Shown in pieces: positions 1 through 64,000 of a DNA stretch of 64,000 nt. Each line of letters opens with the position of its first letter. Within the stretch, counting starts at the first letter, position 1. This DNA is from Auriscalpium vulgare (lineage: Eukaryota; Basidiomycota; Agaricomycetes; Russulales; Auriscalpiaceae): NCBI GenBank assembly GCA_019915015.1, contig JAHBBC010000004.1:1302001-1366000 (forward strand), read 5' to 3'. The position numbers were made by a program, and so were the translations under genes. The notes under the pieces were generated by a model, which was not told the origin of the DNA, made no database searches, and saw nothing but the letters and a program-made list of their open reading frames with translations.

Positions 1-1747
1 AGCGTATATTGATCGATGATAGCGACGGGGAAGGAGGGCCTGCGCAACGGGGCAGTAAGTACCATGTAGATTGATATGACCTTGACCACCTACGCTTATA
101 GTCGATAACAAGAGCTGGCTTGAATAGGTGTCATTGCTTGATTTAGAACGGGTGGAACGCGAATGCTAGGAACGTCACACGGCATCTCATGCAAGATGTT
201 GGCGGTGATCCAACGCAGCATCAGATCACCTTCTGCATATATCCGTAGACACTGGAGATAGTGTGGCGAACAAATGCGCATCGCTCCCCAGAATTATCAA
301 GACACCGGATTACACCACGAGGTTTCAATTGTGAGGCGCCGCGCTGGTGACCGTGACAGCGGAGAGAAACAAGACCCTCGTCCGAGCGGATGACGTCCTT
401 CGGACGATCTAAGGGAGTTCCGCGGGCGTGGTAGTCGTCTACATCAACCACGGGGGCAACATGTCAGTACCGTATCGTGAGACCGAGGCAAAGGTAGCCA
501 CCCCAAAGCTCTGCTCACTGCATGATATCGTCCCAGTCATCAGATCCGGCCATATCACTGCGCGGTCAATCCGAAGCGACAAGGCAGCCAACTGTATGAG
601 ACGAGAATGTCCCCCAAGAACAGCCATTATCGTACCTCTTTAGCTCCCCTGCGGACAACTCAGGGTCTTCAGAAGCCAGTGTGCAGCTCCCAGCCCACTG
701 GGAGAAATCCCGCACGTACCGTGACGGCGCGCGGGGGCTGACCGGGCACACCCAGCATCTGAGCTGGTGCACTTGAAGCTCGCGTGGTGCGAAGGGGACG
801 CCTGTCAGGGCCAGGTCAGATTCGCAACTTCAGCGCACTGCCGTCCTAAGTATGCGCAAGAACTGCTGCCTGTTGGTCCCTTTGGTTGCGTGTCGCTAGT
901 CATTGCGGGTGTCGAGACGGTTGTGCTGCAGAGCAAGTTCCGCCGAAATCGCGCTCAACAAGTTCCAGTCCCCACGCTTGCACATCAATCCGGTTCACTA
1001 CCACCACGACCTCCCTCGACTTCCGAGCGGCTCATCTGCTCGCACCCTGATAGCCTCGCCAACGCCAACCTCGAATTGAATGCGCAGGGTATCAATACGC
1101 CTCGTCGTCGACGACCACGGAGTCGCCACGCCCAGCCATACGCAAAAGAGAGACAGCGAGAGTGAGGAAGGTGGGAAGAGATGGGCAGAAGGGCTTCACA
1201 GGGTGTTCCAGGCCGGTGAGCATGTAAGACAAATGATACATTTTATCCATGACCGCCTACTAGCTCTCCATCGCGCCGCTGCCCAAACACGTCATCGATC
1301 ACCTCTTGACCCCTCCCCTACACGCAGCTTGCGCCTGCTCTTCGACTCCAGGAGCCCGATCGACGACCGTAGACTTCATGGCGGTTGCGGTTGCTGTCGG
1401 CGGCTACGACAACGACGTGTACTGAGTGCTGGCGCGAGCGACAGCGTTCACGATAACGGGCGCTTATTACTGCAAAGACACCGTCAGAAGATACTCAGAC
1501 AGATAACCAGCGGCCCGAAGTCACAGTGTCGATGCTGCTGCTTTAATGGGGTGCACAGCTCCTCTCACAGCGCCTGCCTGAAAGCGGCTCACTTGTTTGA
1601 TATCGATGCTGGTCATTAATACAAGGTACTACTAATACACATATTATATAGGCAGTGGGATAATGGGGCTGCGCATCATCTGACAATCAGTACGGCACTG
1701 TTGTTCGCGATTCAACGTTGGCCATCTAGTAGAGAATATAGAATTAG
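1..1747. other. No recognisable gene
   Basis: Several open frames exist on both strands (the longest about 179 codons at 1080-1619, plus), but none shows a family motif, a transmembrane pattern or a convincing chain of exons. The 3' untranslated region of the minus-strand formate dehydrogenase probably falls in the last few hundred bases. I see no RNA gene or repeat here. Confidence 0.4.
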
Positions 1748-3298
1748 TCACGGCATCCAATGCTTACGAGGCAAGGAAAACTCACAAGACGCGCTCTCGT
1801 ACTTGCCTGTTGACCAACACGAATCGTCAGATCACCTCCAAAGATGTCAAGCCCGGAAGGCACTCACCGACGCCGACAATCACGTTGCCCGGATCCTGCG
1901 GCTTGTTCTCGAAGTAGTTCTGCAGGATTTGTTTCGTGCCCTCGGCGTAGCGCTGCTGCGCGTCGAGCGTCGTGCCCGAGTAATGCGGTGTCATGCCGTT
2001 GCCGCCGCCGAGCGGGTTGCGCATTGAGCGCCAGGGGTGGTCCGCCGGTGCGGGCTGCACATTCCACACGTCGCCCGCGTAGCCGCGCAGCTGCCCGGAC
2101 TTGACGGCAGCAGCAACGTCGTCGGCGTTACAGATCGCACCACGGGCGGTGTTGACGAGCCATGCTCCCTGGGGCCGGGGTCAGCGGATGCGCGTGAGCG
2201 GGCGGAGCAGATTATACGTACTGGCTTGAAGTGCTGCAGCAGGTCCTTATTGATGAGGCCCTTGGTGCCCTCGTGGAGGGGGGCATTGACGGTGACAACG
2301 TCGCACTGCGACACAAATTCCTGCAATTCCACGAGTTTAGCATCCGCGATGAAAAAAACACCTCTCCATCACTGACCTTGAGATCCTCAACCCTCCGTGC
2401 ACCGACGGCCTTCTCCGCCTCCTCCGGCAGCCCCTTGTAGTCGAAGTACAGCAGCTCCTTCGTGTTGAACGGCACGAGGCGCTGCAGGACGCGGTAGCCG
2501 ATGCGCCCCGCGCCGAGCGTGCCGACGACCTTGCCCTCGAGGTCGAATGCGTTGCGCGCGATGTCGGACACCTGCCAATTGCCGCTCACGGCCTGCTCGT
2601 GCGCCGGCACGAAGTTGCGGACGAGGAGCAGGATGGACATCATCACTTGCTCCGCGACGGAGACGACGTTCGAACCCGAGACCTCGAGGACTTGGATCTT
2701 GCGATCCACGGCGGCGTTAAGATCGACGTGGTCGGAGCCAACGCCGGCGGTGACGCAGACCTTCAAGTTCTTGGCCTAATGTGGGTAGAATTTGTCAGGG
2801 ATGCGGGGAAAGAGAGTGCATTGATAGAATGAATACCTTAGCCATAAGTTCCTTGGTAAGGTATCCAGGATGGAAAGGCGTCGTGATGAGGATGTCAGTC
2901 TGTGAGCACATGCCGGTCAGTCTACAGCCTGCGACGTGAGGTGAAATAGATGACGCACATCGGCAATGTGCTTTTGGAAATCGCTGTCCGGGCCCTCCTT
3001 GGAGCTTGTCACCTAATCGAGAATGGATCAGTCTAAGAAGCGATCTCGAGTTGCAGTTCGACGTACAATGTATTCGTGGCCCTGGGACTCGAGGTAGGCG
3101 CGAAGACCGAGCTAACAACGGAGTCAAAATGGTGTACAAAGCATCATGGCGATGATGCATACCTCATTCTCGACGGTGCCGAGGAGACGAGGCTCAGCCT
3201 TGGCTGCCTTGAAGCCGTTGTAGAGGATAGCAAGGACCTAAAACTGCACAGTCAAGACATGAATTTTTGGTATTGAAGGCAAGCCGACTTGCCTTCAT
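1748..3298 (-). CDS. fdh1: NAD-dependent formate dehydrogenase
   Basis: Oxidises formate to CO2 with reduction of NAD+, probably in the cytosol, as part of oxalate/formate and C1 detoxification in wood- and litter-decay fungi. About 360 residues over several exons. The N-terminus reads [20 protein letters not shown], followed by [12 protein letters not shown]. The Rossmann motif is [17 protein letters not shown], then [21 protein letters not shown], and [17 protein letters not shown], which carries the catalytic-region His of the family. The start at 3298 gives only Met-Lys before an intron whose donor is AAG|GCAAGT, so the first intron (about 3237-3292) is a GC-AG intron. The remaining introns are GT-AG. 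The last exon (G-K-Y-E-S-A-S...), ending at 1748, is inferred from a good donor and acceptor; its tail is not a family motif, so the exact stop is less sure. No truncation is seen. Confidence 0.9.
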
Positions 3299-4340
3299 GT
3301 TGAGGATGGAGTATTAAGCGAAAATAGGTAAAGGTGTTGTTTCGGAGGAGTGTTATGCGAATGCAGAGAGAGGAAATGCGAGAGTGATGATAGAACGAAG
3401 CCGAGAACATCGCCATTTTATACTTCACCAGGTAGGACTACCTCGGAAGCCAGACCAGGATATTCCGTTGCTCCGCCGTCCAGTGACATCACAGGCGCTG
3501 TGTCGGATACGTGTTGAACGTTGAGCAGCCGCCTCCCAACATTCCCGACGGGCCAATGCGGGACGCGAGTTGATTGATCGAATCGGAAGAGGAGGACGGA
3601 GAGCTTGCCGCCCGTCGGCACGGCACGTGGGCGCTCCGTTGAACTCCGGCCCCATGCCGCGATGCCGCAGTGTCCTCCGTCGCGAGTCATTTTTCGGCCA
3701 TCGCAAACTGACGAGCCACGCGTAGGCTGCGCAGGGAGTGTCCGCTGTCTTCACGTCGATATAAGATGACTCTCATTTCTTGGCGACGTAGCTCGCGGAC
3801 GATGTCATCGCGACACGCGGGCCTTTTGTGGGTAGGCGACGCCGCGGTCGCAGCGAGCAGTATCGGGTGAGGGCGCTGCGTGAAGAAGAAGAGGTGGCCT
3901 GCAAGATTATCCGTAAGAACAGGAAGGAATGAGCCGGCGAATACTGACAGTACTTACCTATGACGTCTAAACTGCATGTCGTATCCTGGGCGTTCGTCTA
4001 GTCAAGGGGGCATACCGTACTTTTCGGCCTGAACTATGTCAGCGAGCCTCCGCGCGAGAAGAGTTGGTGGCCTACGTGTTGATGTAAGGCATGTGAAGCT
4101 CCTTCTTCTTGCTGTATGTCCGTCAGACTCGCGTAATCATGTGAGATTGCCGATGAACATACTTACACGAAGACTCAGAGCTCCTGACTCCACGACGGCG
4201 TGAACTGCGGTGAGTCCGCAAGATTGAGCCCCAAGAAGGCCGCCTCCGACTCCTCGCCCGTGTCCTGCTTGAGCTTGGACGCCGGATATGGACGCTTGCG
4301 CGCTGCGCGCCCGACGGGCCGCATCGGCCCTTCCCGTATG
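3299..4340. other. Formate dehydrogenase upstream region and unassigned exon-like sequence
   Basis: The first few hundred bases should hold the formate dehydrogenase promoter. Between about 3830 and 4340 the minus strand has plausible donor/acceptor pairs around short coding-like pieces (one contains KKKELHMPYIN), which could be a small gene or a remnant. I do not recognise it. Confidence 0.25.
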
Positions 4341-4973
4341 GTTCCCGGAGTCTACGGCAACTAGATAGCGCAGTTCAGCCAAGAAACTCGACGGTAACAG
4401 ATCAGCATCAATGACGTCCGGATGTCGCGTGAGTTCGGTGGATTTTGGACGCATGTACCATGTGGCCAAGAAGGCACGAAGCCGTCGCGGCCTTGTGCAT
4501 ATCGGACGCTGTGCGTGCACCGCACGAAGAGGTGAGAATCGAAGCGGGGAGATTCAAAATGGCGACTCACAATACAGATACCTGATCTCGAAGCAGAGTG
4601 AGCTATCCAGTGACGATTTGAATACGGCTTCGGTCGTTTCCGTTGCGACCAACCAAGCTTGGCTCTTGGCACAAGGCATGTAATTCGTAGTAAGCCCGGA
4701 GGTTTGATCGCTCAGAGCGCACAAACTATGACACGACTGTGTCCCCGGCGTCCGCTTCGTCGTCTTTCAATACACCTAAAGTCGAATGGAGCCCATCTTG
4801 GTCGCCGCGGCGCACGCCCTTCAGACAACGAGTGGCGTCGACATGGCCATTGGCCATGATCGGGTTTTCGAAGCGTTTCAAACTCGGCGCGTCTAAGGGA
4901 CCTTCTAGGTTCTTTGCGCCCGCTGTTAATTGAACACAAGATGGAAGATCTGTCGTTTTAGATTTGTTCGGAT

Positions 4974-5015
4974 GGGCTCGTTATCTATAGCTGATGGCTA
5001 GTAGATAACGATCCC
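4974..5015. repeat. Conserved hairpin upstream of peptide gene A
   Basis: An inverted repeat with arms around CGTTATCTA and TAGATAACG and a loop near CTGATGGC. The same hairpin, with a longer perfect stem, lies at 9963-10004 at the same place relative to peptide gene B. Confidence 0.6.
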
Positions 5016-5681
5016 TTCACCATTCCCAGTGCGCGAACCGAAGCAGAATTGTTCACGGAAAATCAAATTGACAGAGGAAGCCTACCACTTCAGGGCAACC
5101 CCGGACGGCGCGCGCGATAGTGCGTTCGAGGAAGGGCTGCTCTAAACGGAATACGACAACATAGAAGGATCACATCAGTTGATAGAGACCTTCTGCCTTC
5201 AAGAGTTGCGATCATGTGTGAGCATCTTCCGGCGTACCCACGATGTTGTGTTTGTTGTTCAAGCGCTATATGAGGGTGTGCGTGAGAGCAACTTATTATC
5301 AAACTATCACCACATGCTCTGATCCTAGCTAACAATCCTTCATGTGGTCCTGTCCGGTATAAACAATGGTGAGATATGGTAGTGCGAAAAGCAAGGCCAT
5401 GCACCTTTTGCGCCTGTGATGGGGCCCCATCTGACAGCAAATCTGCGAGTCGTCCAGGGCTGGATAATACAGAGTACTGTAGATGGCCAGAAACTCGTGA
5501 TCGTCAGCCATGGTTCCAACAGAACATTAGTACCATGAGAAAGCCCCTGATGGTGTTTCAGGTAGCCAACGACCTGGTCACGTCGATAAGATCGCACCGC
5601 GTTGGTCGCGCAACGGTGCGCCGCTGTGGCTGGAGGGCTGACCTAGAGTTTATGTTTAGACTTGACGATCAACAACTGAAA

Positions 5682-5689
5682 GATAAAAG
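5682..5689 (+). promoter_or_regulatory. Weakened TATA box of peptide gene A
   Basis: GATAAAAG stands where genes B and E have TATAAAAG, about 70-80 bases before the start codon. The first T of the consensus is changed to G, which fits the idea that copy A is decaying. Confidence 0.5.
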
Positions 5690-5755
5690 GCCCACGTACT
5701 CTGTGGAAGTAATCCATCTTCTCCTCGAAGACCAAGACCAAGAGCACCTCGAGAA

Positions 5756-6048
5756 ATGCGCGGACCAACGTTCTTCACTGCTCTCGCCGCGATTCTCCTC
5801 TTGTACTCTTCGCTGAAAGTCACTGTGCAGGGTGTTGCTGCCTGTCGCTGGCCAAGGTTAGTCTGGCTCGCACTGCAAATGAATGATGATACTCACCCTC
5901 TCGTACGTCCAGTTGAGGCCTATGTTAATCGGGAAATTAACGGACGGTACGGTGCATGTTGGTTGAAACGCTGTAGTAGCGTACGTCTTAAGTCGGAGCA
6001 CGTCGTCCGCTGTTTCTTACCGATGTTGTCCAGAGCGAAGGACCGTGA
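5756..6048 (+). pseudogene. Secreted peptide precursor, copy A (frame broken)
   Basis: Exon 1 (5756-5856) encodes a signal peptide starting MRGPTFFTALAAILLLYSS, nearly identical to copy B. Compared with B, exon 1 has 4 extra bases just before the donor (GGTGTTGCTGCC against GGTCTGCC), so the usual donor at 5857 is phase 2 instead of phase 1 and exon 2 would stop at once. Read in the ancestral phase, exon 2 (from 5913) gives VEAYVNREINGRYGACWLKR, keeping the family core CWLKR. A weak donor at about 5832 (GTGTTG) would restore the phase, so a working gene cannot be excluded. A third short exon (6034-6048) ends the frame. Best read as a recent pseudogene of the family. Confidence 0.65.
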
Positions 6049-6284
6049 CGGTGGATGTTCGTCAGCACGACATCGAAGCCGAAGCAATCATGCCACGGAG
6101 AGTCGTCGCAGCGGACGGAGAGGAGTAATGCTGATTCGCAGTAGGTATTGCCGGCAATGGCATCATTACGGCCCCCAAACGGGTGTATTTCAGGGGATTT
6201 GCACGGCATCATGAGCATGGACTCACCCACATAGTGGACGCCCCACATGGGACTGGTATTTTGAGAATCGCGCACGGATCTTAC

Positions 6285-7531
6285 GACGCGCTTGGAGGTA
6301 GATGCGGCCGATGGCGGACTGCAGCTCGTGTGTAGGGTCGGGCTGCGCGAGCATGGGCTCTAGCAGGCTTGTAGCGGCGGTGAGGTCCTACAGAGGCTGA
6401 GTGGGCGCGGCCCGCGCGAGGAGAGGATGAGAGGAGGCGTACCTTCGTCTTGATGAATTGCGAGGCCGCATCAGCGCGACTCGGGCGCCGCGCTCCGTCC
6501 ACACCTCCCTGTCGCCGTGCCGCGCTTTGACGGCACTTGCGCAGCAGCACGCCGAGCGCGTCCGTATATCAGCGCGGGTCGCCGGACCAGTACCGCACGC
6601 TCGCCTGCAGCACCTCCAGGTCAAACGGCAGCAGCGTGTCAAACACGTACGCGCGCGCGGTGGGCGGCTCGATGGCGAGAGCACGGTGAAGAGGTTGGTC
6701 GTCTCTGCTGTGGTCTGGTTGAACAGGCGCATGCGCGAAAGGCACGAAAGGCGGAGAAACCAGAGCTGAATATGTGGGTGAGCAGGGGGACAGAGGGCAG
6801 GGAGAAGGTTCAGGACGACCGGGAGGTCTTCGGGGTCGGCTGCGACGATGCGGTCGCGCGCCATGCGCGCCAGGGCACGCCAGCTGTTGGTCATCTGCGT
6901 AGCATGAGAATCGCGGTGAACAGGAGGGGCAAAAACAAACGCACAACGAGCGTCTGCAAGTCCGAGCGCGTCCACTCTCCGGTGAGGTCGCGCTTGGGGC
7001 GCTTCTCTGGGTTCGCGACGAATTTCGTGAGGAGCGTCGTCAGGGGATCTGTCTGTGGCCGGCAGTCAGTGGCGTTGCAATCGAAAAGTGTTTGCGACGC
7101 ACGTTGGGTATATATGGGAAGGAACATCGTCGGCTGCACGAGCTGCGGCAGATACACCGCAGGCGCGTCCGGTTCAGAGTCTGTATCCGACGACGGCGCT
7201 GGCGGAAAGGCAGGCACAGGCTTATTGAAATTCACTGAAGGAAGTTGAACGGGTGGTCGATAGGGCGCCGCTGCTGCTGAGAGGGAGATGTCGACGGCGG
7301 CAGCGACGGACACCTGGGATGTCGACGGGCGGACTGCGAAGCGCGGCGTGGGTGGTTCTGGGGAGAGCGGGTCGTCTGGGTCGTCGACAAGGAATGGATT
7401 CGGCCCTTCTGGCTCGTCGATGGGAGGACTTGGGAGGACTGGGCAAAGCTCACTGGCGGCCGATGCAGGCGGCGGTGGCGAGACGTGTTCGCGCGAAACG
7501 ATATCAGGAGCTCGTTATTGTTCTCTGACAT
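6285..7531 (-). pseudogene. TRAPPC12-like protein, C-terminus cut off
   Basis: Resembles the TRAPP complex subunit 12 family (tethering of vesicles at the Golgi, C-terminal tetratricopeptide repeats). The minus strand reads from a start at 7531 (MSENNNELLISF) through a Pro/Ser-rich stretch. It continues with DPLTTLLTKFVANPEKRPKR, WRALARMARDRIVAADPEDL, LWFLRLSCLSRMRLFNQTTA, AYVFDTLLPFDLEVLQASVR, YWSGDPR, LLRKCRQSARHGDREVW, and finally ELQSAIGRIYLQARRK. At about 6289 the TPR-like sequence stops and duplicated block A begins, so the end of the gene is missing and replaced by about 17 unrelated codons. Family assignment is from memory of the LPF-E/D-LEVL-x-YW-GD pattern. The truncation is directly visible. 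Confidence 0.55.
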
Positions 7532-7539
7532 GACTGTGA

Positions 7540-8660
7540 GCAAGAGAAGGAGGAGGCCCGAGGCGGACAAGGCAGCGTTGTCGTCGTGCTGCGCAGCGAG
7601 CTCAACGTTCAACGGTGGCGGGTCGAGGCCCGGCGGGGCGGCGGGGCGGGTGGCGCGCGGTTGCCTTTAATTGGCGGGAAATACCGGATTTGGGTATCGC
7701 GACTCCGAGATCTACGCGCATCGCGCCCTTGCCATCCCGCCTCCACCTCCACGCCTTGTCTCGTCCTGTAGCTCTGCCCTGTCCATGACCCAAGCCTCAG
7801 AGCACACCGATGCGCCGTCCCCGTCCTCGTCAGCATCGTCAAATCCTCCTACTCGTTCTCCGCCGACTATGCTCTTCATTTTCGCTCGGCACTTTGCCTC
7901 GTCATGGCGTCCGTGTTGTCCTTTCTCGGCTTCTCTCCACGACAACGCGATGATTTCGGCACTACTCTTCTCCACGTTCTGGACAAGTTCATCTATCCTC
8001 GATTTTGTGCGCCTTCCCCCCCTACATTGCCAGCCAACTGTGTGATGGCCTTCCTGGCGGCGCTTTATTGGCAAAAGGCTCTTCGATGACATCGTTTCAT
8101 GGGAGACTGACCGCTCAGTTCCAGCCTACGTGCGATGCGCTTGAGCATAGGGATGTGGTGCTTGGAGGGCTGGTGGTTTTTGGCGTGGCGAGAGGGATTG
8201 AGAAGCAAGCGGAGGGTAAACGGGCACCGCGCACGACATCTTGCGCTCTTATCTTATGTCCAATCTTTGCGTCTTGCCCGGACCAAATCATAGCTTGTGT
8301 ATCGGTGCATTGCATTGGGCGCCTCGCCACCCGTCTCGCCACCCGCGAACACTAATACACCAGCCTTTCTCCTGGGCCCGAAGGCGACGATAACGGCACA
8401 AAAAGCCAGAACCGCACGCATCAAGCAGCACAGCACGTCGATGGCCTGTCGATCCGCGGGAACTGCGGTGCTCAATGCAAGCGCGCAAGACTTGACGGTA
8501 GCAAGTGATTGTCTATTCACAAACGGAGGAGATGACAAGCAGTATGCGCACGGCAGAAGGTCGACCACGCATGCCCATCCGCCGCAGATATATACGATAT
8601 TAATTCTATCCTGCGCGACAGTGATTAGCAGTGCTTTCTGACTGACGGACAGCAAAAACC
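7540..8660. other. No confident gene
   Basis: A short plus-strand frame at 7904-8089 (start MASVLSFLGFSPRQRDDFG) and overlapping frames on the minus strand (7712-8092) lack family motifs. The region just upstream of 7531 should hold the TRAPPC12-like promoter. Confidence 0.3.
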
Positions 8661-8663
8661 GAC

Positions 8664-9060
8664 CTAATGTGAAGGTCTTTCGACACAGACTTCGAGTCCG
8701 GGAACCGCGGCCTGGATGTCGGCGACCCATCCGTTGGCGGCGGTACTGTCACTTTTGAAGATGAGCTGGCGAAGCGGGATCTCGTGCGATGCGCGCGATG
8801 TTAGCCAGTCCTTGAGACACGCCAAATATCGGGGTGGGTCCGCCGAAGACCGCCCGACCAGTAGCTCGATGGTGTCCAATTCGCGGAGGTAGTTCCAGTG
8901 GGGTTCATATGTGCAATTGATAAGGTCAACAAGGGCTGCATCTGCAATGACCGCATGCGCCAGGGCGGAAGATCTAGAAACGACCTCTGCCCATGCACTC
9001 CACGGAGCGCCAATGCACAATTGCTTCAGCCGATGGGTGGCAAAGAGGCTGTAACATGCG
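8664..9060 (-). pseudogene. F-box/LRR-type protein, C-terminal fragment
   Basis: The minus strand encodes about 120 residues with the alternating pattern of the C-terminal part of basidiomycete F-box/leucine-rich proteins (HRLKQLCIGAPWSAWAEVV, ELDTIELLVG, PLRQLIFKSD, VPGLEVCVERPSH-stop). No F-box exon is visible upstream, where duplicated block B begins at about 9340, so this is probably a remnant. The assignment rests on general pattern only. Confidence 0.35.
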
Positions 9061-9962
9061 GCTGTCAGATATTCTGACCGTCATTGACGCTTCCCGGGAG
9101 AGGAGTTGCGTTCACGGACACCATCATGCCACATATGACGAAGAACATCGCGGTGGTGGTGGAGAAGCGCATTGTGATGCTGAAAATGGCGGGTGCAACA
9201 ACGTTTGATCCACGTCGAACAAGCGCCTTTATAGAGCGTGCCAGTTATGGGTACGGGCGACAGTTGCAGGAGCAGACCGAGGTTTGGTGACAGGCCCCGC
9301 AGGTCGCGGCCAGGGCTGAGTCGGACGAGGCGCGTCTTCGAGAGTACCACGCAGTTCAGCCAAGGAACTCGACGCTGCCAGAGCGGCGATGCCGGCGTCC
9401 GAATGTCGCTTGAGTTCGGTGGAGCTTGAACGCATGTAGCGTGCGGCCAAGAAGCCACGAAGTCGTCGCGGCCCTGTGATGGACGCTGGGCGTGCACCGC
9501 ACGAAGAGGTGAGAATCGAAGACGGGGATACTCCAAAGGGCCACCGACAATAACCAAGGCTCTTTCTCTAAGAGAAGTGATCAAGCTATTCACAGCGCAA
9601 AGTGATTGACGATTTGACTATACGGCTTCGGTGGTTCTGCTGAGACCACCCAACCTTGGATCTTGCGACGAGGGCCCGTAAACCGAAAACGATGTTGAAT
9701 CGCACAGAGCGCACAAACTGACAGGACTGTGTCCGCGGCACCATCCTTGAGTATACCTGAAGAGGCGGCGCGCGCGCCCTTCAGGCAGCAGTTGGGCGTC
9801 GACATGACCATGACCGGGGTCCTAAATCTTCGAAGCGTGTCAAAATCAACGCCAGGTAAGTGTCTAAGTGACATCCTGAGTTCTTTGCGCAGCGTTGCAC
9901 ATGGAGAGTTCGGAGAGAGCCGGTACTCGATAGAAGATCTGTGTTGTTAGATTTGATCAATT

Positions 9963-10004
9963 GGGATCGTTATCTATACCTGATGGCTAGTAGATAACGA
10001 TCCC
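9963..10004. repeat. Conserved hairpin upstream of peptide gene B
   Basis: Perfect 14-base arms GGGATCGTTATCTA and TAGATAACGATCCC enclose a 14-base loop. The same structure, slightly eroded, is at 4974-5015. It may be a regulatory palindrome or an old mobile-element end carried with the duplication. Confidence 0.65.
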
Positions 10005-10885
10005 TTCATCCTCAGTCGCCCAATCTGCGTCAGAATTATTGACAGAAAACCAACTATAGACAGAGAAAGCTTACCGATTGTGGGCGGCCCCGGACGACGC
10101 GCGCGAAAGTGAGTCCGAGGACCTATTTCTCTACGACCCGCATAACTTCGAAAACAGGAGGATCACATCAGTTGATGATGGTAGATAGACCTTCATGGCC
10201 CTTGCCTTCGAGAGTTACGATCATGTCAAGCACCGGTTTCTGGTTCTCGCGCCTTGCTTCAGCATGGCATTCTTCTCGGCGTACCGCGGAGCGCGGAAAT
10301 GCTAAGTGTGCAGTGTGAGCATCCTCCGGCGTACCCACGATGTTGACTTGAGAGTGTTCTTCGAGCGCTATATGAGGTGTGCGTGAGACTGATTTAACCA
10401 TCGAGCACAGCAGATCATCACCACATGTCGGATGGTCCTGTCCGGGTAAGCATCGGTGAGATAGGTAGTGCGAAAAGTGTGCTTGCGTACCTCTTGTGCC
10501 TATGATGGGGCCCCACGTCTCTGACGCGACTCGTCCAGGGCTGTCAAATCCGGGATCGTACGGAAAGTGGGCTGTAGATGGCCAGGAACCGTGATCACAG
10601 CCATGGTCGAACAGAACCCAAGTACCATGAGAAAGCCCCTGATCACGTCTCAAGTGAGACACAACTGGCGGTGAAGAAACAGAGCACATCCACGTGCTGT
10701 CTGGATGCCACCCTCCGGCGGCATGTAAAGCGCTGCAAGTGTATATCAGCACTCACGCTAGCCAACGACCTGGTCACGGTAACAAGATCAGGCCGCGTTG
10801 GTCGCGCAACGGTGCGCTCGCTGTCGCTGAAGGGCTAACCTCTAGTGAAGACTAAGTTTAGACATGACGATGGACAACTGGAAGG

Positions 10886-10893
10886 TATAAAAG
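10886..10893 (+). promoter_or_regulatory. TATA box of peptide gene B
   Basis: TATAAAAG lies 80 bases before the start codon of peptide gene B, and the same box is in front of gene E. Spacing and match suggest a strong, inducible core promoter. Confidence 0.65.
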
Positions 10894-10965
10894 GCTCACG
10901 TACTCTGTGGCAGCCATCCATCTTCTCCTCGAAGACCAAGACCAAGACCAAGAGCATCTCGAGAA

Positions 10966-11219
10966 ATGCGTGGACCAACTTTCTTCACTACTCTCGCCGC
11001 GATTCTTTTCCTGTTCTCTTCGCAGACAGTCACTGTGCAAGGTCTGCCTGTCGCTGGCCAAGGTCCGTCTAACTCGCACCGCAAATTAATGATGATACTC
11101 ACCTTCTCGTATCTCCAGTCGAGGGTTATGCTGCTCGGCGCGGCGTCGCCCCCCATCCGGCGTGTTGGTTGAAACGCCAAGATGATTGCGGCGATCCAGA
11201 CGGCCAAGACGAAACGTAG
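10966..11219 (+). CDS. Secreted Kex2-type peptide precursor, copy B
   Basis: Two exons (10966-11062 and 11119-11219, GT-AG intron of 56 bases, phase 1) give a 65-residue protein. Residues 1-26 are a classical signal peptide (MRGPTFFTTLAAILFLFSSQ, then TVTVQG). The second exon carries two dibasic sites: AARR, then the peptide GVAPHPACWL, then KR and an acidic tail QDDCGDPDGQDET. Kex2-like cleavage would release a 10-residue peptide ending Cys-Trp-Leu. The family shows a conserved leader and a variable core. This is the best preserved single-core member. It matches no named peptide I know; it could be a RiPP precursor, a signalling peptide or a small effector. Gene structure is well supported by four related copies. 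Confidence 0.75.
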
Positions 11220-11639
11220 ATGTAAGTCTCGACTTGCAGCAGATGTCCTGTTTCAGAACCCTTACCGATGTTATACAGCTCGAAGCACAGTGTGTTTGTG
11301 ACGGTGGAATTCCGTCAGCAAGCCGAGGCAATTATTCGAGCGTATCGTCGTGCACACCAATGTACATCTGTTTGGTACTGGACGTTCTCCGCATGTCAAG
11401 AAATTCTGGAGAGTTTTCGCAGCGGACGGAGAGAAGTAATGTTGATTCGCGGCGCATCTGTATCACTGAGAGCCCCAAACGGTGAATTCCAAGGGGTTTG
11501 CAGCATCATGAGCATGAACTCACACAGATAGTGGACGCCACGCCGAGACCGGTATTTTGGAGACCGGTATTTTAGGAATTAAGCACGAATCCTACAACGC
11601 TCGGTACTTTGAGTGGAATATTATCACCAAGATGCCTCT

Positions 11640-12240
11640 GGCGGGACGTGGAAGACGCAACGAGCGCCCGCGATCAAGAGAATATCTGTAGATGGGCGCG
11701 CATGACCTCGGCGATATCCGTTATTGACAGAACGCCGGCTCAAACATCGTCCGCGACAAGATAGTCTTCGATCGTGATGTCAGTGGGATACTCACACCGT
11801 TCGATATAAAGAACACGAACCAAGAGTTCACAGCATCTACGGCACGGGCAACCGCCATCAGCGCGCTGTAATACGCCGCAGACTCACGACGCCACGAGCG
11901 ACGCATGACATTGAGCGACATACGAGGTTACCCGCGCGCCTTTCCTCAAGAAGAATGTCAAAGCTGCATTGAAGATAATGTTAGTCCATGGATTCTCTCT
12001 TACCTCAGTAAGGAACATAGAGCAGCCTTTGTGGCGTCCTCGCCGAGTCCGCGAAAATGCCGGCACGGCGTTAGTCTGTAGGCTGAGAAACAAGCTAATC
12101 TTGGCTCGTGCGAGCGAATACGGAAGAACAAGACCCATTCGGACAGAACACAGTTCTCCACGGAGATCACAGCCCAGTTTATAGTTCGGGGCCTCCGGCC
12201 ATGCGGCATTCTCATGAGAACGACTTCATAGCTCATATCG
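11640..12240. repeat. Duplicated sequence downstream of peptide genes, possibly decayed membrane-protein exons
   Basis: Similar sequence occurs at about 16390-16560 and 17450-17890. On the minus strand the copies share pieces such as AVDAVNSWFVFFISNGVSIP (11721-11921) and AVDAVNTWSVFFI (17456-17698), plus an upstream piece near 12000-12200. The hydrophobic pattern is reminiscent of basidiomycete seven-helix proteins, but frames are broken and no full gene can be built. Confidence 0.4.
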
Positions 12241-12407
12241 ACCCTTAGTTATGAGACGCACGATGTACCATGAGAGGGCGCGCTCGGGCTTGACGGTCAT
12301 TGTGAAACGGTGATGCATGGGCTTTCCTAAAGGAACAGACGCTGCGAGAAAGTGCAGAAGCAACCGGCTCCTACGGAAATATCAATGACCGCTGTGCTGA
12401 GCAGAGT

Positions 12408-12417
12408 CAATAAAAGG
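12408..12417 (+). promoter_or_regulatory. TATA-like box of peptide gene C
   Basis: CAATAAAAGG lies about 50 bases before the chosen start of gene C and matches the TATAAAAGG core of the other family members. Confidence 0.45.
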
Positions 12418-12462
12418 CGTACCCTCTTTCAATCCATGCCCATCACCAGAGAGACACACGCG

Positions 12463-12722
12463 ATGTACGCCCTCAACTTCATCACTGTGTCGGCCATGGC
12501 GCTCCTCATCGTCGTTCAGACGGCCACTGCCATACCGGGTGAGTAGTTCGTTGCCGAGGAATCGTCCGCGAGGTACTCACCATCTTCATCCATACAGTGA
12601 AAAATAATGTTGCGGTTGAGAGCACCGACACGCACGGTCCAGCGGTCTGGCTGAAGCGTTCAGTGGAGGAGCACGCTGCGGCCGAGAACCCCGACGCGCA
12701 CGGCCCAGCCTTCTGGCTTTAA
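12463..12722 (+). CDS. Secreted two-repeat Kex2-processed peptide precursor, copy C
   Basis: Exons 12463-12538 and 12598-12722 with a 59-base phase-1 intron give 66 residues. Residues 1-25 form a signal peptide (MYALNFITVSAMALLIVVQT, then ATAIPG). The core exon holds two imperfect repeats: ESTDTHGPAVWL followed by KR, and ENPDAHGPAFWL directly followed by the stop codon. This is the layout of a Kex2-processed repeat protein: a repeated core, a KR spacer and no carboxyl extension after the last core. An ATG further upstream in the same frame would add 37 residues before the signal peptide, so the internal ATG was chosen. The signal sequence differs from A, B and E, but intron position, phase, TATA box and the W-L-KR core are the same, so it is an older paralogue. 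Confidence 0.75.
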
Positions 12723-13069
12723 CACTTTGAGCAACTCGCCCGTGAGTCAGAATGGTTTTGGTGGCTCCCGCCGACATTGCTGACGACCATTCTTTCAGTC
12801 GGAAAAAGGCGATGGAGTTGGAGAAGTCTTGGGCTGTCGAAGGTAATGACATCGCTACTGAAAAATGACCTTCGTGTATTAAAGAGTTGGGGGGAAATGT
12901 TAGAGCTTGAGACCAGCTTACTTCAATTCCGACGTGCTATAGATTTCGACACGAAGTGCACTGTTTCTTCCACAGGGTATGTTCGGCAAGAGCACTCATA
13001 GAGTCGAGGACGATGTGCTTACGAGTCACCGGCACCTGTCCCTATCTTCCTTGCCATCAAGGTAACGCA

Positions 13070-13475
13070 TAGACCCACCTCTTCCTACCACGCGCTGCTA
13101 TGACACACCCGGACCCAGCCAAACAGCGAAGAAAGCATGTCATAACGGAAGAAATCAATTGGGTGGAATGTGGGGCGGTGGCGGTATATGGGCTCTATGA
13201 ATGAAGGGGTATCGCCAACGCATTTGATGCCGCGTGGAAGGAGAAAAAGACGTATCTGACCGGGCATGAGCACTGTGACTGAATAAACGCATGGCAACGC
13301 ACCTTGGGCGTAAGCCCCTTGAATTGTGCAGTCGCGCCCTCCTCCCTCAAAAGATTCCTCACTACCATCACGCCTGAAATCTTGCGCTCAAAGTTCGCAT
13401 TCTGGATGCACGTCTTCGTCGCGTCGAGCGGAGCGGCAATGGTGATGGACGCGACGAACGCTCCGAGTCGGTACT
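13070..13475 (-). pseudogene. Fragment of the GGC1 carrier gene with its downstream flank
   Basis: This piece copies about 17930-18460: the 3' flank and the C-terminal exon of the GTP/GDP carrier (the region of TRIQN..FERKISG, LLREEGA and FKGLTPK). The copy starts inside the gene and has no upstream exons, and it carries changes such as the loss of the terminal VGPKLVFSYTIAQSLIPYF exon. It shows that the duplicated unit extended into the neighbouring carrier gene. Confidence 0.7.
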
Positions 13476-13479
13476 TCTA

Positions 13480-14137
13480 GTCAGAAGTACACGGGCTCTC
13501 TTCACATTCCCCTTGGCACCAGCTGGGACTGCTTCGGGTCGAATAGCAAGTGCACCTGAGAATGTCCTTTAAAATCCATATCCTGTGCGCCCAGCAGCGT
13601 AAGTATATATCGCCAATTGATGTTGGACAGATGTTGGTAAGTCCTGAAGTAGATATCGCACCATTCCGCGACCCGCACTGCCCTGTCTCTCATCGGACTC
13701 TCTGGCGCGGACGTCACTAAGCCCACCCCGTGCAATAGTGAAGGAAAAATCGAGATGTTCGTGGTCGCGGAGTCAGTGCGCATGTGGACAGCCGGGCCCG
13801 GGACGGGCCGTATGTGGTCTCTTTGATTTGTCATCTCAGGCCCGGTCGAGATCTCACATGTTTCCTCCGAATCGCCCATTAATGCCTTCCCAATCGCTGT
13901 GTTCATTTTCCGTCATCGTCATCCCCTCAGGCGGCCTTGTCTCTGTGCAGGCCCTCTTTCCTTCGGCAGCGTCCCCGACAGAACATCTCGCTATAAGAAT
14001 ATGATACCAATCACAGCCCAAACGCTCTCGATTACCCGCTCACAGTACTTACATCCGTAAATACCAAGAGGAGGGCAATAGGCATAGTCCAAAGCAGTGC
14101 CGCATTTCCACGGAAGCAAGCAAGAACGCGGCGCGGA
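13480..14137. other. No recognisable gene
   Basis: One minus-strand frame of 134 codons (13502-13906) has no family motif. The rest holds no convincing exon. The 3' flank of the seven-helix gene lies at the right end. Confidence 0.3.
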
Positions 14138-15344
14138 CTAGATGTTGCTCGCGCTGTCGCCGGACGTCGAGGACTTGTTGAGGTCCTCAACGGAGTGGTC
14201 TGTCTTGCGCGTCGTTTCGATACACACCATGATGCCTTCGTCCTTCGTGCTCCTGTTAGAGTTGACCGTCATCGTGTCCGTCATCTGGTTCTGCTTCCAC
14301 GCGCGGCCCTCGACGATGCGTAGCACGAGCATCTGCGGGGACACGGCCTGCAATACGAACACGCCCCCATCAGCCGCCGCCACAAAATTCCTCATGAATC
14401 CCGAATCAGCGACGCACCGTGAACATCGTGTAGATCGACATGAAGAGTATCGAGATCTCGCTTTCGAGCCCGAACGAGACGAGGAACGCGATGCCGGCTA
14501 TCGAGTACGGCAGCGCGGACTCGACGATGAGCGCGCCGACACCGAAGTACGTGCGCGAGACGTCCGCGCCGAGGTAGCGCTTCGCGGTACGCGTGTACCA
14601 CAGCAGCCTCCCGCAGATGATGGACGTCATGACGACGTTGAGCCCGATCGAGAGGGAGGAGTATACGACCCCCACGTGCGCGGCGAAGCCGGCAAAAAAG
14701 TCGCTGTGCGGCGCGCCGGACGCCCACAGCTCGACGACACTCATAGCTGGATATGCGCGTTTGAGGATTCTCGGTATATGGGATGAAGCAGGGCGACGTA
14801 CCGAGGGTCGCGAGGTTAAGGATGCCGGGGAAGATGAGCACGCGGAAGTCGCTCCAGACGATGTAGCAGCGGTAAATCTATCAAATCGCACTAGTAAACA
14901 CGTTTGGTTGGCAGGCAGAAAGGATAAACACGAACGAGAAGGCCGTCGCTGAGCAGACTGAGCGCGATCGAGGCGGTGGTGCCCATTGTCTGGTACCAGA
15001 CGGCTGCGAACGTCACGAGATATGCGCCTTGGCCCCCGGGGAAGTCGCGGTTCACGATCCACATCTCCTCGCCAAACACGCTCTGTACGGCGACGTATAT
15101 CGTGATGAGGAATAGGGTCGCCGTGCTGTAGACCATGAAGAATTTGTCCCCGGTGGACTTGCGCTTCGTCCACACCAGCCGCTGCATCGTCATGGCATAG
15201 AGGACCAGCTGCACGCCTGCGCAAAGGGGTGAGTGCAATGGCTTGCAACGAATATGACTCTCGTTGCTCACCATAGAGAATGCAGTTGACGTTGTTGCCG
15301 ATGTAGTACGAGTTCTGGAAGAGAGGGTCAGAGTTGTTAGACAT
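14138..15344 (-). CDS. Seven-helix fungal membrane protein (DUF6534-type)
   Basis: Starts MSNNSDPLFQNSYYIGNNVN and continues after a GT-AG intron into VQLVLYAMTMQRLVWTKR. Hydrophobic helices follow: MVYSTATLFLITIYVAVQSV, ASIALSLLSDGLL, IYRCYIVWSDFRVLIFPGIL, VVYSSLSIGLNVVMTSIICG, ALIVESALPYSIAGIAFLVS and SILFMSIYTMFT. A cytosolic tail contains MLVLRIVEGRAWKQNQMTDT and a Ser/Thr-rich end. The pattern RLLWYTRTAKRYLG ... VGALIVESALPYS ... PQMLVLRIVEGRAW is that of the very large basidiomycete family of uncharacterised seven-helix proteins. At least four short introns. No ligand or partner is known; a sensor or receptor role is only a guess. Intact as far as can be read. Confidence 0.75.
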
Positions 15345-15840
15345 GGCGAAGGAATGGGGCGATAGGGTGGGGCGATGATGGGATGGGCGGCTGATGCTAA
15401 CGCGGCGCAAGTGGACGAAGACAGGCTGGCTACTGGAGCGATGGACAGATGAGCGATGCTTCGCCGGGTCGTCGCAAGCCATGATACATATTCGTGACAT
15501 GACGTCTGGAGCACGGGACGGAGGATCGCGGCGGCTGAAAGCTTCTGTCCCCGTAGGACATGAGGACTGCCTGCTATAGGCACAATACGACAAGGCGTGG
15601 TGTTACAAGTTCAGTCTGCCAACTAGTGCTGGGAAGAAATCACCTCTCAGTCCACACCAAAAAGCTCAATTGTGGGATGCGTACGTACGATGCAACTCCT
15701 GCAGTGTGCGGCTTGTCGTCAGGTAGACGATTTTCGTTGAAATGAACTCTTCTGAGACGATTTGACATGGGAGTACAAGACACTGCTGTGAGAAACTTCA
15801 GCTAATGCCCAAGAGTAGTACAAGAGGAGGCTTATCAGAG
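15345..15840. other. Promoter region of the seven-helix gene; no other gene
   Basis: Divergent upstream sequence between the minus-strand seven-helix gene and the peptide remnant D. No motif stands out. Confidence 0.3.
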
Positions 15841-15891
15841 CTGTCGCCGCACTGCAAGTGAATGATGATCCTCACATTCTCAAATCTCCAG

Positions 15892-15977
15892 TCGAGGCCG
15901 ATGCTCTTTGCATCGATAGACCGGCGTTATGGTACAAACGCGACTGCGTTCCACCAGACCAGCCTGGAGGTGACTAA
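15892..15977 (+). pseudogene. Peptide precursor remnant D (core exon only)
   Basis: The intron end and core exon of the family are kept: after the acceptor the phase-1 frame reads VEADALCIDRPALWYKR and an acidic tail DCVPPDQPGGD, then stop. The signal-peptide exon is absent: sequence matching the start of the family intron joins unrelated DNA at about 15840. Without leader or promoter it should not be secreted. It still shows the family pattern of Trp plus an aromatic residue before KR. Confidence 0.7.
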
Positions 15978-16901
15978 TAAATGTAAGTCTCGAGTTGAAG
16001 CATGTCGTGTTTCAGAACCCTTACCGATATTATACAGCTCGAAACACGGTCTGCTTGTGACGGTGGAATTTCGTCAGCAGCCATTACAACCGAGGCAGTC
16101 ATTCGAACGTATCGTCGTGACCAATGTATATCTGGGTCTGGCACTGGACGTGTTACCGCACGTAAATAAATCCTGGCGAGTTGTCGCAGCGGACGGTGAG
16201 ATTAATATTGATTCGCTGCGCATCGGCACCACTGCGATCCCCAAACGGGCGAAGTCCGTGGAGTTTACACGGCATCATGAACATGAACTCCCTCAGATAG
16301 TTGCCCACACACCTTGGACTGGGATTTCAAAAATTGCGCACGGATATCATGACACTCGGTACTTTTGGTGCAAAATTGTTAACAAGATGCCTCTGGCGGC
16401 TCGTGGAAGACGAGCGCCCGCGATGGAGATATCATAGCGAACTAAGTCCCCCGACATCTACGGCATGGACAACCGCCATTAGCGCGCTGTTCGATGGCAT
16501 CACCACGCACCTCAATTTCGCGCTTCACGAGCGACGCATCATCATAGGCCACATACGAGGCCATCACCACACGTCAGACGCTAGTGAGAAATGGTTGTTA
16601 CGATAGGGTCCCACGTCTCGGACAGAAAAGTCTTGCCCAGGGCTATCGTATCCGGGGTCAGAGTGCCGCAGACGGCCAGGAACCGCGATGACAGCGATGG
16701 ACCAACAGAACATCTATGTCACCGCTCCGGCCGCCGGCCGCCTGTGCGCCGCAACTGTAATTAGTAGACTTAAGCTAGCCAACGACCTGGTTACGTCGAT
16801 CAAGATCACGTCGCGCTCGCCGAGGAGCAGTGCGCTGTCGCTAAAGGGGGTTAACCTGAATCGAGGACTAGACTGAGAATAGAGAATGGACAACTGAAAG
16901 G

Positions 16902-16909
16902 TATAAAAG
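16902..16909 (+). promoter_or_regulatory. TATA box of peptide gene E
   Basis: TATAAAAG, 71 bases before the start codon, in a context (GAAAGGTATAAAAGGCTCACG) almost identical to gene B. Confidence 0.6.
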
Positions 16910-16972
16910 GCTCACGTCTGTGGAAGCAACCCATCTTCACCTCGAAGGCCAAGACCAAGATCACATCGAATA

Positions 16973-17266
16973 ATGCGTGTCTTCACTACTCTAGCCGCAA
17001 TTCTTCTCCTGTTCTCCTCGCAGACAGTTACCGTACAAGGTCTGCCTGTCGCTGGCCAAGGTCCGTCTAGCTCGCACTGCAAATTGGATGATGATACTTA
17101 CCTTCTCGAAACCCAGTCCGGGACTATGCTAAGCGCGATGATGACTGTTGGTTTAGACGCGACTCGTTGAAGACGACGATGAATAAGTGTAAGTCTCGAG
17201 TTGAAGCACGTCGTGTCCGAAAATTCTTACCGATGTTATCCAGCTCGAAGTACGTTGTGCTCATGA
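16973..17266 (+). CDS. Secreted Kex2-type peptide precursor, copy E
   Basis: Exon 1 (16973-17060) encodes the signal peptide MRVFTTLAAILLLFSSQTVT followed by VQGLPVAGQ, lacking three residues relative to copy B. A phase-1 intron (17061-17116) leads to the core exon: VRDYAKR, then DDDCWF, then RR and a basic tail DSLKTTMNK. A donor GTAAGT at 17189 and acceptor at 17243 add a last exon ending SRSTLCS-stop at 17266, giving 60 residues. Kex2-like cleavage would release the hexapeptide DDDCWF. If the last intron is kept the tail would be longer, so the carboxyl end is less sure than the core. Probably functional: promoter, leader, splice sites and core are all intact. Confidence 0.65.
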
Positions 17267-18170
17267 CGGTGTAATTTCGTCAGCATGATGCTGGAGCCGA
17301 GGCTTCATTCGAGTGGCGTAGTAATCCACGAACGGGGCTTGCGTAGCATCATAAGCATAAACTCACGTCTCACTTGAATTGTGGACGCCACCTGGGACTG
17401 CGCACAGATCCTGCGAAGGTCGGAACTTTGAGTGAAAGATGATTACCAAGATGCCTCAGGCGCAACGAGCGCCCGCGATTTGCCCGCGATCAAGAGATTG
17501 TCTGTAGATGGGCGTCCACCCCACACGCATGACCTGGGCCAAAAGAAAGATGTCCCTTATTGAACGCCGGCTCGAACATCGTGGGCGACAAGGCGACAAG
17601 ATAGCCTTCGACTTTGATGTCAATAGGATGCTCACAACGCTGAATATAAAGAACACGGACCAAGTGTTCACGGCATCTACGGCATGGACAACCGCCATCA
17701 GCGCGTGGACGCATGATATTGAGCGACATACGAGGTTACTCGCATTTCCTCAAGAAGCTACATTGATGATAACGTTAGTCCATGTATTTTGAATATCCCT
17801 TACCTCAGTTAGGAACATAGCAGGCTTAGCAGCCTTTGTGGCGTCCTCGCCAAGTCCGCGAAAATGCCGGCACGGCGTTGGTCTGTGCTTGTTCACCCTA
17901 TGTAGATATCACGTTAGCGCATACAGGGAGCGCATAGACCCACCTCTTCCCACCACGCGATGCCTTGACACACCTGGACCTAGCCAGATAGCGAGGAAAG
18001 CATGTCATAAGATAATAATATCCAAGTGCCCAGCAATACGAACTACGCGTTATTACCATACGGAAGAAATTAAGTGAGTGGAGTGAGTGGTGACGGTCTA
18101 TGGGCTCTATAAATGACGGGAAATCGCCGGCGCATCGGATGCCGCCGTGGAGGGAGAAACGACGACAGGC

Positions 18171-19449
18171 TCAGACGTATTTGGCAAAATAGGGAATGAG
18201 CGACTGCGCGATGGTATAGCTGAAGACGAGCTTCGGGCCGACGACCAGGATCTGAAGCGGGCATGAGCACTGTGACTGAATCAACGCATAGCAACGCACC
18301 TTAGGCGTAAGCCCCTTGAATAGTGCAGTCGCGCCCTCCTCCCTCAAAAGATCCTTCACTACCGTCATGCCTGAGATCTTGCGCTCAAAGTTCGCGTTTT
18401 GGATGCGCGTCTTTATCGTGTCGAGCGGAGCGGCAACGGTGATGGACGCGACTGCGCCCGCGACGCTTGCGACAAAGTTCTGCGCGAAGGTCGCTTTTGA
18501 GTAATCCGAGACACCAAGGACGTAGTCTTTTGTCACGGCGGAGGCGCCGAAGAGCTAGTGAGGGATAGTCGTGAGTACAGTAGCACGACCGCGAGCGTGG
18601 GTGATAAATGAAGAAAAAGGAGGACGTACAGCGAAGCTACCTGGCGCGTTACGCGCCATGGTCCATCCCCAGCCACGGTACAACGTCGTGCCCTCCTCCT
18701 TGAAAATCCTGATGACGCCGCGCCCACGGAACGCCTCAGGGTTCACCTGCCGCTTGATTTTGAGCGCGTCGAGTGGTAGCAGCACCTAGCGCGGATTCCG
18801 CCATTGGCTGTCAGCACATTGCACATTTCACACCGTGCAGCAGACAGCTACTCACCACCTCGCCGATGCCAGTCAGACTAGTGCATATAGTCAGTTCATG
18901 GCCGTTTCTAGATGAACGGACACGCGTCGGACGCGCACACACCTGCCCGCTGTCGCCTGCATCATCATCTTGCCCTTGCGCTCGCCGAACGCGTTCGTGA
19001 AGCTCGTTTTGTAGTGACGCGTGAGGATGTCGTTGAACCACGGCTGCCCGCCGAACTTGTATATCCGCTGAGAGATTTTGTACCCGGCGGCATACCCAAG
19101 GCCAGGGAAAAGCGAGAGAAAACGCTTGACGATGGGTGCATTTGCTTTATCCCGGAAAATGATAGCGGACAAGCCTGACTCGGAGGCCTGGGTACGTGGA
19201 AATGCAGGTCGCGTGGGTCATTGCTGGCCAAGTCGACAGTCGTGATATACCACATACCTTGAGCTTGTTGCTCATCAGGCGCTTGGCAATTGTATCCACC
19301 GGGTGGAAGATGAGCAGCTCGGCGACACCTGAGATACCCGTTAGCCAGTATGGTGACATGTCAGTGAGTTGGGACGCACCAGATGTTCCCGAGCCCAGGA
19401 CACGCGCAGTCCCAGACTCCTTTCCTCGGCTGGACGTTGGGGGAGACAT
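18171..19449 (-). CDS. GGC1: Mitochondrial GTP/GDP carrier
   Basis: Inner-membrane carrier exchanging GTP and GDP, needed for mitochondrial nucleotide supply and iron balance in yeast. About 310 residues. It starts MSPPTSSRGKESGTARVLGS, then after an intron VAELLIFHPVDTIAKRLMSN (first carrier signature PxDTxxKR). It continues VKRFLSLFPGLGYAAGYKIS, IYKFGGQPWFNDI, GIGEVVLLPLDALKIKRQVN (second signature), YRGWGWTMARNAPGSFA, LFGASAVTKDYVLGVSDYSK, ITVAAPLDTIKTRIQNANFE (third signature), FKGLTPK, VVGPKLVFSYTIAQSLIPYF. The order and the YKFGGQP and RGWGWTMARNAPGSFA stretches are specific to Ggc1. Several GT-AG introns of 50-100 bases. Part of the C-terminal exon and 3' flank is duplicated at 13070-13475. 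Confidence 0.92.
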
Positions 19450-19484
19450 ATTGCCCGGCCTGGCGCGGTTTTTGGGAAGAAGGG

Positions 19485-19503
19485 GTGGTGGTGGTGGTGG
19501 TGG
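19485..19503. repeat. GTG microsatellite
   Basis: A run of about six GGT/GTG units just upstream of the GGC1 start codon, within its presumed promoter. Confidence 0.8.
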
Positions 19504-20099
19504 GAGGCAAGACGCGAAGCCAGGGACCTGAAGCGAGCTATGCTGGCGCGGAATTTTTGGGCGCCTACGGGAGGGAGGCGCTTGCCGATGCCTTACGTCA
19601 TCCTCTTACCATAAGCGCTGGTCTCCGACTCTTGCAAGTTGCACCCACTCACTCCAACGTTCTCGCTCAGAAATCACTATTATCTGAATGCGCTGTATCT
19701 GGCGTGAGGGATATTTTGGAATTCTGGCATAATATCTGATGAAAGGTCAACTGCCTGTAACACGCGCAAGCCTAGATTGCGTCTGTTGATTTTTCACGGT
19801 ACGCTTTTCTTGCGAAGGATAACTATTTCACAGAATTAGCGAAGCAGGGCACGCATCCCCGTGTGATGAGGCTCTGTTTCTTCGTTGAAATGTCTCGTCA
19901 AACACCCGCAGCCCATTTTGCGGCATTTTTCTTGCAGGAGTCCGCTATACGAGGATCTATTGGAGAGGTTCAGTTACTTAGGTGCGTTGAGATTTGTCCA
20001 TATTCAGGGATCAAGCTTACTACCCTACATCTGCATTGAGCTGATACACCGATGACCGCATACAGACTCTACCAAAAATGAGCAAGAAATGAGGCACTA

Positions 20100-21855
20100 T
20101 CATGCCACTGAGAATACAAGCGCGGCGAGCACACCCGGCTTCACGCCCTCGAACCTCCACCCCGTCCGCGCGCCGAGCTCCACAAACTGCTCGAACGTGC
20201 GCTCCTGGCCATTCAAGAGATTCATCATCTGCACGAAAGCACAAGGCGCGTCAGATACCCCGCCCGCGCATTATTGACCATAGCTTCGCCAACAGCGTAC
20301 CTGCAGATCCAGCATTGTCAAAAAACCTCCCACCGGCAAGCCGAGGTTGGCGAGGAGCGGAAACGGCGGTCGAGGCGGCCCGTTGGGATCAGGGCTCGCA
20401 TACGGCATGATACTTTCGAAGATGACAAGTTTCGTGTACGGAGCGGCGGCGTTGCGAAGGTTCGTGAGAATCGTTTCGTTGGCCGAGTCGGGCCAGTCAT
20501 GCAGGACGAAGCGCATGAAGTAGACAGCTGCTTGCTTGATCGTTTGAGGCTCGAAGAAATCCTGCACTGGGAGAGCAAGTCAACAGGTTGTATCGAAGAT
20601 CTGGGAAGCTCGGTACCTTGAAGAGTTACTCGGCTGCTGGCCAAAATCTCCGGTGCCTGTGCTTCCCAGAATTTCTGCGCTGGGTCCGTGACCACTGGTT
20701 CCAGATCTTCGACGACGTATTTCAGGTGCGGAAACGCTTTTGCGAGCTTGAGCGTCACTGTTCCGAGACTTCCGCCAACGTCCACAACCACGCTGTCGTC
20801 TTTCAGTGATCTCCAGTCAAAGCCTATCTTACAACGCGTCAGAAGGGCGCACATTAGCCGGAACGGAAGATCTTACCGTCTGTGAAGATGCTCGCGGGGA
20901 AGCGGTCTCCGCTGCCTTTCATAGCCTCGGCGAAACGGCGGCCGCGCCATTCATTCCCAGGCTCTTCGTACCACTCCCACATGGTCTTCTTTGTCCTGAA
21001 GGCAAGTTTGAATGGAGACTCGTAGTCCTTGACGTCTTCACGGACGTGAGTAGAGAGGCACACAGCACTACTGAATGCCTCGTCGGTTCTGAAGCGCGGA
21101 TTAGCCTGCTGCCTCTAGACGACGGGAAGCTCCACTTACACATGGCCCACGAAGGCAGCTGCAGGAGCGTCCTTATATCTATTCAATGCACTGTACACAC
21201 TGCTTTGGCTAGGTCCACAGGTTGACACAACGCATAAAGACTAACTCCGATTTGAGCGCTTTGAGGGGACGGCTCTTGGCGAGAAAGGAGGATATACGGT
21301 TGTTGGCGAAGACGTTGGGACTGATTTCGCGAAAGACGTGGCGAGTGGCAAGATAGCGGAGAATTCGAGCTAGGGATGGGTTAGCGTTGAAAGCGACATA
21401 AGGTTGCAAAGACCACAGACCAATCTTGACGCTGTCGACACCAACCTCCTTGCTGATATCCTGGACATGCAATCCCTGGCAAATATCAGGCCCAATATTA
21501 GTATTAGACTGTGTTGAATGACCAGCATGCCGACCTGTGGCACATTCTTGAGAACATCCGCGATGTTCGTTTCATTTACAAACGCCAACGCAGACGTCAT
21601 GTACATCGCCGGCGCATAGTCCTGGATAGTGTCCATTGGCGCGCGTACCGTCGCGATAATTTGATGCGCTGCCGCAACAATCAGGCGCGCCGCATTTGTA
21701 AGTGCAAGGTCGTCGTCCAGTGGGCCGGGATAGAATGGCTCATCGAGCGAGGGGAAGACGAGGCCATGCTTGGCGTATGCAGTCTCTAGAGTCTGCGCGC
21801 CGGCAGAGATGAGGGCGGCGAGGGAAGCGAGGGCAGTGGGATTCCCAGCAGTCAT
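20100..21855 (-). CDS. SAM-dependent O-methyltransferase
   Basis: Transfers a methyl group from S-adenosylmethionine to a hydroxyl group of a small aromatic molecule. Six or more exons, about 450-480 residues. The N-terminal helical dimerisation part runs from MTAGNPTALASLAALISAGA through PFYPGPLDDDLALTNAARLI, then VQDISKEVGVDSVKIG and LRYLATRHVFREISPNVFAN. Motif I is VVVDVGGSLGTVTLKLAKAF, with VVEDLEPVV behind it; the region around the catalytic base is FMRFVLHDWPDS. It ends WRFEGVKPGVLAALVFSVA. This is the plant-type O-methyltransferase fold common in fungal secondary metabolism. It is followed on the same strand by a P450 and three UbiA prenyltransferases, which suggests a shared pathway. 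Substrate unknown. Confidence 0.88.
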
Positions 21856-22332
21856 CCTAGGCCTTGGGTGCTAGACCTGAAGGAGCACACACTTTATTTA
21901 AAGGAACTCGGCGAGAACATAGTTCAGCGGTTCGGAGGGCCGTAAGCGGCCTTAGTATACAATGATAGCGCAGTCGGCTCGGCTGCCAAATCCGTGAAAC
22001 CCAGCAAGTTCACAGGAGAGCACTGAAACGCTGGTGCCTTAGCCTCTCAACAAAGTAGGTGTTCCGGACGCCGCTCTGTACCAACTTCTCGGCGTCAGGC
22101 AGTCATAGCCATATGCAGCAGTTCGGCCGCAGTATACGCCATCATCTGGCGGCGGTGGCTGGCGTCTCAGGAAGAGGCGACACATATTATGTCCAATTTG
22201 TTCGCGCATCGGCGATATGCAGCATCACGCGCCTTTTCTATGATTTAGCGGCGTTACCGCATTAAACCAGGACAAAGATAACAAGTCACCAAATCACTGC
22301 ACATTTGCATATGCAAGAACGCATTTCTAGGT
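21856..22332. other. Intergenic, no gene seen
   Basis: Between two minus-strand genes. It should hold the O-methyltransferase promoter and the P450 3' end. A short plus-strand frame at 22059-22265 has no family features. Confidence 0.4.
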
Positions 22333-24423
22333 TCAAGGCACCAGGATACCTTTGACTTTCGGCGCGTCGCTCTCCCTAGGCGGGATCTCGTCATTCGCCG
22401 CTTGGATCAGCCTCACCGCCTCCTCTGACCTCGGCTTTACGCTGTACTTGTAGGGTTTCGGGTGGCTGATCCGGAACTATCATCAGAGCGAGGCATCAGC
22501 AAAACCAGACGAAACGCACCTCACGGTCCCCGAATGGAAGAGCGGCTCCGGCCCGCCCTCAACCTCTCCCTTGCCCTTGCCGAACTCCAGCACCGACAGC
22601 ACCAGCGCCATGAACAAGAACACGTTCGCGTCGGAAAGGTCCATTCCGGGACACATGCGACGTCCGAACCCGAACGCGTACTTGTGCGGGTCCAGTTCAG
22701 GCGTGGGGCCGAGGAACCGTTCGGGGTTGAAGATCGTGGGTTCAGCATGATGAGCCGTGTCCTGTGAGATCGCCCTGGACCAAGAATAAATCGACAAGAT
22801 CTAGGAGAAAAAACGTGGAAGCGGGAACGTACCAGAGGTTTGAGAAGACGATGGTGCCTTTCGGTATGAAGTACCCTTTGTAATAGTCGTCCGCGGTGGT
22901 AGAGTGCGGGATGCCTAGATTTGAACGCGATCAGAATTCGATTCAAGATCTCGCTGAACAATGAGATACACACCCATGGGGCCAATTATATGCCACCGCA
23001 GCACCTCCTTATGCACCGCAGTCAAGTACGGAAGATTTTCCTTGTCATCGAGCGTGGGCAGCCGGCGGCCGCCCAGGAGAGCGTCAAGTTCCGCTTGCGC
23101 CTTCTGCTGTATTTCGGGATGCCTGATCATAAGCAAGATGAATGTACCCATCGTCGCGACGACCTAAGGTAGAATTCAATTAAAAGTGAGATGCTAAACG
23201 TGACTGTTAAGTCACTTACAGTATCGGTTCCACCAGCAAACAGGGATCCGGCGGCGCACATGATGACGCTGTCGTCGAATTGTCCGCCCTCGAGCGCATC
23301 AGCCGTGAACGAAGAGGGAGCACGCTTCGCGCGCTAGAGCACCAGGAAACGTCAGCTTCAAGAGTTGACAACGAATGGCAAACGCAGGCGCTTACTATCT
23401 CACTCTTAACATACGCAAGCGGGATCTCCACCTGCTCCAAATTCGTCTTCAGGAATTCCTTCGCAACATGCTTGAAGCCTGCTCCGGGGAACCAGTCGGG
23501 AATATGCCGCACTGTACCGGCGCGCCTTCAGCACAACGCTTGCGCAGAAAAACACACTACTTACAGAAGGGGAATGTGTCAACAGCCCACGCGCCGGGGC
23601 GGGTCGCCACGTAGAATTCTTCCGCCGCAGTGTCAATGAGCTTGAGCAGCGGGTCCGGCTTGTTTGCATCCTTCGAGATGATATACCCATGCGAAAGCCG
23701 CATGAACACCGCGGCCGTTGTCCTGCACGGAGTGGTCAGAGCCTGAGACAACTCAGGAGAAAGGTGGTCAGACTGACAACCGGAGCTCGTGTAAAAGGTC
23801 GTCAGGCTGCTCGCACACACGCGCGAGGAAGTGGCGGATCTCGCGCTCCTGCGCGGCGCGGATCGCGGGCTTCGCGACGGCCGCCTTGGATCCTATCTGG
23901 CGCGCAACGAGCTTTCGCATCGCGCGGAACCGTTCGCCATATGGGGAGAGGATCATTTGCAGGTCCCATTTGATCCTGAGAGCCGTGCATCGAATTGAAT
24001 GAGCGTGCGTGGACAAGACAGAGGTGACTGGTGCATACATAGTTCCTGCGAAATGCATTGTTGGGCGCCCCGAGTAAACACTTGAACGTTTGTCGAGGAG
24101 GTCGACACATCCTTCGAGCGAGTTGAGCAAGACAATGGGCTGGCCCAGCACGGTCACAGAGCTGATGGGGCCTTCCGATAGATATGTCTAATGAGTGAGA
24201 AGGCCATGGAGTAGTGCGGAGGTAACGCACCGTAGATATCCTTGTGCTTCGCCCAATGTTTGAACTCGTACTCTGTCGGCATCTCGAGCAGGTTGCCTAT
24301 GATAGGCAGGCCCCGCGGACCCGGAGGGAGTGAGCCACGGCGGCGCTGGGAAAGATGCCTGAGGACCGCGAGGGCGAGGAACAGCGGGATCCCATAGATC
24401 GCGAGCGTGTAGGTGTCGGGCAT
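22333..24423 (-). CDS. Cytochrome P450 monooxygenase
   Basis: Microsomal haem monooxygenase of about 500 residues with many short introns. The N-terminal anchor is YTLAIYGIPLFLALAVLRHL, then the proline hinge LPPGPRGLPIIGNLLEMP. The I-helix has AAGSLFAGGTDT, the K-helix ExxR is AVHKEVLRW, the PERF motif is NPERFLG, and the haem-binding loop is FGFGRRMCPG with the Cys ligand. All key residues are present. Two start codons are in frame (24450 and 24423); the second was chosen because it puts the membrane anchor at the very end. Overall layout resembles the O-methylsterigmatocystin-oxidoreductase-like P450s common in Agaricomycetes. Same strand as the O-methyltransferase, with about 480 bases between the genes. 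Confidence 0.92.
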
Positions 24424-25690
24424 GATGGACAGATGGGTGGATTTCGACACACTACAGCGGTGCTTGCGCAGCGCTTTTGAAGACTGAACGTACCCCCATG
24501 GTCAACCTTATCACCGACACCGGCATATACAGAGTCTGCACGGCGCAACGGTTGGAACGGCAATTGGTTGACAGGGGAGAGCGCTCCGGTGGACCTTCAA
24601 GTTCCATGTTCGTGTGACCTAGGCTCGAGCGGTCGCAGGCTGGCGCCGCAGCGTGAGTATGGAGGTCGTGATTTGGGGAGAAGTCGTTTGATGAAGAGCG
24701 GCTGTGGCACGGATGGCAAGCGCTTGCTCAGCTTCGCCGGCGGGCAAGCTCGCGCTTGGGGAAGTCCACCCTAAATCCCCGCCGTAGTGCTCGGAGAGTC
24801 GCAGTCAATATCCTGACCTATCGCTGTATCATTGTCACGCATGTCAGACACAGCAGACAACGTCCCAATGACTCTCCCGACACAAAGCAGAATCTGAATC
24901 CGCCAAAGGACTCTTGATGTTGGGATGATGATGCCATACATTTCTGGTACGTGATACTAATACACCCACGCAGAAAGTATACATTAAGGCGGCCGTGCTC
25001 AGTGAAGGCGAAGACACGGGGAACCGGGCGGGCAGACGTGGGCAAGTGGGCCGGTGCGAGCTGCACGGATGGTGGCGCACGGCAGAGCGCGCTCCGACAC
25101 GCACTTGGAGTTGGTGAGCCAGATTTGCATGGAATATGCAAGCAGACAGCGGCTCGCCCGTGTAAACATTCGGCGCGGACGGAGGCATCTCTGCGGGCGC
25201 AGCGTCGGCGTACATGATTGTCACGCCCGAGCGCGCGCTGACGATGGCCAGATCATGCAGTGGTCGCGGGGCCCGGAAAAGCTACGCGCGCAGCCGTAAA
25301 TCCGACGCGCTTATGGTGTTGCAGGTGTGGACTTGAGCGGGATCCTCGTGATGGGGAAGAAATGGCGATGGCATAGGTGTGGTCTGCTCACCAATCTCGA
25401 GTCGAGGCCAGACTCGCTTGTTCTCCTGCCCCATTCTCCGAACTCTAGTCGCCCCAGATGCGCGAAGCGCCAGTGAGGGCTTGAAGGCTTGAGCTTGAGC
25501 TTGACTTATGAGACAGATCGACTATCATCGGTTAAAGAGCTTGAGGCTTGACGAGGGTTTGTGCGAATTTGCATGAGGAACTGATTCGGCATCGTGATCC
25601 GACGGATCTAATCTAATCTAATCTCACTGATCTGCAAATATTGAAAGATTCACGGTGCAAAGGATGGTCATACAGCGCGGCATTATGGGT
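24424..25690. other. Intergenic, no gene seen
   Basis: Holds the P450 promoter and the 3' flank of the first prenyltransferase. Frames at 24818-25299 on both strands show no family motif. Confidence 0.4.
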
Positions 25691-27068
25691 TCAGACCAGC
25701 AGATAGTCCACAAAAAGCCCAGCCCATACAATACTTCCGAACGTGAAGCCATTTGCTTCGAACTGCGGACGCAGTCAGCGATGTGCCCGCGAGCGCAGGC
25801 GTGCCACTTACCGCGACGAAGCAGCTTCGCACATTGTCCACGTCGAGCTTCTTGAGCTGGCTGGCCAAATGCAGTCCTGCGCCGCCGACCGTCAGGGCGA
25901 AGAACGCCGGACCCTGCTTGTTGAGGTGCCCGGCCAACGCGAGGGATGCTGTAAGGAGCGCGGCGAAGAGGGCAAGGATAGTCTTGACGTGCGAGCCGAA
26001 GAGGATCGCAGTGGACTTCACGCCGGCTTTGAGGTCGTCGCGCTTGTCTTGGCAGGCGTAGATCGTGTCTGCGAGCGGATTTGATCTGTGCGCGCCAACG
26101 ACGACAATGAAACATACCATAGTAGAGCGTCCAGCTATGCGGGAAAGCGCGTCAGCGCTGCGATCAGGTCCCGGATATGCATGGACTTACGACCAACAGC
26201 CGGAGAGCAAGGCAAGGGCGGCGGGGGTAACTTGGTGCTGCACCGCGCTGCACACTACGATCGTGACCATATTCATCGCGATACCTACGGAAACGTATCA
26301 GCAACCAACGATCCCCGGCGCCGCACAAGAACGTACCGAGCCATGCCTGCGGCCAGTACGTGACGCGTTTCATGAACGGATATATCCCCGGGAGCGGGAA
26401 AACAGTAATCAAGCCAATTTGCCATCTAAAGGCCATTGTCATCAGCATTAGAGTTGTACACAAATAGTGGCGGCGCACGCACGCGAGGTGATTGAATGGC
26501 CACATAAGCGCCGTGAGCGCTAGGAGATGGGAGAAGAGGAATATCACCGCCCCAGGGACCGAGATGCGCCCATCCGCGATAGGGCGGTGCTTGGTCCGCT
26601 CTGTAGATAGGCGGTGTGTATGATATCACATAGGTACATAGCGGTCATGACGTACCGACTTGGCGATCAAAATTGCGATCTAAGATGTCGTTCCAAATGC
26701 ACCCAGCACCTATGAAAATCGTCATGCTCAGCGCGCGGGTCGAACGAGATAGGGTAGAACTCACTATGAAGCAGCGCCGCGAAGACGAGCCCGTAAACGA
26801 GATTGAATGCATAGGCTGCGAGCGGCATGGACACTGCGTGTGCCGACATCGTCAAACCCCAGGCTAAGCTCTCGTCAGGACATGCATTCGAATGAAACAA
26901 ACGAAGAGCAGACCGAGGGGCCAGAAAATCAGCATGCTGCCCGCAAATTTGTGTACGCGCGAGAGCTCGATCTGCAAATTTGCGGAGCCTCAGCCACGGC
27001 AACAAGAAGACAGAATAGTACGGCGTTACCCATGGCCGGATCACAGAGGTTGACTTGGTAGCAGACAT
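25691..27068 (-). CDS. UbiA-family aromatic prenyltransferase, copy 1
   Basis: Integral membrane enzyme that transfers a prenyl group to an aromatic ring, of the 4-hydroxybenzoate polyprenyltransferase (COQ2) type. Short first exon MSATKSTSVIRPW, then IELSRVHKFAGSMLIFWP, LAWGLTMSAHAVSMPLAAYA, and the first Asp-rich motif CIWNDILDRNFDRQV/ERTKHRPIA. Further on are FLFSHLLALTALMWPFNHLA, PFMKRVTYWPQAWLG and WTLYYD. The second Asp-rich motif is DTIYACQDKRDDLKAGVKST. It ends FGSIVWAGLFVDYLLV. Both Mg-prenyl-diphosphate motifs are intact. Eight or so exons. Two close paralogues follow in tandem. Copies diverge from the house-keeping COQ2 by their short N-terminus without a clear mitochondrial presequence, so a role in secondary metabolism is more likely. 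Confidence 0.85.
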
Positions 27069-29516
27069 GGATGAGAAACACACTTGAGACCCTTGGAGGC
27101 GAGAAAGTGCTGCGCGGCCTTTTATGCACAGATCGGTAGGCCCAGCCCGGTCAACCGGCAGGAATCAGAAATTCGAGCATGTACCCTACTGCTGTTGTAC
27201 CGCGGTACCATAGCAGTTTCCGTCCTACCGCGATAAGCCATTATGCCCGGGGCGTGCGGATATCAGATGTCGCCATGAACAAGGCTGCGCAAGACGAAGT
27301 CCTAGTTCATTGTTGCCGATAGAAAACGCGATGAAGTCGGGGCGAGGGTGAAGTATAGAAATACTGAATTCGCAGTACTGTTGATCAAATTCAAAGTCAG
27401 TCGGCAACTGCCGACGCTCAATAACCTGCCTCCCCGGAATCGAAAACCACCACCATTGTGGACCCTCGTGGACTCTCGTGGACTGTGCGTATTGCCTGCT
27501 CTTTGGCTGTGCATGCAGGACACCTCGTGCTAGAGCACCTCCGTTTATCTTCATGGTATGGTATTTTACCGTTATCTCGCTTCACAGCGCATCTGGGTAT
27601 TTTTTTCACTGTATTCGGCTTCTTTTGAGTCGCTAGTGGAACTCCCAGCATGGCATTGGACATGCGCGTGGCGAAGAAGTGAGTCTGGTCGCCCTTTGAA
27701 CCAACGGTCCGTGTTGATCTTACCGACGGAAGGCACAGGCGTTCTGTCGTTGCCGCTCGGTTAGATCATCGCTTGCTGTAACTGAGCCTCGTCTTGAGCC
27801 CATTCATTTCCTTCTGCTTGCTGTACCCGATCTCACATCGCCGGGAAGCGTCGGCGACATCCGCTGCCATCAATCACGATGGACTACAACAAGAAGTACA
27901 TATTCCACCCTTGCCTATCAAGTCCGCAGCGGTCGAAATTCAGATATCGGCCAGTCTCTGCGTCTGTTCATACCCCATCTCTGGCGACAAGAATGCTTTA
28001 TCTTCTCAGGGCACGAGAAAAATACATCGCAGCGTAAGCACCTCCAACATCGGCCTTGCTCCGCCGAGTTCTCTACGCTGCTGTTGACTCGGAAGCGTCT
28101 CCATCGTGATCGGTCACCCCCGAGGCAAGCCCGCTCCGGATGCCTCATCGCTCAGGGTCAACTTTCGCGTCGTCGGAGGTTGGCTGACTTCTGCCTCCAT
28201 CTAGAACGTCTGGCGGGTGCACAATATGGTGAATGACCGGTGCCATCGGTCTGATGGCGCTCAAAGACTAAGCGGCAACGGTCTCATCCTTTCTCATCCC
28301 TGCGCTCGGGAATGGCGGTCGCCCTCGCGAGCCGCTAGACAAGATAGGATAAGATAAACGATTCCTACAGTAATCCGCCTGGGCTCTGACCGTATCTCAC
28401 TTTGCTCCATGTGATATCTGACGTCTCTCGTCTCTGTTTAATATACAGGCGCTTGTCGCGGCAATGCAATATTCTCCGTCGCCGACCTTGCGCGGACGAC
28501 AGACGTTGCGCGCAACGCAACACGTTTGCCAGACTCCTTCCCTTTCGTCGTGTCGCTGCGGCGAATCCACCGAATCTTAAGGCGAATCCACCGAATCGAA
28601 ACGCGCATCCGCTCGCTCCTGGGCTCATTCTCGTCTCCGTTGATTTTGCTCTGTTCAGTGCACGCGCTGCGCAGCGAGGGTGCTTCTAGCGTAAGCCACA
28701 TACGGCGCGTCTTGTATTCGCGTGTGCTGCTTACACTGAGTTAGGTAGGAGCTTTGCGAACGCTGCGGCTCGCTGCCAGTCCCAGGAAGTTTCAATTCAT
28801 TTCAGGACTTGGTTCTCTTGCTGATCAGCATGTCTCAACCCCTGTGACCTCACTTCTTTTTCCTACAATATTATACCGCTGCAGAGATAGTTAAGTTACC
28901 TGGCAAGCAGACCTATAAGATGACAGTCGGGATGGATGCCGACACGACTTTTCGAGCCTCGTGAATCGTCGTCGAGCTCCGTAGAAATTGTGCAGGTGGC
29001 AGATTTGCGGTACATAGGCGTAGATAGAACAATATACGAGCCCCTCGTGCGTTTGCGAGGGTCCCAACTATCCTGAACATTATATGGGCGCTGTTCTCTC
29101 ATTTTCCGAACCTCCCGGACCTCTGTTCATCACCCGTTGCAGGCGCGAGAACCCGCAGACAACCCGCAGACAACTCGCAGACAACCTGAGATGGACACAA
29201 TATCGAAATATATTTTCTTCCTGGGGTGCACGACCGTGACGTCACTGCGCGTGAGCAGCCGCATTCGGCCGGCACGCGCCGGTCGAAGGACCGGACCCCC
29301 GCCTCCGAGCGAGTGCCTCCGAGTGGCCTCCATCAGGCTATCATCTTCGGCGTGCTCACATAAAGTGGGGATCGCATGGCGCGCAGACAAAGAAATTAGA
29401 TAGAAACAACCCGAGGCTTCTGATCATCTGACAAAAATGATATGCATATATATAGTCGCGGAAATTCTAGGGTTAAGAGGCATCGTATAGATGATGGAGG
29501 GGGTGGCAGGGTGTCT
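27069..29516. other. Spacer between prenyltransferase copies 1 and 2
   Basis: About 2.4 kb with no recognisable gene. Short tandem repeats are present: two copies of GGCGAATCCACCGAATC near 28560-28600 and three to four copies of CGCAGACAAC near 29154-29185. Open frames at 27225-27554 and 28365-28701 have no family motif. Confidence 0.4.
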
Positions 29517-30934
29517 CTACCCCTGGAGATAGTCCACGAACAGCCCTGCCCATACAATGCTTCCGAACATGTAGCCGTTCTCGTTGAACTGCAAATTGAA
29601 TCAACGAGATGCTCATCGTCCGTGCAAGAAGACGTTCTGCACTTACTATGACGAGACAGCTTCGCACGTCATCCACGTCAAGTTTCTTGAGCTGATTGCC
29701 GAGATGTAGTGCTGCGCCGCCGACCGTCAGAGTGTAGAAGGCGGGACCCTGCTTGTTGAGATGCCCAGCAAGGGCAAGGGATGCCGTGAAGAGCACTGCG
29801 AAGAAGGCAAGGACTATCTTGATATGCCGGCCAAAGAGAATCGCAGTGGACTTCACTCCGGCTTTGACATCGTCACGCTTGTCTTGGCAGGCGTAAATCG
29901 TGTCTGCGAGCGGTCAAGCATCCGCGCGACGACAATGTCAATGAAACTGACCATAGTAGAGCGTCCATCTAGGCAAAACACACTTCAGTTCTGCAAACAA
30001 GTCCCAAATTTTGGCATGAACTTACGACCAACACCCACAGAGTAATGCGACGGCGGCGGGCGTAACTTGATCCTGCACTGCACCACATACCAGGAGCGCG
30101 ACCATATTCATAGCAACACCTGAGGCAAAACAATATATCAGGACTGCTTCATACTCGCCACCGGGGCCGCGCCCGAACGTACCGAGCCATGCCTGTGGCC
30201 AGTACGTGACACGCTTCATGAATGGGTATATCCCTGGGAGTGGAAAGACGGTGAATCAAGCCGATTTTCCACCTATATATGGTTGCGGATGTATTGCCAT
30301 CAGCGTTAGAGTCGGTGATATAGTGGAAAGGACAAGCGCACGCACGCCAAATGGTTAAACGGCCACATAAGCGCCACGAGCGCCACAAGGTGAGAGAACA
30401 GAAATATTACCGCGCCGAATACAGATATGCGCCCGTCCGCGATGGGGCGATGCTTGGTCCGCTCTGAAAATGAGCAATATGTAGTATGAAGTCCGCAGAA
30501 GGCATAGGCGGTCAAGAACATACCGACTTGGCGGTCAAACTCGCGATCTAGGATGTCGTTCCAGATACACCCAGCACCTGTGCGAAATGTCTTGCTCAAT
30601 GCACGAAACGAAGGAGACAGGGAAAATTACTCACTACGGAGCAGCGTCGCGAAGACTAGACCGTAAGTGAGGTTGAAGGCATACGTGGTGAGCGGCATAG
30701 AGACCGAGCGTGCCGACATAGTCAAACCCCAGGCTATGCTCTCATCATAATTTGCAGTCAACAAAGTGACTGGAGTACTTACCGAGGGGCCAAAAAATCA
30801 GCATGGCCCCCGCGAATTTGTGCATGCGCGAGAGCTCGATCTGTAAGTCGCTCCAGTCAAAGGCAGATGCACATGGACAATATCGAAATTACCCATGGCC
30901 GAATGGCGGAGGTTGACTTTGAAGCAGAAGACAT
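29517..30934 (-). CDS. UbiA-family aromatic prenyltransferase, copy 2
   Basis: Same exon plan as copy 1. Start MSSASKSTSAIRPW, then the split Asp-rich motif CIWNDILDREFDRQV/ERTKHRPIA, FLFSHLVALVALMWPFNHLA, PFMKRVTYWPQAWLG, DTIYACQDKRDDVKAGVKST, AFFAVLFTASLALAGHLNKQ and the carboxyl end MFGSIVWAGLFVDYLQG. Both active-site motifs are intact. Sequence around 30720 preserves the LAWGLTMSAR segment. It differs from copy 1 by substitutions and by intron length, so the duplication is old enough for functional divergence. Confidence 0.83.
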
Positions 30935-33774
30935 GAGAGGAATGCACACTGAAGGTCCGTCGGAATGCAGCGCGACTTTATATGCATCGCAGTGTGTGCC
31001 CAAGTCCGGAACTCGGACTCGGGGACTCGGGCACCCTTCGCCTTGCGTTGTCGACGGAGATGGTAGCAAAATCCCTCCTACGTGATGTGCAATTAGGCCC
31101 CCGGGGCAATCAGACGTCGCCGTAGGTTATCCATTGAATACGAGGCCAAGGTCTGGGCAAGGTGATAGCGAGGTGTGTCGTCGTAGAACACGTAGTGATA
31201 TTTGGCCGAGTGACGACGTTTATCGGTACTCCACCCCCCGAACAGAATAGGACAGCGCCGAGCGAGCGATATACTTACTTGCTATCCCGTGGGTCGGCGT
31301 AGACGGCGCTTGATCCAGAAAGCCCAGCTGGGGAAAATGCAGAAGAACACCAGCGTCTGCTCCGCGTTCGCGAAAACGCCAGCGTCGTCGCCTACAGTCA
31401 TACGATCACCGCTGGATTTGCACAGGACATCGTGCTTCACAAACCTCCATCTAGCATCTTGGCCTACACAGCTGTCTTGCTCACAGAGCTCGCTGGGTCC
31501 ATCTATCGCATGTGTGCGTCTATCGGGTCGCAAAGCGCAACCACCGGGGAGGGCTGGAAGAGCCTCTTAGCAGCGAGGAGCATCTGGATTTTGTTCGTGG
31601 GATTCCGAGCGCCAAAATGCTGACAGACTAGTCGCGCTGAAAGCATAGCAACTGTGTCCGAGTCCTTCGTCTAAATACCGGGAAGGACAGAAGAAATCCC
31701 TTGAATTATCGTCTTCTGATATCCATGCATCGGTCCGTCAGCGAGATCGAGGAAGAGGTGGCGTGAGCACTTACCCCCAGCTCCATTTTTCCGTGGCAAT
31801 CTATTCATCATACTCCTCCGTGAACTGTGTAGCTAGGCGCTGGCTAGGCATAGACGCTGCCGTGACGGACCGCGCGCCTTGCATCAGTGCGGAGAATGCA
31901 AACGCCGAACGCAATGCCGCGGATTAATCATCGGACGAAGTAGACAGATAGTGAATTCCGCTCTCGCCATCACTGCCAATTCATTCGATCATTATAAGAC
32001 CCCCACAATATTATACAATGACATACCAGAGATCACTTCTTCGGGTCCGTGAATCATATCACCATCCCTCTCAAAGCGGCGGAGCGTCTTGTGCGCGGCA
32101 GCGAATACGACGAGCACGGCCCAACGGGAAAACCGCTGGGAGCCGTGAACATATGACGGGGACCAGTGAGATCCGGGCAAGAGCGCTGACCGTGCGACTA
32201 AACATGTGGATAGCCAGTATAACGAAGGGCGCAGCCGACGCGAATGGTCGGTGATCGACCTTGAAGGCAAGCAGCTCTGCATTTTCACATGGATGAGTGT
32301 TGGAATCCCCGGTTGCTTCATTAACCACTCACGAGAGGGTAGAGGCTGCGCGGGGGCGGGTCCTGTCGCACCTCGTCCTTGTTGCGTGGTTCCTGGACTG
32401 TGCATCGACGCTGGGCAGTGTGGATTGTATCGCTGGGAAGAGCGCCGGGAGTGGGTGGGACGGAATGGAGAGAGTGAAGTAAACTCGCGAGAATGGGCAG
32501 TCTGCCGAGCGTTCAGCGCCAATGAGAAAGTCGGCGGCTTCGCTTCGCGGAGTATGTTCTGTTGAACCTCCGGAGGGAAAAGCGGACATAGCAGGGACAG
32601 CCCAGTCATTAGAATCGAAGGGCGAGGGTTTCGAGGCGACGGCATCGGGAGTGTTCACCAAGCGGAGGTGGAGGGTCTGTGGCGATGTAAACAGCGGAAG
32701 ACTAGGCAAGATAGGACCGAGATAGGGAGGGCGGAAGACTTCACGAAACGACCGCCTGAGAAGAGCGGTGGTTAGGAGACCGTCGAAGAGAGTAAGTGAG
32801 CTGGGTACGCACCATCTATCACACGAGACCGCCTCCAGGTTACGGTGCGGCACCTCCGGCGTATGGGCTGCTGCTCACCATGATCGTTTTCAGGGTACCG
32901 GTGTCGTTTGCCTGACGGACTCCCTCTTCATCTGCCTGAACATTTACTAGAGCGTTCGATCCCGGGGTCAACGTCGCAACAGATAGCGCTTGATGAGACG
33001 TGCTATCATATTGAGATCCTGTCATTTAGTTCGTCAGAAAATAAATCGCGAGAAATTGACGCACATTCCGGCCTGCTCCTCAAGTACAGTACTGTACTAC
33101 ACACAACGACTTCCACTTCTTGGCCATCGATTCGAAGACTGGCTGCGCGCACTTTCCATGCTACACCGCATCGTTGGTGCTCGCACTGAGCCGCAAGTCG
33201 GAATTCTGAATGCAGCAGCTTTCGCGAAAAACTGTGCGACACGTGGGAAATACCGACCTCCAGCTCCGGGCGGCCCGGCCCGCGGCATCTAGCCCGCGCC
33301 GGCGCATGCAAAGCTCGGTCAGAGCCTAGAGGAAGAGCACGGAAATGAGCAGGGAGTAAGGCGTCAAAAGAGACGGGCTATGACTTGGTGGGCTCCACAC
33401 CGCGCTATTTCAATGCGCTGACTACTCATTATAACGAAGAATTGACAGAGTCGAGTCGACCGGCTGGCACCTCTCACATTTCTGCCCAGTGCCCCGCCGT
33501 CGACGCATGCACTGCCTCCTTTCGTCACCTTCTGCGACTGGGCTCGAAACTTTCAGTCAGGATTGTCGCAACATCAACAATGTACACGTGAATTGCAACC
33601 TCGTAAGCCTTGCAGTCGGACGCACCGTAATGTCTCTCAAAGCAAGGTTCGCATAGTGCCACTGCTCGTATACATAGAACAGGTACTATTTTTCGTAATA
33701 AATAACTAACTCTATGGGAAGCTGTAAGATAGAACTCTATACGAAGCTGTACAATAGTGGAGTCGGACGTGGTA
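30935..33774. other. Spacer between prenyltransferase copies 2 and 3
   Basis: No confident gene. The minus strand at 32071-32330 has a membrane-like stretch (FASAAPFVILAIHMFSRTVS) and at 31992-32100 a piece AHKTLRRFERDGD, which could be exons of an unrecognised membrane protein. Minus-strand 31282-31400 has another hydrophobic piece (AEQTLVFFCIFPSWAFW). A fragment homologous to the 48.4 kb gene is annotated separately. Confidence 0.3.
32550..32665 (-). pseudogene. Fragment related to the Pro-rich gene at 48.4 kb
   Basis: The minus strand reads LCPLFPPEVQQ preceded by a degenerate NP-rich stretch; the intact gene at 48.4-50.5 kb has LLSPLFPPEAQQ in the same context (about 49430-49500). At the DNA level the two share clear similarity for roughly 100 bases (for example TTCCCTCCGGAGG). 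It is an isolated piece without the rest of the gene. Confidence 0.55.
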
Positions 33775-35215
33775 TCAAATCGTAGCGTAAGTATGAAGTC
33801 TGTACACCAGCAAGTAGTCCACGAACAGCCCAGCCCAGACAATACCTCCGAAGGTGAAACCGTTCGCTTCAAACTGCAAATAAGTACAGTGAGCATGATG
33901 TCCCTTCTCCGCTCGTCCCTGCGAGCGCAGGTCTGCCACTTACCGCAACCAGACAGCTCCGCACATTGTCCACGTCAAGCGTTATAAGCTGCTTTCCCAG
34001 ATGGAGTCCGGCGCCGCCGACCGTCAGGGCGAAGAAAGCCGGACCCTGCTTGTTGAGATGTCCGGCAAACGCGAGGGAAGCTGTGAAGAGCGCGGCGAAG
34101 AAGGCAAGGACTGCCTTGACGCGCGAGCCGAAGAGTAATGCAGTGGACTTCACGCCGGCTTTGACGTCGTCGCGTTTGTCTTGGCAGGCGTAGACCGTGT
34201 CTGCAAGCGTTGTCAGTCTGGGCACACCAGCAACAGCGACTAAACGCACCGTAGTAGAGCGTCCAGCTACAGGGAAGCGAATAAGTGGTGCATAGAAATA
34301 GTAGTAGGAACGAACGTACGACCAGCACCCACAGAGTAAGGCAATGGCGGCGGGTGTAATTTTATACTGCACCGCACTGCTTACTAAGAGCACCAGCATG
34401 TTCATTGCAACACCTGGAGCAAAACATTAGCACCTAGAATCAGTCACGATTGCCAGGCGATGATGTACCGAGCCATGCCTGCGGCCAGTACGTGACACGC
34501 TTCAGGAATGGGTATATTGCAGGTAGTGGTATAACCGCGATCAAGCCAATGATCCATCTGAACGCGGTTGCAGAACATCATGATCCGCGCCACATTTGTT
34601 GGTAGTTGGAGCACGCACGCTAGATGGTTGAGTGGCCAGAGAAGCGCCACAAGCATCAGGAGGTGCAAGAACAGGGATATTACCGCGCCTCGAACAGATA
34701 TGCGCCCATCCGCGATGGGGCGGTGCTTGGTCCGCTCTGAAGATGAACAAAGTGTGTGTTGATATCAGTGGCAGACAACAACAGTAGGGGACATACCAAC
34801 TTGCCGGTCAAAATTGCGGTCTAAGATGTCATTCCAGATGCACCCGGCACCTATACGAAGCGTCGCGCTCAACGTACGAGACGAAAAAGATAGGGCCAGC
34901 TACTCACCATGAGCCAGAGTTGCAAAGACCAGACCATAAGCGAGGTACGAAGCATACGTGGTGAGCGGCATGGATACCGAGCGTGCTGACATCGTCAGGC
35001 TCCAGGCTAAACCCTCGTCAGGATATGCTGTCAAAGAAGGTGATTGCTACGTACCGAAGGGCCAGAAACCCAGCATCGCACCCGCCAATCTGTGCACACG
35101 CGAGAGCTCGATCTGCAAGGTAGTCCCGGAAAATCAGCCACAGACAACAGGAGAACAGGCTACGGTGTTTTACCCATGACTGAATCGCAGACGTTGACTT
35201 GGACGAGAAAGACAT
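33775..35215 (-). CDS. UbiA-family aromatic prenyltransferase, copy 3
   Basis: Third tandem paralogue. Start MSFSSKSTSAIQSW, then IELSRVHRLAGAMLGFWP, LAWSLTMSARSVSMPLTTYA, CIWNDILDRNFDRQV/ERTKHRPIADG, LLMLVALLWPLNHLACVLQL, ITPAAIALLCGCWS, DTVYACQDKRDDVKAGVKST and the carboxyl end FGGIVWAGLFVDYLLV, with about eight extra residues before the stop. Both Asp-rich motifs are kept. The first exon has Gln-Ser where copies 1 and 2 have Arg-Pro. All three copies lie on one strand with 2.4-2.8 kb spacers. Confidence 0.83.
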
Positions 35216-36584
35216 TCGGACAAAACACCGAGGAGCTGATGATTAGAAGAAGCAAATTTTCGGGAGCGAAAAAGTGCTCTTATACTTATGCACACAGCCC
35301 AGTGAGCCCACCCGGCAAGAAAAGGACATCTGAGAACCTTCAACCATGAGGTATTTGATGCATCGTTTCATGACAAAATAGAACCCCGTATTATATGCCA
35401 TTACGCCCGGGGCGTGCGAGAGTCAGAGGTCGGCAAGGCCAGGGGCTGACTGAGTTGAAACATGTGAGGGTGTGTCAGAGTCTCGTTGACGACTCGACTA
35501 TGTCGGCCAGTTCTGGGCTCACCGGCCATCGACTCCGTCGCTCCGCCGCTCCCAGCAATGTGGCGTGGAAATCCCCTGCCGCGAGCTGGAAATAATGCAA
35601 TTGATCGGTAGGTAGTCTCCGTAGCTTGCCCTTATGGTATCAGAAGATAGTTGTTCTGAATATAAGAATTGGTAAGCGCTTGATTTTACAGCTTTGTAAA
35701 AAAATAGATGCATCCGACTAAACCGATGTGGTGTACATGGACATTGGAAGCGATTGAGCGCCACGCCCAGTGCCAGATCGGCGGAGCGCTCCGGAGCCTC
35801 TCCCTGGGGTGAGAGTGACGGCATCAGAGGAGCTTGCGAGGGCGATGGTGCGGAACGACTGTCTTCCGCGCGTGGTCAGCAACGGAGACTAGGCGATGGT
35901 ACGGTCACCACGCTCTGGCGGCTCTGCAGGCCAAGCGCCTGAGCGGAGTCCTCGTGTTCGCCGACGTGGCCCTCGAATGGCGAACGAAGGCGAGCAGCTG
36001 GCGCCTTGAAGCGCGGGCTGAGATCGAAGACCCGGCACCACCTGAGGACCGTAGAGGCGGACGCCGTGCAGTTCGATGTGGACGCGTGGCGCAGCTGCCG
36101 GGCACGCGGGTGACCTGATACGAGGATCCAGGCGAGCGTGCATATAGTTGGGAAAGAAAATGCAGTACGAGCGTGGTGATCGATTTGTATGCTCCTGGAG
36201 TCGCATGGAAGCGGTCGGGCTGCGCAAGCGGAGTCCTCAATAGTCTTTCCCCCGCGATGATGCCCTAAGAAAGTAGGTTCAGCAATGTCTGCACAAGAGA
36301 CGGAGGGAACAAGGCGCGCCTTTCTCGACAAAATGCGATCGGCCCGATTGCGAGACAGAGTGGATCGCCCGACCAGTAGAGCACCCGCGCTTGCAATGGA
36401 CGACGGGAGCGTGTCAACTGATAAGTCTTCACGATCCTCAACGATGCGGCCGCGCGTCATGTACGCACTTACCTGCACTTACCACCGGATCTAGGCCTCG
36501 TTGACGCGGTGCGGATTGCGCTAGGTTCTCTTGTGCGCTCTCCGGGAAGTGACAGAAAGTTCAAATCAGCGGCCCTGGCATGAG
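35216..36584. other. No recognisable gene
   Basis: GC-rich frames up to 200 codons (35876-36478, minus) overlap frames on the other strand and have no family motif or exon pattern. Confidence 0.35.
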
Positions 36585-36638
36585 AGTGCTAACATTGCAC
36601 TGAGCTGTTGCTGAGCTGCTCAGTGCAATGTTGTCACT
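36585..36638. repeat. Inverted repeat / hairpin
   Basis: 21-base arms (36585-36605 and 36618-36638) sharing AACATTGCACTGAGC and GCTCAGTGCAATGTT, with two mismatches near the open end and a 12-base loop. It lies about 230 bases beyond the stop codon of the UstYa-like gene. Confidence 0.75.
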
Positions 36639-36867
36639 GTTGTTTTCGACTCAAAACGTCCACATCTACAAACAGATTAGTAAGCTGCGCACCTCGTCGT
36701 CGACGGGCACTGGCAGGCTGCAGCTCGACGTGACGAGATTCCTCCCCGATCATCCCAGGTCGCTATGCCGCGGTGCGCACGCAGGTGGGGAGAAGCATGG
36801 ACAGGGATGGGCGCAAACATAAGTACGTTCTCATCTCTCCGAGGTTTTTAAAGATTGTACAAGATCA

Positions 36868-37564
36868 TTAGTAACCAGACTCGCTCATCGCACTACCGGG
36901 TTTGTAGAACTTCTTCTTCCAACCCAACCACCCGGACCAATTATCCTTCATCGTCTTATAAAACGCCGTCCAATCCATGCACCTATGATCGCCTCCAACA
37001 CGGTCGTACTGCGCCATCATGTCCACAGGCTCGAGCGTCGTGTCCGCCGCGCACAGGGTCGACTGGCGGAGGTAGCTCAGGCAGTGCGCGAGGTGGCCCG
37101 CGGCGTGGCCGACGGGCGCCTTGTCGTCCTGGAGCGCGTCGCGCAGCGCGTTGAGGCAGTGGATCTCGTGCGTGAGCGAGATGCTGAAGTAGCGGTGGTG
37201 CCCGCCGAGGTGCACGTTGTTGTCCCCGACGGTTGCCATGTAGAGCCACTCCTGCTCGGACTCCGGCGTGTGGATCCAGTAGCGCTGCGACTCCTCGAGC
37301 GACAGGTGCACGGCGGGCCGCGCGTCGTCCAGCAGGAGGCGCGGGGCGTAGTCCTCGCCCATCCAGCCTACCCTCAGAGGTGAGTACCGCACTGCACATG
37401 GGTATCGACCAGCGCTCACTATAGTGCTCGTAGGGCCGGCTGCGCGTCCCCGCGACCTTCTTCAGCCCACGCGCCAGGCGCATGTCGACGAGGACGTTCA
37501 CTGCGATGAGCACTATGAGTAGCGCGATGGCGACGCGGCGGGACAGCATGCTCGTTGCACCCAT
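36868..37564 (-). CDS. UstYa-like protein (DUF3328)
   Basis: Membrane-anchored oxidase-like protein of the family that cyclises and modifies the core peptides of fungal ribosomal peptides (ustiloxin, phomopsin, asperipin) and acts in cyclochlorotine synthesis. Two exons, about 210 residues. N-terminal anchor MLSRRVAIALLIVLIAVNVL; after the intron WMGEDYAPRLLLDD, VHLSLEESQRYWIHTPESE, WLYMATVGDNNVHLGGHHRY. It has the two family HxxHC motifs: HEIHCLNALR and HLAHCLSYLRQSTLC, the second followed by AADTTLEP. It ends with a Trp/Lys-rich tail and MSESGY. The best acceptor is the TAG before GCTGG, giving EHYS-WMGEDY at the junction. All signature residues are intact. The nearest candidate substrates in the window are the Kex2-type peptide precursors. 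Confidence 0.88.
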
Positions 37565-37966
37565 GGTCGTCTTGTGATGGACCTCCTGTCGACGGGCCCT
37601 TTGACTTATCTAGGAACCTCAAGGACCGCCGCGGTGTCTGTTCCCTGTCGATGATGGTGTATCAGAACAAGAAGAGCGTGCGATGCTGGACGGAGCCGTG
37701 TGGGATGCGCGACAGCCTCTTCCCCACTGGAACGCATAGGACCCCGGCCACCGAAGGAATGATAGTCACCGACTAAGCGCCTGACCACGCGGCCGCGGCG
37801 ACAGACCGCCCACAAGGTACGACTTGATCATCAACGCTGTCCTTACCCTTCCTTACTTACCCTCTGTTAGCAGTCTCGCTTTCCGCGGGCCCATGTTGGG
37901 CTTCTCGGCCTGCCCATCTTAAATACGCGCCTCGCGACCGCCCTGGCCCGTCTACGTCCCGACATC

Positions 37967-39012
37967 ATGGCACCCTCTAACGTGACAGTGCAGTTTGTCG
38001 AAAAGCCCACCGGTAAGTGCGGTGTCCGCTGCCGCAATTTGGGTCTGACTGCGCGCGCGCGATTCAGAGGCCCTCGCCGAAGAGGCTGCGCAAGTGTTTT
38101 CCGGGCTCATGCCCGCGGGTGCGTACTCGCTCCCACATTCAGATGTGCTGGTGCTGACCCCGATTCTGCAGATCCCGCCGCCATCGCCTTCACGGCGGGC
38201 AACATTAGTCTTATCGAAGTCATGGCGCGAGCAATGATCAAGCCGATCGCCTTCGTGGCGGGCGATATGTACACCGCCACCGACGACAAAGGCGAGCTCG
38301 TCGGTTTTACGTTGTTCTTGCCCCCCGGGCAGAACCTCTTCATCACGTACGCAATTTCATTTCTTCTTTGTGCGGGATGGCCTAACGCGGGTCTCTCAGT
38401 GAAGAGCAAAGACAACTGGGCTTCTACGACTTCATGGGCCAGCTCTCGGATGAGGGAAAGGTCTACTATCCGACAGTGGTGCGTGACCATCTTCTGTTCC
38501 ATTAGTCTCGGCAACCGACTGGTCTGCGCACATAGCTCGGCAAGGACTTCCCCGCGTTCATTGACGAGTCGGTGGGGATCAAGGAGGCAAGTCAGCTGCG
38601 CTCGCCTCATTGCCAAGTAACTCACGCGCCGCCCCCAGACCGAATTGAACACTTACTGGTGCAGCTTCGCCATGGTCCGGAAAGACTACCAAGGCAAGGG
38701 CGTCGCGAAGGCGATGTTTGAGCTTGCATTCGAAAAGGTACGGCGATCGCCCTTTTACTCTGGGAATTCTGACCCAACGCGCGCGCGCACGCCAGGCGAA
38801 GACACTCGGCGTCCCCGTGGCGCTCGCCACGACGAATATCATTAACGTGAGTACCTGCCCACGGTCATATCACTGGGGAGGCTGATTGAGCGCCGAAGGT
38901 CACTATCTATGAGAAGATTGGGTTTGAGTTGAAGGGTTACAAGATCATGCCGTCGCCGTGGGCCGACTGGCCCGCGTGGATCTTTGCGACGAAAGTCCAA
39001 GAATCTGCATAG
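37967..39012 (+). CDS. GNAT-family N-acetyltransferase
   Basis: Acetyl-CoA-dependent acetyltransferase of the Gcn5-related fold, about 225 residues in six or so exons. It starts MAPSNVTVQFVEKPT, then DPAAIAFTAGNISLIEVMAR, MYTATDDKGELVGFTLFLPP, LGFYDFMGQLSDEGKVYYPT, and the acetyl-CoA loop MVRKDYQGKGVAKAMFELAF (Q-x-K-G-x-A pattern). It then reads ALATTNIINV, TIYEKIGFELKGYKIMPSPW and ends AWIFATKVQESA. Substrate unknown; such proteins are common next to fungal metabolite genes but equally common elsewhere. Divergent from the UstYa-like gene, with a spacer of about 400 bases that could serve both. Confidence 0.82.
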
Positions 39013-39536
39013 AGCGAGTGTAGATTTGACGGCGGAGAAACTATGTACGTAGGCAAATTGTGGGAAAGGTGTATGTGTCTTTTCTGATGTCTGGCGTCTG
39101 CTGAGATGGATTGCACCGACTTTGGCTTCGCAGCTTCTCCACCCTGGGAGGACCCCGAATCAAACATCCGTGATATCATTTCGAAGTGAGAACAGGAGAG
39201 CTAGCCTGCGGTCCTGCTGCTGTCCATCTCGCACGCAGATCTCCATTACATTCTACAATTCTCACCCACGCTTGTCCGAGTCTGCCTCGGTGTCGATCAC
39301 GACGGATGCCGCGCTGGCGCCAAAACTACATTACGACGTGTGAAAGCAACGCACAGCGAGCACAAATTGGATTGGGAGAGTCCCGCGCTGCATCAGGATC
39401 ACGAACCCCGGCCTATCGCCCGCAGTTTCGGGGGCCGTGCCACGTCCCTTCAATGCATTCCGCATCTTAAACTCCCCTGTACGTAGGTCGGCGCTCAGGT
39501 GGACTTACTACACCAAAGCACGCTTGAACACGCACC

Positions 39537-40513
39537 ATGCTGCAGCTGCAAGACCAAGAGGACGTCGCGCTGCTCGAGAGCTACGGCGACGGCAGCTTCG
39601 AAAGTCTTCAGGACAAACCCTGTGAGTTGCCCGTGCATCCCGCTTCCTTGCGCGCTATGCTCACACGAGGCTGGCAACGTAGCGCACACGACGAGGGGCG
39701 CGAAGGTCCACAGCAGCCCCGCGCGGAGGTGGCCTGGGGCGCTCACCTGGGTGCTCGCGCTCCTCCTCGCCGTCGGCGCGACGGACCTGCTCTCCGTGCT
39801 CTACGTCGTGCGCACCTTCCGCACGCACTACGCAAACGGCGGCTTCACGGAGCTCGACATAGCGAACCCGTACGTCGGGCTCGACGAGCTCTACGCGTCC
39901 GGCGTCGTCAACGCCTCGAAGATCGACCCCGTGCTCACCAAGGCGCGCGTGACGGCGACCGTGTACAGCGACCGCCCGGGCGAGATGGCGCCGATCGGAG
40001 AGCACGACGTGTTCGGCAAGTACGGGTACTTGACGCCGCGCGAGCAGCACTTCCACGTCGACGCCAAGGTGCGTGTGCCGTGCCCATCGTCCGCCGTCGC
40101 TCGCTCAACACGGCGTCCAGACGCATAGCATCGCGCAGTTCCGCGCGATCGACTATGGCATGGAGGACTGCGCACTCGTCGTGCGGCTGCCCGCGCTGGA
40201 CGAGCGGCTCGAGAGCAAGGAGTCCTTCCGCCTCACGCAGCCCTCGCGCATCGAGGTCTGCGCGCTCGACGCGCCGCGCCCGCTCGACATCCGCAAGCTG
40301 TCCTGGAAGACGCGCCCGCGCTGCGAGCGCAAGGTCGGCTCGCTCGAGGCCGTGCCCGGCGAGGAGAGCGTCGTCACGCGCTTCCCGTGCGCGTGGGGCT
40401 CGCTGCATACGTTTGAGTTCGGCTGCGCGGACGGCACGGACTGCTTGGTGGATGTGTGGGCGAGCCAGAACCAGACGTGGGGCATGTGGATGCGCCAGTA
40501 TCAGACTGTTTGA
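39537..40513 (+). CDS. Single-pass membrane protein of a basidiomycete-specific family
   Basis: Exon 1 encodes MLQLQDQEDVALLESYGDGS with a short acidic cytosolic tail. After an intron comes one transmembrane helix (ALTWVLALLLAVGATDLLSV) and a large outer domain: FTELDIANPYVGLDELYASG, HDVFGKYGYLTPREQHFHVD, then exon 3 with IAQFRAIDYGMEDCALVVRL, IEVCALDAPRPLDIRKLSWK, RFPCAWGSLHTFEFGCADGT, DCLVDVWASQNQTWGMWMRQ and YQTV-stop. The domain order YGMExC ... P.L-SW ... F.C..GSL.TFE..C ... W..QNTTWG...YQ is widespread in Agaricomycetes, sometimes labelled But2-like, with no known function. Even number of Cys suggests disulphides outside the cell. Confidence 0.7.
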
Positions 40514-41640
40514 GGTGGAAGTGGATAGAGTAGGGGTGCTTGCGTTGTCTTTTGGTTCACTATTGCTGTCACTGTAGGGGGTGCTATAGACGCGGCGCTC
40601 ATCAACCTGTGCCTGATGAAGCTAAGTATGGAGCAACTGTGCGGAGAGGAGTCTAACTTTCTCAGTTTCAAATATAAGGAGGAAGTATTCCATTGCTGCC
40701 ATTGTGTATCTACGCTCGTACATAGCGGTTGTACTTTCGGCGCGACTAAGACACTGCATTTTAAAAACAGCAATCATGAGAAGGCGACAGCTGCGGCTGT
40801 CGAAGAGAGCCTCAGTATAACCTTGAATGACACGGAAGCCCATATGAACGTACGAGCTTCGTATGTCTCCCATGGTACGTCTAGGCGCGCTTGAGCCACT
40901 TCAGAAGTCGCACACCAAGGTCAACGCCGGGTCCTAAATATTTGACAAGTTAGTAGATAGCACTGACATCAGCAAAACCGCCGAATCATGACGGCCCGTT
41001 CCAGCCGCTGTCAGATTCCCACGCGCTAACAATGCATGACAGCTGGATGCTAACGCTGCGCTACGTCTTGTGCAGGAATATAATGGCCGGCTAATGGACT
41101 AACATATGACATGTACTTAGAGTTACAATAGTAGCCTCTGCCCGCAGCTGTTCCACGCCGCCCCGTGTCTTTCTCGCCTCACGCGGGCCTCACGCCCATC
41201 GTGCCCTGCTGCTGAGCGTTCACAGGGCTCTCTCTGCCCTACGCGCACATATATGGAGCTGGCGGCCGTGCACGCGACGCTGCGCTCACTGGCACTCCTG
41301 TGCACACCGCTCTCGGCCCCGTGCGCGCACTCCTCGCGCTGCAGTCCTCGCTCATTGCGCTCGTGCTCGTCGCCTGCCCGCACTGGTTCCCGTGCACCGC
41401 CTGCCGGAGAAGTGCCCGCTGCTGCAGGTCCTCGCCGTGTTGTTCAAAGGGTAGGGAGAGTGTGCACTGCAGCGCATCGCGTGGTGGAGCTGTAAGAGTG
41501 ATGGGACTGCCCGTCCTTGCACAATGGAACGTGTGCACCAACATCGAGTTCGTCGGCGTCGTCAGCGCAATGCTCACGCGCGTGTCGTGGAACACTTCGT
41601 CTTCGTGTCGGTCTCTGCACCCGCCTCCGTCGCGCCGTCA
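40514..41640. other. No confident gene
   Basis: A plus-strand stretch at 41300-41460 encodes a hydrophobic, Cys-rich piece (ALLALQSSLIALVLVACPHW) that looks like an exon, but no gene can be assembled around it. The rest shows nothing. Confidence 0.3.
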
Positions 41641-41649
41641 TTGCACTCC

Positions 41650-42938
41650 TCTTCATCCGCCACTTTTGAGAGCGCCAGTCCAGAAGGGACGCCGCGCAGC
41701 ATGCCGTCGTCGTGGTATCGTGCAGGCGCCTACGAGATCGTATCGCGCTGCGACACTCGTATGCCAGCAACAGCGATGGCGGCACATCTGACGCCTAGAC
41801 GTCCGCGTTTGACGTGCTGGTGACGAGCAACGCCGGCGTGGGCACCGTCCGGATTTCGATATCTGACTTGCTGGCTGGCTGGGTCCGATGTCCGCCTCCG
41901 CACGCTCAATGACCGCGACGGGCTCAGGCTCCGGGACCGGTTCTAGCTCTGTCTGCATCAACATGTCCGCGGTTTCGAGCTTGAAGCTTGAGGACAGCCT
42001 GAGCTGGGGCTTAGGTACTACGCTTGACCTGGACGCCAAACTCTGCCGTCTCCGGCACCGTAGGTAAATCGGTGGCGGGAGCGCAAACTCGGACGGAGCA
42101 GCGGCTCCCCTTCGACCTCTGTCTGCACCGCAAACTCTATGCCGATTCGAAAGAGCTCAGCCGCGAGCACCTTGGGCTGCCCGACGAGCAACGCGGGGCG
42201 CGCCTCCTGGTACACCGCACCGCCGACGGCCGCGCGACGACGGTGTGCCGGGCGGGGAGCGGTCATACGGGAGCGAGCTCGGTGACATCTTCTGCCTTCG
42301 AGTCCTCATCGTACTCTGACGCGGGGCTGCGCGCCGCGTTCTCGAGCTACTGGATGAGTGCATGGCCCCGCGCCTGCGCGCCCCGTCCACCGCGTCCGAC
42401 GCGGAAAGGTGAGCTTGCGCGTCTGCTTCTTGCCCGCACTAGGCTCCTCGTTCTCTTGCTCCTCATCGCCGACATTCTCCTCGTCGCTGAGGCCGAGCCC
42501 AGCGACTTGCGACGCGAGGCTGAATCTTCAGCCCCTCTTCGCGCTGGAGGGTGCCCTTGAGTGCGTTGATCTGGTGCTGCGCATGGGCGAGGCGCTGCTA
42601 GAGGGATACGACCTCGTTGCTCGGGTGGTTCGGTGCCAGGAAGGGGCGCGAGCATCAGGCGACGAGTCGTACTTGCCGTCGGCGGAGAACACCACAGACG
42701 TGTCGCCCCGCTTCCGGCTCGTGGATGCCGCATGATTGCTGAAGACGTCGTTGCCCTGCCGATCATGCAGTTTGAGCAGTTCCGTGCGCTCGCGACCCGC
42801 AGGCGTGAGTGGGGAACCCAAGTGCGGCAGCCGGCGGTCCTCCGCCTTTGCATTGGTGAGCTCTTGCTGACTTGTCTCATGGGAGGCTGGAAGCCTGCTT
42901 CTGTGCCTGAGCGTCATCCTAGCGTACGCTATACACAC
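41650..42938 (-). pseudogene. Decayed Num1/Mcp5-like cortical protein
   Basis: Minus-strand pieces in shifting frames read AEDRRLPHLGSPLTPAGRER, NDVFSNHAASTSRKRGDTSV, VFSADGKYDSSPDA, AQHQINALKGTLQREEGLKI, GLGLSDEENVGDEEQENEEP, QPKVLAAELFRIGIEFAVQT and MQTELEPVPEPEPVAVIERA. This order resembles, from memory, the coiled-coil and repeat region of the basidiomycete nuclear-migration/cortical anchor protein (Num1, ApsA or Mcp5 type). Frames are broken several times, and neither the N-terminal part nor the carboxyl PH domain is seen, so it is a fragment and a pseudogene. Confidence 0.45.
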
Positions 42939-42939
42939 A

Positions 42940-45695
42940 CCCGGGTCAGTGAGGCGCTATAGCAAACAGGGTCGATGCAACGTACCGCTCCGCGCTCGTG
43001 GGTTGCGCGGTGGGTATACAAGCGGACCGCTATGCCATGGGAATGGCGCGCGATGCTGTTTGGCGCGCACCCTCGATGCGGCGCGCAGAAAATCGAGCTT
43101 GATATACACTCGGTAGCGAGGCTGGTGGCGAGGCAATGCCGCCGGATCGTTGCGGTGTGCTCGGCGGAGTAACGTACGCAGGCAGCTGGGACAGGGACAG
43201 TTTGTGAGTGCGACAACTCAAATGGACGAGATTGTAACTTACAGAGAGCCCCGAACAGCGCGCATTGCCACGCGATCGCTGCAATGTGCAAGCCCAGCTC
43301 CACATCTTCTCGCCAGAATTCTCAGCCCATGCGGGTGCCTCTTCACTCTGCACTCGCTAATAGTTGCGCACGAAAGAGACGCTCGCTACGAGCACCTCAA
43401 AATTATCACGGGTCAGAGGAAAGTAACGTTGTGCGGCCGGCAGGGGACGGCGAGGCTGCGAATGAATAGGAATGCCGCGGAAAAACCAGCCTGTCCACTA
43501 AGCATGATAGTCAGCTCGGTGCGTAATTAGAGAAACGTGTCAAAGCGGAACGCACCTGTCTCGTCCTGGTCTCATTTGTTGATTGCACAGATGCTTGAAG
43601 CGCGCGCGGCGCGTCGGGGAGCATTGTCGGGGGGCGAGTGTTGGGCGCTCAGCACAGGGCTGGCAGCACGAGGGTTACGTGGGGAATTGGGGAGAGTTGC
43701 TGAAGGAGACGGGGCTGCTGTGATTGTGTGACACAAGGAGAGGTGCCAAAATGAGATTGAGTAGCTAGATTTTGAGTGTCGAGGTCGAACAATAGACCGA
43801 GCGTCACCTGGCACACAGCGCGGGGGGCACAAGAGCATCGTGGCGGACGTCGCAGAGGGATGAAGGGCATGACCATGCACGCAGGGCGTGGTTCCTTGGT
43901 GAGGTGCAGTTGTACCTGAACGCTCAGCGCCTACTCAGCGCTCAGTGCCGCTCCGTGTGCGCGGACAGTCAAAGAAATGATGCGGGCGGTAAAATTTGGG
44001 GCAGAGGCAGCCGCTCACAGCTTGAGAGAGATGAGAGAGCGCGCAGGCTGTCGGCAGCATCGCGTATGTGGGCCTACATAGGAACGGGCGACGCGCGTGG
44101 CCCTAGGAGGCACAACAGGTGATGATGCGTATGACGTGAGCACTTCGGCGGTGCCGCGCATGTCAAAAATTGGCGTTTGATGCACCATGCTGAAGATATA
44201 CACGGCGTCAGAGGTTGAGATCTAACGATTAGAGCGAGACAAACCTCGGTAAGACAGCGCGAGTGGCGATGATGTTGCCAGTAAGGATGCGCGCAGACGT
44301 CAAAGCCACAGGATCTAGCGAACGCAATCCACACAGCCGTTTGCCGGAGACATGCTGGCGTGCAATTTACGGGACTGGTCCGGCCGCAGGCACATACACG
44401 ACCTTGTATGCAAGGTGCTACCTACAGCACAAAGTCAGCTCTCTGAAGATGGTGTAGCCTGTTTGAGCGCACCTATACAGCGAGCTTGACGGCAGTGTTC
44501 TTGGTCCCGGACTCCCGATCCACATACTTACGCATTGCCAGCAGTGCAGTGCTGGCGGCCGGCCTGGCCAACTTGCAAAGGCATCAAAGACATCAAACAG
44601 CACTGATAATGGCGCAGAGTGACAGCAATTTGCCGCGAGCGGGGGATGTAATGGGGATAGTAGGATTTGGTAGGATGTACGAGTTGAAGGTGAACGCACG
44701 ACTTCACGATTTGCTGCAAGACGGCACGTGATGACATCATCGCGTCATGTCACATTGTGACTCCATTCTCCAGTGCGCGCGACTGCGAATGCCGAAGACC
44801 CACATACAACTCTCCCTCCTACCACCACCATCTCTCCATGACGCCTCCTTTGTTCTCCCTCCGTCTCGAGTCTCATGTCTTTCCTCTCGTTTGACACGGT
44901 CCCAATCGCTGCTCAACACAAAGCCGGGCATCCAACTGATGGTGAGCACATGCTCAGTGCGTGCATATAGTCATCTTTTCTCTCTTCGGCAAGATCGATT
45001 GCAGCAAGCTCTCCAACGCGCCGACCGCCGTCTTGAATGCGAGGACTTAAGTGTTAGGTATGTGTCTAGATTTATGCGCATATATGTGCCAAGCTGATGC
45101 TCCCTGTACTCCCGCCGCTAACAGGGAGGAGTGCGCAGGAGTTTGGGTGCGTGAGCTTACTTGGATACCATGCTGCTTATAGAGTCCTAACATCCTTGCC
45201 TACTTCAGTGTTCCTCTCGGCGAGTGGTCCCGAAGTCAGTACACGGCAAGGTCGTGTTTCGACAAGGCGAAGCAAAGCGCGGCTGAAGTGCCGAAAGCGC
45301 CGAGTGCTTCTCGAGACGACGCCCGATTGGCAGAGCGGTATGTGCTATGTTTTCAACGTCGTCTTCGCCCGAGCTCACTCGTCTTCATGATCGCGTTGAC
45401 CAGGATCGTCTTGCCGCTGGCCTTGTACTGAGGCCTGAGGTCTCGTGTCCGCTCTCGCGTCTGATTGTCATGTATTATAATCACTGCCCGGGCCTGTATG
45501 TAGTACTGAATAACAATCGATGATAATCCCCTCGAATTGTGTGAAAATGGATTATCATACCCCAGGTACCCTCACAGCGAGCGCGCATCTGACAACCAGG
45601 TCGCGGTATGTCAGAAATTTGAGTTCCTCGTTAATGCATGATAATCTCAGGCCCCGGATGACAGCCGCTCACGGATATCAGCCGATTACAAGCGT
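42940..45695. other. Gene-poor region with one weak small-gene candidate
   Basis: At 44875-45050 (plus) two short exons can be joined (MSFLSFDTVPIAAQHKAGHP, then FSLFGKIDCSKLSNAPTAVL) across a GT-AG intron, ending at 45050; it matches nothing I know. At 45470-45730 the motif ATGxATTATAAT recurs on both strands. No other supported feature. Confidence 0.3.
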
Positions 45696-45697
45696 TG

Positions 45698-45861
45698 TCA
45701 TGCATTATAATGGGATAAAATTTCTCGGCGGTTTTGATGATGGATAACAGAACGTTTCTGCCCATACCATTCTTCGGAACTGGAGACACCTGCACTGTTT
45801 GGCTGTAAAGCCCTATAGTTGCAATCAAGAGGACGGCGAAAGAAGCCACAGAGAAGCGCAT
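45698..45861 (-). pseudogene. Peptide precursor F (frame broken)
   Basis: The minus strand encodes a signal peptide MRFSVASFAVLLIATIGLYS followed by QTVQ, close in style to the A/B/E leaders (LFSSQTVTVQ). A TATA box is 70 bases upstream. In that frame no dibasic site follows, but in the neighbouring frame directly after the leader the sequence reads AGVSSSEEWYGQKRSVIHHQ, then NRR and a stop at 45698. WYGQKRSV strongly resembles VWLKRSV of gene C. A one-step frame change near 45795 would join leader and core, so this is most likely a sixth family member inactivated by a small indel, or an assembly error. Confidence 0.5.
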
Positions 45862-45930
45862 GATTAGCTCGAAGGTGATCTGATGATGCTGGCTCGACTT
45901 TGGTGGTGACTATGATTGACGTCGAGTGAG

Positions 45931-45940
45931 AGACTTTATA
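45931..45940 (-). promoter_or_regulatory. TATA box of peptide gene F
   Basis: TATAAAGTCT on the minus strand, 70 bases before the start codon at 45861; the spacing matches genes B and E. Confidence 0.5.
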
Positions 45941-46191
45941 CTTGCTGGGAGTGGGCCGGTGCGTAGCACGGCGGTACGATTCCACTCCCAATTCTGGGTT
46001 GGACTGGGATTTTTTTTACATAATCAGATATATCTGTACTATAGGAGACTATGTGCCACTGCAACATGACTGAGCAACCCTGGGGGGTACTGAGCAATGG
46101 TGGGCAATGCTGCGCAGTGTTAGGCAGCACCAGTGGAGGACACTGAATATGCAGTTGCAAGCGGTTGCTACATGACACCTGGGATTGAGAG

Positions 46192-46247
46192 CAATGACAT
46201 CATTCCGGGTTTTAAATTACATTTAAAACCCCGGGATGATGTCATTG
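46192..46247. repeat. Long near-perfect hairpin
   Basis: Arms 46192-46217 and 46221-46247 (CAATGACATCATTCCGGG ... and its near-exact complement) surround a 3-base loop. One substitution and one extra G are the only differences over about 26 bases. It is not inside a gene. Confidence 0.85.
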
Positions 46248-46249
46248 TC

Positions 46250-48380
46250 TTTCCCCGTCTGCAAATTGTACCGGTAAGTATTCCTTGCAATATCTCTATT
46301 TTTCATCTTCTGTGGACCTTGTATGGTCTCAAAAATGCCACAAAGACAATGATCTGTGGAATTGTTTCCGAGCAAAAGGGAGGGAGGCCAAAGCGCAACA
46401 ATCATGACTAAAAATCATCGTGGGAGTAAATGACTATATATAGTGCTATACTTGTGTGTTGCATGGTCCGAAAAAACGCTGTATGAACATGACATAAGCA
46501 ACGATTCGTGGGAATCGTAACACAGTGAGCAATACCGCAAAATATGATACGGTCCTATCCTAGGCTTCAACCATCAATCATGTCAATTCCTTGCACTTCA
46601 ACAGCGCCCGCACTGCGAGCACTGCTACGCTGATCCGAGTGCCACAAAAGTAAGTACATGAGCTGCCTGTCAGAGACAACGAATGATGTTCCCGCACTCG
46701 TGTCTTTGGCGGGATTAAGCTGCATGCCGTGCGGCGTTACTTGTCACCGGGACACATCGAGGAAAATCAGGAAGGCAGGCTGCGGAGCAAGGTCAAGGAG
46801 ACTGCGCAGAATGAGCAGCTAGACAGCCCAGAGAAGTACGGCGATTGAGTCGGCGACCTCCGACTAAGGGCCGGTGATAGAGTGACGCGTGCACATATAG
46901 AGGAATAGATGGCTGGGCAGCCTGAGATCGTGCAGCTGCAAAGGCTTGGAGGACTCGTATGCGTCAAATGAGAGAACGGGAGGATATGTCAGTGGAAGGG
47001 AGTGCAAAAACTGTAAGCCATCTCGCGCAGAGAAGCGATGTCAATGACTAGTTGAAGGACCGTTGAGCCAGCCGCGTTTCTAACTCGACGGCGCGGGACA
47101 GTGAAGGACACGTCGGTGCTCAAGCGCTCACCTACGACCGACCGCCGAATCAAAGACGTATCTTGTTGCGGCTGTTGTCGATGCATTTGCGGCGTCCGCG
47201 CTCCGTGAAGGGTGAATATTGACGCTATGCCTCGCAGGCCTGGAAAAAGTGTTCTGGGATTAGCTGTGCAGCTCAGGATACGCGTGCTGAAGGAATTGCC
47301 GTACCGTGGAGGTGGTAACAGAGTCTGTCACGCACTACGTTCTCGACGTTGATATCGGACTGAGTGACAGGGTTTCAGCGAACGATAGCGCTCTGGTCCC
47401 CGGCATCGTGGCACGGATCCAAAAGCGAGACAGATCCTCCTCTGCGCTCGAATCTACGTTGTTGCGCCTGCCCAAACAAGCACGGCGGTAGCTCCGGTCG
47501 TCCACCTAGCACGTATCATTGCGAAACCCCAGCGCATGTCGGAGGCGATGCTACAGCAAGACGGCCACAGCCACTGAGAGGCGACACGAAGGTGTTGAAT
47601 TCACCGCTGAGAAGTACAGTTTCAGAGCAGCGACCAGCAACGAGTCTCTCCGGATGGCCGTGACAACTTGAAGAAGTGGCGATACCGTCGACGAAAGGAA
47701 CCGCGCCAGTTGTTGGAAGCCGGCCGCGAGCCAGAATAGATCTCAAAGATAGTCAACGATGCCTACATGAGTATACTTACAGACTTCTCATTTCAGAAGG
47801 CTCACAGATGCTGAAACGCTGGTTACGCGCGCGCGAAAGACTTCCTGTCGCCCGACATGTAGTGAGGTGCTTCAATAGACTCACAATCACCTGGACATCA
47901 TGCGCGCCCCGCCGCACGTCGCACATCTCTTGCAGAACAGGCTACCATGGAGTCGACACGGTGGGGAGGAATAAGGCGCCGATGAAGCAATGCATTTGGC
48001 TGTGCAGTGTAGCAGTACTACTAGTGCAAATAAAATAAATAATGCCGAAAACATATCAGCGAGAATATTCCCACGTGCTGGACTGCACCCTCTTTATCGT
48101 CTACCACCATGTTGTTTTCGCCCCAGACCGACATTGTGAAGCTCCAGTTCTCCATGATGATTGACGAGAGCGAAAGAGGTTGTCAAACGGAGTTATGGAC
48201 CAGGAGGCGCTGGTGAGCAGAGGTAAGCGGTGCTTCATTCAATCGTTGGCTATGTCCTCGCCTTCGCAACCTACAAGGCAGAGGAGAGTGGAGGAGACCG
48301 AAACCGACCAGTCACTTTTCATTCCTTCAATCGTACTCTGCTCAGTCGCAATTCCCGTATACTGACGACCTACCCCGTCC
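46250..48380. other. No recognisable gene
   Basis: Short frames only. One isolated AATGCATTTGGC motif occurs near 47991, related to the repeats at 52-54 kb. The last 100-200 bases should be the promoter of the 48.4 kb gene. Confidence 0.4.
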
Positions 48381-50468
48381 ATGACAGACACACCAGCAGT
48401 CATGGCAGATACCCCAGCGGTCATGGCAGATACCCCAGCGGTCTCGGCAGATACCCCACCGCACCCGCAGTTACTCACAAAGCTTCTCACCGACACGCGC
48501 GAATACCAGCGACACCTCTTCGCGCTCGACACACATGCCCGCCATCTCATGCAATCGCTCTCGGCCTATGTATCCATCGCACCGACGTCCGCAGCGCGCT
48601 CTGTGCTCGCCGCCGCAACGACCCTCGGGAGCGCCGACGACGCGCTCTGGGACTACGCACACAGCCTGGGAGCCGGCGTCCAAGAAATGGAGATCGTTCG
48701 TGTGTTGGAAGAGCGGGCCGCGAAGGGGAACATGTGCGTGTATCGTGGTCCGGGCTTCTCGCATCCTGCTGACTGACTGAGCAGCAATAAATCGCAGCCC
48801 GCAAAGAAGGCCTCGTCAAGCGAGTTGCCTTCTGCGCCAGAAGAAATTCAGGACGATGAAGGGGGAGTCCCTCAAGCAGACGAAATCTTAAGATCACTTG
48901 ATATCGACATCGGTGAGCGGCAGGCGCAGGAGGCCGTGCGCACAGAGATGCTGCACCGTATTCTGATGGGACGGTTTCGTGCGATGGAAAGATGTGGGTC
49001 AGCTTGGAAGGAGTTGGGAATAGCAGGCCAGCGTGCACTGGTGACTATGAAACATGGTGCGTACTTGCTTCACTTGTTCCACGTCTTAAGTGACTCAGGT
49101 TTAGCATCATATAGCGATTCCCGCGACACCTGCCGCCGGAAATGCACGCGCTCTCGTCTCGTGGGAAGTTCCGCCGCTCTTCGCTCCCTCCGAGGGCGCC
49201 AGCGTGGCGCATGGCAACAGCGACAACAAGAAGCCGCCGCCCGGCATACCTGGCGATCTCCCTACACCCAATGTACCGGCGACCTTCATATCCCCATCAA
49301 AGTCCTCCCCTACCCGCGTTCGCAGGGACACATTCTCAGAATCCCGTGAATCGTTCTATGCTGCCAGCAGCAGCCGACCCCCCTCGCTTGGCGGCCGCGC
49401 GCCGTCGCCCCCGATAGCGTCGTCTCAAAACCCTCCATCGACTCCGATGGCAAGACTGCCCCTGCTATCCCCGTTGTTCCCTCCGGAGGCTCAACAAATT
49501 GCAATCCGTGCCGAAGCGGCAATTAGCAACAACAGCGCCCCACCAGGCGCGCCTCGGATACCGCCAGCTGCCACCGGCTCTGCTCTTAGACTCTCTGGCA
49601 CTGACACTCCGACAGATGTGATTTCCTCTTCGTGAGTGCACTATCCCTGGAGATTTTGGGACCTACTGACACCTCGCAGTGACGCGCAGCCTCAACAGAC
49701 GCCCTGGCTGCCACAGCGCCCACTGTCCGCTGTCTCTGAGCAGCCGACCCCAATGAGCTCCGAGCAGCCGACCACCCCGGCTACCCCGTCCGAATCCGTC
49801 CCTCCCACTCCTTACGCGCCAGCGCGACCCCCAGCCAAACTTCCGAACTCCCCTGCGGTGCCCAGCCCAAGCAAGCCGCATGCGAGCCTGCGCAGCGCGT
49901 TTTCGCGGCGGCTGCGCGATTCGCGGATTTGGAAGAAGCTCCGGTTTAAAGAAGAGGAGAAGGAGGCGACGCCGGGCTCCACACCCGCGCCTGTACTTCC
50001 TAGTGAGTGACCATCGAAGGACCTTGCGATCACGATTCTCATTGCTGTGCAGTTCCAATGCCCGGAAGCATCCTGTTCGGCGGGGCTCCGGCTGCTAATT
50101 ACCCAGTTTTCCCGGGCACGCCATTCGCGTCGGACGCGCCCATTATCCCACCACAGGGATACATGCCACCCCAAGCCTCAGCGTTTGGGTTCCCGGGGCA
50201 ACCCTACGGCGTACCTCTACCAGGACCTGGCCCGCCTCTGTCATATCGATACGGCTCCCCTGCGGTCTTCCCGTATGGCGCGCCTTCGCCGTTTGGGGGA
50301 CCGTCACAGTTCGCCCCCACGCCCCCACAGTTCGCCCCCTCACAGTTCCCCTACACGCCCTCACAGTACGCCCAAACACCACAGACGTACAACAGCACGA
50401 ACTCGCAGCAGAGCTACAATAACCGGGTCAATTATTATCAGGTGCCGCCGGGGTATGGTACGATGTAA
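48381..50468 (+). CDS. Proline-rich protein with N-terminal helical (BAR-like) domain
   Basis: About 550 residues in five or six exons. It starts with four repeats of the heptad MADTPAV/MTDTPAV (21-base DNA repeats), then a helical domain: LLTKLLTDTREYQRHLFALD, LMQSLSAYVSIAPTSAARSV, ALWDYAHSLGAGVQEMEIVR, VRTEMLHRILMGRFRAMERC and KELGIAGQRALVTMKH. The C-terminal half is Pro/Ser-rich and disordered (PFPPEAQQ, SLRSAFSRRLRDSRIWKKLR, a basic patch) and ends in Tyr/Gln/Pro repeats (PQFAPSQFPYTPSQYAQTPQ). The helical part is reminiscent of BAR/IMD-type membrane-curving domains found in a basidiomycete protein family; this is inference. A small piece of the gene is duplicated at 32550-32665. Confidence 0.6.
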
Positions 50469-50722
50469 TGAAGTGGGTCGGGGCTAGGGCTGCGAGCGAC
50501 GATGGTATGACTTACGAGGTATCATTTCTACGATAGTATGAGCACATAATTAATTGACTGAAGAGTGTTAGCTTGCGATGAGGACTGTAGGGATCGAAGC
50601 CAAGTGTCGCGCTTTTCTTCCACCCGACTCTCACACTTTCTGGCAGGCAACATAATTTCTTCGGGCTATTTAAGAGCCTCGCAAGCAAGCTTCACCTTTA
50701 CATTCCAGATTCTCCAGAAACA

Positions 50723-51770
50723 TCACAAGGCCGCCGTGTAGGTGATGACCGGGTTCGGGTTCCAATTTGGGTAGAGCCCGTTGTCGGGCGTCCCCACTCC
50801 CCCGCCATTCGCCACCGCTAATTGCAACCATGAGAGGAAATCGTGAGGGTTCGTCTTGAGGCGCGCCTCCAGGTCCGCAACGGAGATGTACTTGACCTGC
50901 AGCTTCTTGCCCGTCTTCGCCTCGTACTCCTGGAAGACCTGGTTGAACGACTTTTGCACGTGGGGTGTCAGAATGCCCGCGCTGACAGAGGTGATATACT
51001 AAGACATACCTTGCGCTCCCCCTCAAGGCGGAGGACGGGCAGATTGGTCAGCTTCTCCGCAGGGAGCGACGTCAGGATGTATCCCAGGAAGCGAGCGATG
51101 TCCGGGAGTGACGTGAACGTGTTGAGCGCGTTGCCATCCCCGCCGACGCTGACCTTCCCGCTCTTGATATCCAAATCAAGGAACCTACAATCCCATGTTT
51201 GTCAGTCGCCCTCTCAGCATTCCTCAACCGAACGGGAACTCACGGCACCCAGATGAAATCCGCGAACGCGCCAGTGAACACGAGCGTAGTCGGCAGCCCG
51301 ATATCCTTGAATTTCTGGTGGAGATTGGCTTTGGCGGCGAGGAACCCTTGTCCGCCCAGTGTCGGATTCGCGAACTCGGACGGCAGAAACAATTTCACGC
51401 CCGCCGCCTTGGCCACCTCCGCGATCGTCAGCTGCGCGGCGAGCGCCGCGGTGTTGACAGTCGAAATGACCACATCGACGCCTGCGAGCGCCTTCGCGAG
51501 CGCGGTGGGATGGTCGTACTCGAGCCCGACGACCTCCGCGCCCTTGGCGGCGTACTTCTCAGACGTGGCGGGTTCAGAGGACTGGGCGCGAGGCGGTCAG
51601 ATAAGTTACTGTGTCGGCAGAGTGGGCGGGAGAATGAGAGTGCTCACGGGGCGCGTGAAGACGAGCACGCGATCGACGCTCCCACTCGCTTTCAAGTCGA
51701 GGAAGTGGTCGATGAGGACTGCGCCTAGGTTGCCCGTGCCGACAACGACGAAGTTCTTGAAGCCGGACAT
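50723..51770 (-). CDS. NmrA-like NAD(P)-binding protein (isoflavone reductase type)
   Basis: Atypical short-chain dehydrogenase fold, about 300 residues, four or five exons. It starts MSGFKNFVVVGTGNLGAVLI (GxGxLG nucleotide-binding loop), then KAAGVKLFLPSEFANPT, in which the usual catalytic Lys position of the isoflavone-reductase branch is not obvious. It continues PTTLVFTGAFADFIWVPFLD, SVGGDGNALNTFTSLPDIAR, GYILTSLPAEKLTNLPVLRL, VFQEYEAKTGKKLQVKYISV and ends NWNPNPVITYTAAL. Members act as redox sensors or small-molecule reductases. No truncation seen. Ends 3' to 3' with the gene at 48.4-50.5 kb. Confidence 0.85.
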
Positions 51771-52225
51771 GTCTGATAATATGTCGTTTCGGTGGTCGTA
51801 CCAGAGAATGAGGGCGAGGTTGGTGCTTCTTGCTTGCTTTGAATGAGCTGCTATTTATCTCTCGCACTGGCAATCGAGAACGGCATTCTGACGTGCTCCA
51901 GACACATGATACATGAATCGCCGCCTGGACAAGACGCCCTAAACTTAAAGCCTAAAGGCGCTGCGTCAGGAGATTTGGTGGCGGCTGGCTTAGTACACCG
52001 TTACAAAGAGAGGATGATGAATCGGGTTGGTAGATATTCAGTTGGCGCAATGCATTGCACCTGTGTTTTGACACAAACCAAATACATTATGTTGTGTCAA
52101 CACACACAAGCCCATTTACCAGCAACAGACACTGTGCGAAGCAGTGGGCTAATGCATTTGTCCGCGATCAATGCATTTGGCCGTGATCAATGCATTTGGC
52201 TCTCACCCACGTGATCGCAAAATAT
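51771..52225. other. Intergenic with ATGCATTTG repeats
   Basis: Contains the NmrA-like promoter and, at 52150-52200, three copies of a 19-base unit built on AATGCATTTGGCCGTGATC. An AATGCATTGCAC variant is at 52050. Confidence 0.6.
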
Positions 52226-52308
52226 GTGCAAAGAGCGGGATTCGAACCCACGACACACGTCATGCAAATGACTTCAAGACACAGTAACCAGTTAGCCACT
52301 GGGCAGAT
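52226..52308 (-). repeat. tRNA-like sequence (SINE head or decayed tRNA gene)
   Basis: On the minus strand there is an A-box-like TGGCTAACTGG, an anticodon-arm-like stem GTCAT-TTGC-ATGAC and a perfect T-arm/B-box GTGGGTTCGAATCCCGC. The acceptor stem does not pair (3' side TCTTTGC has no partner), so it is probably not a working tRNA gene but a tRNA-derived element with pol III promoter boxes. Confidence 0.6.
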
Positions 52309-52395
52309 ATTATGTGAGGCTTTTAATTAGCCATATCCACCTCAAGCAGACCTTCCCACATACACTGTTATCCCACAAGAGCCCTCACCTTCATC

Positions 52396-52567
52396 CAGAT
52401 GCATTTGCCCGCTGCCAGATGCATTTGCCCGCGCCCAATGCATTTGCCCGCGCCAGATGCATTTGCCCGCGCCAGATGCATTTGCCTGCGCCAGATGCAT
52501 TTGCCCGCGCCAGATGCATTTGCCTGCGCCAGATGCATTTGCCTGCGCCAGATGCATTTGCCTGAGC
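52396..52567. repeat. 19-base minisatellite, nine units
   Basis: Nine head-to-tail copies of about 19 bases built on CAGATGCATTTGCCCGCGC with T/C variation in the last half. The core ATGCAT is itself a palindrome. The array is within 90 bases of the tRNA-like sequence. Frames across it give repetitive shadow peptides and are not genes. Confidence 0.9.
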
Positions 52568-53221
52568 CTAGCGCATCCGATGCCTCGCGCATCGCAACGT
52601 CCGCCTCCGTGTTCGAGGCCTCTGTAACCATGGGATCGTTCTGCACAGCAACCCCAGAAACGCAACACGGTGAGCGCTTTCAACGCGAAACGAACACGGA
52701 AGGTACGCACATTGCTCATCTTGTGGCTTCGTGACGACGTAGCAGAGGTACATGACAGGGCTGGCGTTGATGTTGCGGCATAAGCAACTTGTCTTGTCTT
52801 GAAGCCTTCGCGGCGCGCTGATGGTCTCGGCCGTTGTTCGTGCGATCAGCGTCGAGTAGCAGCGGTCGCGGCAGAGAGCACAGCGCTCGTCGAGCGCATC
52901 GCCCGACTCCGACGTCAGCATCGGCCACAAGTACACGGCGAGGGCATACTTCCAGAGACGACGGTGACTTGTGGGCCGCTTCGTGGCATTGTGGCAGAGA
53001 ATGCCGAGACATTGAGTAGGTCACGCAAGGGCGAATGTGAGGATGGAGGCGAGATTCAAGAATGAAGTTTGTCTTCTTGGACGTGCAGTTCTAATACTAC
53101 GGGAAAATGAGCGAGACTCTGCACAAATTGAGGTACAGACTCACCATGCCGCAGCTTCTCGAGCGCACGCTGCACGGTCTCTACAATCCAAATTTGCGGT
53201 TATGACAAAATATCAGTGAGA

Positions 53222-53296
53222 TTGGGGGTCAAACCCCGAGCTTCTGTATACAAGACAATAAGGAATGTGTATGCGTAACCACTTAACTACAAGGAC
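53222..53296 (-). repeat. tRNA-like sequence 2
   Basis: On the minus strand an A-box-like TAGTTAAGTGGTTA and a B-box-like GGGGTTTGACCCCC, 75 bases in all. Arms are degenerate. Probably a tRNA-derived repeat. Confidence 0.5.
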
Positions 53297-53589
53297 TTTA
53301 TGTTACCCTCGAGGAGGGCAGTATATGTACATATGTTCTCCTCAGTTTACTAAACCATTGCTATTATTGTGAACCCGGCTTCCGTTCTTTGCAGCAGCTA
53401 TCTGCCAACAAAGAGTGCTCCATCAATATCAATCCAACATAGAATACTTTGTAGCTGTGCTAGACCTGCTGGTGCAGCAACTGGCAGATCAGGTGATAGC
53501 ATGCACGACTTGGACAATTTTCGAGAAATTGTTGTATACGGACCGTAAATACTGAATATATTCTATGCGTTCTACAAAGTAGTATCTGC

Positions 53590-53685
53590 TCTGTGCCGAA
53601 GGGGTTATGCTTAGCGATAGAATATGAGATTCATATCTCTCGTGCTCTTGGTTCGATTCCCGCTTGTTGTCTTATTTTGATGACT
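53590..53685 (+). repeat. tRNA-like sequence 3
   Basis: On the plus strand a stem GAGATTCATATCTC and a B-box GGTTCGATTCCCGC at 53651-53664. It is followed directly by a new set of AATGCATTTGGC units. Confidence 0.5.
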
Positions 53686-53698
53686 CGTTCAATGCCTA

Positions 53699-53790
53699 TT
53701 GCATTGTGCACGACCAATGCATTTGGCACGACCAACGCATCTGGCACGACCAATGCATTTCGCATGACCAATGCATTCGCATGTACGCAG
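53699..53790. repeat. ATGCATTTG repeat array 2
   Basis: Five imperfect units of about 18 bases (ACGACCAATGCATTTGGC and variants), related to the 52.4 kb minisatellite. A further diverged pair (AATGTATTTGG and CCAAATGTATT, inverted) is at 53831-53870. Confidence 0.75.
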
Positions 53791-54389
53791 CTATCATGTA
53801 CGACCACTGACTGCGCTCAGACACAGGGCCGAATGTATTTGGTTTGTGTCAATTGACACGCCAAATGTATTCCGCCAACTGAAGTCCCTCCGGGTTGATG
53901 TACTATATCATGGAGTTGACAACGTACTGAAATCATGATTTGTCAAGCACTCACCACACTTCATTTCCAAGGGAAATGGCGACATGTTGAGAGATGCGCG
54001 GCTCGTGCTGATTGCCAGTGGGCACGTTGACCGTCCAGCGTTCGGGCGGGGGCACTTCGATAACGGGTGCGCACAGGCCCGCAATTTTTTGGTGTCGTGT
54101 TCTTCGCCGCAAATCCGGGACCTTGAGCTATGAGCACGCTCGTACATCAGCAAAAGCCACAAAATATTATGAAGCCAGGTGGCGGCCGCCTGGCGCGGGC
54201 CGGAATATATTGCCATATAATGGGGCCACCTCTGAGGTGGCCGCATCCACAATACTTGTACGTAGGATACAATGCAATATATGGCTATGTATGACGGGTC
54301 CCGATTCTATAAAACGCCGTTTCCGAGAGCGTGTCCAGGGCTACCCATCACAGGGCGCCGAAGCCAGCCTCTCCGACGAGTTCCTCGTC

Positions 54390-55115
54390 CTAGGCCTCCC
54401 AGGGCCAGGCTCCATATCCTCCGCCTCGTCGCCGTTCCACTACCTTGCGGCATCGCGCTCCCACTCGTCGGCGCTGGAATGCCAGCACGTCCTGGCCCTC
54501 GCCGGATTCGTAAATATCACGTCCTCGTCGGGTCCACATCGGTGTGCAATGCCCATCGTCGTCCTGTGAGTGCACGCCGTTGTTCCGTGTTTCCGAAAGA
54601 TGCGTACGAGCGTAAGGCGATGGAGCGCGCCGACTGCGAGCGCATCTTGAAGCAGAAGGATGACCAGCGCAGCCCACTCGCGGCCCGTTCTTCGTATCCT
54701 CCCGCATACGCGGACGCCTTGCTGCCGCGCTTGCGCTCGGGCGCATGGCCGGTGAGGCGACGGGCGAGGTAGGCGAGGTGGGCGAGATGGGCGTCACCGC
54801 GCTGCGGGATGCGGGCGAGTCACGGAGCCTGTTGCGCATGACGGACAGGCCTGCGCGAGCGGGAGCGCAACATCGGCGGGTGCGCGCCGAATGGTTGGCC
54901 CTTGGCCACGCCCACGCCGGCCAGGTAGCCCCAGCAATCGGCGAGCTCGTTGTCGCCCTTGTCGAGGTTTGCGAGCCAGATGCTGAGGCTGTCGGAGAAC
55001 AGGAGAAGTTGCGCTCCTTGGGTAAGGACCAACGCTCAAACTGGAGGAGCGAGCCGCGCTTGAGGAAGGTGCTATGGGGACGCATCCAGGACGCGCGCTT
55101 GGGAGGCTCGCCCAC
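54390..55115 (-). other. Unrecognised coding-like region
   Basis: Overlapping long frames on the minus strand (up to 241 codons) include VLTQGAQLLLFSDSLSIWLA and NLDKGDNELADCWGYLAGVG, which look protein-like and could be exons of an unknown gene; frames change several times, so it may be decayed. The plus strand also has open frames because of high GC. Confidence 0.3.
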
Positions 55116-55968
55116 ATCAGGAAAAATCAGCTCATCTATGTGTCACTCTGTAGGTGACGTAGCAGCCGTCGCATGGTAGACAAGTCCCTGTCTATTGGGA
55201 CTCGGTAGCAACACGTGTGACCTCCGTAGCTTTCTGTAGCACCAAGCACATGCACTGTAGCATCTTGTAGCATGAGTGAGGTCTGCATAGTTGACCTCCA
55301 TAGTACTACAGAGCACGTCGTAGCCATGTACTACCACCTCAGGTGCTGGCACTGGGCCCACAACCACTACGATCACGCATTTCTCAGGGATTTTGGACAG
55401 AACAAATCATATTACTTATGTAGGTACAAGGATATACTGCGACATAAGACCCCCTCCAAACCTCACAACGATTGCTGTTGCTGTCGTCGCCTTTATTGCC
55501 GTGCACAGCGTGCGGTGACGCTGGGTGTCGCGAGGGTGCGGTTGAGGCGATCAAACGATGGCGCTGGCATTTGGTCATCGCTCGAGAGGGGGGACGGTTG
55601 GCGGGGGCGTCGTGGCCGGTGTTGGGCATCGGTGGTGTGACTGGGTGTCACTCGATGGCATAGGCGGCGCGTTTGAAAGGCTGGAGGCGGCGGTGGGCGT
55701 GGGCAATTGGCTCGTAGTCGTCGCCAGGATCCTGCCAAAGGCGACATCAGTGTAACTAAGAACAGGGAAGGACTTACCAATGTGTGGCATGCAACGACAC
55801 GCGCAGCCAGAAAAAACTGCCGGGTCCGCGAGCGCGTGCGTTCGGATCTGGTGGAGCGGTTTGCAGAGTGGTCAGCTTGGCTGCGAAATAAATATACTGC
55901 CGCACGCACACACCTCTGCCGCCCCCGATGAGTACAACCTCGTCGACCTCGTTTGCTGCGGCGCCCAG

Positions 55969-56178
55969 TTAGTCAGCAGACGCGCTTCTCGGTCCACATA
56001 TGCGAACGCACGCACCCTTGCACATAAACTGGCCGTTGATCGTGAGCGTGTCACCAGGCTTGTGGTGCTCAAACACGTACTTTCTCATGACGTCGGCTTC
56101 GTACTTCTCGAAGAGGAGCAAGCTTGCAGTCAAGGAACGTGTTGGGGTCGAGCAGGCTTTTCTCTCGGGGACGAACAC
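55969..56178 (-). other. Unrecognised exon-like fragment
   Basis: Contains ASLLLFEKYEADVMRKYVFE and HHKPGDTLTINGQFMCKG, which reads like real protein, but no flanking exons could be joined and the family is not known to me. Confidence 0.3.
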
Positions 56179-56696
56179 ATGTCCTGCTGCGAGTCGTCTC
56201 AGCTTTCATGCCAGCGGTCCAGCGCGAACAGAGCATCTGATATACTCACCAACGACAGTGGACAGTCTCAGCAAAGCGGTTGATGCGGTGCGGGGCGGGG
56301 CTCTAGCACAGCGGGCGGAGCTGGAGGGTGTACTACGGTCATGATATGGGGTAGTCAAAGGCAAGAAACTCACCTAGCAGGTTGGAGTCGCCCGCGTCGA
56401 CGAACTAGGCATCCGAGTCGCAGCAGGGAGAACGGGTGGGCAGGCTATGATTTGCGGGGGAAGCAGGAGAATGGGGACAAGAGAGTCGAAAACTTCAGCT
56501 AGGATTGTATGTTGTTGTTTGTATTCTGTTTAGGGCCGGCTCCTACGGGCCTTCTCGCTCGCACTCCTTCATGCTCTCGGACTCCAGAGAAGGCCATATT
56601 TTTTCATCTGTCGATTTCAGATCAATTGTCTAATTGCTGCGAAGCTCGTGTGTGACACATTCAGGTATTGACAGTGAAAAATTATTTTATGCCTTC

Positions 56697-56790
56697 TGTG
56701 TCATACGTTGGATTTGAACTGCGGACTGCATAGACCTCGGTCGCAGTCGAGCAGCCCTCTGGCGCACTACATAGGATTGCTTGGGCAGCT
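56697..56790 (-). repeat. tRNA-like sequence 4
   Basis: On the minus strand a B-box-like GCAGTTCAAATCC and an arm GACTGC...GCAGTC. Acceptor stem unclear. It is flanked by a region rich in CTAC/GTAG words (56760-56910), like 55140-55350. Confidence 0.45.
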
Positions 56791-57079
56791 ACAGCGTGCT
56801 ACAGACACCTACATCAGCCCCAGTACCTGCGACATAGCCTCCTGAGCGCTCGATAGCACTCCGTTCACGCACCATAGACTTGTGTAGCTTGCGGGGCAGC
56901 TACATAGATATACGTTTTTCCTGATGCACCGCAGGCGTGTGCGCTGTGTACCGCACCCCCAATGGCCATAAGATCATGTGCCATGGCCGCAATTTTTTTG
57001 AAATTTGAGGACATCGCCCACGGTCCGGCGGCGGCGTCGCTACGCGAGAACGAGGCCTGTGGGGCCGGCGCTCAGCAGG

Positions 57080-58000
57080 AGGAGGATCATGCCATCAGCT
57101 TGTCGGGGCCGTGGATCGCGAGCGCGGCGAGCTGAGAATCGTCCAGGGAGGCTGAAGGGCCCAGCGCTGCGTGGGCGTCACGCGATGTGGGCTGGCGCTC
57201 GGCCGCCACAATTGCCTTGAGTGGCATTGGCGTCGGCGTCCGGTGACGTGGCGCACGGCCACCACGATTGCTCTGTGTGCGCGCCGGCGTCCAGCTTGCG
57301 CGATACAAGCACGGCGTTGGCCGCCGCTGCGCGTCCGGCAGTGGCATGCTGGCATGATGGTCTTGACGTCGTGCTGGCGCGGGACGCCTCCGGGTGAAAC
57401 GACACGGCGCGGTGACACGTCCAAATGGTCACCACAGCACATGCATACTGAGAGGTGAAGTAGGTCAGTCAAAGAGTCAAGAAAAACGTTGAAAGTTACG
57501 CACATACCGCGCAGCGCGCTCGCAGTGAGAATTTGCAGCTAGAGCACCTCGCTGTCCAGTCTTGAGTCTTGACGGCGCGCGGACAGCGCCGCGACAACGA
57601 CGCACGGGAGTCGACCCGTGCGCGCAGTATCGCAACCGCGCCCCGTCCAGGCCTTGAGCGGCGTCGGCGTCAGGGGCAGTGGCTGCACGGCTTGCGATGA
57701 GAAGTTGGTGCGTCGTCCAGGTGTGTTCAGCGCTACCGTGGGTATCCCGCAATAGGAACAGACTGGCGCGGAGCCACCACGACTGCCTTGAGCATGCGTC
57801 GGCGCCCAGCGTGCTCCGCGTGGCGGTTTGACGTCCAGGAAAGCTGCGGGCGCGGCATCCGCCTATGCGTGTTGTGGTGTGCGGATACGCTCGCGGCGTC
57901 CAGTTGATCCGACGGAGCGCGGTGACACGTCCGGTCCAGAAGGTCACCGCAGCGTGCATCAACTGGGAGGTGAAGTAGGTAAGTGAAAGAAATAAGCCAA
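57080..58000. repeat. Tandem duplication of about 0.5 kb
   Basis: Two similar units, about 57080-57500 and 57540-57990, share stretches such as GAGGTGAAGTAGGT (57453 and 57967), CGGTGACACGTCC and TTGCGCGTCGGCGTC-like blocks. Minus-strand frames give similar pieces (LTDLLHLSVCMCCGDHLD and FTYLLHLPVDARCGDLLD), so the unit may hold a small coding segment. Not recognised. Confidence 0.5.
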
Positions 58001-58309
58001 AGGGTCGACAAGTAGGTACATACGTTGCAGCACGCTCGCGGGGTGGCTGGCAGCGTGCCTATCTTATCCATGCCAGCTCTTGTAGCTAAGGCGGCGGAAA
58101 ATTGCAGGGCGAGCACCTCGTCGTACAGTGTTGACTTGTGCAGAGAGGGCCGCGGCGATGCGCGGGATCGACCTTTGGGGTACGTGTCAGCGAACGAAGC
58201 GGGAAAGTCAGCAGCAGAGCGCACGGCGCAGAACGTCAATTCAACTGAGCTTGAGCCGCCCCAGTAGTTCTCATGGGCCGTCGCGAGCGCCGGCCGGGGG
58301 CTCTTGATA

Positions 58310-60388
58310 GAACTGCTCGGCGAAGAAGTCAGCGAAAATGGAACAAGGCATCGGCGCGATGACGACGTACCGTGCAGCCTAGTCAGCGCCGACGATGTAA
58401 AGCACGGGCGTGTCCACATGTAATACCCGTGTACGCCGGGCGTGGTACCAAGCGTGCAAGTTCCTGCTGGTCACAGTCGAGCCGCGCTCTTCTTTGACAT
58501 AGGAGGGGCGGAGTCTTGAGGCAACCGCGGTCAGAGTGTGCAAGGCAACTGCGGTCGAGCTGGTCCGCGCTCGTTGAAGAGAAGTAATGTTGCAGCGCGT
58601 ACGCAGGATGCCGGACGAGGTCAAGGAGCGGGAGCCGTTTGAGACCACTGTGTTGTGCTGTCAAGGTGGAAGAGTGCGTAGGTGGGCCGATGTCAGGGTG
58701 AGACGTCCGCACGCATACAGCGACCTGTGGATCAAAGACTAGCTCGAAGAGAGCCAATGCTCAAGCATGGCAATACGATTCCATTTAGTAACATGATTTG
58801 TGCTTTTGCAGAGTTCTGCCTTGAGGATTGAGGTTTAGATTGGCGTGTAATTTGAAAGTGATATTCGAGGTGTAATTGGTGCGTAATTCGAAAGTGATAT
58901 TTTTGATTGATCCATGTAATTGATCACTAATTCAAAAGTGAAATTCATTTACATTTCCAGCTAGTTTTACTGAGCTAGGTATATACACCCATCCATTTAC
59001 TCATATTTCATCTCCTTTTCTATTCCAATATTATTTTCTATTTTCCTTTTTATTTTTATTTATTTTTCATACAAAGTACATACTGAGGCGCACGAGCGTG
59101 TAAATGCGATTGCATGCAGCATGTGTCACGGTGGGGGTGCAGGGCATGAGGAGTGGTGGGTGCAGACATATGCAGGTGTGCGAGGGCGAGATGTGCGAGG
59201 GCGGCGACAATGAGATATTGAGACCGGGCGGCGGCCGTGACGTGGCATGCGTAGAGAGCAGGCGAGTGACGTGGCGGTCTGCGCGAGTGATGTGGTGGTC
59301 CGTTCGAGTGACGTGGCGGCGCGGGCGGCGGACGAGGGGTTGAGAGGGGGTGCGAGGACATTGGAAGTGGGTGCCCGCCGTGCGACCCAAGTATGCATGG
59401 GGGTTGCAGAGCGTGAGCGCTGGTGGAGAGCTTGAAGCGCACGAAGTGCGGGGATGACGAAATGCGCGAAGGGCGGTGGTGACGCGGCGCGCCGGCAGCG
59501 GGGGCGATGTTAATTGGAAGTGGGTTCGAGTACGGTAACGGGAGGAGTGCGCATTGGCGTGAGGAGCGGCGCGCGCGAGTGATGTGGCAGCATGGGCGGG
59601 TGACGTGGCATTGTGGTGGTGCTGGTGGACGACGTAGAAGCTCGGGCGGGGCTCGGGGTGTGACAACATTTAGATGCGGGTGAGGGCGCGCACCGTGTGA
59701 GGGTGGTTGCGGGGTGCGAGGAAGGGTGCACGGCAAGCGTGTGTGCGCAGCGGGCGAGAAGGGACGAGTGTCGGTGTGCAGAGTGTGCGGGCGGCGTGTG
59801 GAGCGAGAGGTAGCGGCGGCGTGACAAGGCCGAGGTCGACGAGATTGACGACTGCAGCGAGGTGAACGGGTGTGTGAGGAGGGTGCCGGCATGCGAGGAA
59901 GGATGAGAGCGAGAGTGCCGAGGACGAGGGGCGCGTCGCGCGAGGGCGACGGTGTTGCCATGGGAACGCCGGTGCGGGCCCGTGGATTTGAGCGGGGCGA
60001 TGTGCGCAGAGGAGAGTCGGTGTGGGCAAGGTGGTGGGGCGGCGAGGGATGTGATCACAGAGACAGCACTTACCTGTGCTTTTTGCTCAAGTCACACTGT
60101 CTCCCTGCCGCCATCTCATATGTTCCGTCTCATCTTCTCCTCTCCTTAGCATGCAGGTTGCGATGGCGGTGGTGGTGGCGGCACGGCGGTGGGGGACGTC
60201 TGCGTGAGGGTGGAGTTCGGGGGACATGGCGGGGGACATGGCGGTGGTCCTAGTCGAAGAGAGTCGAGGTCATGTCAGATAGATTTCATAAGCAAGAGCG
60301 GTAATCAAACCGGGGATCAAACCGGCACCCGGCGACCATGACCGAATAGATGCAGGCACAACCTCGAAAAACCCCCTAGTAAACGACT
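58310..60388. mobile_element. Transposable element, long copy
   Basis: The two ends match a second copy at 62448-63085: left part around 58318-58420 and the last 95 bases (60300-60388). The body holds very purine-rich, low-complexity DNA (59060-60020); a 301-codon minus-strand frame over it is biased Pro/Ser/His and not believed to be a gene. The right end has CCCCCCTAG then T, the CTRR-T pattern of Helitron 3' ends, and similarity between the copies stops within about ten bases of it. No Rep/helicase coding is seen, so it would be non-autonomous. Confidence 0.5.
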
Positions 60389-60439
60389 AGCTTTTAGAGA
60401 GCCATAGCGGAGCATGGCGGTACGATTCCGGGATTCTTT

Positions 60440-60815
60440 ACACATACAAGGCGAGGGCAGCCATACAATCATAGGCGAGGTATAAATCCACGTTGTCCTT
60501 GAGGCCTTCAGATATGACTTTTGTCTTTGTTGAAGCCCTATCGTGAGGCCCACATACCCCCCTCACACACTGACCGTCTTCTGCGATAAGGTCAGCCACG
60601 GATAGTAGGTTGCCCATGAGTCCCGGAAACAACAGCTCTCTATGGGTAGGCAACTTGACTGGGCATCAGCATATCGAAGACACAGTATATTCAATGACTG
60701 GCGGGTGCGGTTGGATACCCAAGTCATGTGAGTAGGGATGTGCAGCTGCCGCCTCTGCACACTCGGAATAGGACTGAAGACCATCGGATAGACGATGGGC
60801 AGGGGCAGAAACACT
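60440..60815 (-). mobile_element. Copia-like retrotransposon fragment
   Basis: The minus strand reads THRELLFPGLMGNLLSVADL and IAEDGQCVRGVCGPHD, then DNVDLYLAYDC, the pattern of the copia gag-pre-integrase region (LF.PGL..NLLSV..L). No integrase or reverse transcriptase follows, so it is a fragment. Confidence 0.45.
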
Positions 60816-61279
60816 AGTACAGAGCGATATATCTCAACAGCAATGTATGTTTAAAATGAGTTACACACGAGCAATGGCAAACAGGACAAACAGACCCAGA
60901 TCGCGATCCCTACGCTTGTATCGCTTGTGAAATGAGCATGGCGCCATTGTGCAGCACCGGGCAGGCGGCACGTGCGCGGCTGGAATGAATGACAGCACCG
61001 GGATTGTCATGGTGGAGGCGTGGTGGCCGGGTGTAACGATGGTCGTACGCTGTGTGTCGCCCTGCCCATCGTGCGTTGCCATCTCGTGCTTGCATCCTGA
61101 ATCTACGCCTGAATTGTACACTGCAATGTCCCTTTGCCAGTGTACGTCGTCGACAGAGTGTGCCGTACATGCCGCTGACTATTCTCTTTCAGACCGCTGC
61201 CCGCCGTTGCGGTTGGCGGTTGCAGAGCTGCGCTGTCGCTCTGCGCATCCCAAGGCTGTCATCGCGGTCAGGGGTCAGT

Positions 61280-61890
61280 CCCGTGCTCGCCATTGATGTG
61301 ATTGTGGCTCACCTTGTATTAGATCCCCAACCGTCTTCGTGTCAAAGCCACCACGCACACTCCCCCGCCAACACGCGCATTGGCGCGTGCCCGTGCGCGG
61401 GGCTGAGCCTTTTGCGGTCGGCGAATTGAGCCCTGCGGCGAGCTGCTCCATGGTGCCGAGCACGACAAGTGCGTGGTCCGCCGCGGTGTGCACGTAGTGC
61501 GCGCCAACAAGCGCAAGCACGAGCGCGCGCAGGTGGTTCGCCTGCGCCTGCATCGCAAGGCCCAGCGCGCACTTCAGGTGCTGCCTGCGCACGCGTGCGG
61601 TCAGCGCTGTGTTGCGGAGAGGAGGCGGTGCGATGCGTACTTGGACTTGAAGATCTCGGGCGCGAGGCACGCCGCGAGCACCGCGCCCACGGCCTCGAGC
61701 GTGCCGGCCATGCCCGTGCACACCGCCGCTGCATCGCGCGCGAGCGCCTCCGCCTCTGCCCACTCGCGCAGATTGCTGCCGCACAGCCCGATGCGCAGCG
61801 CCGCCTCGCCCGCGGCGCGCGGGTCCTCTTCCCGAGCGCGTGGGCGAGGTGCACGTAGTGCAGCGTGATGCACGGCGCGTAGAGCGGGAA
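61280..61890 (-). pseudogene. Cohesin loading factor (Mau2/Scc4-like), C-terminal fragment
   Basis: The minus strand reads CITLHYVHLAHALGKRT, GEAALRIGLCGSNLREWAEA, LARDAAAVC, VLAACLAPEIFKSK, then HLKCALGLAMQAQANHLRAL, VLALVGAHYVHTAADHALVV and LGTMEQLAAGL. This resembles the helical-repeat C-terminal half of the fungal cohesin loader subunit. The N-terminal half is absent; instead a carrier fragment is attached directly upstream. Confidence 0.5.
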
Positions 61891-61894
61891 GTGC

Positions 61895-62407
61895 TACGTG
61901 CTGCGTGTATGCGTGATCAGCTGGGCCTCCGTGGTGCCCGCGCCGAGCCCGGCGAGGAAGACACCACCGACGCCGGTCTTGCCTGTGTCCGCGTCTGCGA
62001 GCCAGCCCTTGTAGGTCTCGAAGGGCGCAAAGCGCGCCGCCATCTTGGGCACGATGCTGGAGAGCACAGCACCGAGGCCTTTGTAGAGTGCGAGCGGGGT
62101 CTCGCGCTTCACGATCATCGCGCCCGTCGCGATGAAGCCGCGCGCTCTCGTCTGCGGGGGCCAGGTCAGCGTGCGTCCGTGCGTGACGAGGAGTGGGTAT
62201 ACGCACCCCGGGTGTCCGCCCTGAGCGCGAGAGCTGCATGCGGACTTTGATGGTGTCGAGCGGTTGGCATGATACCTGTGGACTCGTCAGTACGCGTTGA
62301 GCCAGGTGAGAAAGGACACGCACCGCCTCCATCGCACCGGCCAGCCCACCCGCAGCTATATGCGTGCCAAAGCCCACTGGCGGCCGATCTGGACTCGAGG
62401 GGGGCAT
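61895..62407 (-). pseudogene. Succinate/fumarate mitochondrial carrier, N-terminal fragment
   Basis: The minus strand starts MPPSSPDRPPVGFGTHIAAG with GGLAGAMEA, then CQPLDTIKVRMQLSRSG (first carrier signature), RGFIATGAMIVKRETPLALY, KGLGAVLSSIVPKMAARFAP, FETYKGWLAD, and FLAGLGAGTTEAQLI. In a full Sfc1-type carrier this point is followed by the second PxDxxK-type signature; here the frame passes into unrelated sequence at about 61905. It is cut off after roughly half the protein. Confidence 0.65.
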
Positions 62408-62447
62408 GTCGTTAGGCTAGTAGAGGCTAGTAGCAAGCAGGAATTGA

Positions 62448-63085
62448 AGAAACAACTGCGCAGCAAAGACATCAGTGAAAACGGAACAAAGGCGTCGGTG
62501 CGATGACGACGTACCCGTGCAGCCTAGTCATTGCCGACGCAGAACCGCATGGGCAAGTCCACATGATGCAGAACCCACGCATGGGAGCGATACAAGGGGC
62601 GGACAAGGGTGATCAGCGCGGCTTGTCTGCGACGCAGATTTCTGCGGCCGGACTTGTGTGCGCAGGCATATCTTCAGATGTCAGGGCGGCGTGTGTGCGC
62701 CGAGACTGCAGCGTGGATGTGTTGAGAGTACAGTGACTCTGAGCGAAGGGGTGGCGGCGGGTAAGTGGGCGAGGACGTCGCCATGACAATGCCGGTGACG
62801 TGAACGCGACACAGTTGCGGGTTTGCTGGCTTAAGGTGGTTGAGGCTAGCACGAGGGGATGTCATGGGGTGAGTGTCGGCACAGAGTTTGAGATGCTGGC
62901 GGTGGTGGTGGGGACGGCAGATAGACTCAATTACATAAGGGGTGTCGGTGGTGGTGTGGCTTGGTGGTGGGCGAGACATAAACCTCCGAAAGGCACCGGC
63001 AATCAAACCGGGGATCAAACCGGCACCCGGCGACCATGACCGAATAGATGCAGGCACAACCCCGAAAAACCCCCTAGTAAACGAT
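62448..63085. mobile_element. Transposable element, short copy
   Basis: Left part (62459-62570) matches 58318-58420 and the last 90 bases (62998-63085) match 60300-60388, with most of the interior missing. The same CTAG-T end is present at 63074-63078. Two host gene fragments lie directly to its left. Confidence 0.5.
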
Positions 63086-64000
63086 TCGACTTCGTAAACT
63101 CAGGGAATCGTAATTCGACCTTCGTAAACTCAGGGGAATCGTAATGACAGCTAAGGAGGGCACAGGTCACTTACTTATTGAGCAGCGTAGACAAAATGTA
63201 ACACACCGACGATACAGTCAAGCGAAGACGGCCTGGAGCTGCTCTCATTGGTTTGCGCTCGTCGTTTGTCCGCGTGGCTGCTGCCAGGCTCGTACGATCT
63301 CTGCAGCCGTCGCCGTGCGCGTGCTTCTTGGTGTTCTGCGCGTCCTTTCTCCGCTGACCCGATTTCTGTGGTGTCTAGGGCCCGTCGTCCATGCGCACGC
63401 TGCGTCAGACTTGGCTGGCTGCTGGAACCAGACCATCGCCCTCGCCCTCTGCGAGCCTACGTATTCTCCCAGTACGCGTCTGGTTCTCGTCCTAGATTGC
63501 GTTAACTGAACGCACCTAGAATTGCATGCGCGCAACGTACATCGTGACTTCATGCGCTTGCGCGCCCAGCTGTTGATCCCGCGTCTAGCACCTTAGTTTT
63601 CTGGACGCTGTCAGGCTCGAAAGGTGCGTGCTTTCTTGCGAGCTGGACTGGGCTGCGAGACGCCAGCCCAGGTCGTCGTCATAGATGGCGTCGTGATTTG
63701 CGTCCAGCGAAAGTTAGTAGGAGGAAGGTGCTTGATTTGCGGCGAATCTTGACTCTATTAACGTGTTTCGTGGGGAGGGTTGCTCAGCGTAAATTGCACG
63801 CGAATGCGCGTGTCGATGGAAATTGACGGGCGGTGGAGATGCTGGCGCGCGGGCTCGGCGTGGCTTTCGCTCGTCTCACAGATCGCGGTTCACCTACAAT
63901 TGCTCCCGATGGCTGCGTGAGGCAGCGCGGACAACGGCCGCGCGGGTGCTGGGGAGGCGGAGACAACAATGCTGGGATGGTGGTATGATGCCGGGGTGAG
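63086..64000. other. No recognisable gene; short direct repeat
   Basis: A direct repeat built on TTCGTAAACTCAGGGAATCGTAA occurs twice at 63088-63143. A plus-strand frame to 63509 encodes a hydrophobic piece (AVAVRVLLGVLRVLSPLTRF) but shows no family motif. Confidence 0.4.

Follow-up and report, generated by a model that had tools for sequence, protein, structure and literature searches.

In conotoxin-like families a conserved leader and intron accompany a variable mature part beside a fixed Cys context, and the Qsp1 peptide of Cryptococcus has a Trp end. The a-type pheromones of basidiomycetes carry a C-terminal CaaX, and a tyrosinase-type gene occurs in the cluster for ustiloxin, although not in every dikaritin. 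For the KEX2-processed repeat proteins (KEPs) of Agaricomycetes, Trp-ended peptides and some cuts after a single Arg are described in the part of PMC9769878 drawn on here; within that part, six kep knockouts gave no visible phenotype and synthetic peptides had no antibacterial activity. Here we describe genes of Auriscalpium vulgare that look like an unnamed branch of this known kind of fungal peptide gene, built like KEPs.

The window analysed is a stretch of 64,000 nucleotides of one A. vulgare contig (C4), in which the first-pass annotation had placed five loci, A to E, as secreted Trp-core precursors that all share a TATA box, a signal-peptide exon, a phase-1 intron of 56-59 bases and a core exon. 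The positions of all five were right, and the pattern is real, with corrections that leave it partly confirmed. Three of the five (B, C and E) are intact, with a putative signal-peptide exon, a phase-1 intron within that range and a core in which Trp plus a hydrophobic residue precedes KR, RR or stop, as had been proposed (CWL-KR in B; VWL-KR and FWL-stop in C; CWF-RR in E), and their TATA-like elements lie 53-80 nt upstream of the ATG (Table 1). The first exon of A, B, C and E is hydrophobic (best 12-residue hydropathy mean 2.44-2.77, a measure of hydropathy only). The first-pass annotation had overlooked a second, probable intron, which lies at the end of the reading frame or just past it; with that intron removed, E would end LCS. 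Poor donor sites, such as GTCCGT, occur among the introns and count against the precursor reading given below.

Table 1. Coordinates of the peptide loci and the UstYa-family gene within the window.
Feature	Coordinates	Strand	Remark
B TATA-like element	10887..10895	+	about 80 nt upstream of ATG
B signal-peptide exon	10966..11062	+	predicted by hydropathy
B intron	11063..11118	+	56 nt, phase 1; junction same in P0002, P0003
B core exon	11119..11219	+	stop 11217-11219
B core GVAPHPACWL	11142-11171	+	KR 11172-11177
C putative signal-peptide exon	12463..12538	+	annotated relative P0001
C intron	12539..12597	+	59 nt, phase 1; junction same in P0001
C core exon	12598..12722	+	two repeats: ...DTHGPAVWL-KR (KR 12654-12659), ...DAHGPAFWL-stop
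E putative signal-peptide exon	16973..17060	+	
E intron	17061..17116	+	56 nt, phase 1
E core exon to second donor	17117..17188	+	VRDYAKR-DDDCWF-RR-DSLKTTMNK; core 17137-17154
A leader exon	5756..5831	+	if upstream donor used; to 5856 with the other copies' donor (frame broken)
A core exon to second donor	5913..5980	+	VEAYVNREINGR-YGACWL-KR-CSS; Trp codon 5960-5962
D core exon remnant	15892..15978	+	VEADALCIDR-PALWY-KR-DCVPPDQPGGD; leader exon missing
UstYa-family ORF	36868..37461	-	HEIHC and AHC motifs; Pfam E 1.9e-15; about 19.6 kb from E

The claim of a full set of parts at every locus was wrong for D and is doubtful for A. Locus A has a leader and a TATA-like element at -73, and its exon 1 carries a 4-nt insertion, so that the 56-nt intron of the other copies would break the frame. 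Its core comes into frame if splicing starts from a more upstream donor, 5832, which gives a phase-1 intron of 81 nt, or if the intron is retained, and in the near-identical copy A' the frame is open across the retained intron. D retains the core exon together with the 3' portion of the intron, while exon 1 is gone and the 400 nt upstream of 15892 yielded no TATA-like element; it is best read as a leaderless pseudogene.

A second, inverted cluster, absent from the first-pass annotation, lies on the same contig about 77 kb away (C4:1396-1410 kb) and holds four further intact genes, X, Y, B' and C', the last with three repeats. Open spliced frames were thus found at 7 of the 10 loci in this genome (B, C, E, X, Y, B' and C'), and W-[LF]-[KR]R or W-L-stop is present in every intact copy. 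The seven long DNA alignments between B and other copies (73-89% identity; E-values 5e-34 to 2e-167) indicate at the sequence level that the likeness among copies is due to common descent and not chance; the likeness of TATA elements and UTRs is no separate evidence, because it is part of the same descent. B-type and C-type profiles aligned better than any of 150 shuffles, which supports their assignment to one family. Three annotated A. vulgare relatives (P0001, P0002 and P0003) have the same architecture and share the exon junction (3/3); these close relatives are annotated in a second A. vulgare genome. Protein searches returned no further proteins and no relatives outside Auriscalpium, small genes often being unannotated, and Pfam gave only sub-cut-off matches to B, C and E. 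Literature searches with the core sequences returned no fungal match, judged by title, and none was found for KEX2 precursor peptides of Russulales; the main texts of two surveys (PMC6339444, PMC7329392) make no mention of Auriscalpium. The proposal that no named family fits held for the sequence in these searches and not for the type of product, Trp-ended KEX2 mushroom peptides being already described in the cited part of PMC9769878. Seven intact loci of ten, three same-junction relatives, the Trp-plus-one end of each intact copy and the Pfam result together argue for putative secreted Kex2-type precursors of an unnamed sequence family, as had been suggested.

We read the genes, with a rough probability of 0.68, as a family in tandem array encoding short, secreted pre-propeptides that Kex2 and Kex1 would process to ends of Trp plus one residue; transcription, splicing, cleavage, secretion and function are what we infer for it. 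The first exon would target the product for secretion, Kex2 would cut after the KR or RR downstream of W-[LFY], and Kex1-type trimming would remove the basic pair to leave W-L, W-F or W-Y. KR or RR follows W-[LF] in all seven intact genes, and a Kex2-type P domain is present in the genome. On the N-side, cleavage following a dibasic RR or KR, or a lone R, would give hexapeptides in most B-type copies, namely DNVCWL (Y), DDDCWF (E), ENVCWL (X) and YGACWL (A, if expressed), with DNVCWL and DDDCWF among the best candidates, and B and B' would yield a 10-mer and a 12-mer. A dibasic pair flanks the core on both sides in B, B', E, Y and P0002, in favour of such processing; X, A and P0003, where only a single Arg stands on the N-side, speak against it. 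C-type precursors would each release two or three peptides of greater length, with ends such as HGPAVWL and HGPAFWL; their repeats all end W-L and the last abuts the stop codon, as expected if a W-L C-terminus is the mature end. The peptides, probably linear and perhaps disulfide-paired through their single Cys, would act outside the cell, most likely toward other organisms or kin, since B-type cores differ among paralogs, whereas leader and CWL end stay conserved. An antagonistic role is without direct support, given the kep knockouts that lacked a visible phenotype and the synthetic peptides that lacked antibacterial activity in the cited part of PMC9769878.

That the precursors are of RiPP type, one of the two kinds for which the first-pass annotation called the pattern typical, was not borne out: the nearest UstYa match is about 20 kb off, and none of the six tyrosinase matches in the genome lies on C4. 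The corresponding reading, which we consider unlikely, is a dikaritin-type (ustiloxin-type) RiPP in which, after Kex2, the UstYa-family protein encoded 20 kb downstream would oxidise and cross-link the cores, with Trp or the adjacent Cys as perhaps the modified residue. The UstYa-family ORF, with its two motifs, does sit between both peptide clusters, and the likeness to dikaritins extends to Kex2-flanked cores with such a gene in the wider neighbourhood. With 14 exon-level UstYa matches spread over about 8 regions of the genome, a chance UstYa neighbour within the stretch would be expected in about 2% of cases, a rough reckoning made after the match was seen; for comparison, KEPs with DUF3328 among the 15 nearest genes make up 6.1% of Basidiomycota KEPs in the cited part of Umemura (PMC7329392). 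Against it, one mitochondrial carrier fragment and three UbiA fragments stand between the gene and E, so that at this distance the gene may be part of a terpenoid-type neighbourhood, no second UstYa gene adjoins it, the core is neither Tyr-centred nor constant in Tyr, and most precursors are single-core. This picture of the neighbourhood is incomplete, window Pfam covering 57 ORF pieces (56 among the 230 stop-to-stop ORFs of at least 100 aa, and one shorter). The UstYa gene is a possible partner modifying the cores. Very improbable is the further proposal of a new fungal RiPP class, a genus-restricted, fast-diversifying arsenal of hexapeptide variants, set between a conserved leader and a CWL anchor, in two inverted clusters with a UstYa-made Cys-Trp bond or other change.

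Local divergence of the core was observed directly, as were the architecture, open frames and homologues on which the Kex2/Kex1 reading draws. Among B-type copies, mismatch is 60% in the residues preceding CWL, against 9% in the leader, 14% in the intron and 23% in the 3'UTR, and the CWLKR stretch (16%) is flanked by stretches of 60% (core) and 46% (tail). A conserved leader with a variable core, as first described, holds for B-type copies but not for the youngest B pair or the C-type: the core of B-B' shows 0/22 substitutions, and between C and C' the leader (dN 0.183) has diverged further than exon 2 (dN 0.078), so diversification of the core is not general. Positive selection by dN/dS was not borne out, no exon 2 giving dN/dS >1 and exon-2 dS being large in most pairs. 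These figures also bear on the decidedly doubtful idea that the products are uncut secreted small proteins or effectors whose WLKR end is a functional surface and no cleavage site. Most B-type genes are single-core, so repeats give no argument for cleavage there, and tails after KR persist as open frames; yet tail divergence nearly equals that of the core, and the repeats of C and C' are split by KR or RR, the last copy ending W-L-stop. We hold it very doubtful, too, that the copies are non-functional tandem duplicates whose open frames are relics of a repeated DNA unit. Much non-coding DNA was copied along with the genes, D lost its leader and A gained its insertion, but seven copies are intact, exon 1 has diverged less than any other part of the unit (8.8% versus 14-39% in intron, UTRs and flanks), the coding indels between B and B' measure 3, 6 and 3 nt, and the second genome has annotated relatives. 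Lipopeptide (a-type) mating pheromones are scarcely credible: precursors are short and tandem and P0003 ends CVDN, with Cys fourth from the end, but CVDN lacks the aliphatic middle residues of a usual CaaX, a C-x-x-x end occurs in 0/7 intact precursors, the leaders are hydrophobic and look secretory, and a mating-pheromone locus is disfavoured by the 40 STE3 matches, which fall on C1, C30, C76 and C79 and none on C4.

Read as Kex2/Kex1-processed pre-propeptides, the genes resemble KEPs, as far as the cited parts describe these, in a putative signal sequence, short cores adjoined by KR or RR, ends at the Trp region and some predicted single-Arg cuts. They differ in ending with Trp plus Leu, Phe or Tyr, in the single, unrepeated core of the B-type, in a core that varies between gene copies, and in having no sequence match outside Auriscalpium; no XA/XP dipeptide run was found in the stretches after KR or RR. 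The KEP pipeline minimum of at least 3 Kex2-split repeats, given in the cited part of PMC6339444, exceeds the two of C and the one of B and E, three repeats occurring only in C', outside the window. Ascomycete alpha-type pheromone precursors likewise have a signal sequence, Kex2 sites and Trp-containing peptides, but here there is no STE13-type dipeptide run and no sequence likeness was found; basidiomycetes use a-type pheromones (PMC6339444, part cited). Qsp1, too, is a short peptide that a basidiomycete secretes and derives from a pro-peptide, but it is matured outside the cell by the protease Pqp1 (PMC7537855, part cited). The likeness to conotoxin-like families is one of working only, with no homology, the peptides here having one Cys in 6-12 residues.

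If the products exist, this mushroom varies very short secreted peptides between gene copies and not through intragenic repeats. Repeat-based KEP surveys would miss most such genes, because these hold a single core. From the genes follows a short list of exact peptide masses to seek, and with them one could check whether the mature part is where mushroom peptide families evolve fastest.

We built gene models for the five window loci of putative secreted Trp-core peptide precursors (A to E) by reading the DNA directly and joining exons at GT-AG sites. Splicing at these sites predicts MRGPTFFTTLAAILFLFSSQTVTVQGLPVAGQ, junction, VEGYAARR-GVAPHPACWL-KR-QDDCGDPDGQDET for B; MYALNFITVSAMALLIVVQTATAIP, junction, VKNNVAVESTDTHGPAVWL-KR-SVEEHAAAENPDAHGPAFWL for C; and MRVFTTLAAILLLFSSQTVTVQGLPVAGQ, junction, VRDYAKR-DDDCWF-RR-DSLKTTMNK for E, the last continuing across a possible second junction. 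The predicted introns are all phase 1 (56, 59 and 56 nt, respectively), some with a weak donor sequence (GTCCGT), and TACTCAC (TACTTAC in E) ~20 nt upstream of the acceptor could be their branch site. Judged by splice sites alone, there may be a further GT-AG intron, which would begin directly past the stop in B, C and D but coincide with the frame's end in A and E. TATA-like elements lie at -73 (A), -80 (B), -53 (C) and -71 (E), and none was found in the 400 nt upstream of D. The first-pass annotation had assigned all five loci one architecture, including a TATA box and a phase-1 intron of 56–59 bases; architecture and intron stand for B, C and E, are doubtful for A and do not hold for D, while the TATA box fails only for D. 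Because of a 4-nt insertion close to the 3' end of exon 1, the other copies' donor disrupts the frame in A, and an alternative donor at 5832 brings it back; in D, exon 1 is gone. In A and its relative A', the insertion opens an unspliced frame of 175 aa (window 5756–6214) across the old intron past the core. The interval between C and D contains an open frame of 398 aa. On visual inspection it is hydrophobic and resembles a multi-pass membrane protein; Pfam gave nothing for it at E ≤ 1.

We searched 5.8 billion protein sequences for relatives. C retrieved P0001 (92% identity) and B had no match, while a six-sequence alignment as query retrieved P0001, P0002 and P0003 (3 hits among 1306 candidates, E up to 10), all from Auriscalpium vulgare (order Russulales). 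In the database gene models of all three, the annotated exon junction coincides with the predicted intron position. P0001 and P0002 have near locus numbers, with a longest contig of 30271 for both, which fits a cluster. P0003 carries the core LDSGCWL, and its best exon-2 match in the window's genome is only 61% identical; it ends in CVDN, and an equal core was not found in that genome.

Protein- and DNA-level searches of the genome itself (51.6 Mb, 96 contigs), whose counts are lower bounds, placed relatives only on contig C4, where the window spans 1302001–1366000: some belong to the window cluster, the others to an inverted cluster at 1396–1410 kb. The latter holds X (core ENVCWL), Y (DNVCWL; P0002 differs from it at 3 of 55 residues), B' (core GVRVAPHPACWL), C' (three repeats, ending AIWL-RR, AVWL-KR and AVWL-stop) and A' (unspliced frame open). 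Seven of the ten loci are intact (B, C, E, X, Y, B' and C'), A and A' are uncertain and D is leaderless. Window 1089–7482 is 96% identical to second-cluster DNA, 9068–12718 is 85% and 12618–13556 is 88% identical. Window 1089–7482 and 9068–13556 form a portion of a large inverted duplication with its partner at C4:1394.5–1405.5 kb on the opposite strand, the interval compared; its outer end lies beyond this DNA.

Profile comparison of B-type sequences (single core, mostly CWL-ended; 5 sequences) with C-type sequences (repeated cores; 3 sequences) scored 29.0 (probability 78.6%), and a repeat with two C-type sequences scored 27.3. Top scores in shuffle controls were 21.2 (C-type mature part; n = 150) and 16.1 (leader and mature part both). 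On these profiles, we take the two types as a single family.

We then aligned X, Y, B, B' and E and calculated mean pairwise mismatch per stretch: promoter 30.9%, 5'UTR 16.5%, exon 1 8.8%, intron 14.3%, VExYAAR 23.0%, core preceding CWL 60.0% (96/160; gaps 34%), CWLKR 16.0%, tail 45.9%, second intron 23.4%, 3'UTR 23.3% and 3' flank 39.2%. Among 464 sliding windows, the core window ranked 4th by mismatch, behind or level with three adjacent windows overlapping it; counting gaps moved it to 17th, and to 26th once A was added; the top mismatch outside exon 2 was 44% (median 15%). Core was tested against exon 1 plus intron in 6 of 15 pairs, with an excess for X-Y (10/22 vs 14/154; p 8e-5), A-X (10/22 vs 18/152; p 4e-4), A-Y (p 0.006), Y-B and X-B (p < 1e-9); B-B' had none (0/22 mismatches; the sole change is a 6-nt insertion). 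Between C and C', leader dN (0.183) exceeds exon 2 dN (0.078), and in older B-type pairs exon 2 synonymous change is high as well. Gene conversion of the flanks would yield an identical picture, and stronger constraint on intron, leader and CWLKR than on the core is a further possible reason. The older B-type paralogs thus show local core divergence, whatever its cause.

Pfam was run on 57 ORF pieces of the window.

Features of the window neighbourhood
Feature	Position	Strand	Source
2-hydroxyacid dehydrogenase	1827–2775	-	Pfam
398-aa open frame	14406–15602	-	
Mitochondrial carrier	18171–18554	-	Pfam
UbiA prenyltransferase piece	25683–26625	-	Pfam
UbiA prenyltransferase piece	29473–29913	-	Pfam
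UbiA prenyltransferase piece	33869–34426	-	Pfam
UstYa (motifs HEIHC and AHC)	36868–37461	-	Pfam
But2 domain	40034–40513	+	Pfam
NmrA	51240–51596	-	Pfam
Mitochondrial carrier	61894–62286	-	Pfam

The UbiA pieces run in series and adjoin the UstYa gene (a family linked to dikaritins); their row is perhaps a separate terpenoid-type neighbourhood. Genome-wide, UstYa gave 14 exon-level hits (4 on C4) and the Kex2-type P domain one (C4 at 1861 kb), while none of 6 tyrosinase or 40 STE3 hits fell on C4. STE3 hits on contigs C30 and C76 score identically, as if a dikaryon assembly had retained both mating-locus haplotypes.

We did not encounter this precursor family in the literature searched. PMC9769878 mentions Trp-ended cores for many basidiomycete KEX2-processed repeat proteins (KEPs), with such peptides detected in Coprinopsis, Lentinula and Pleurotus and products cleaved past a single Arg observed in Pichia. 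It also reports no visible phenotype in six kep knockouts and no antibacterial activity of synthetic peptides, and its authors propose a role toward the biotic environment. We judge that the window genes work like these KEPs, yet B, C and E fall below the repeat minimum of PMC6339444, and their predicted products terminate in Trp followed by a single further residue. We therefore class them as a variant of the KEP kind; they most likely encode secreted, Kex2/Kex1-processed peptide precursors of putative function.
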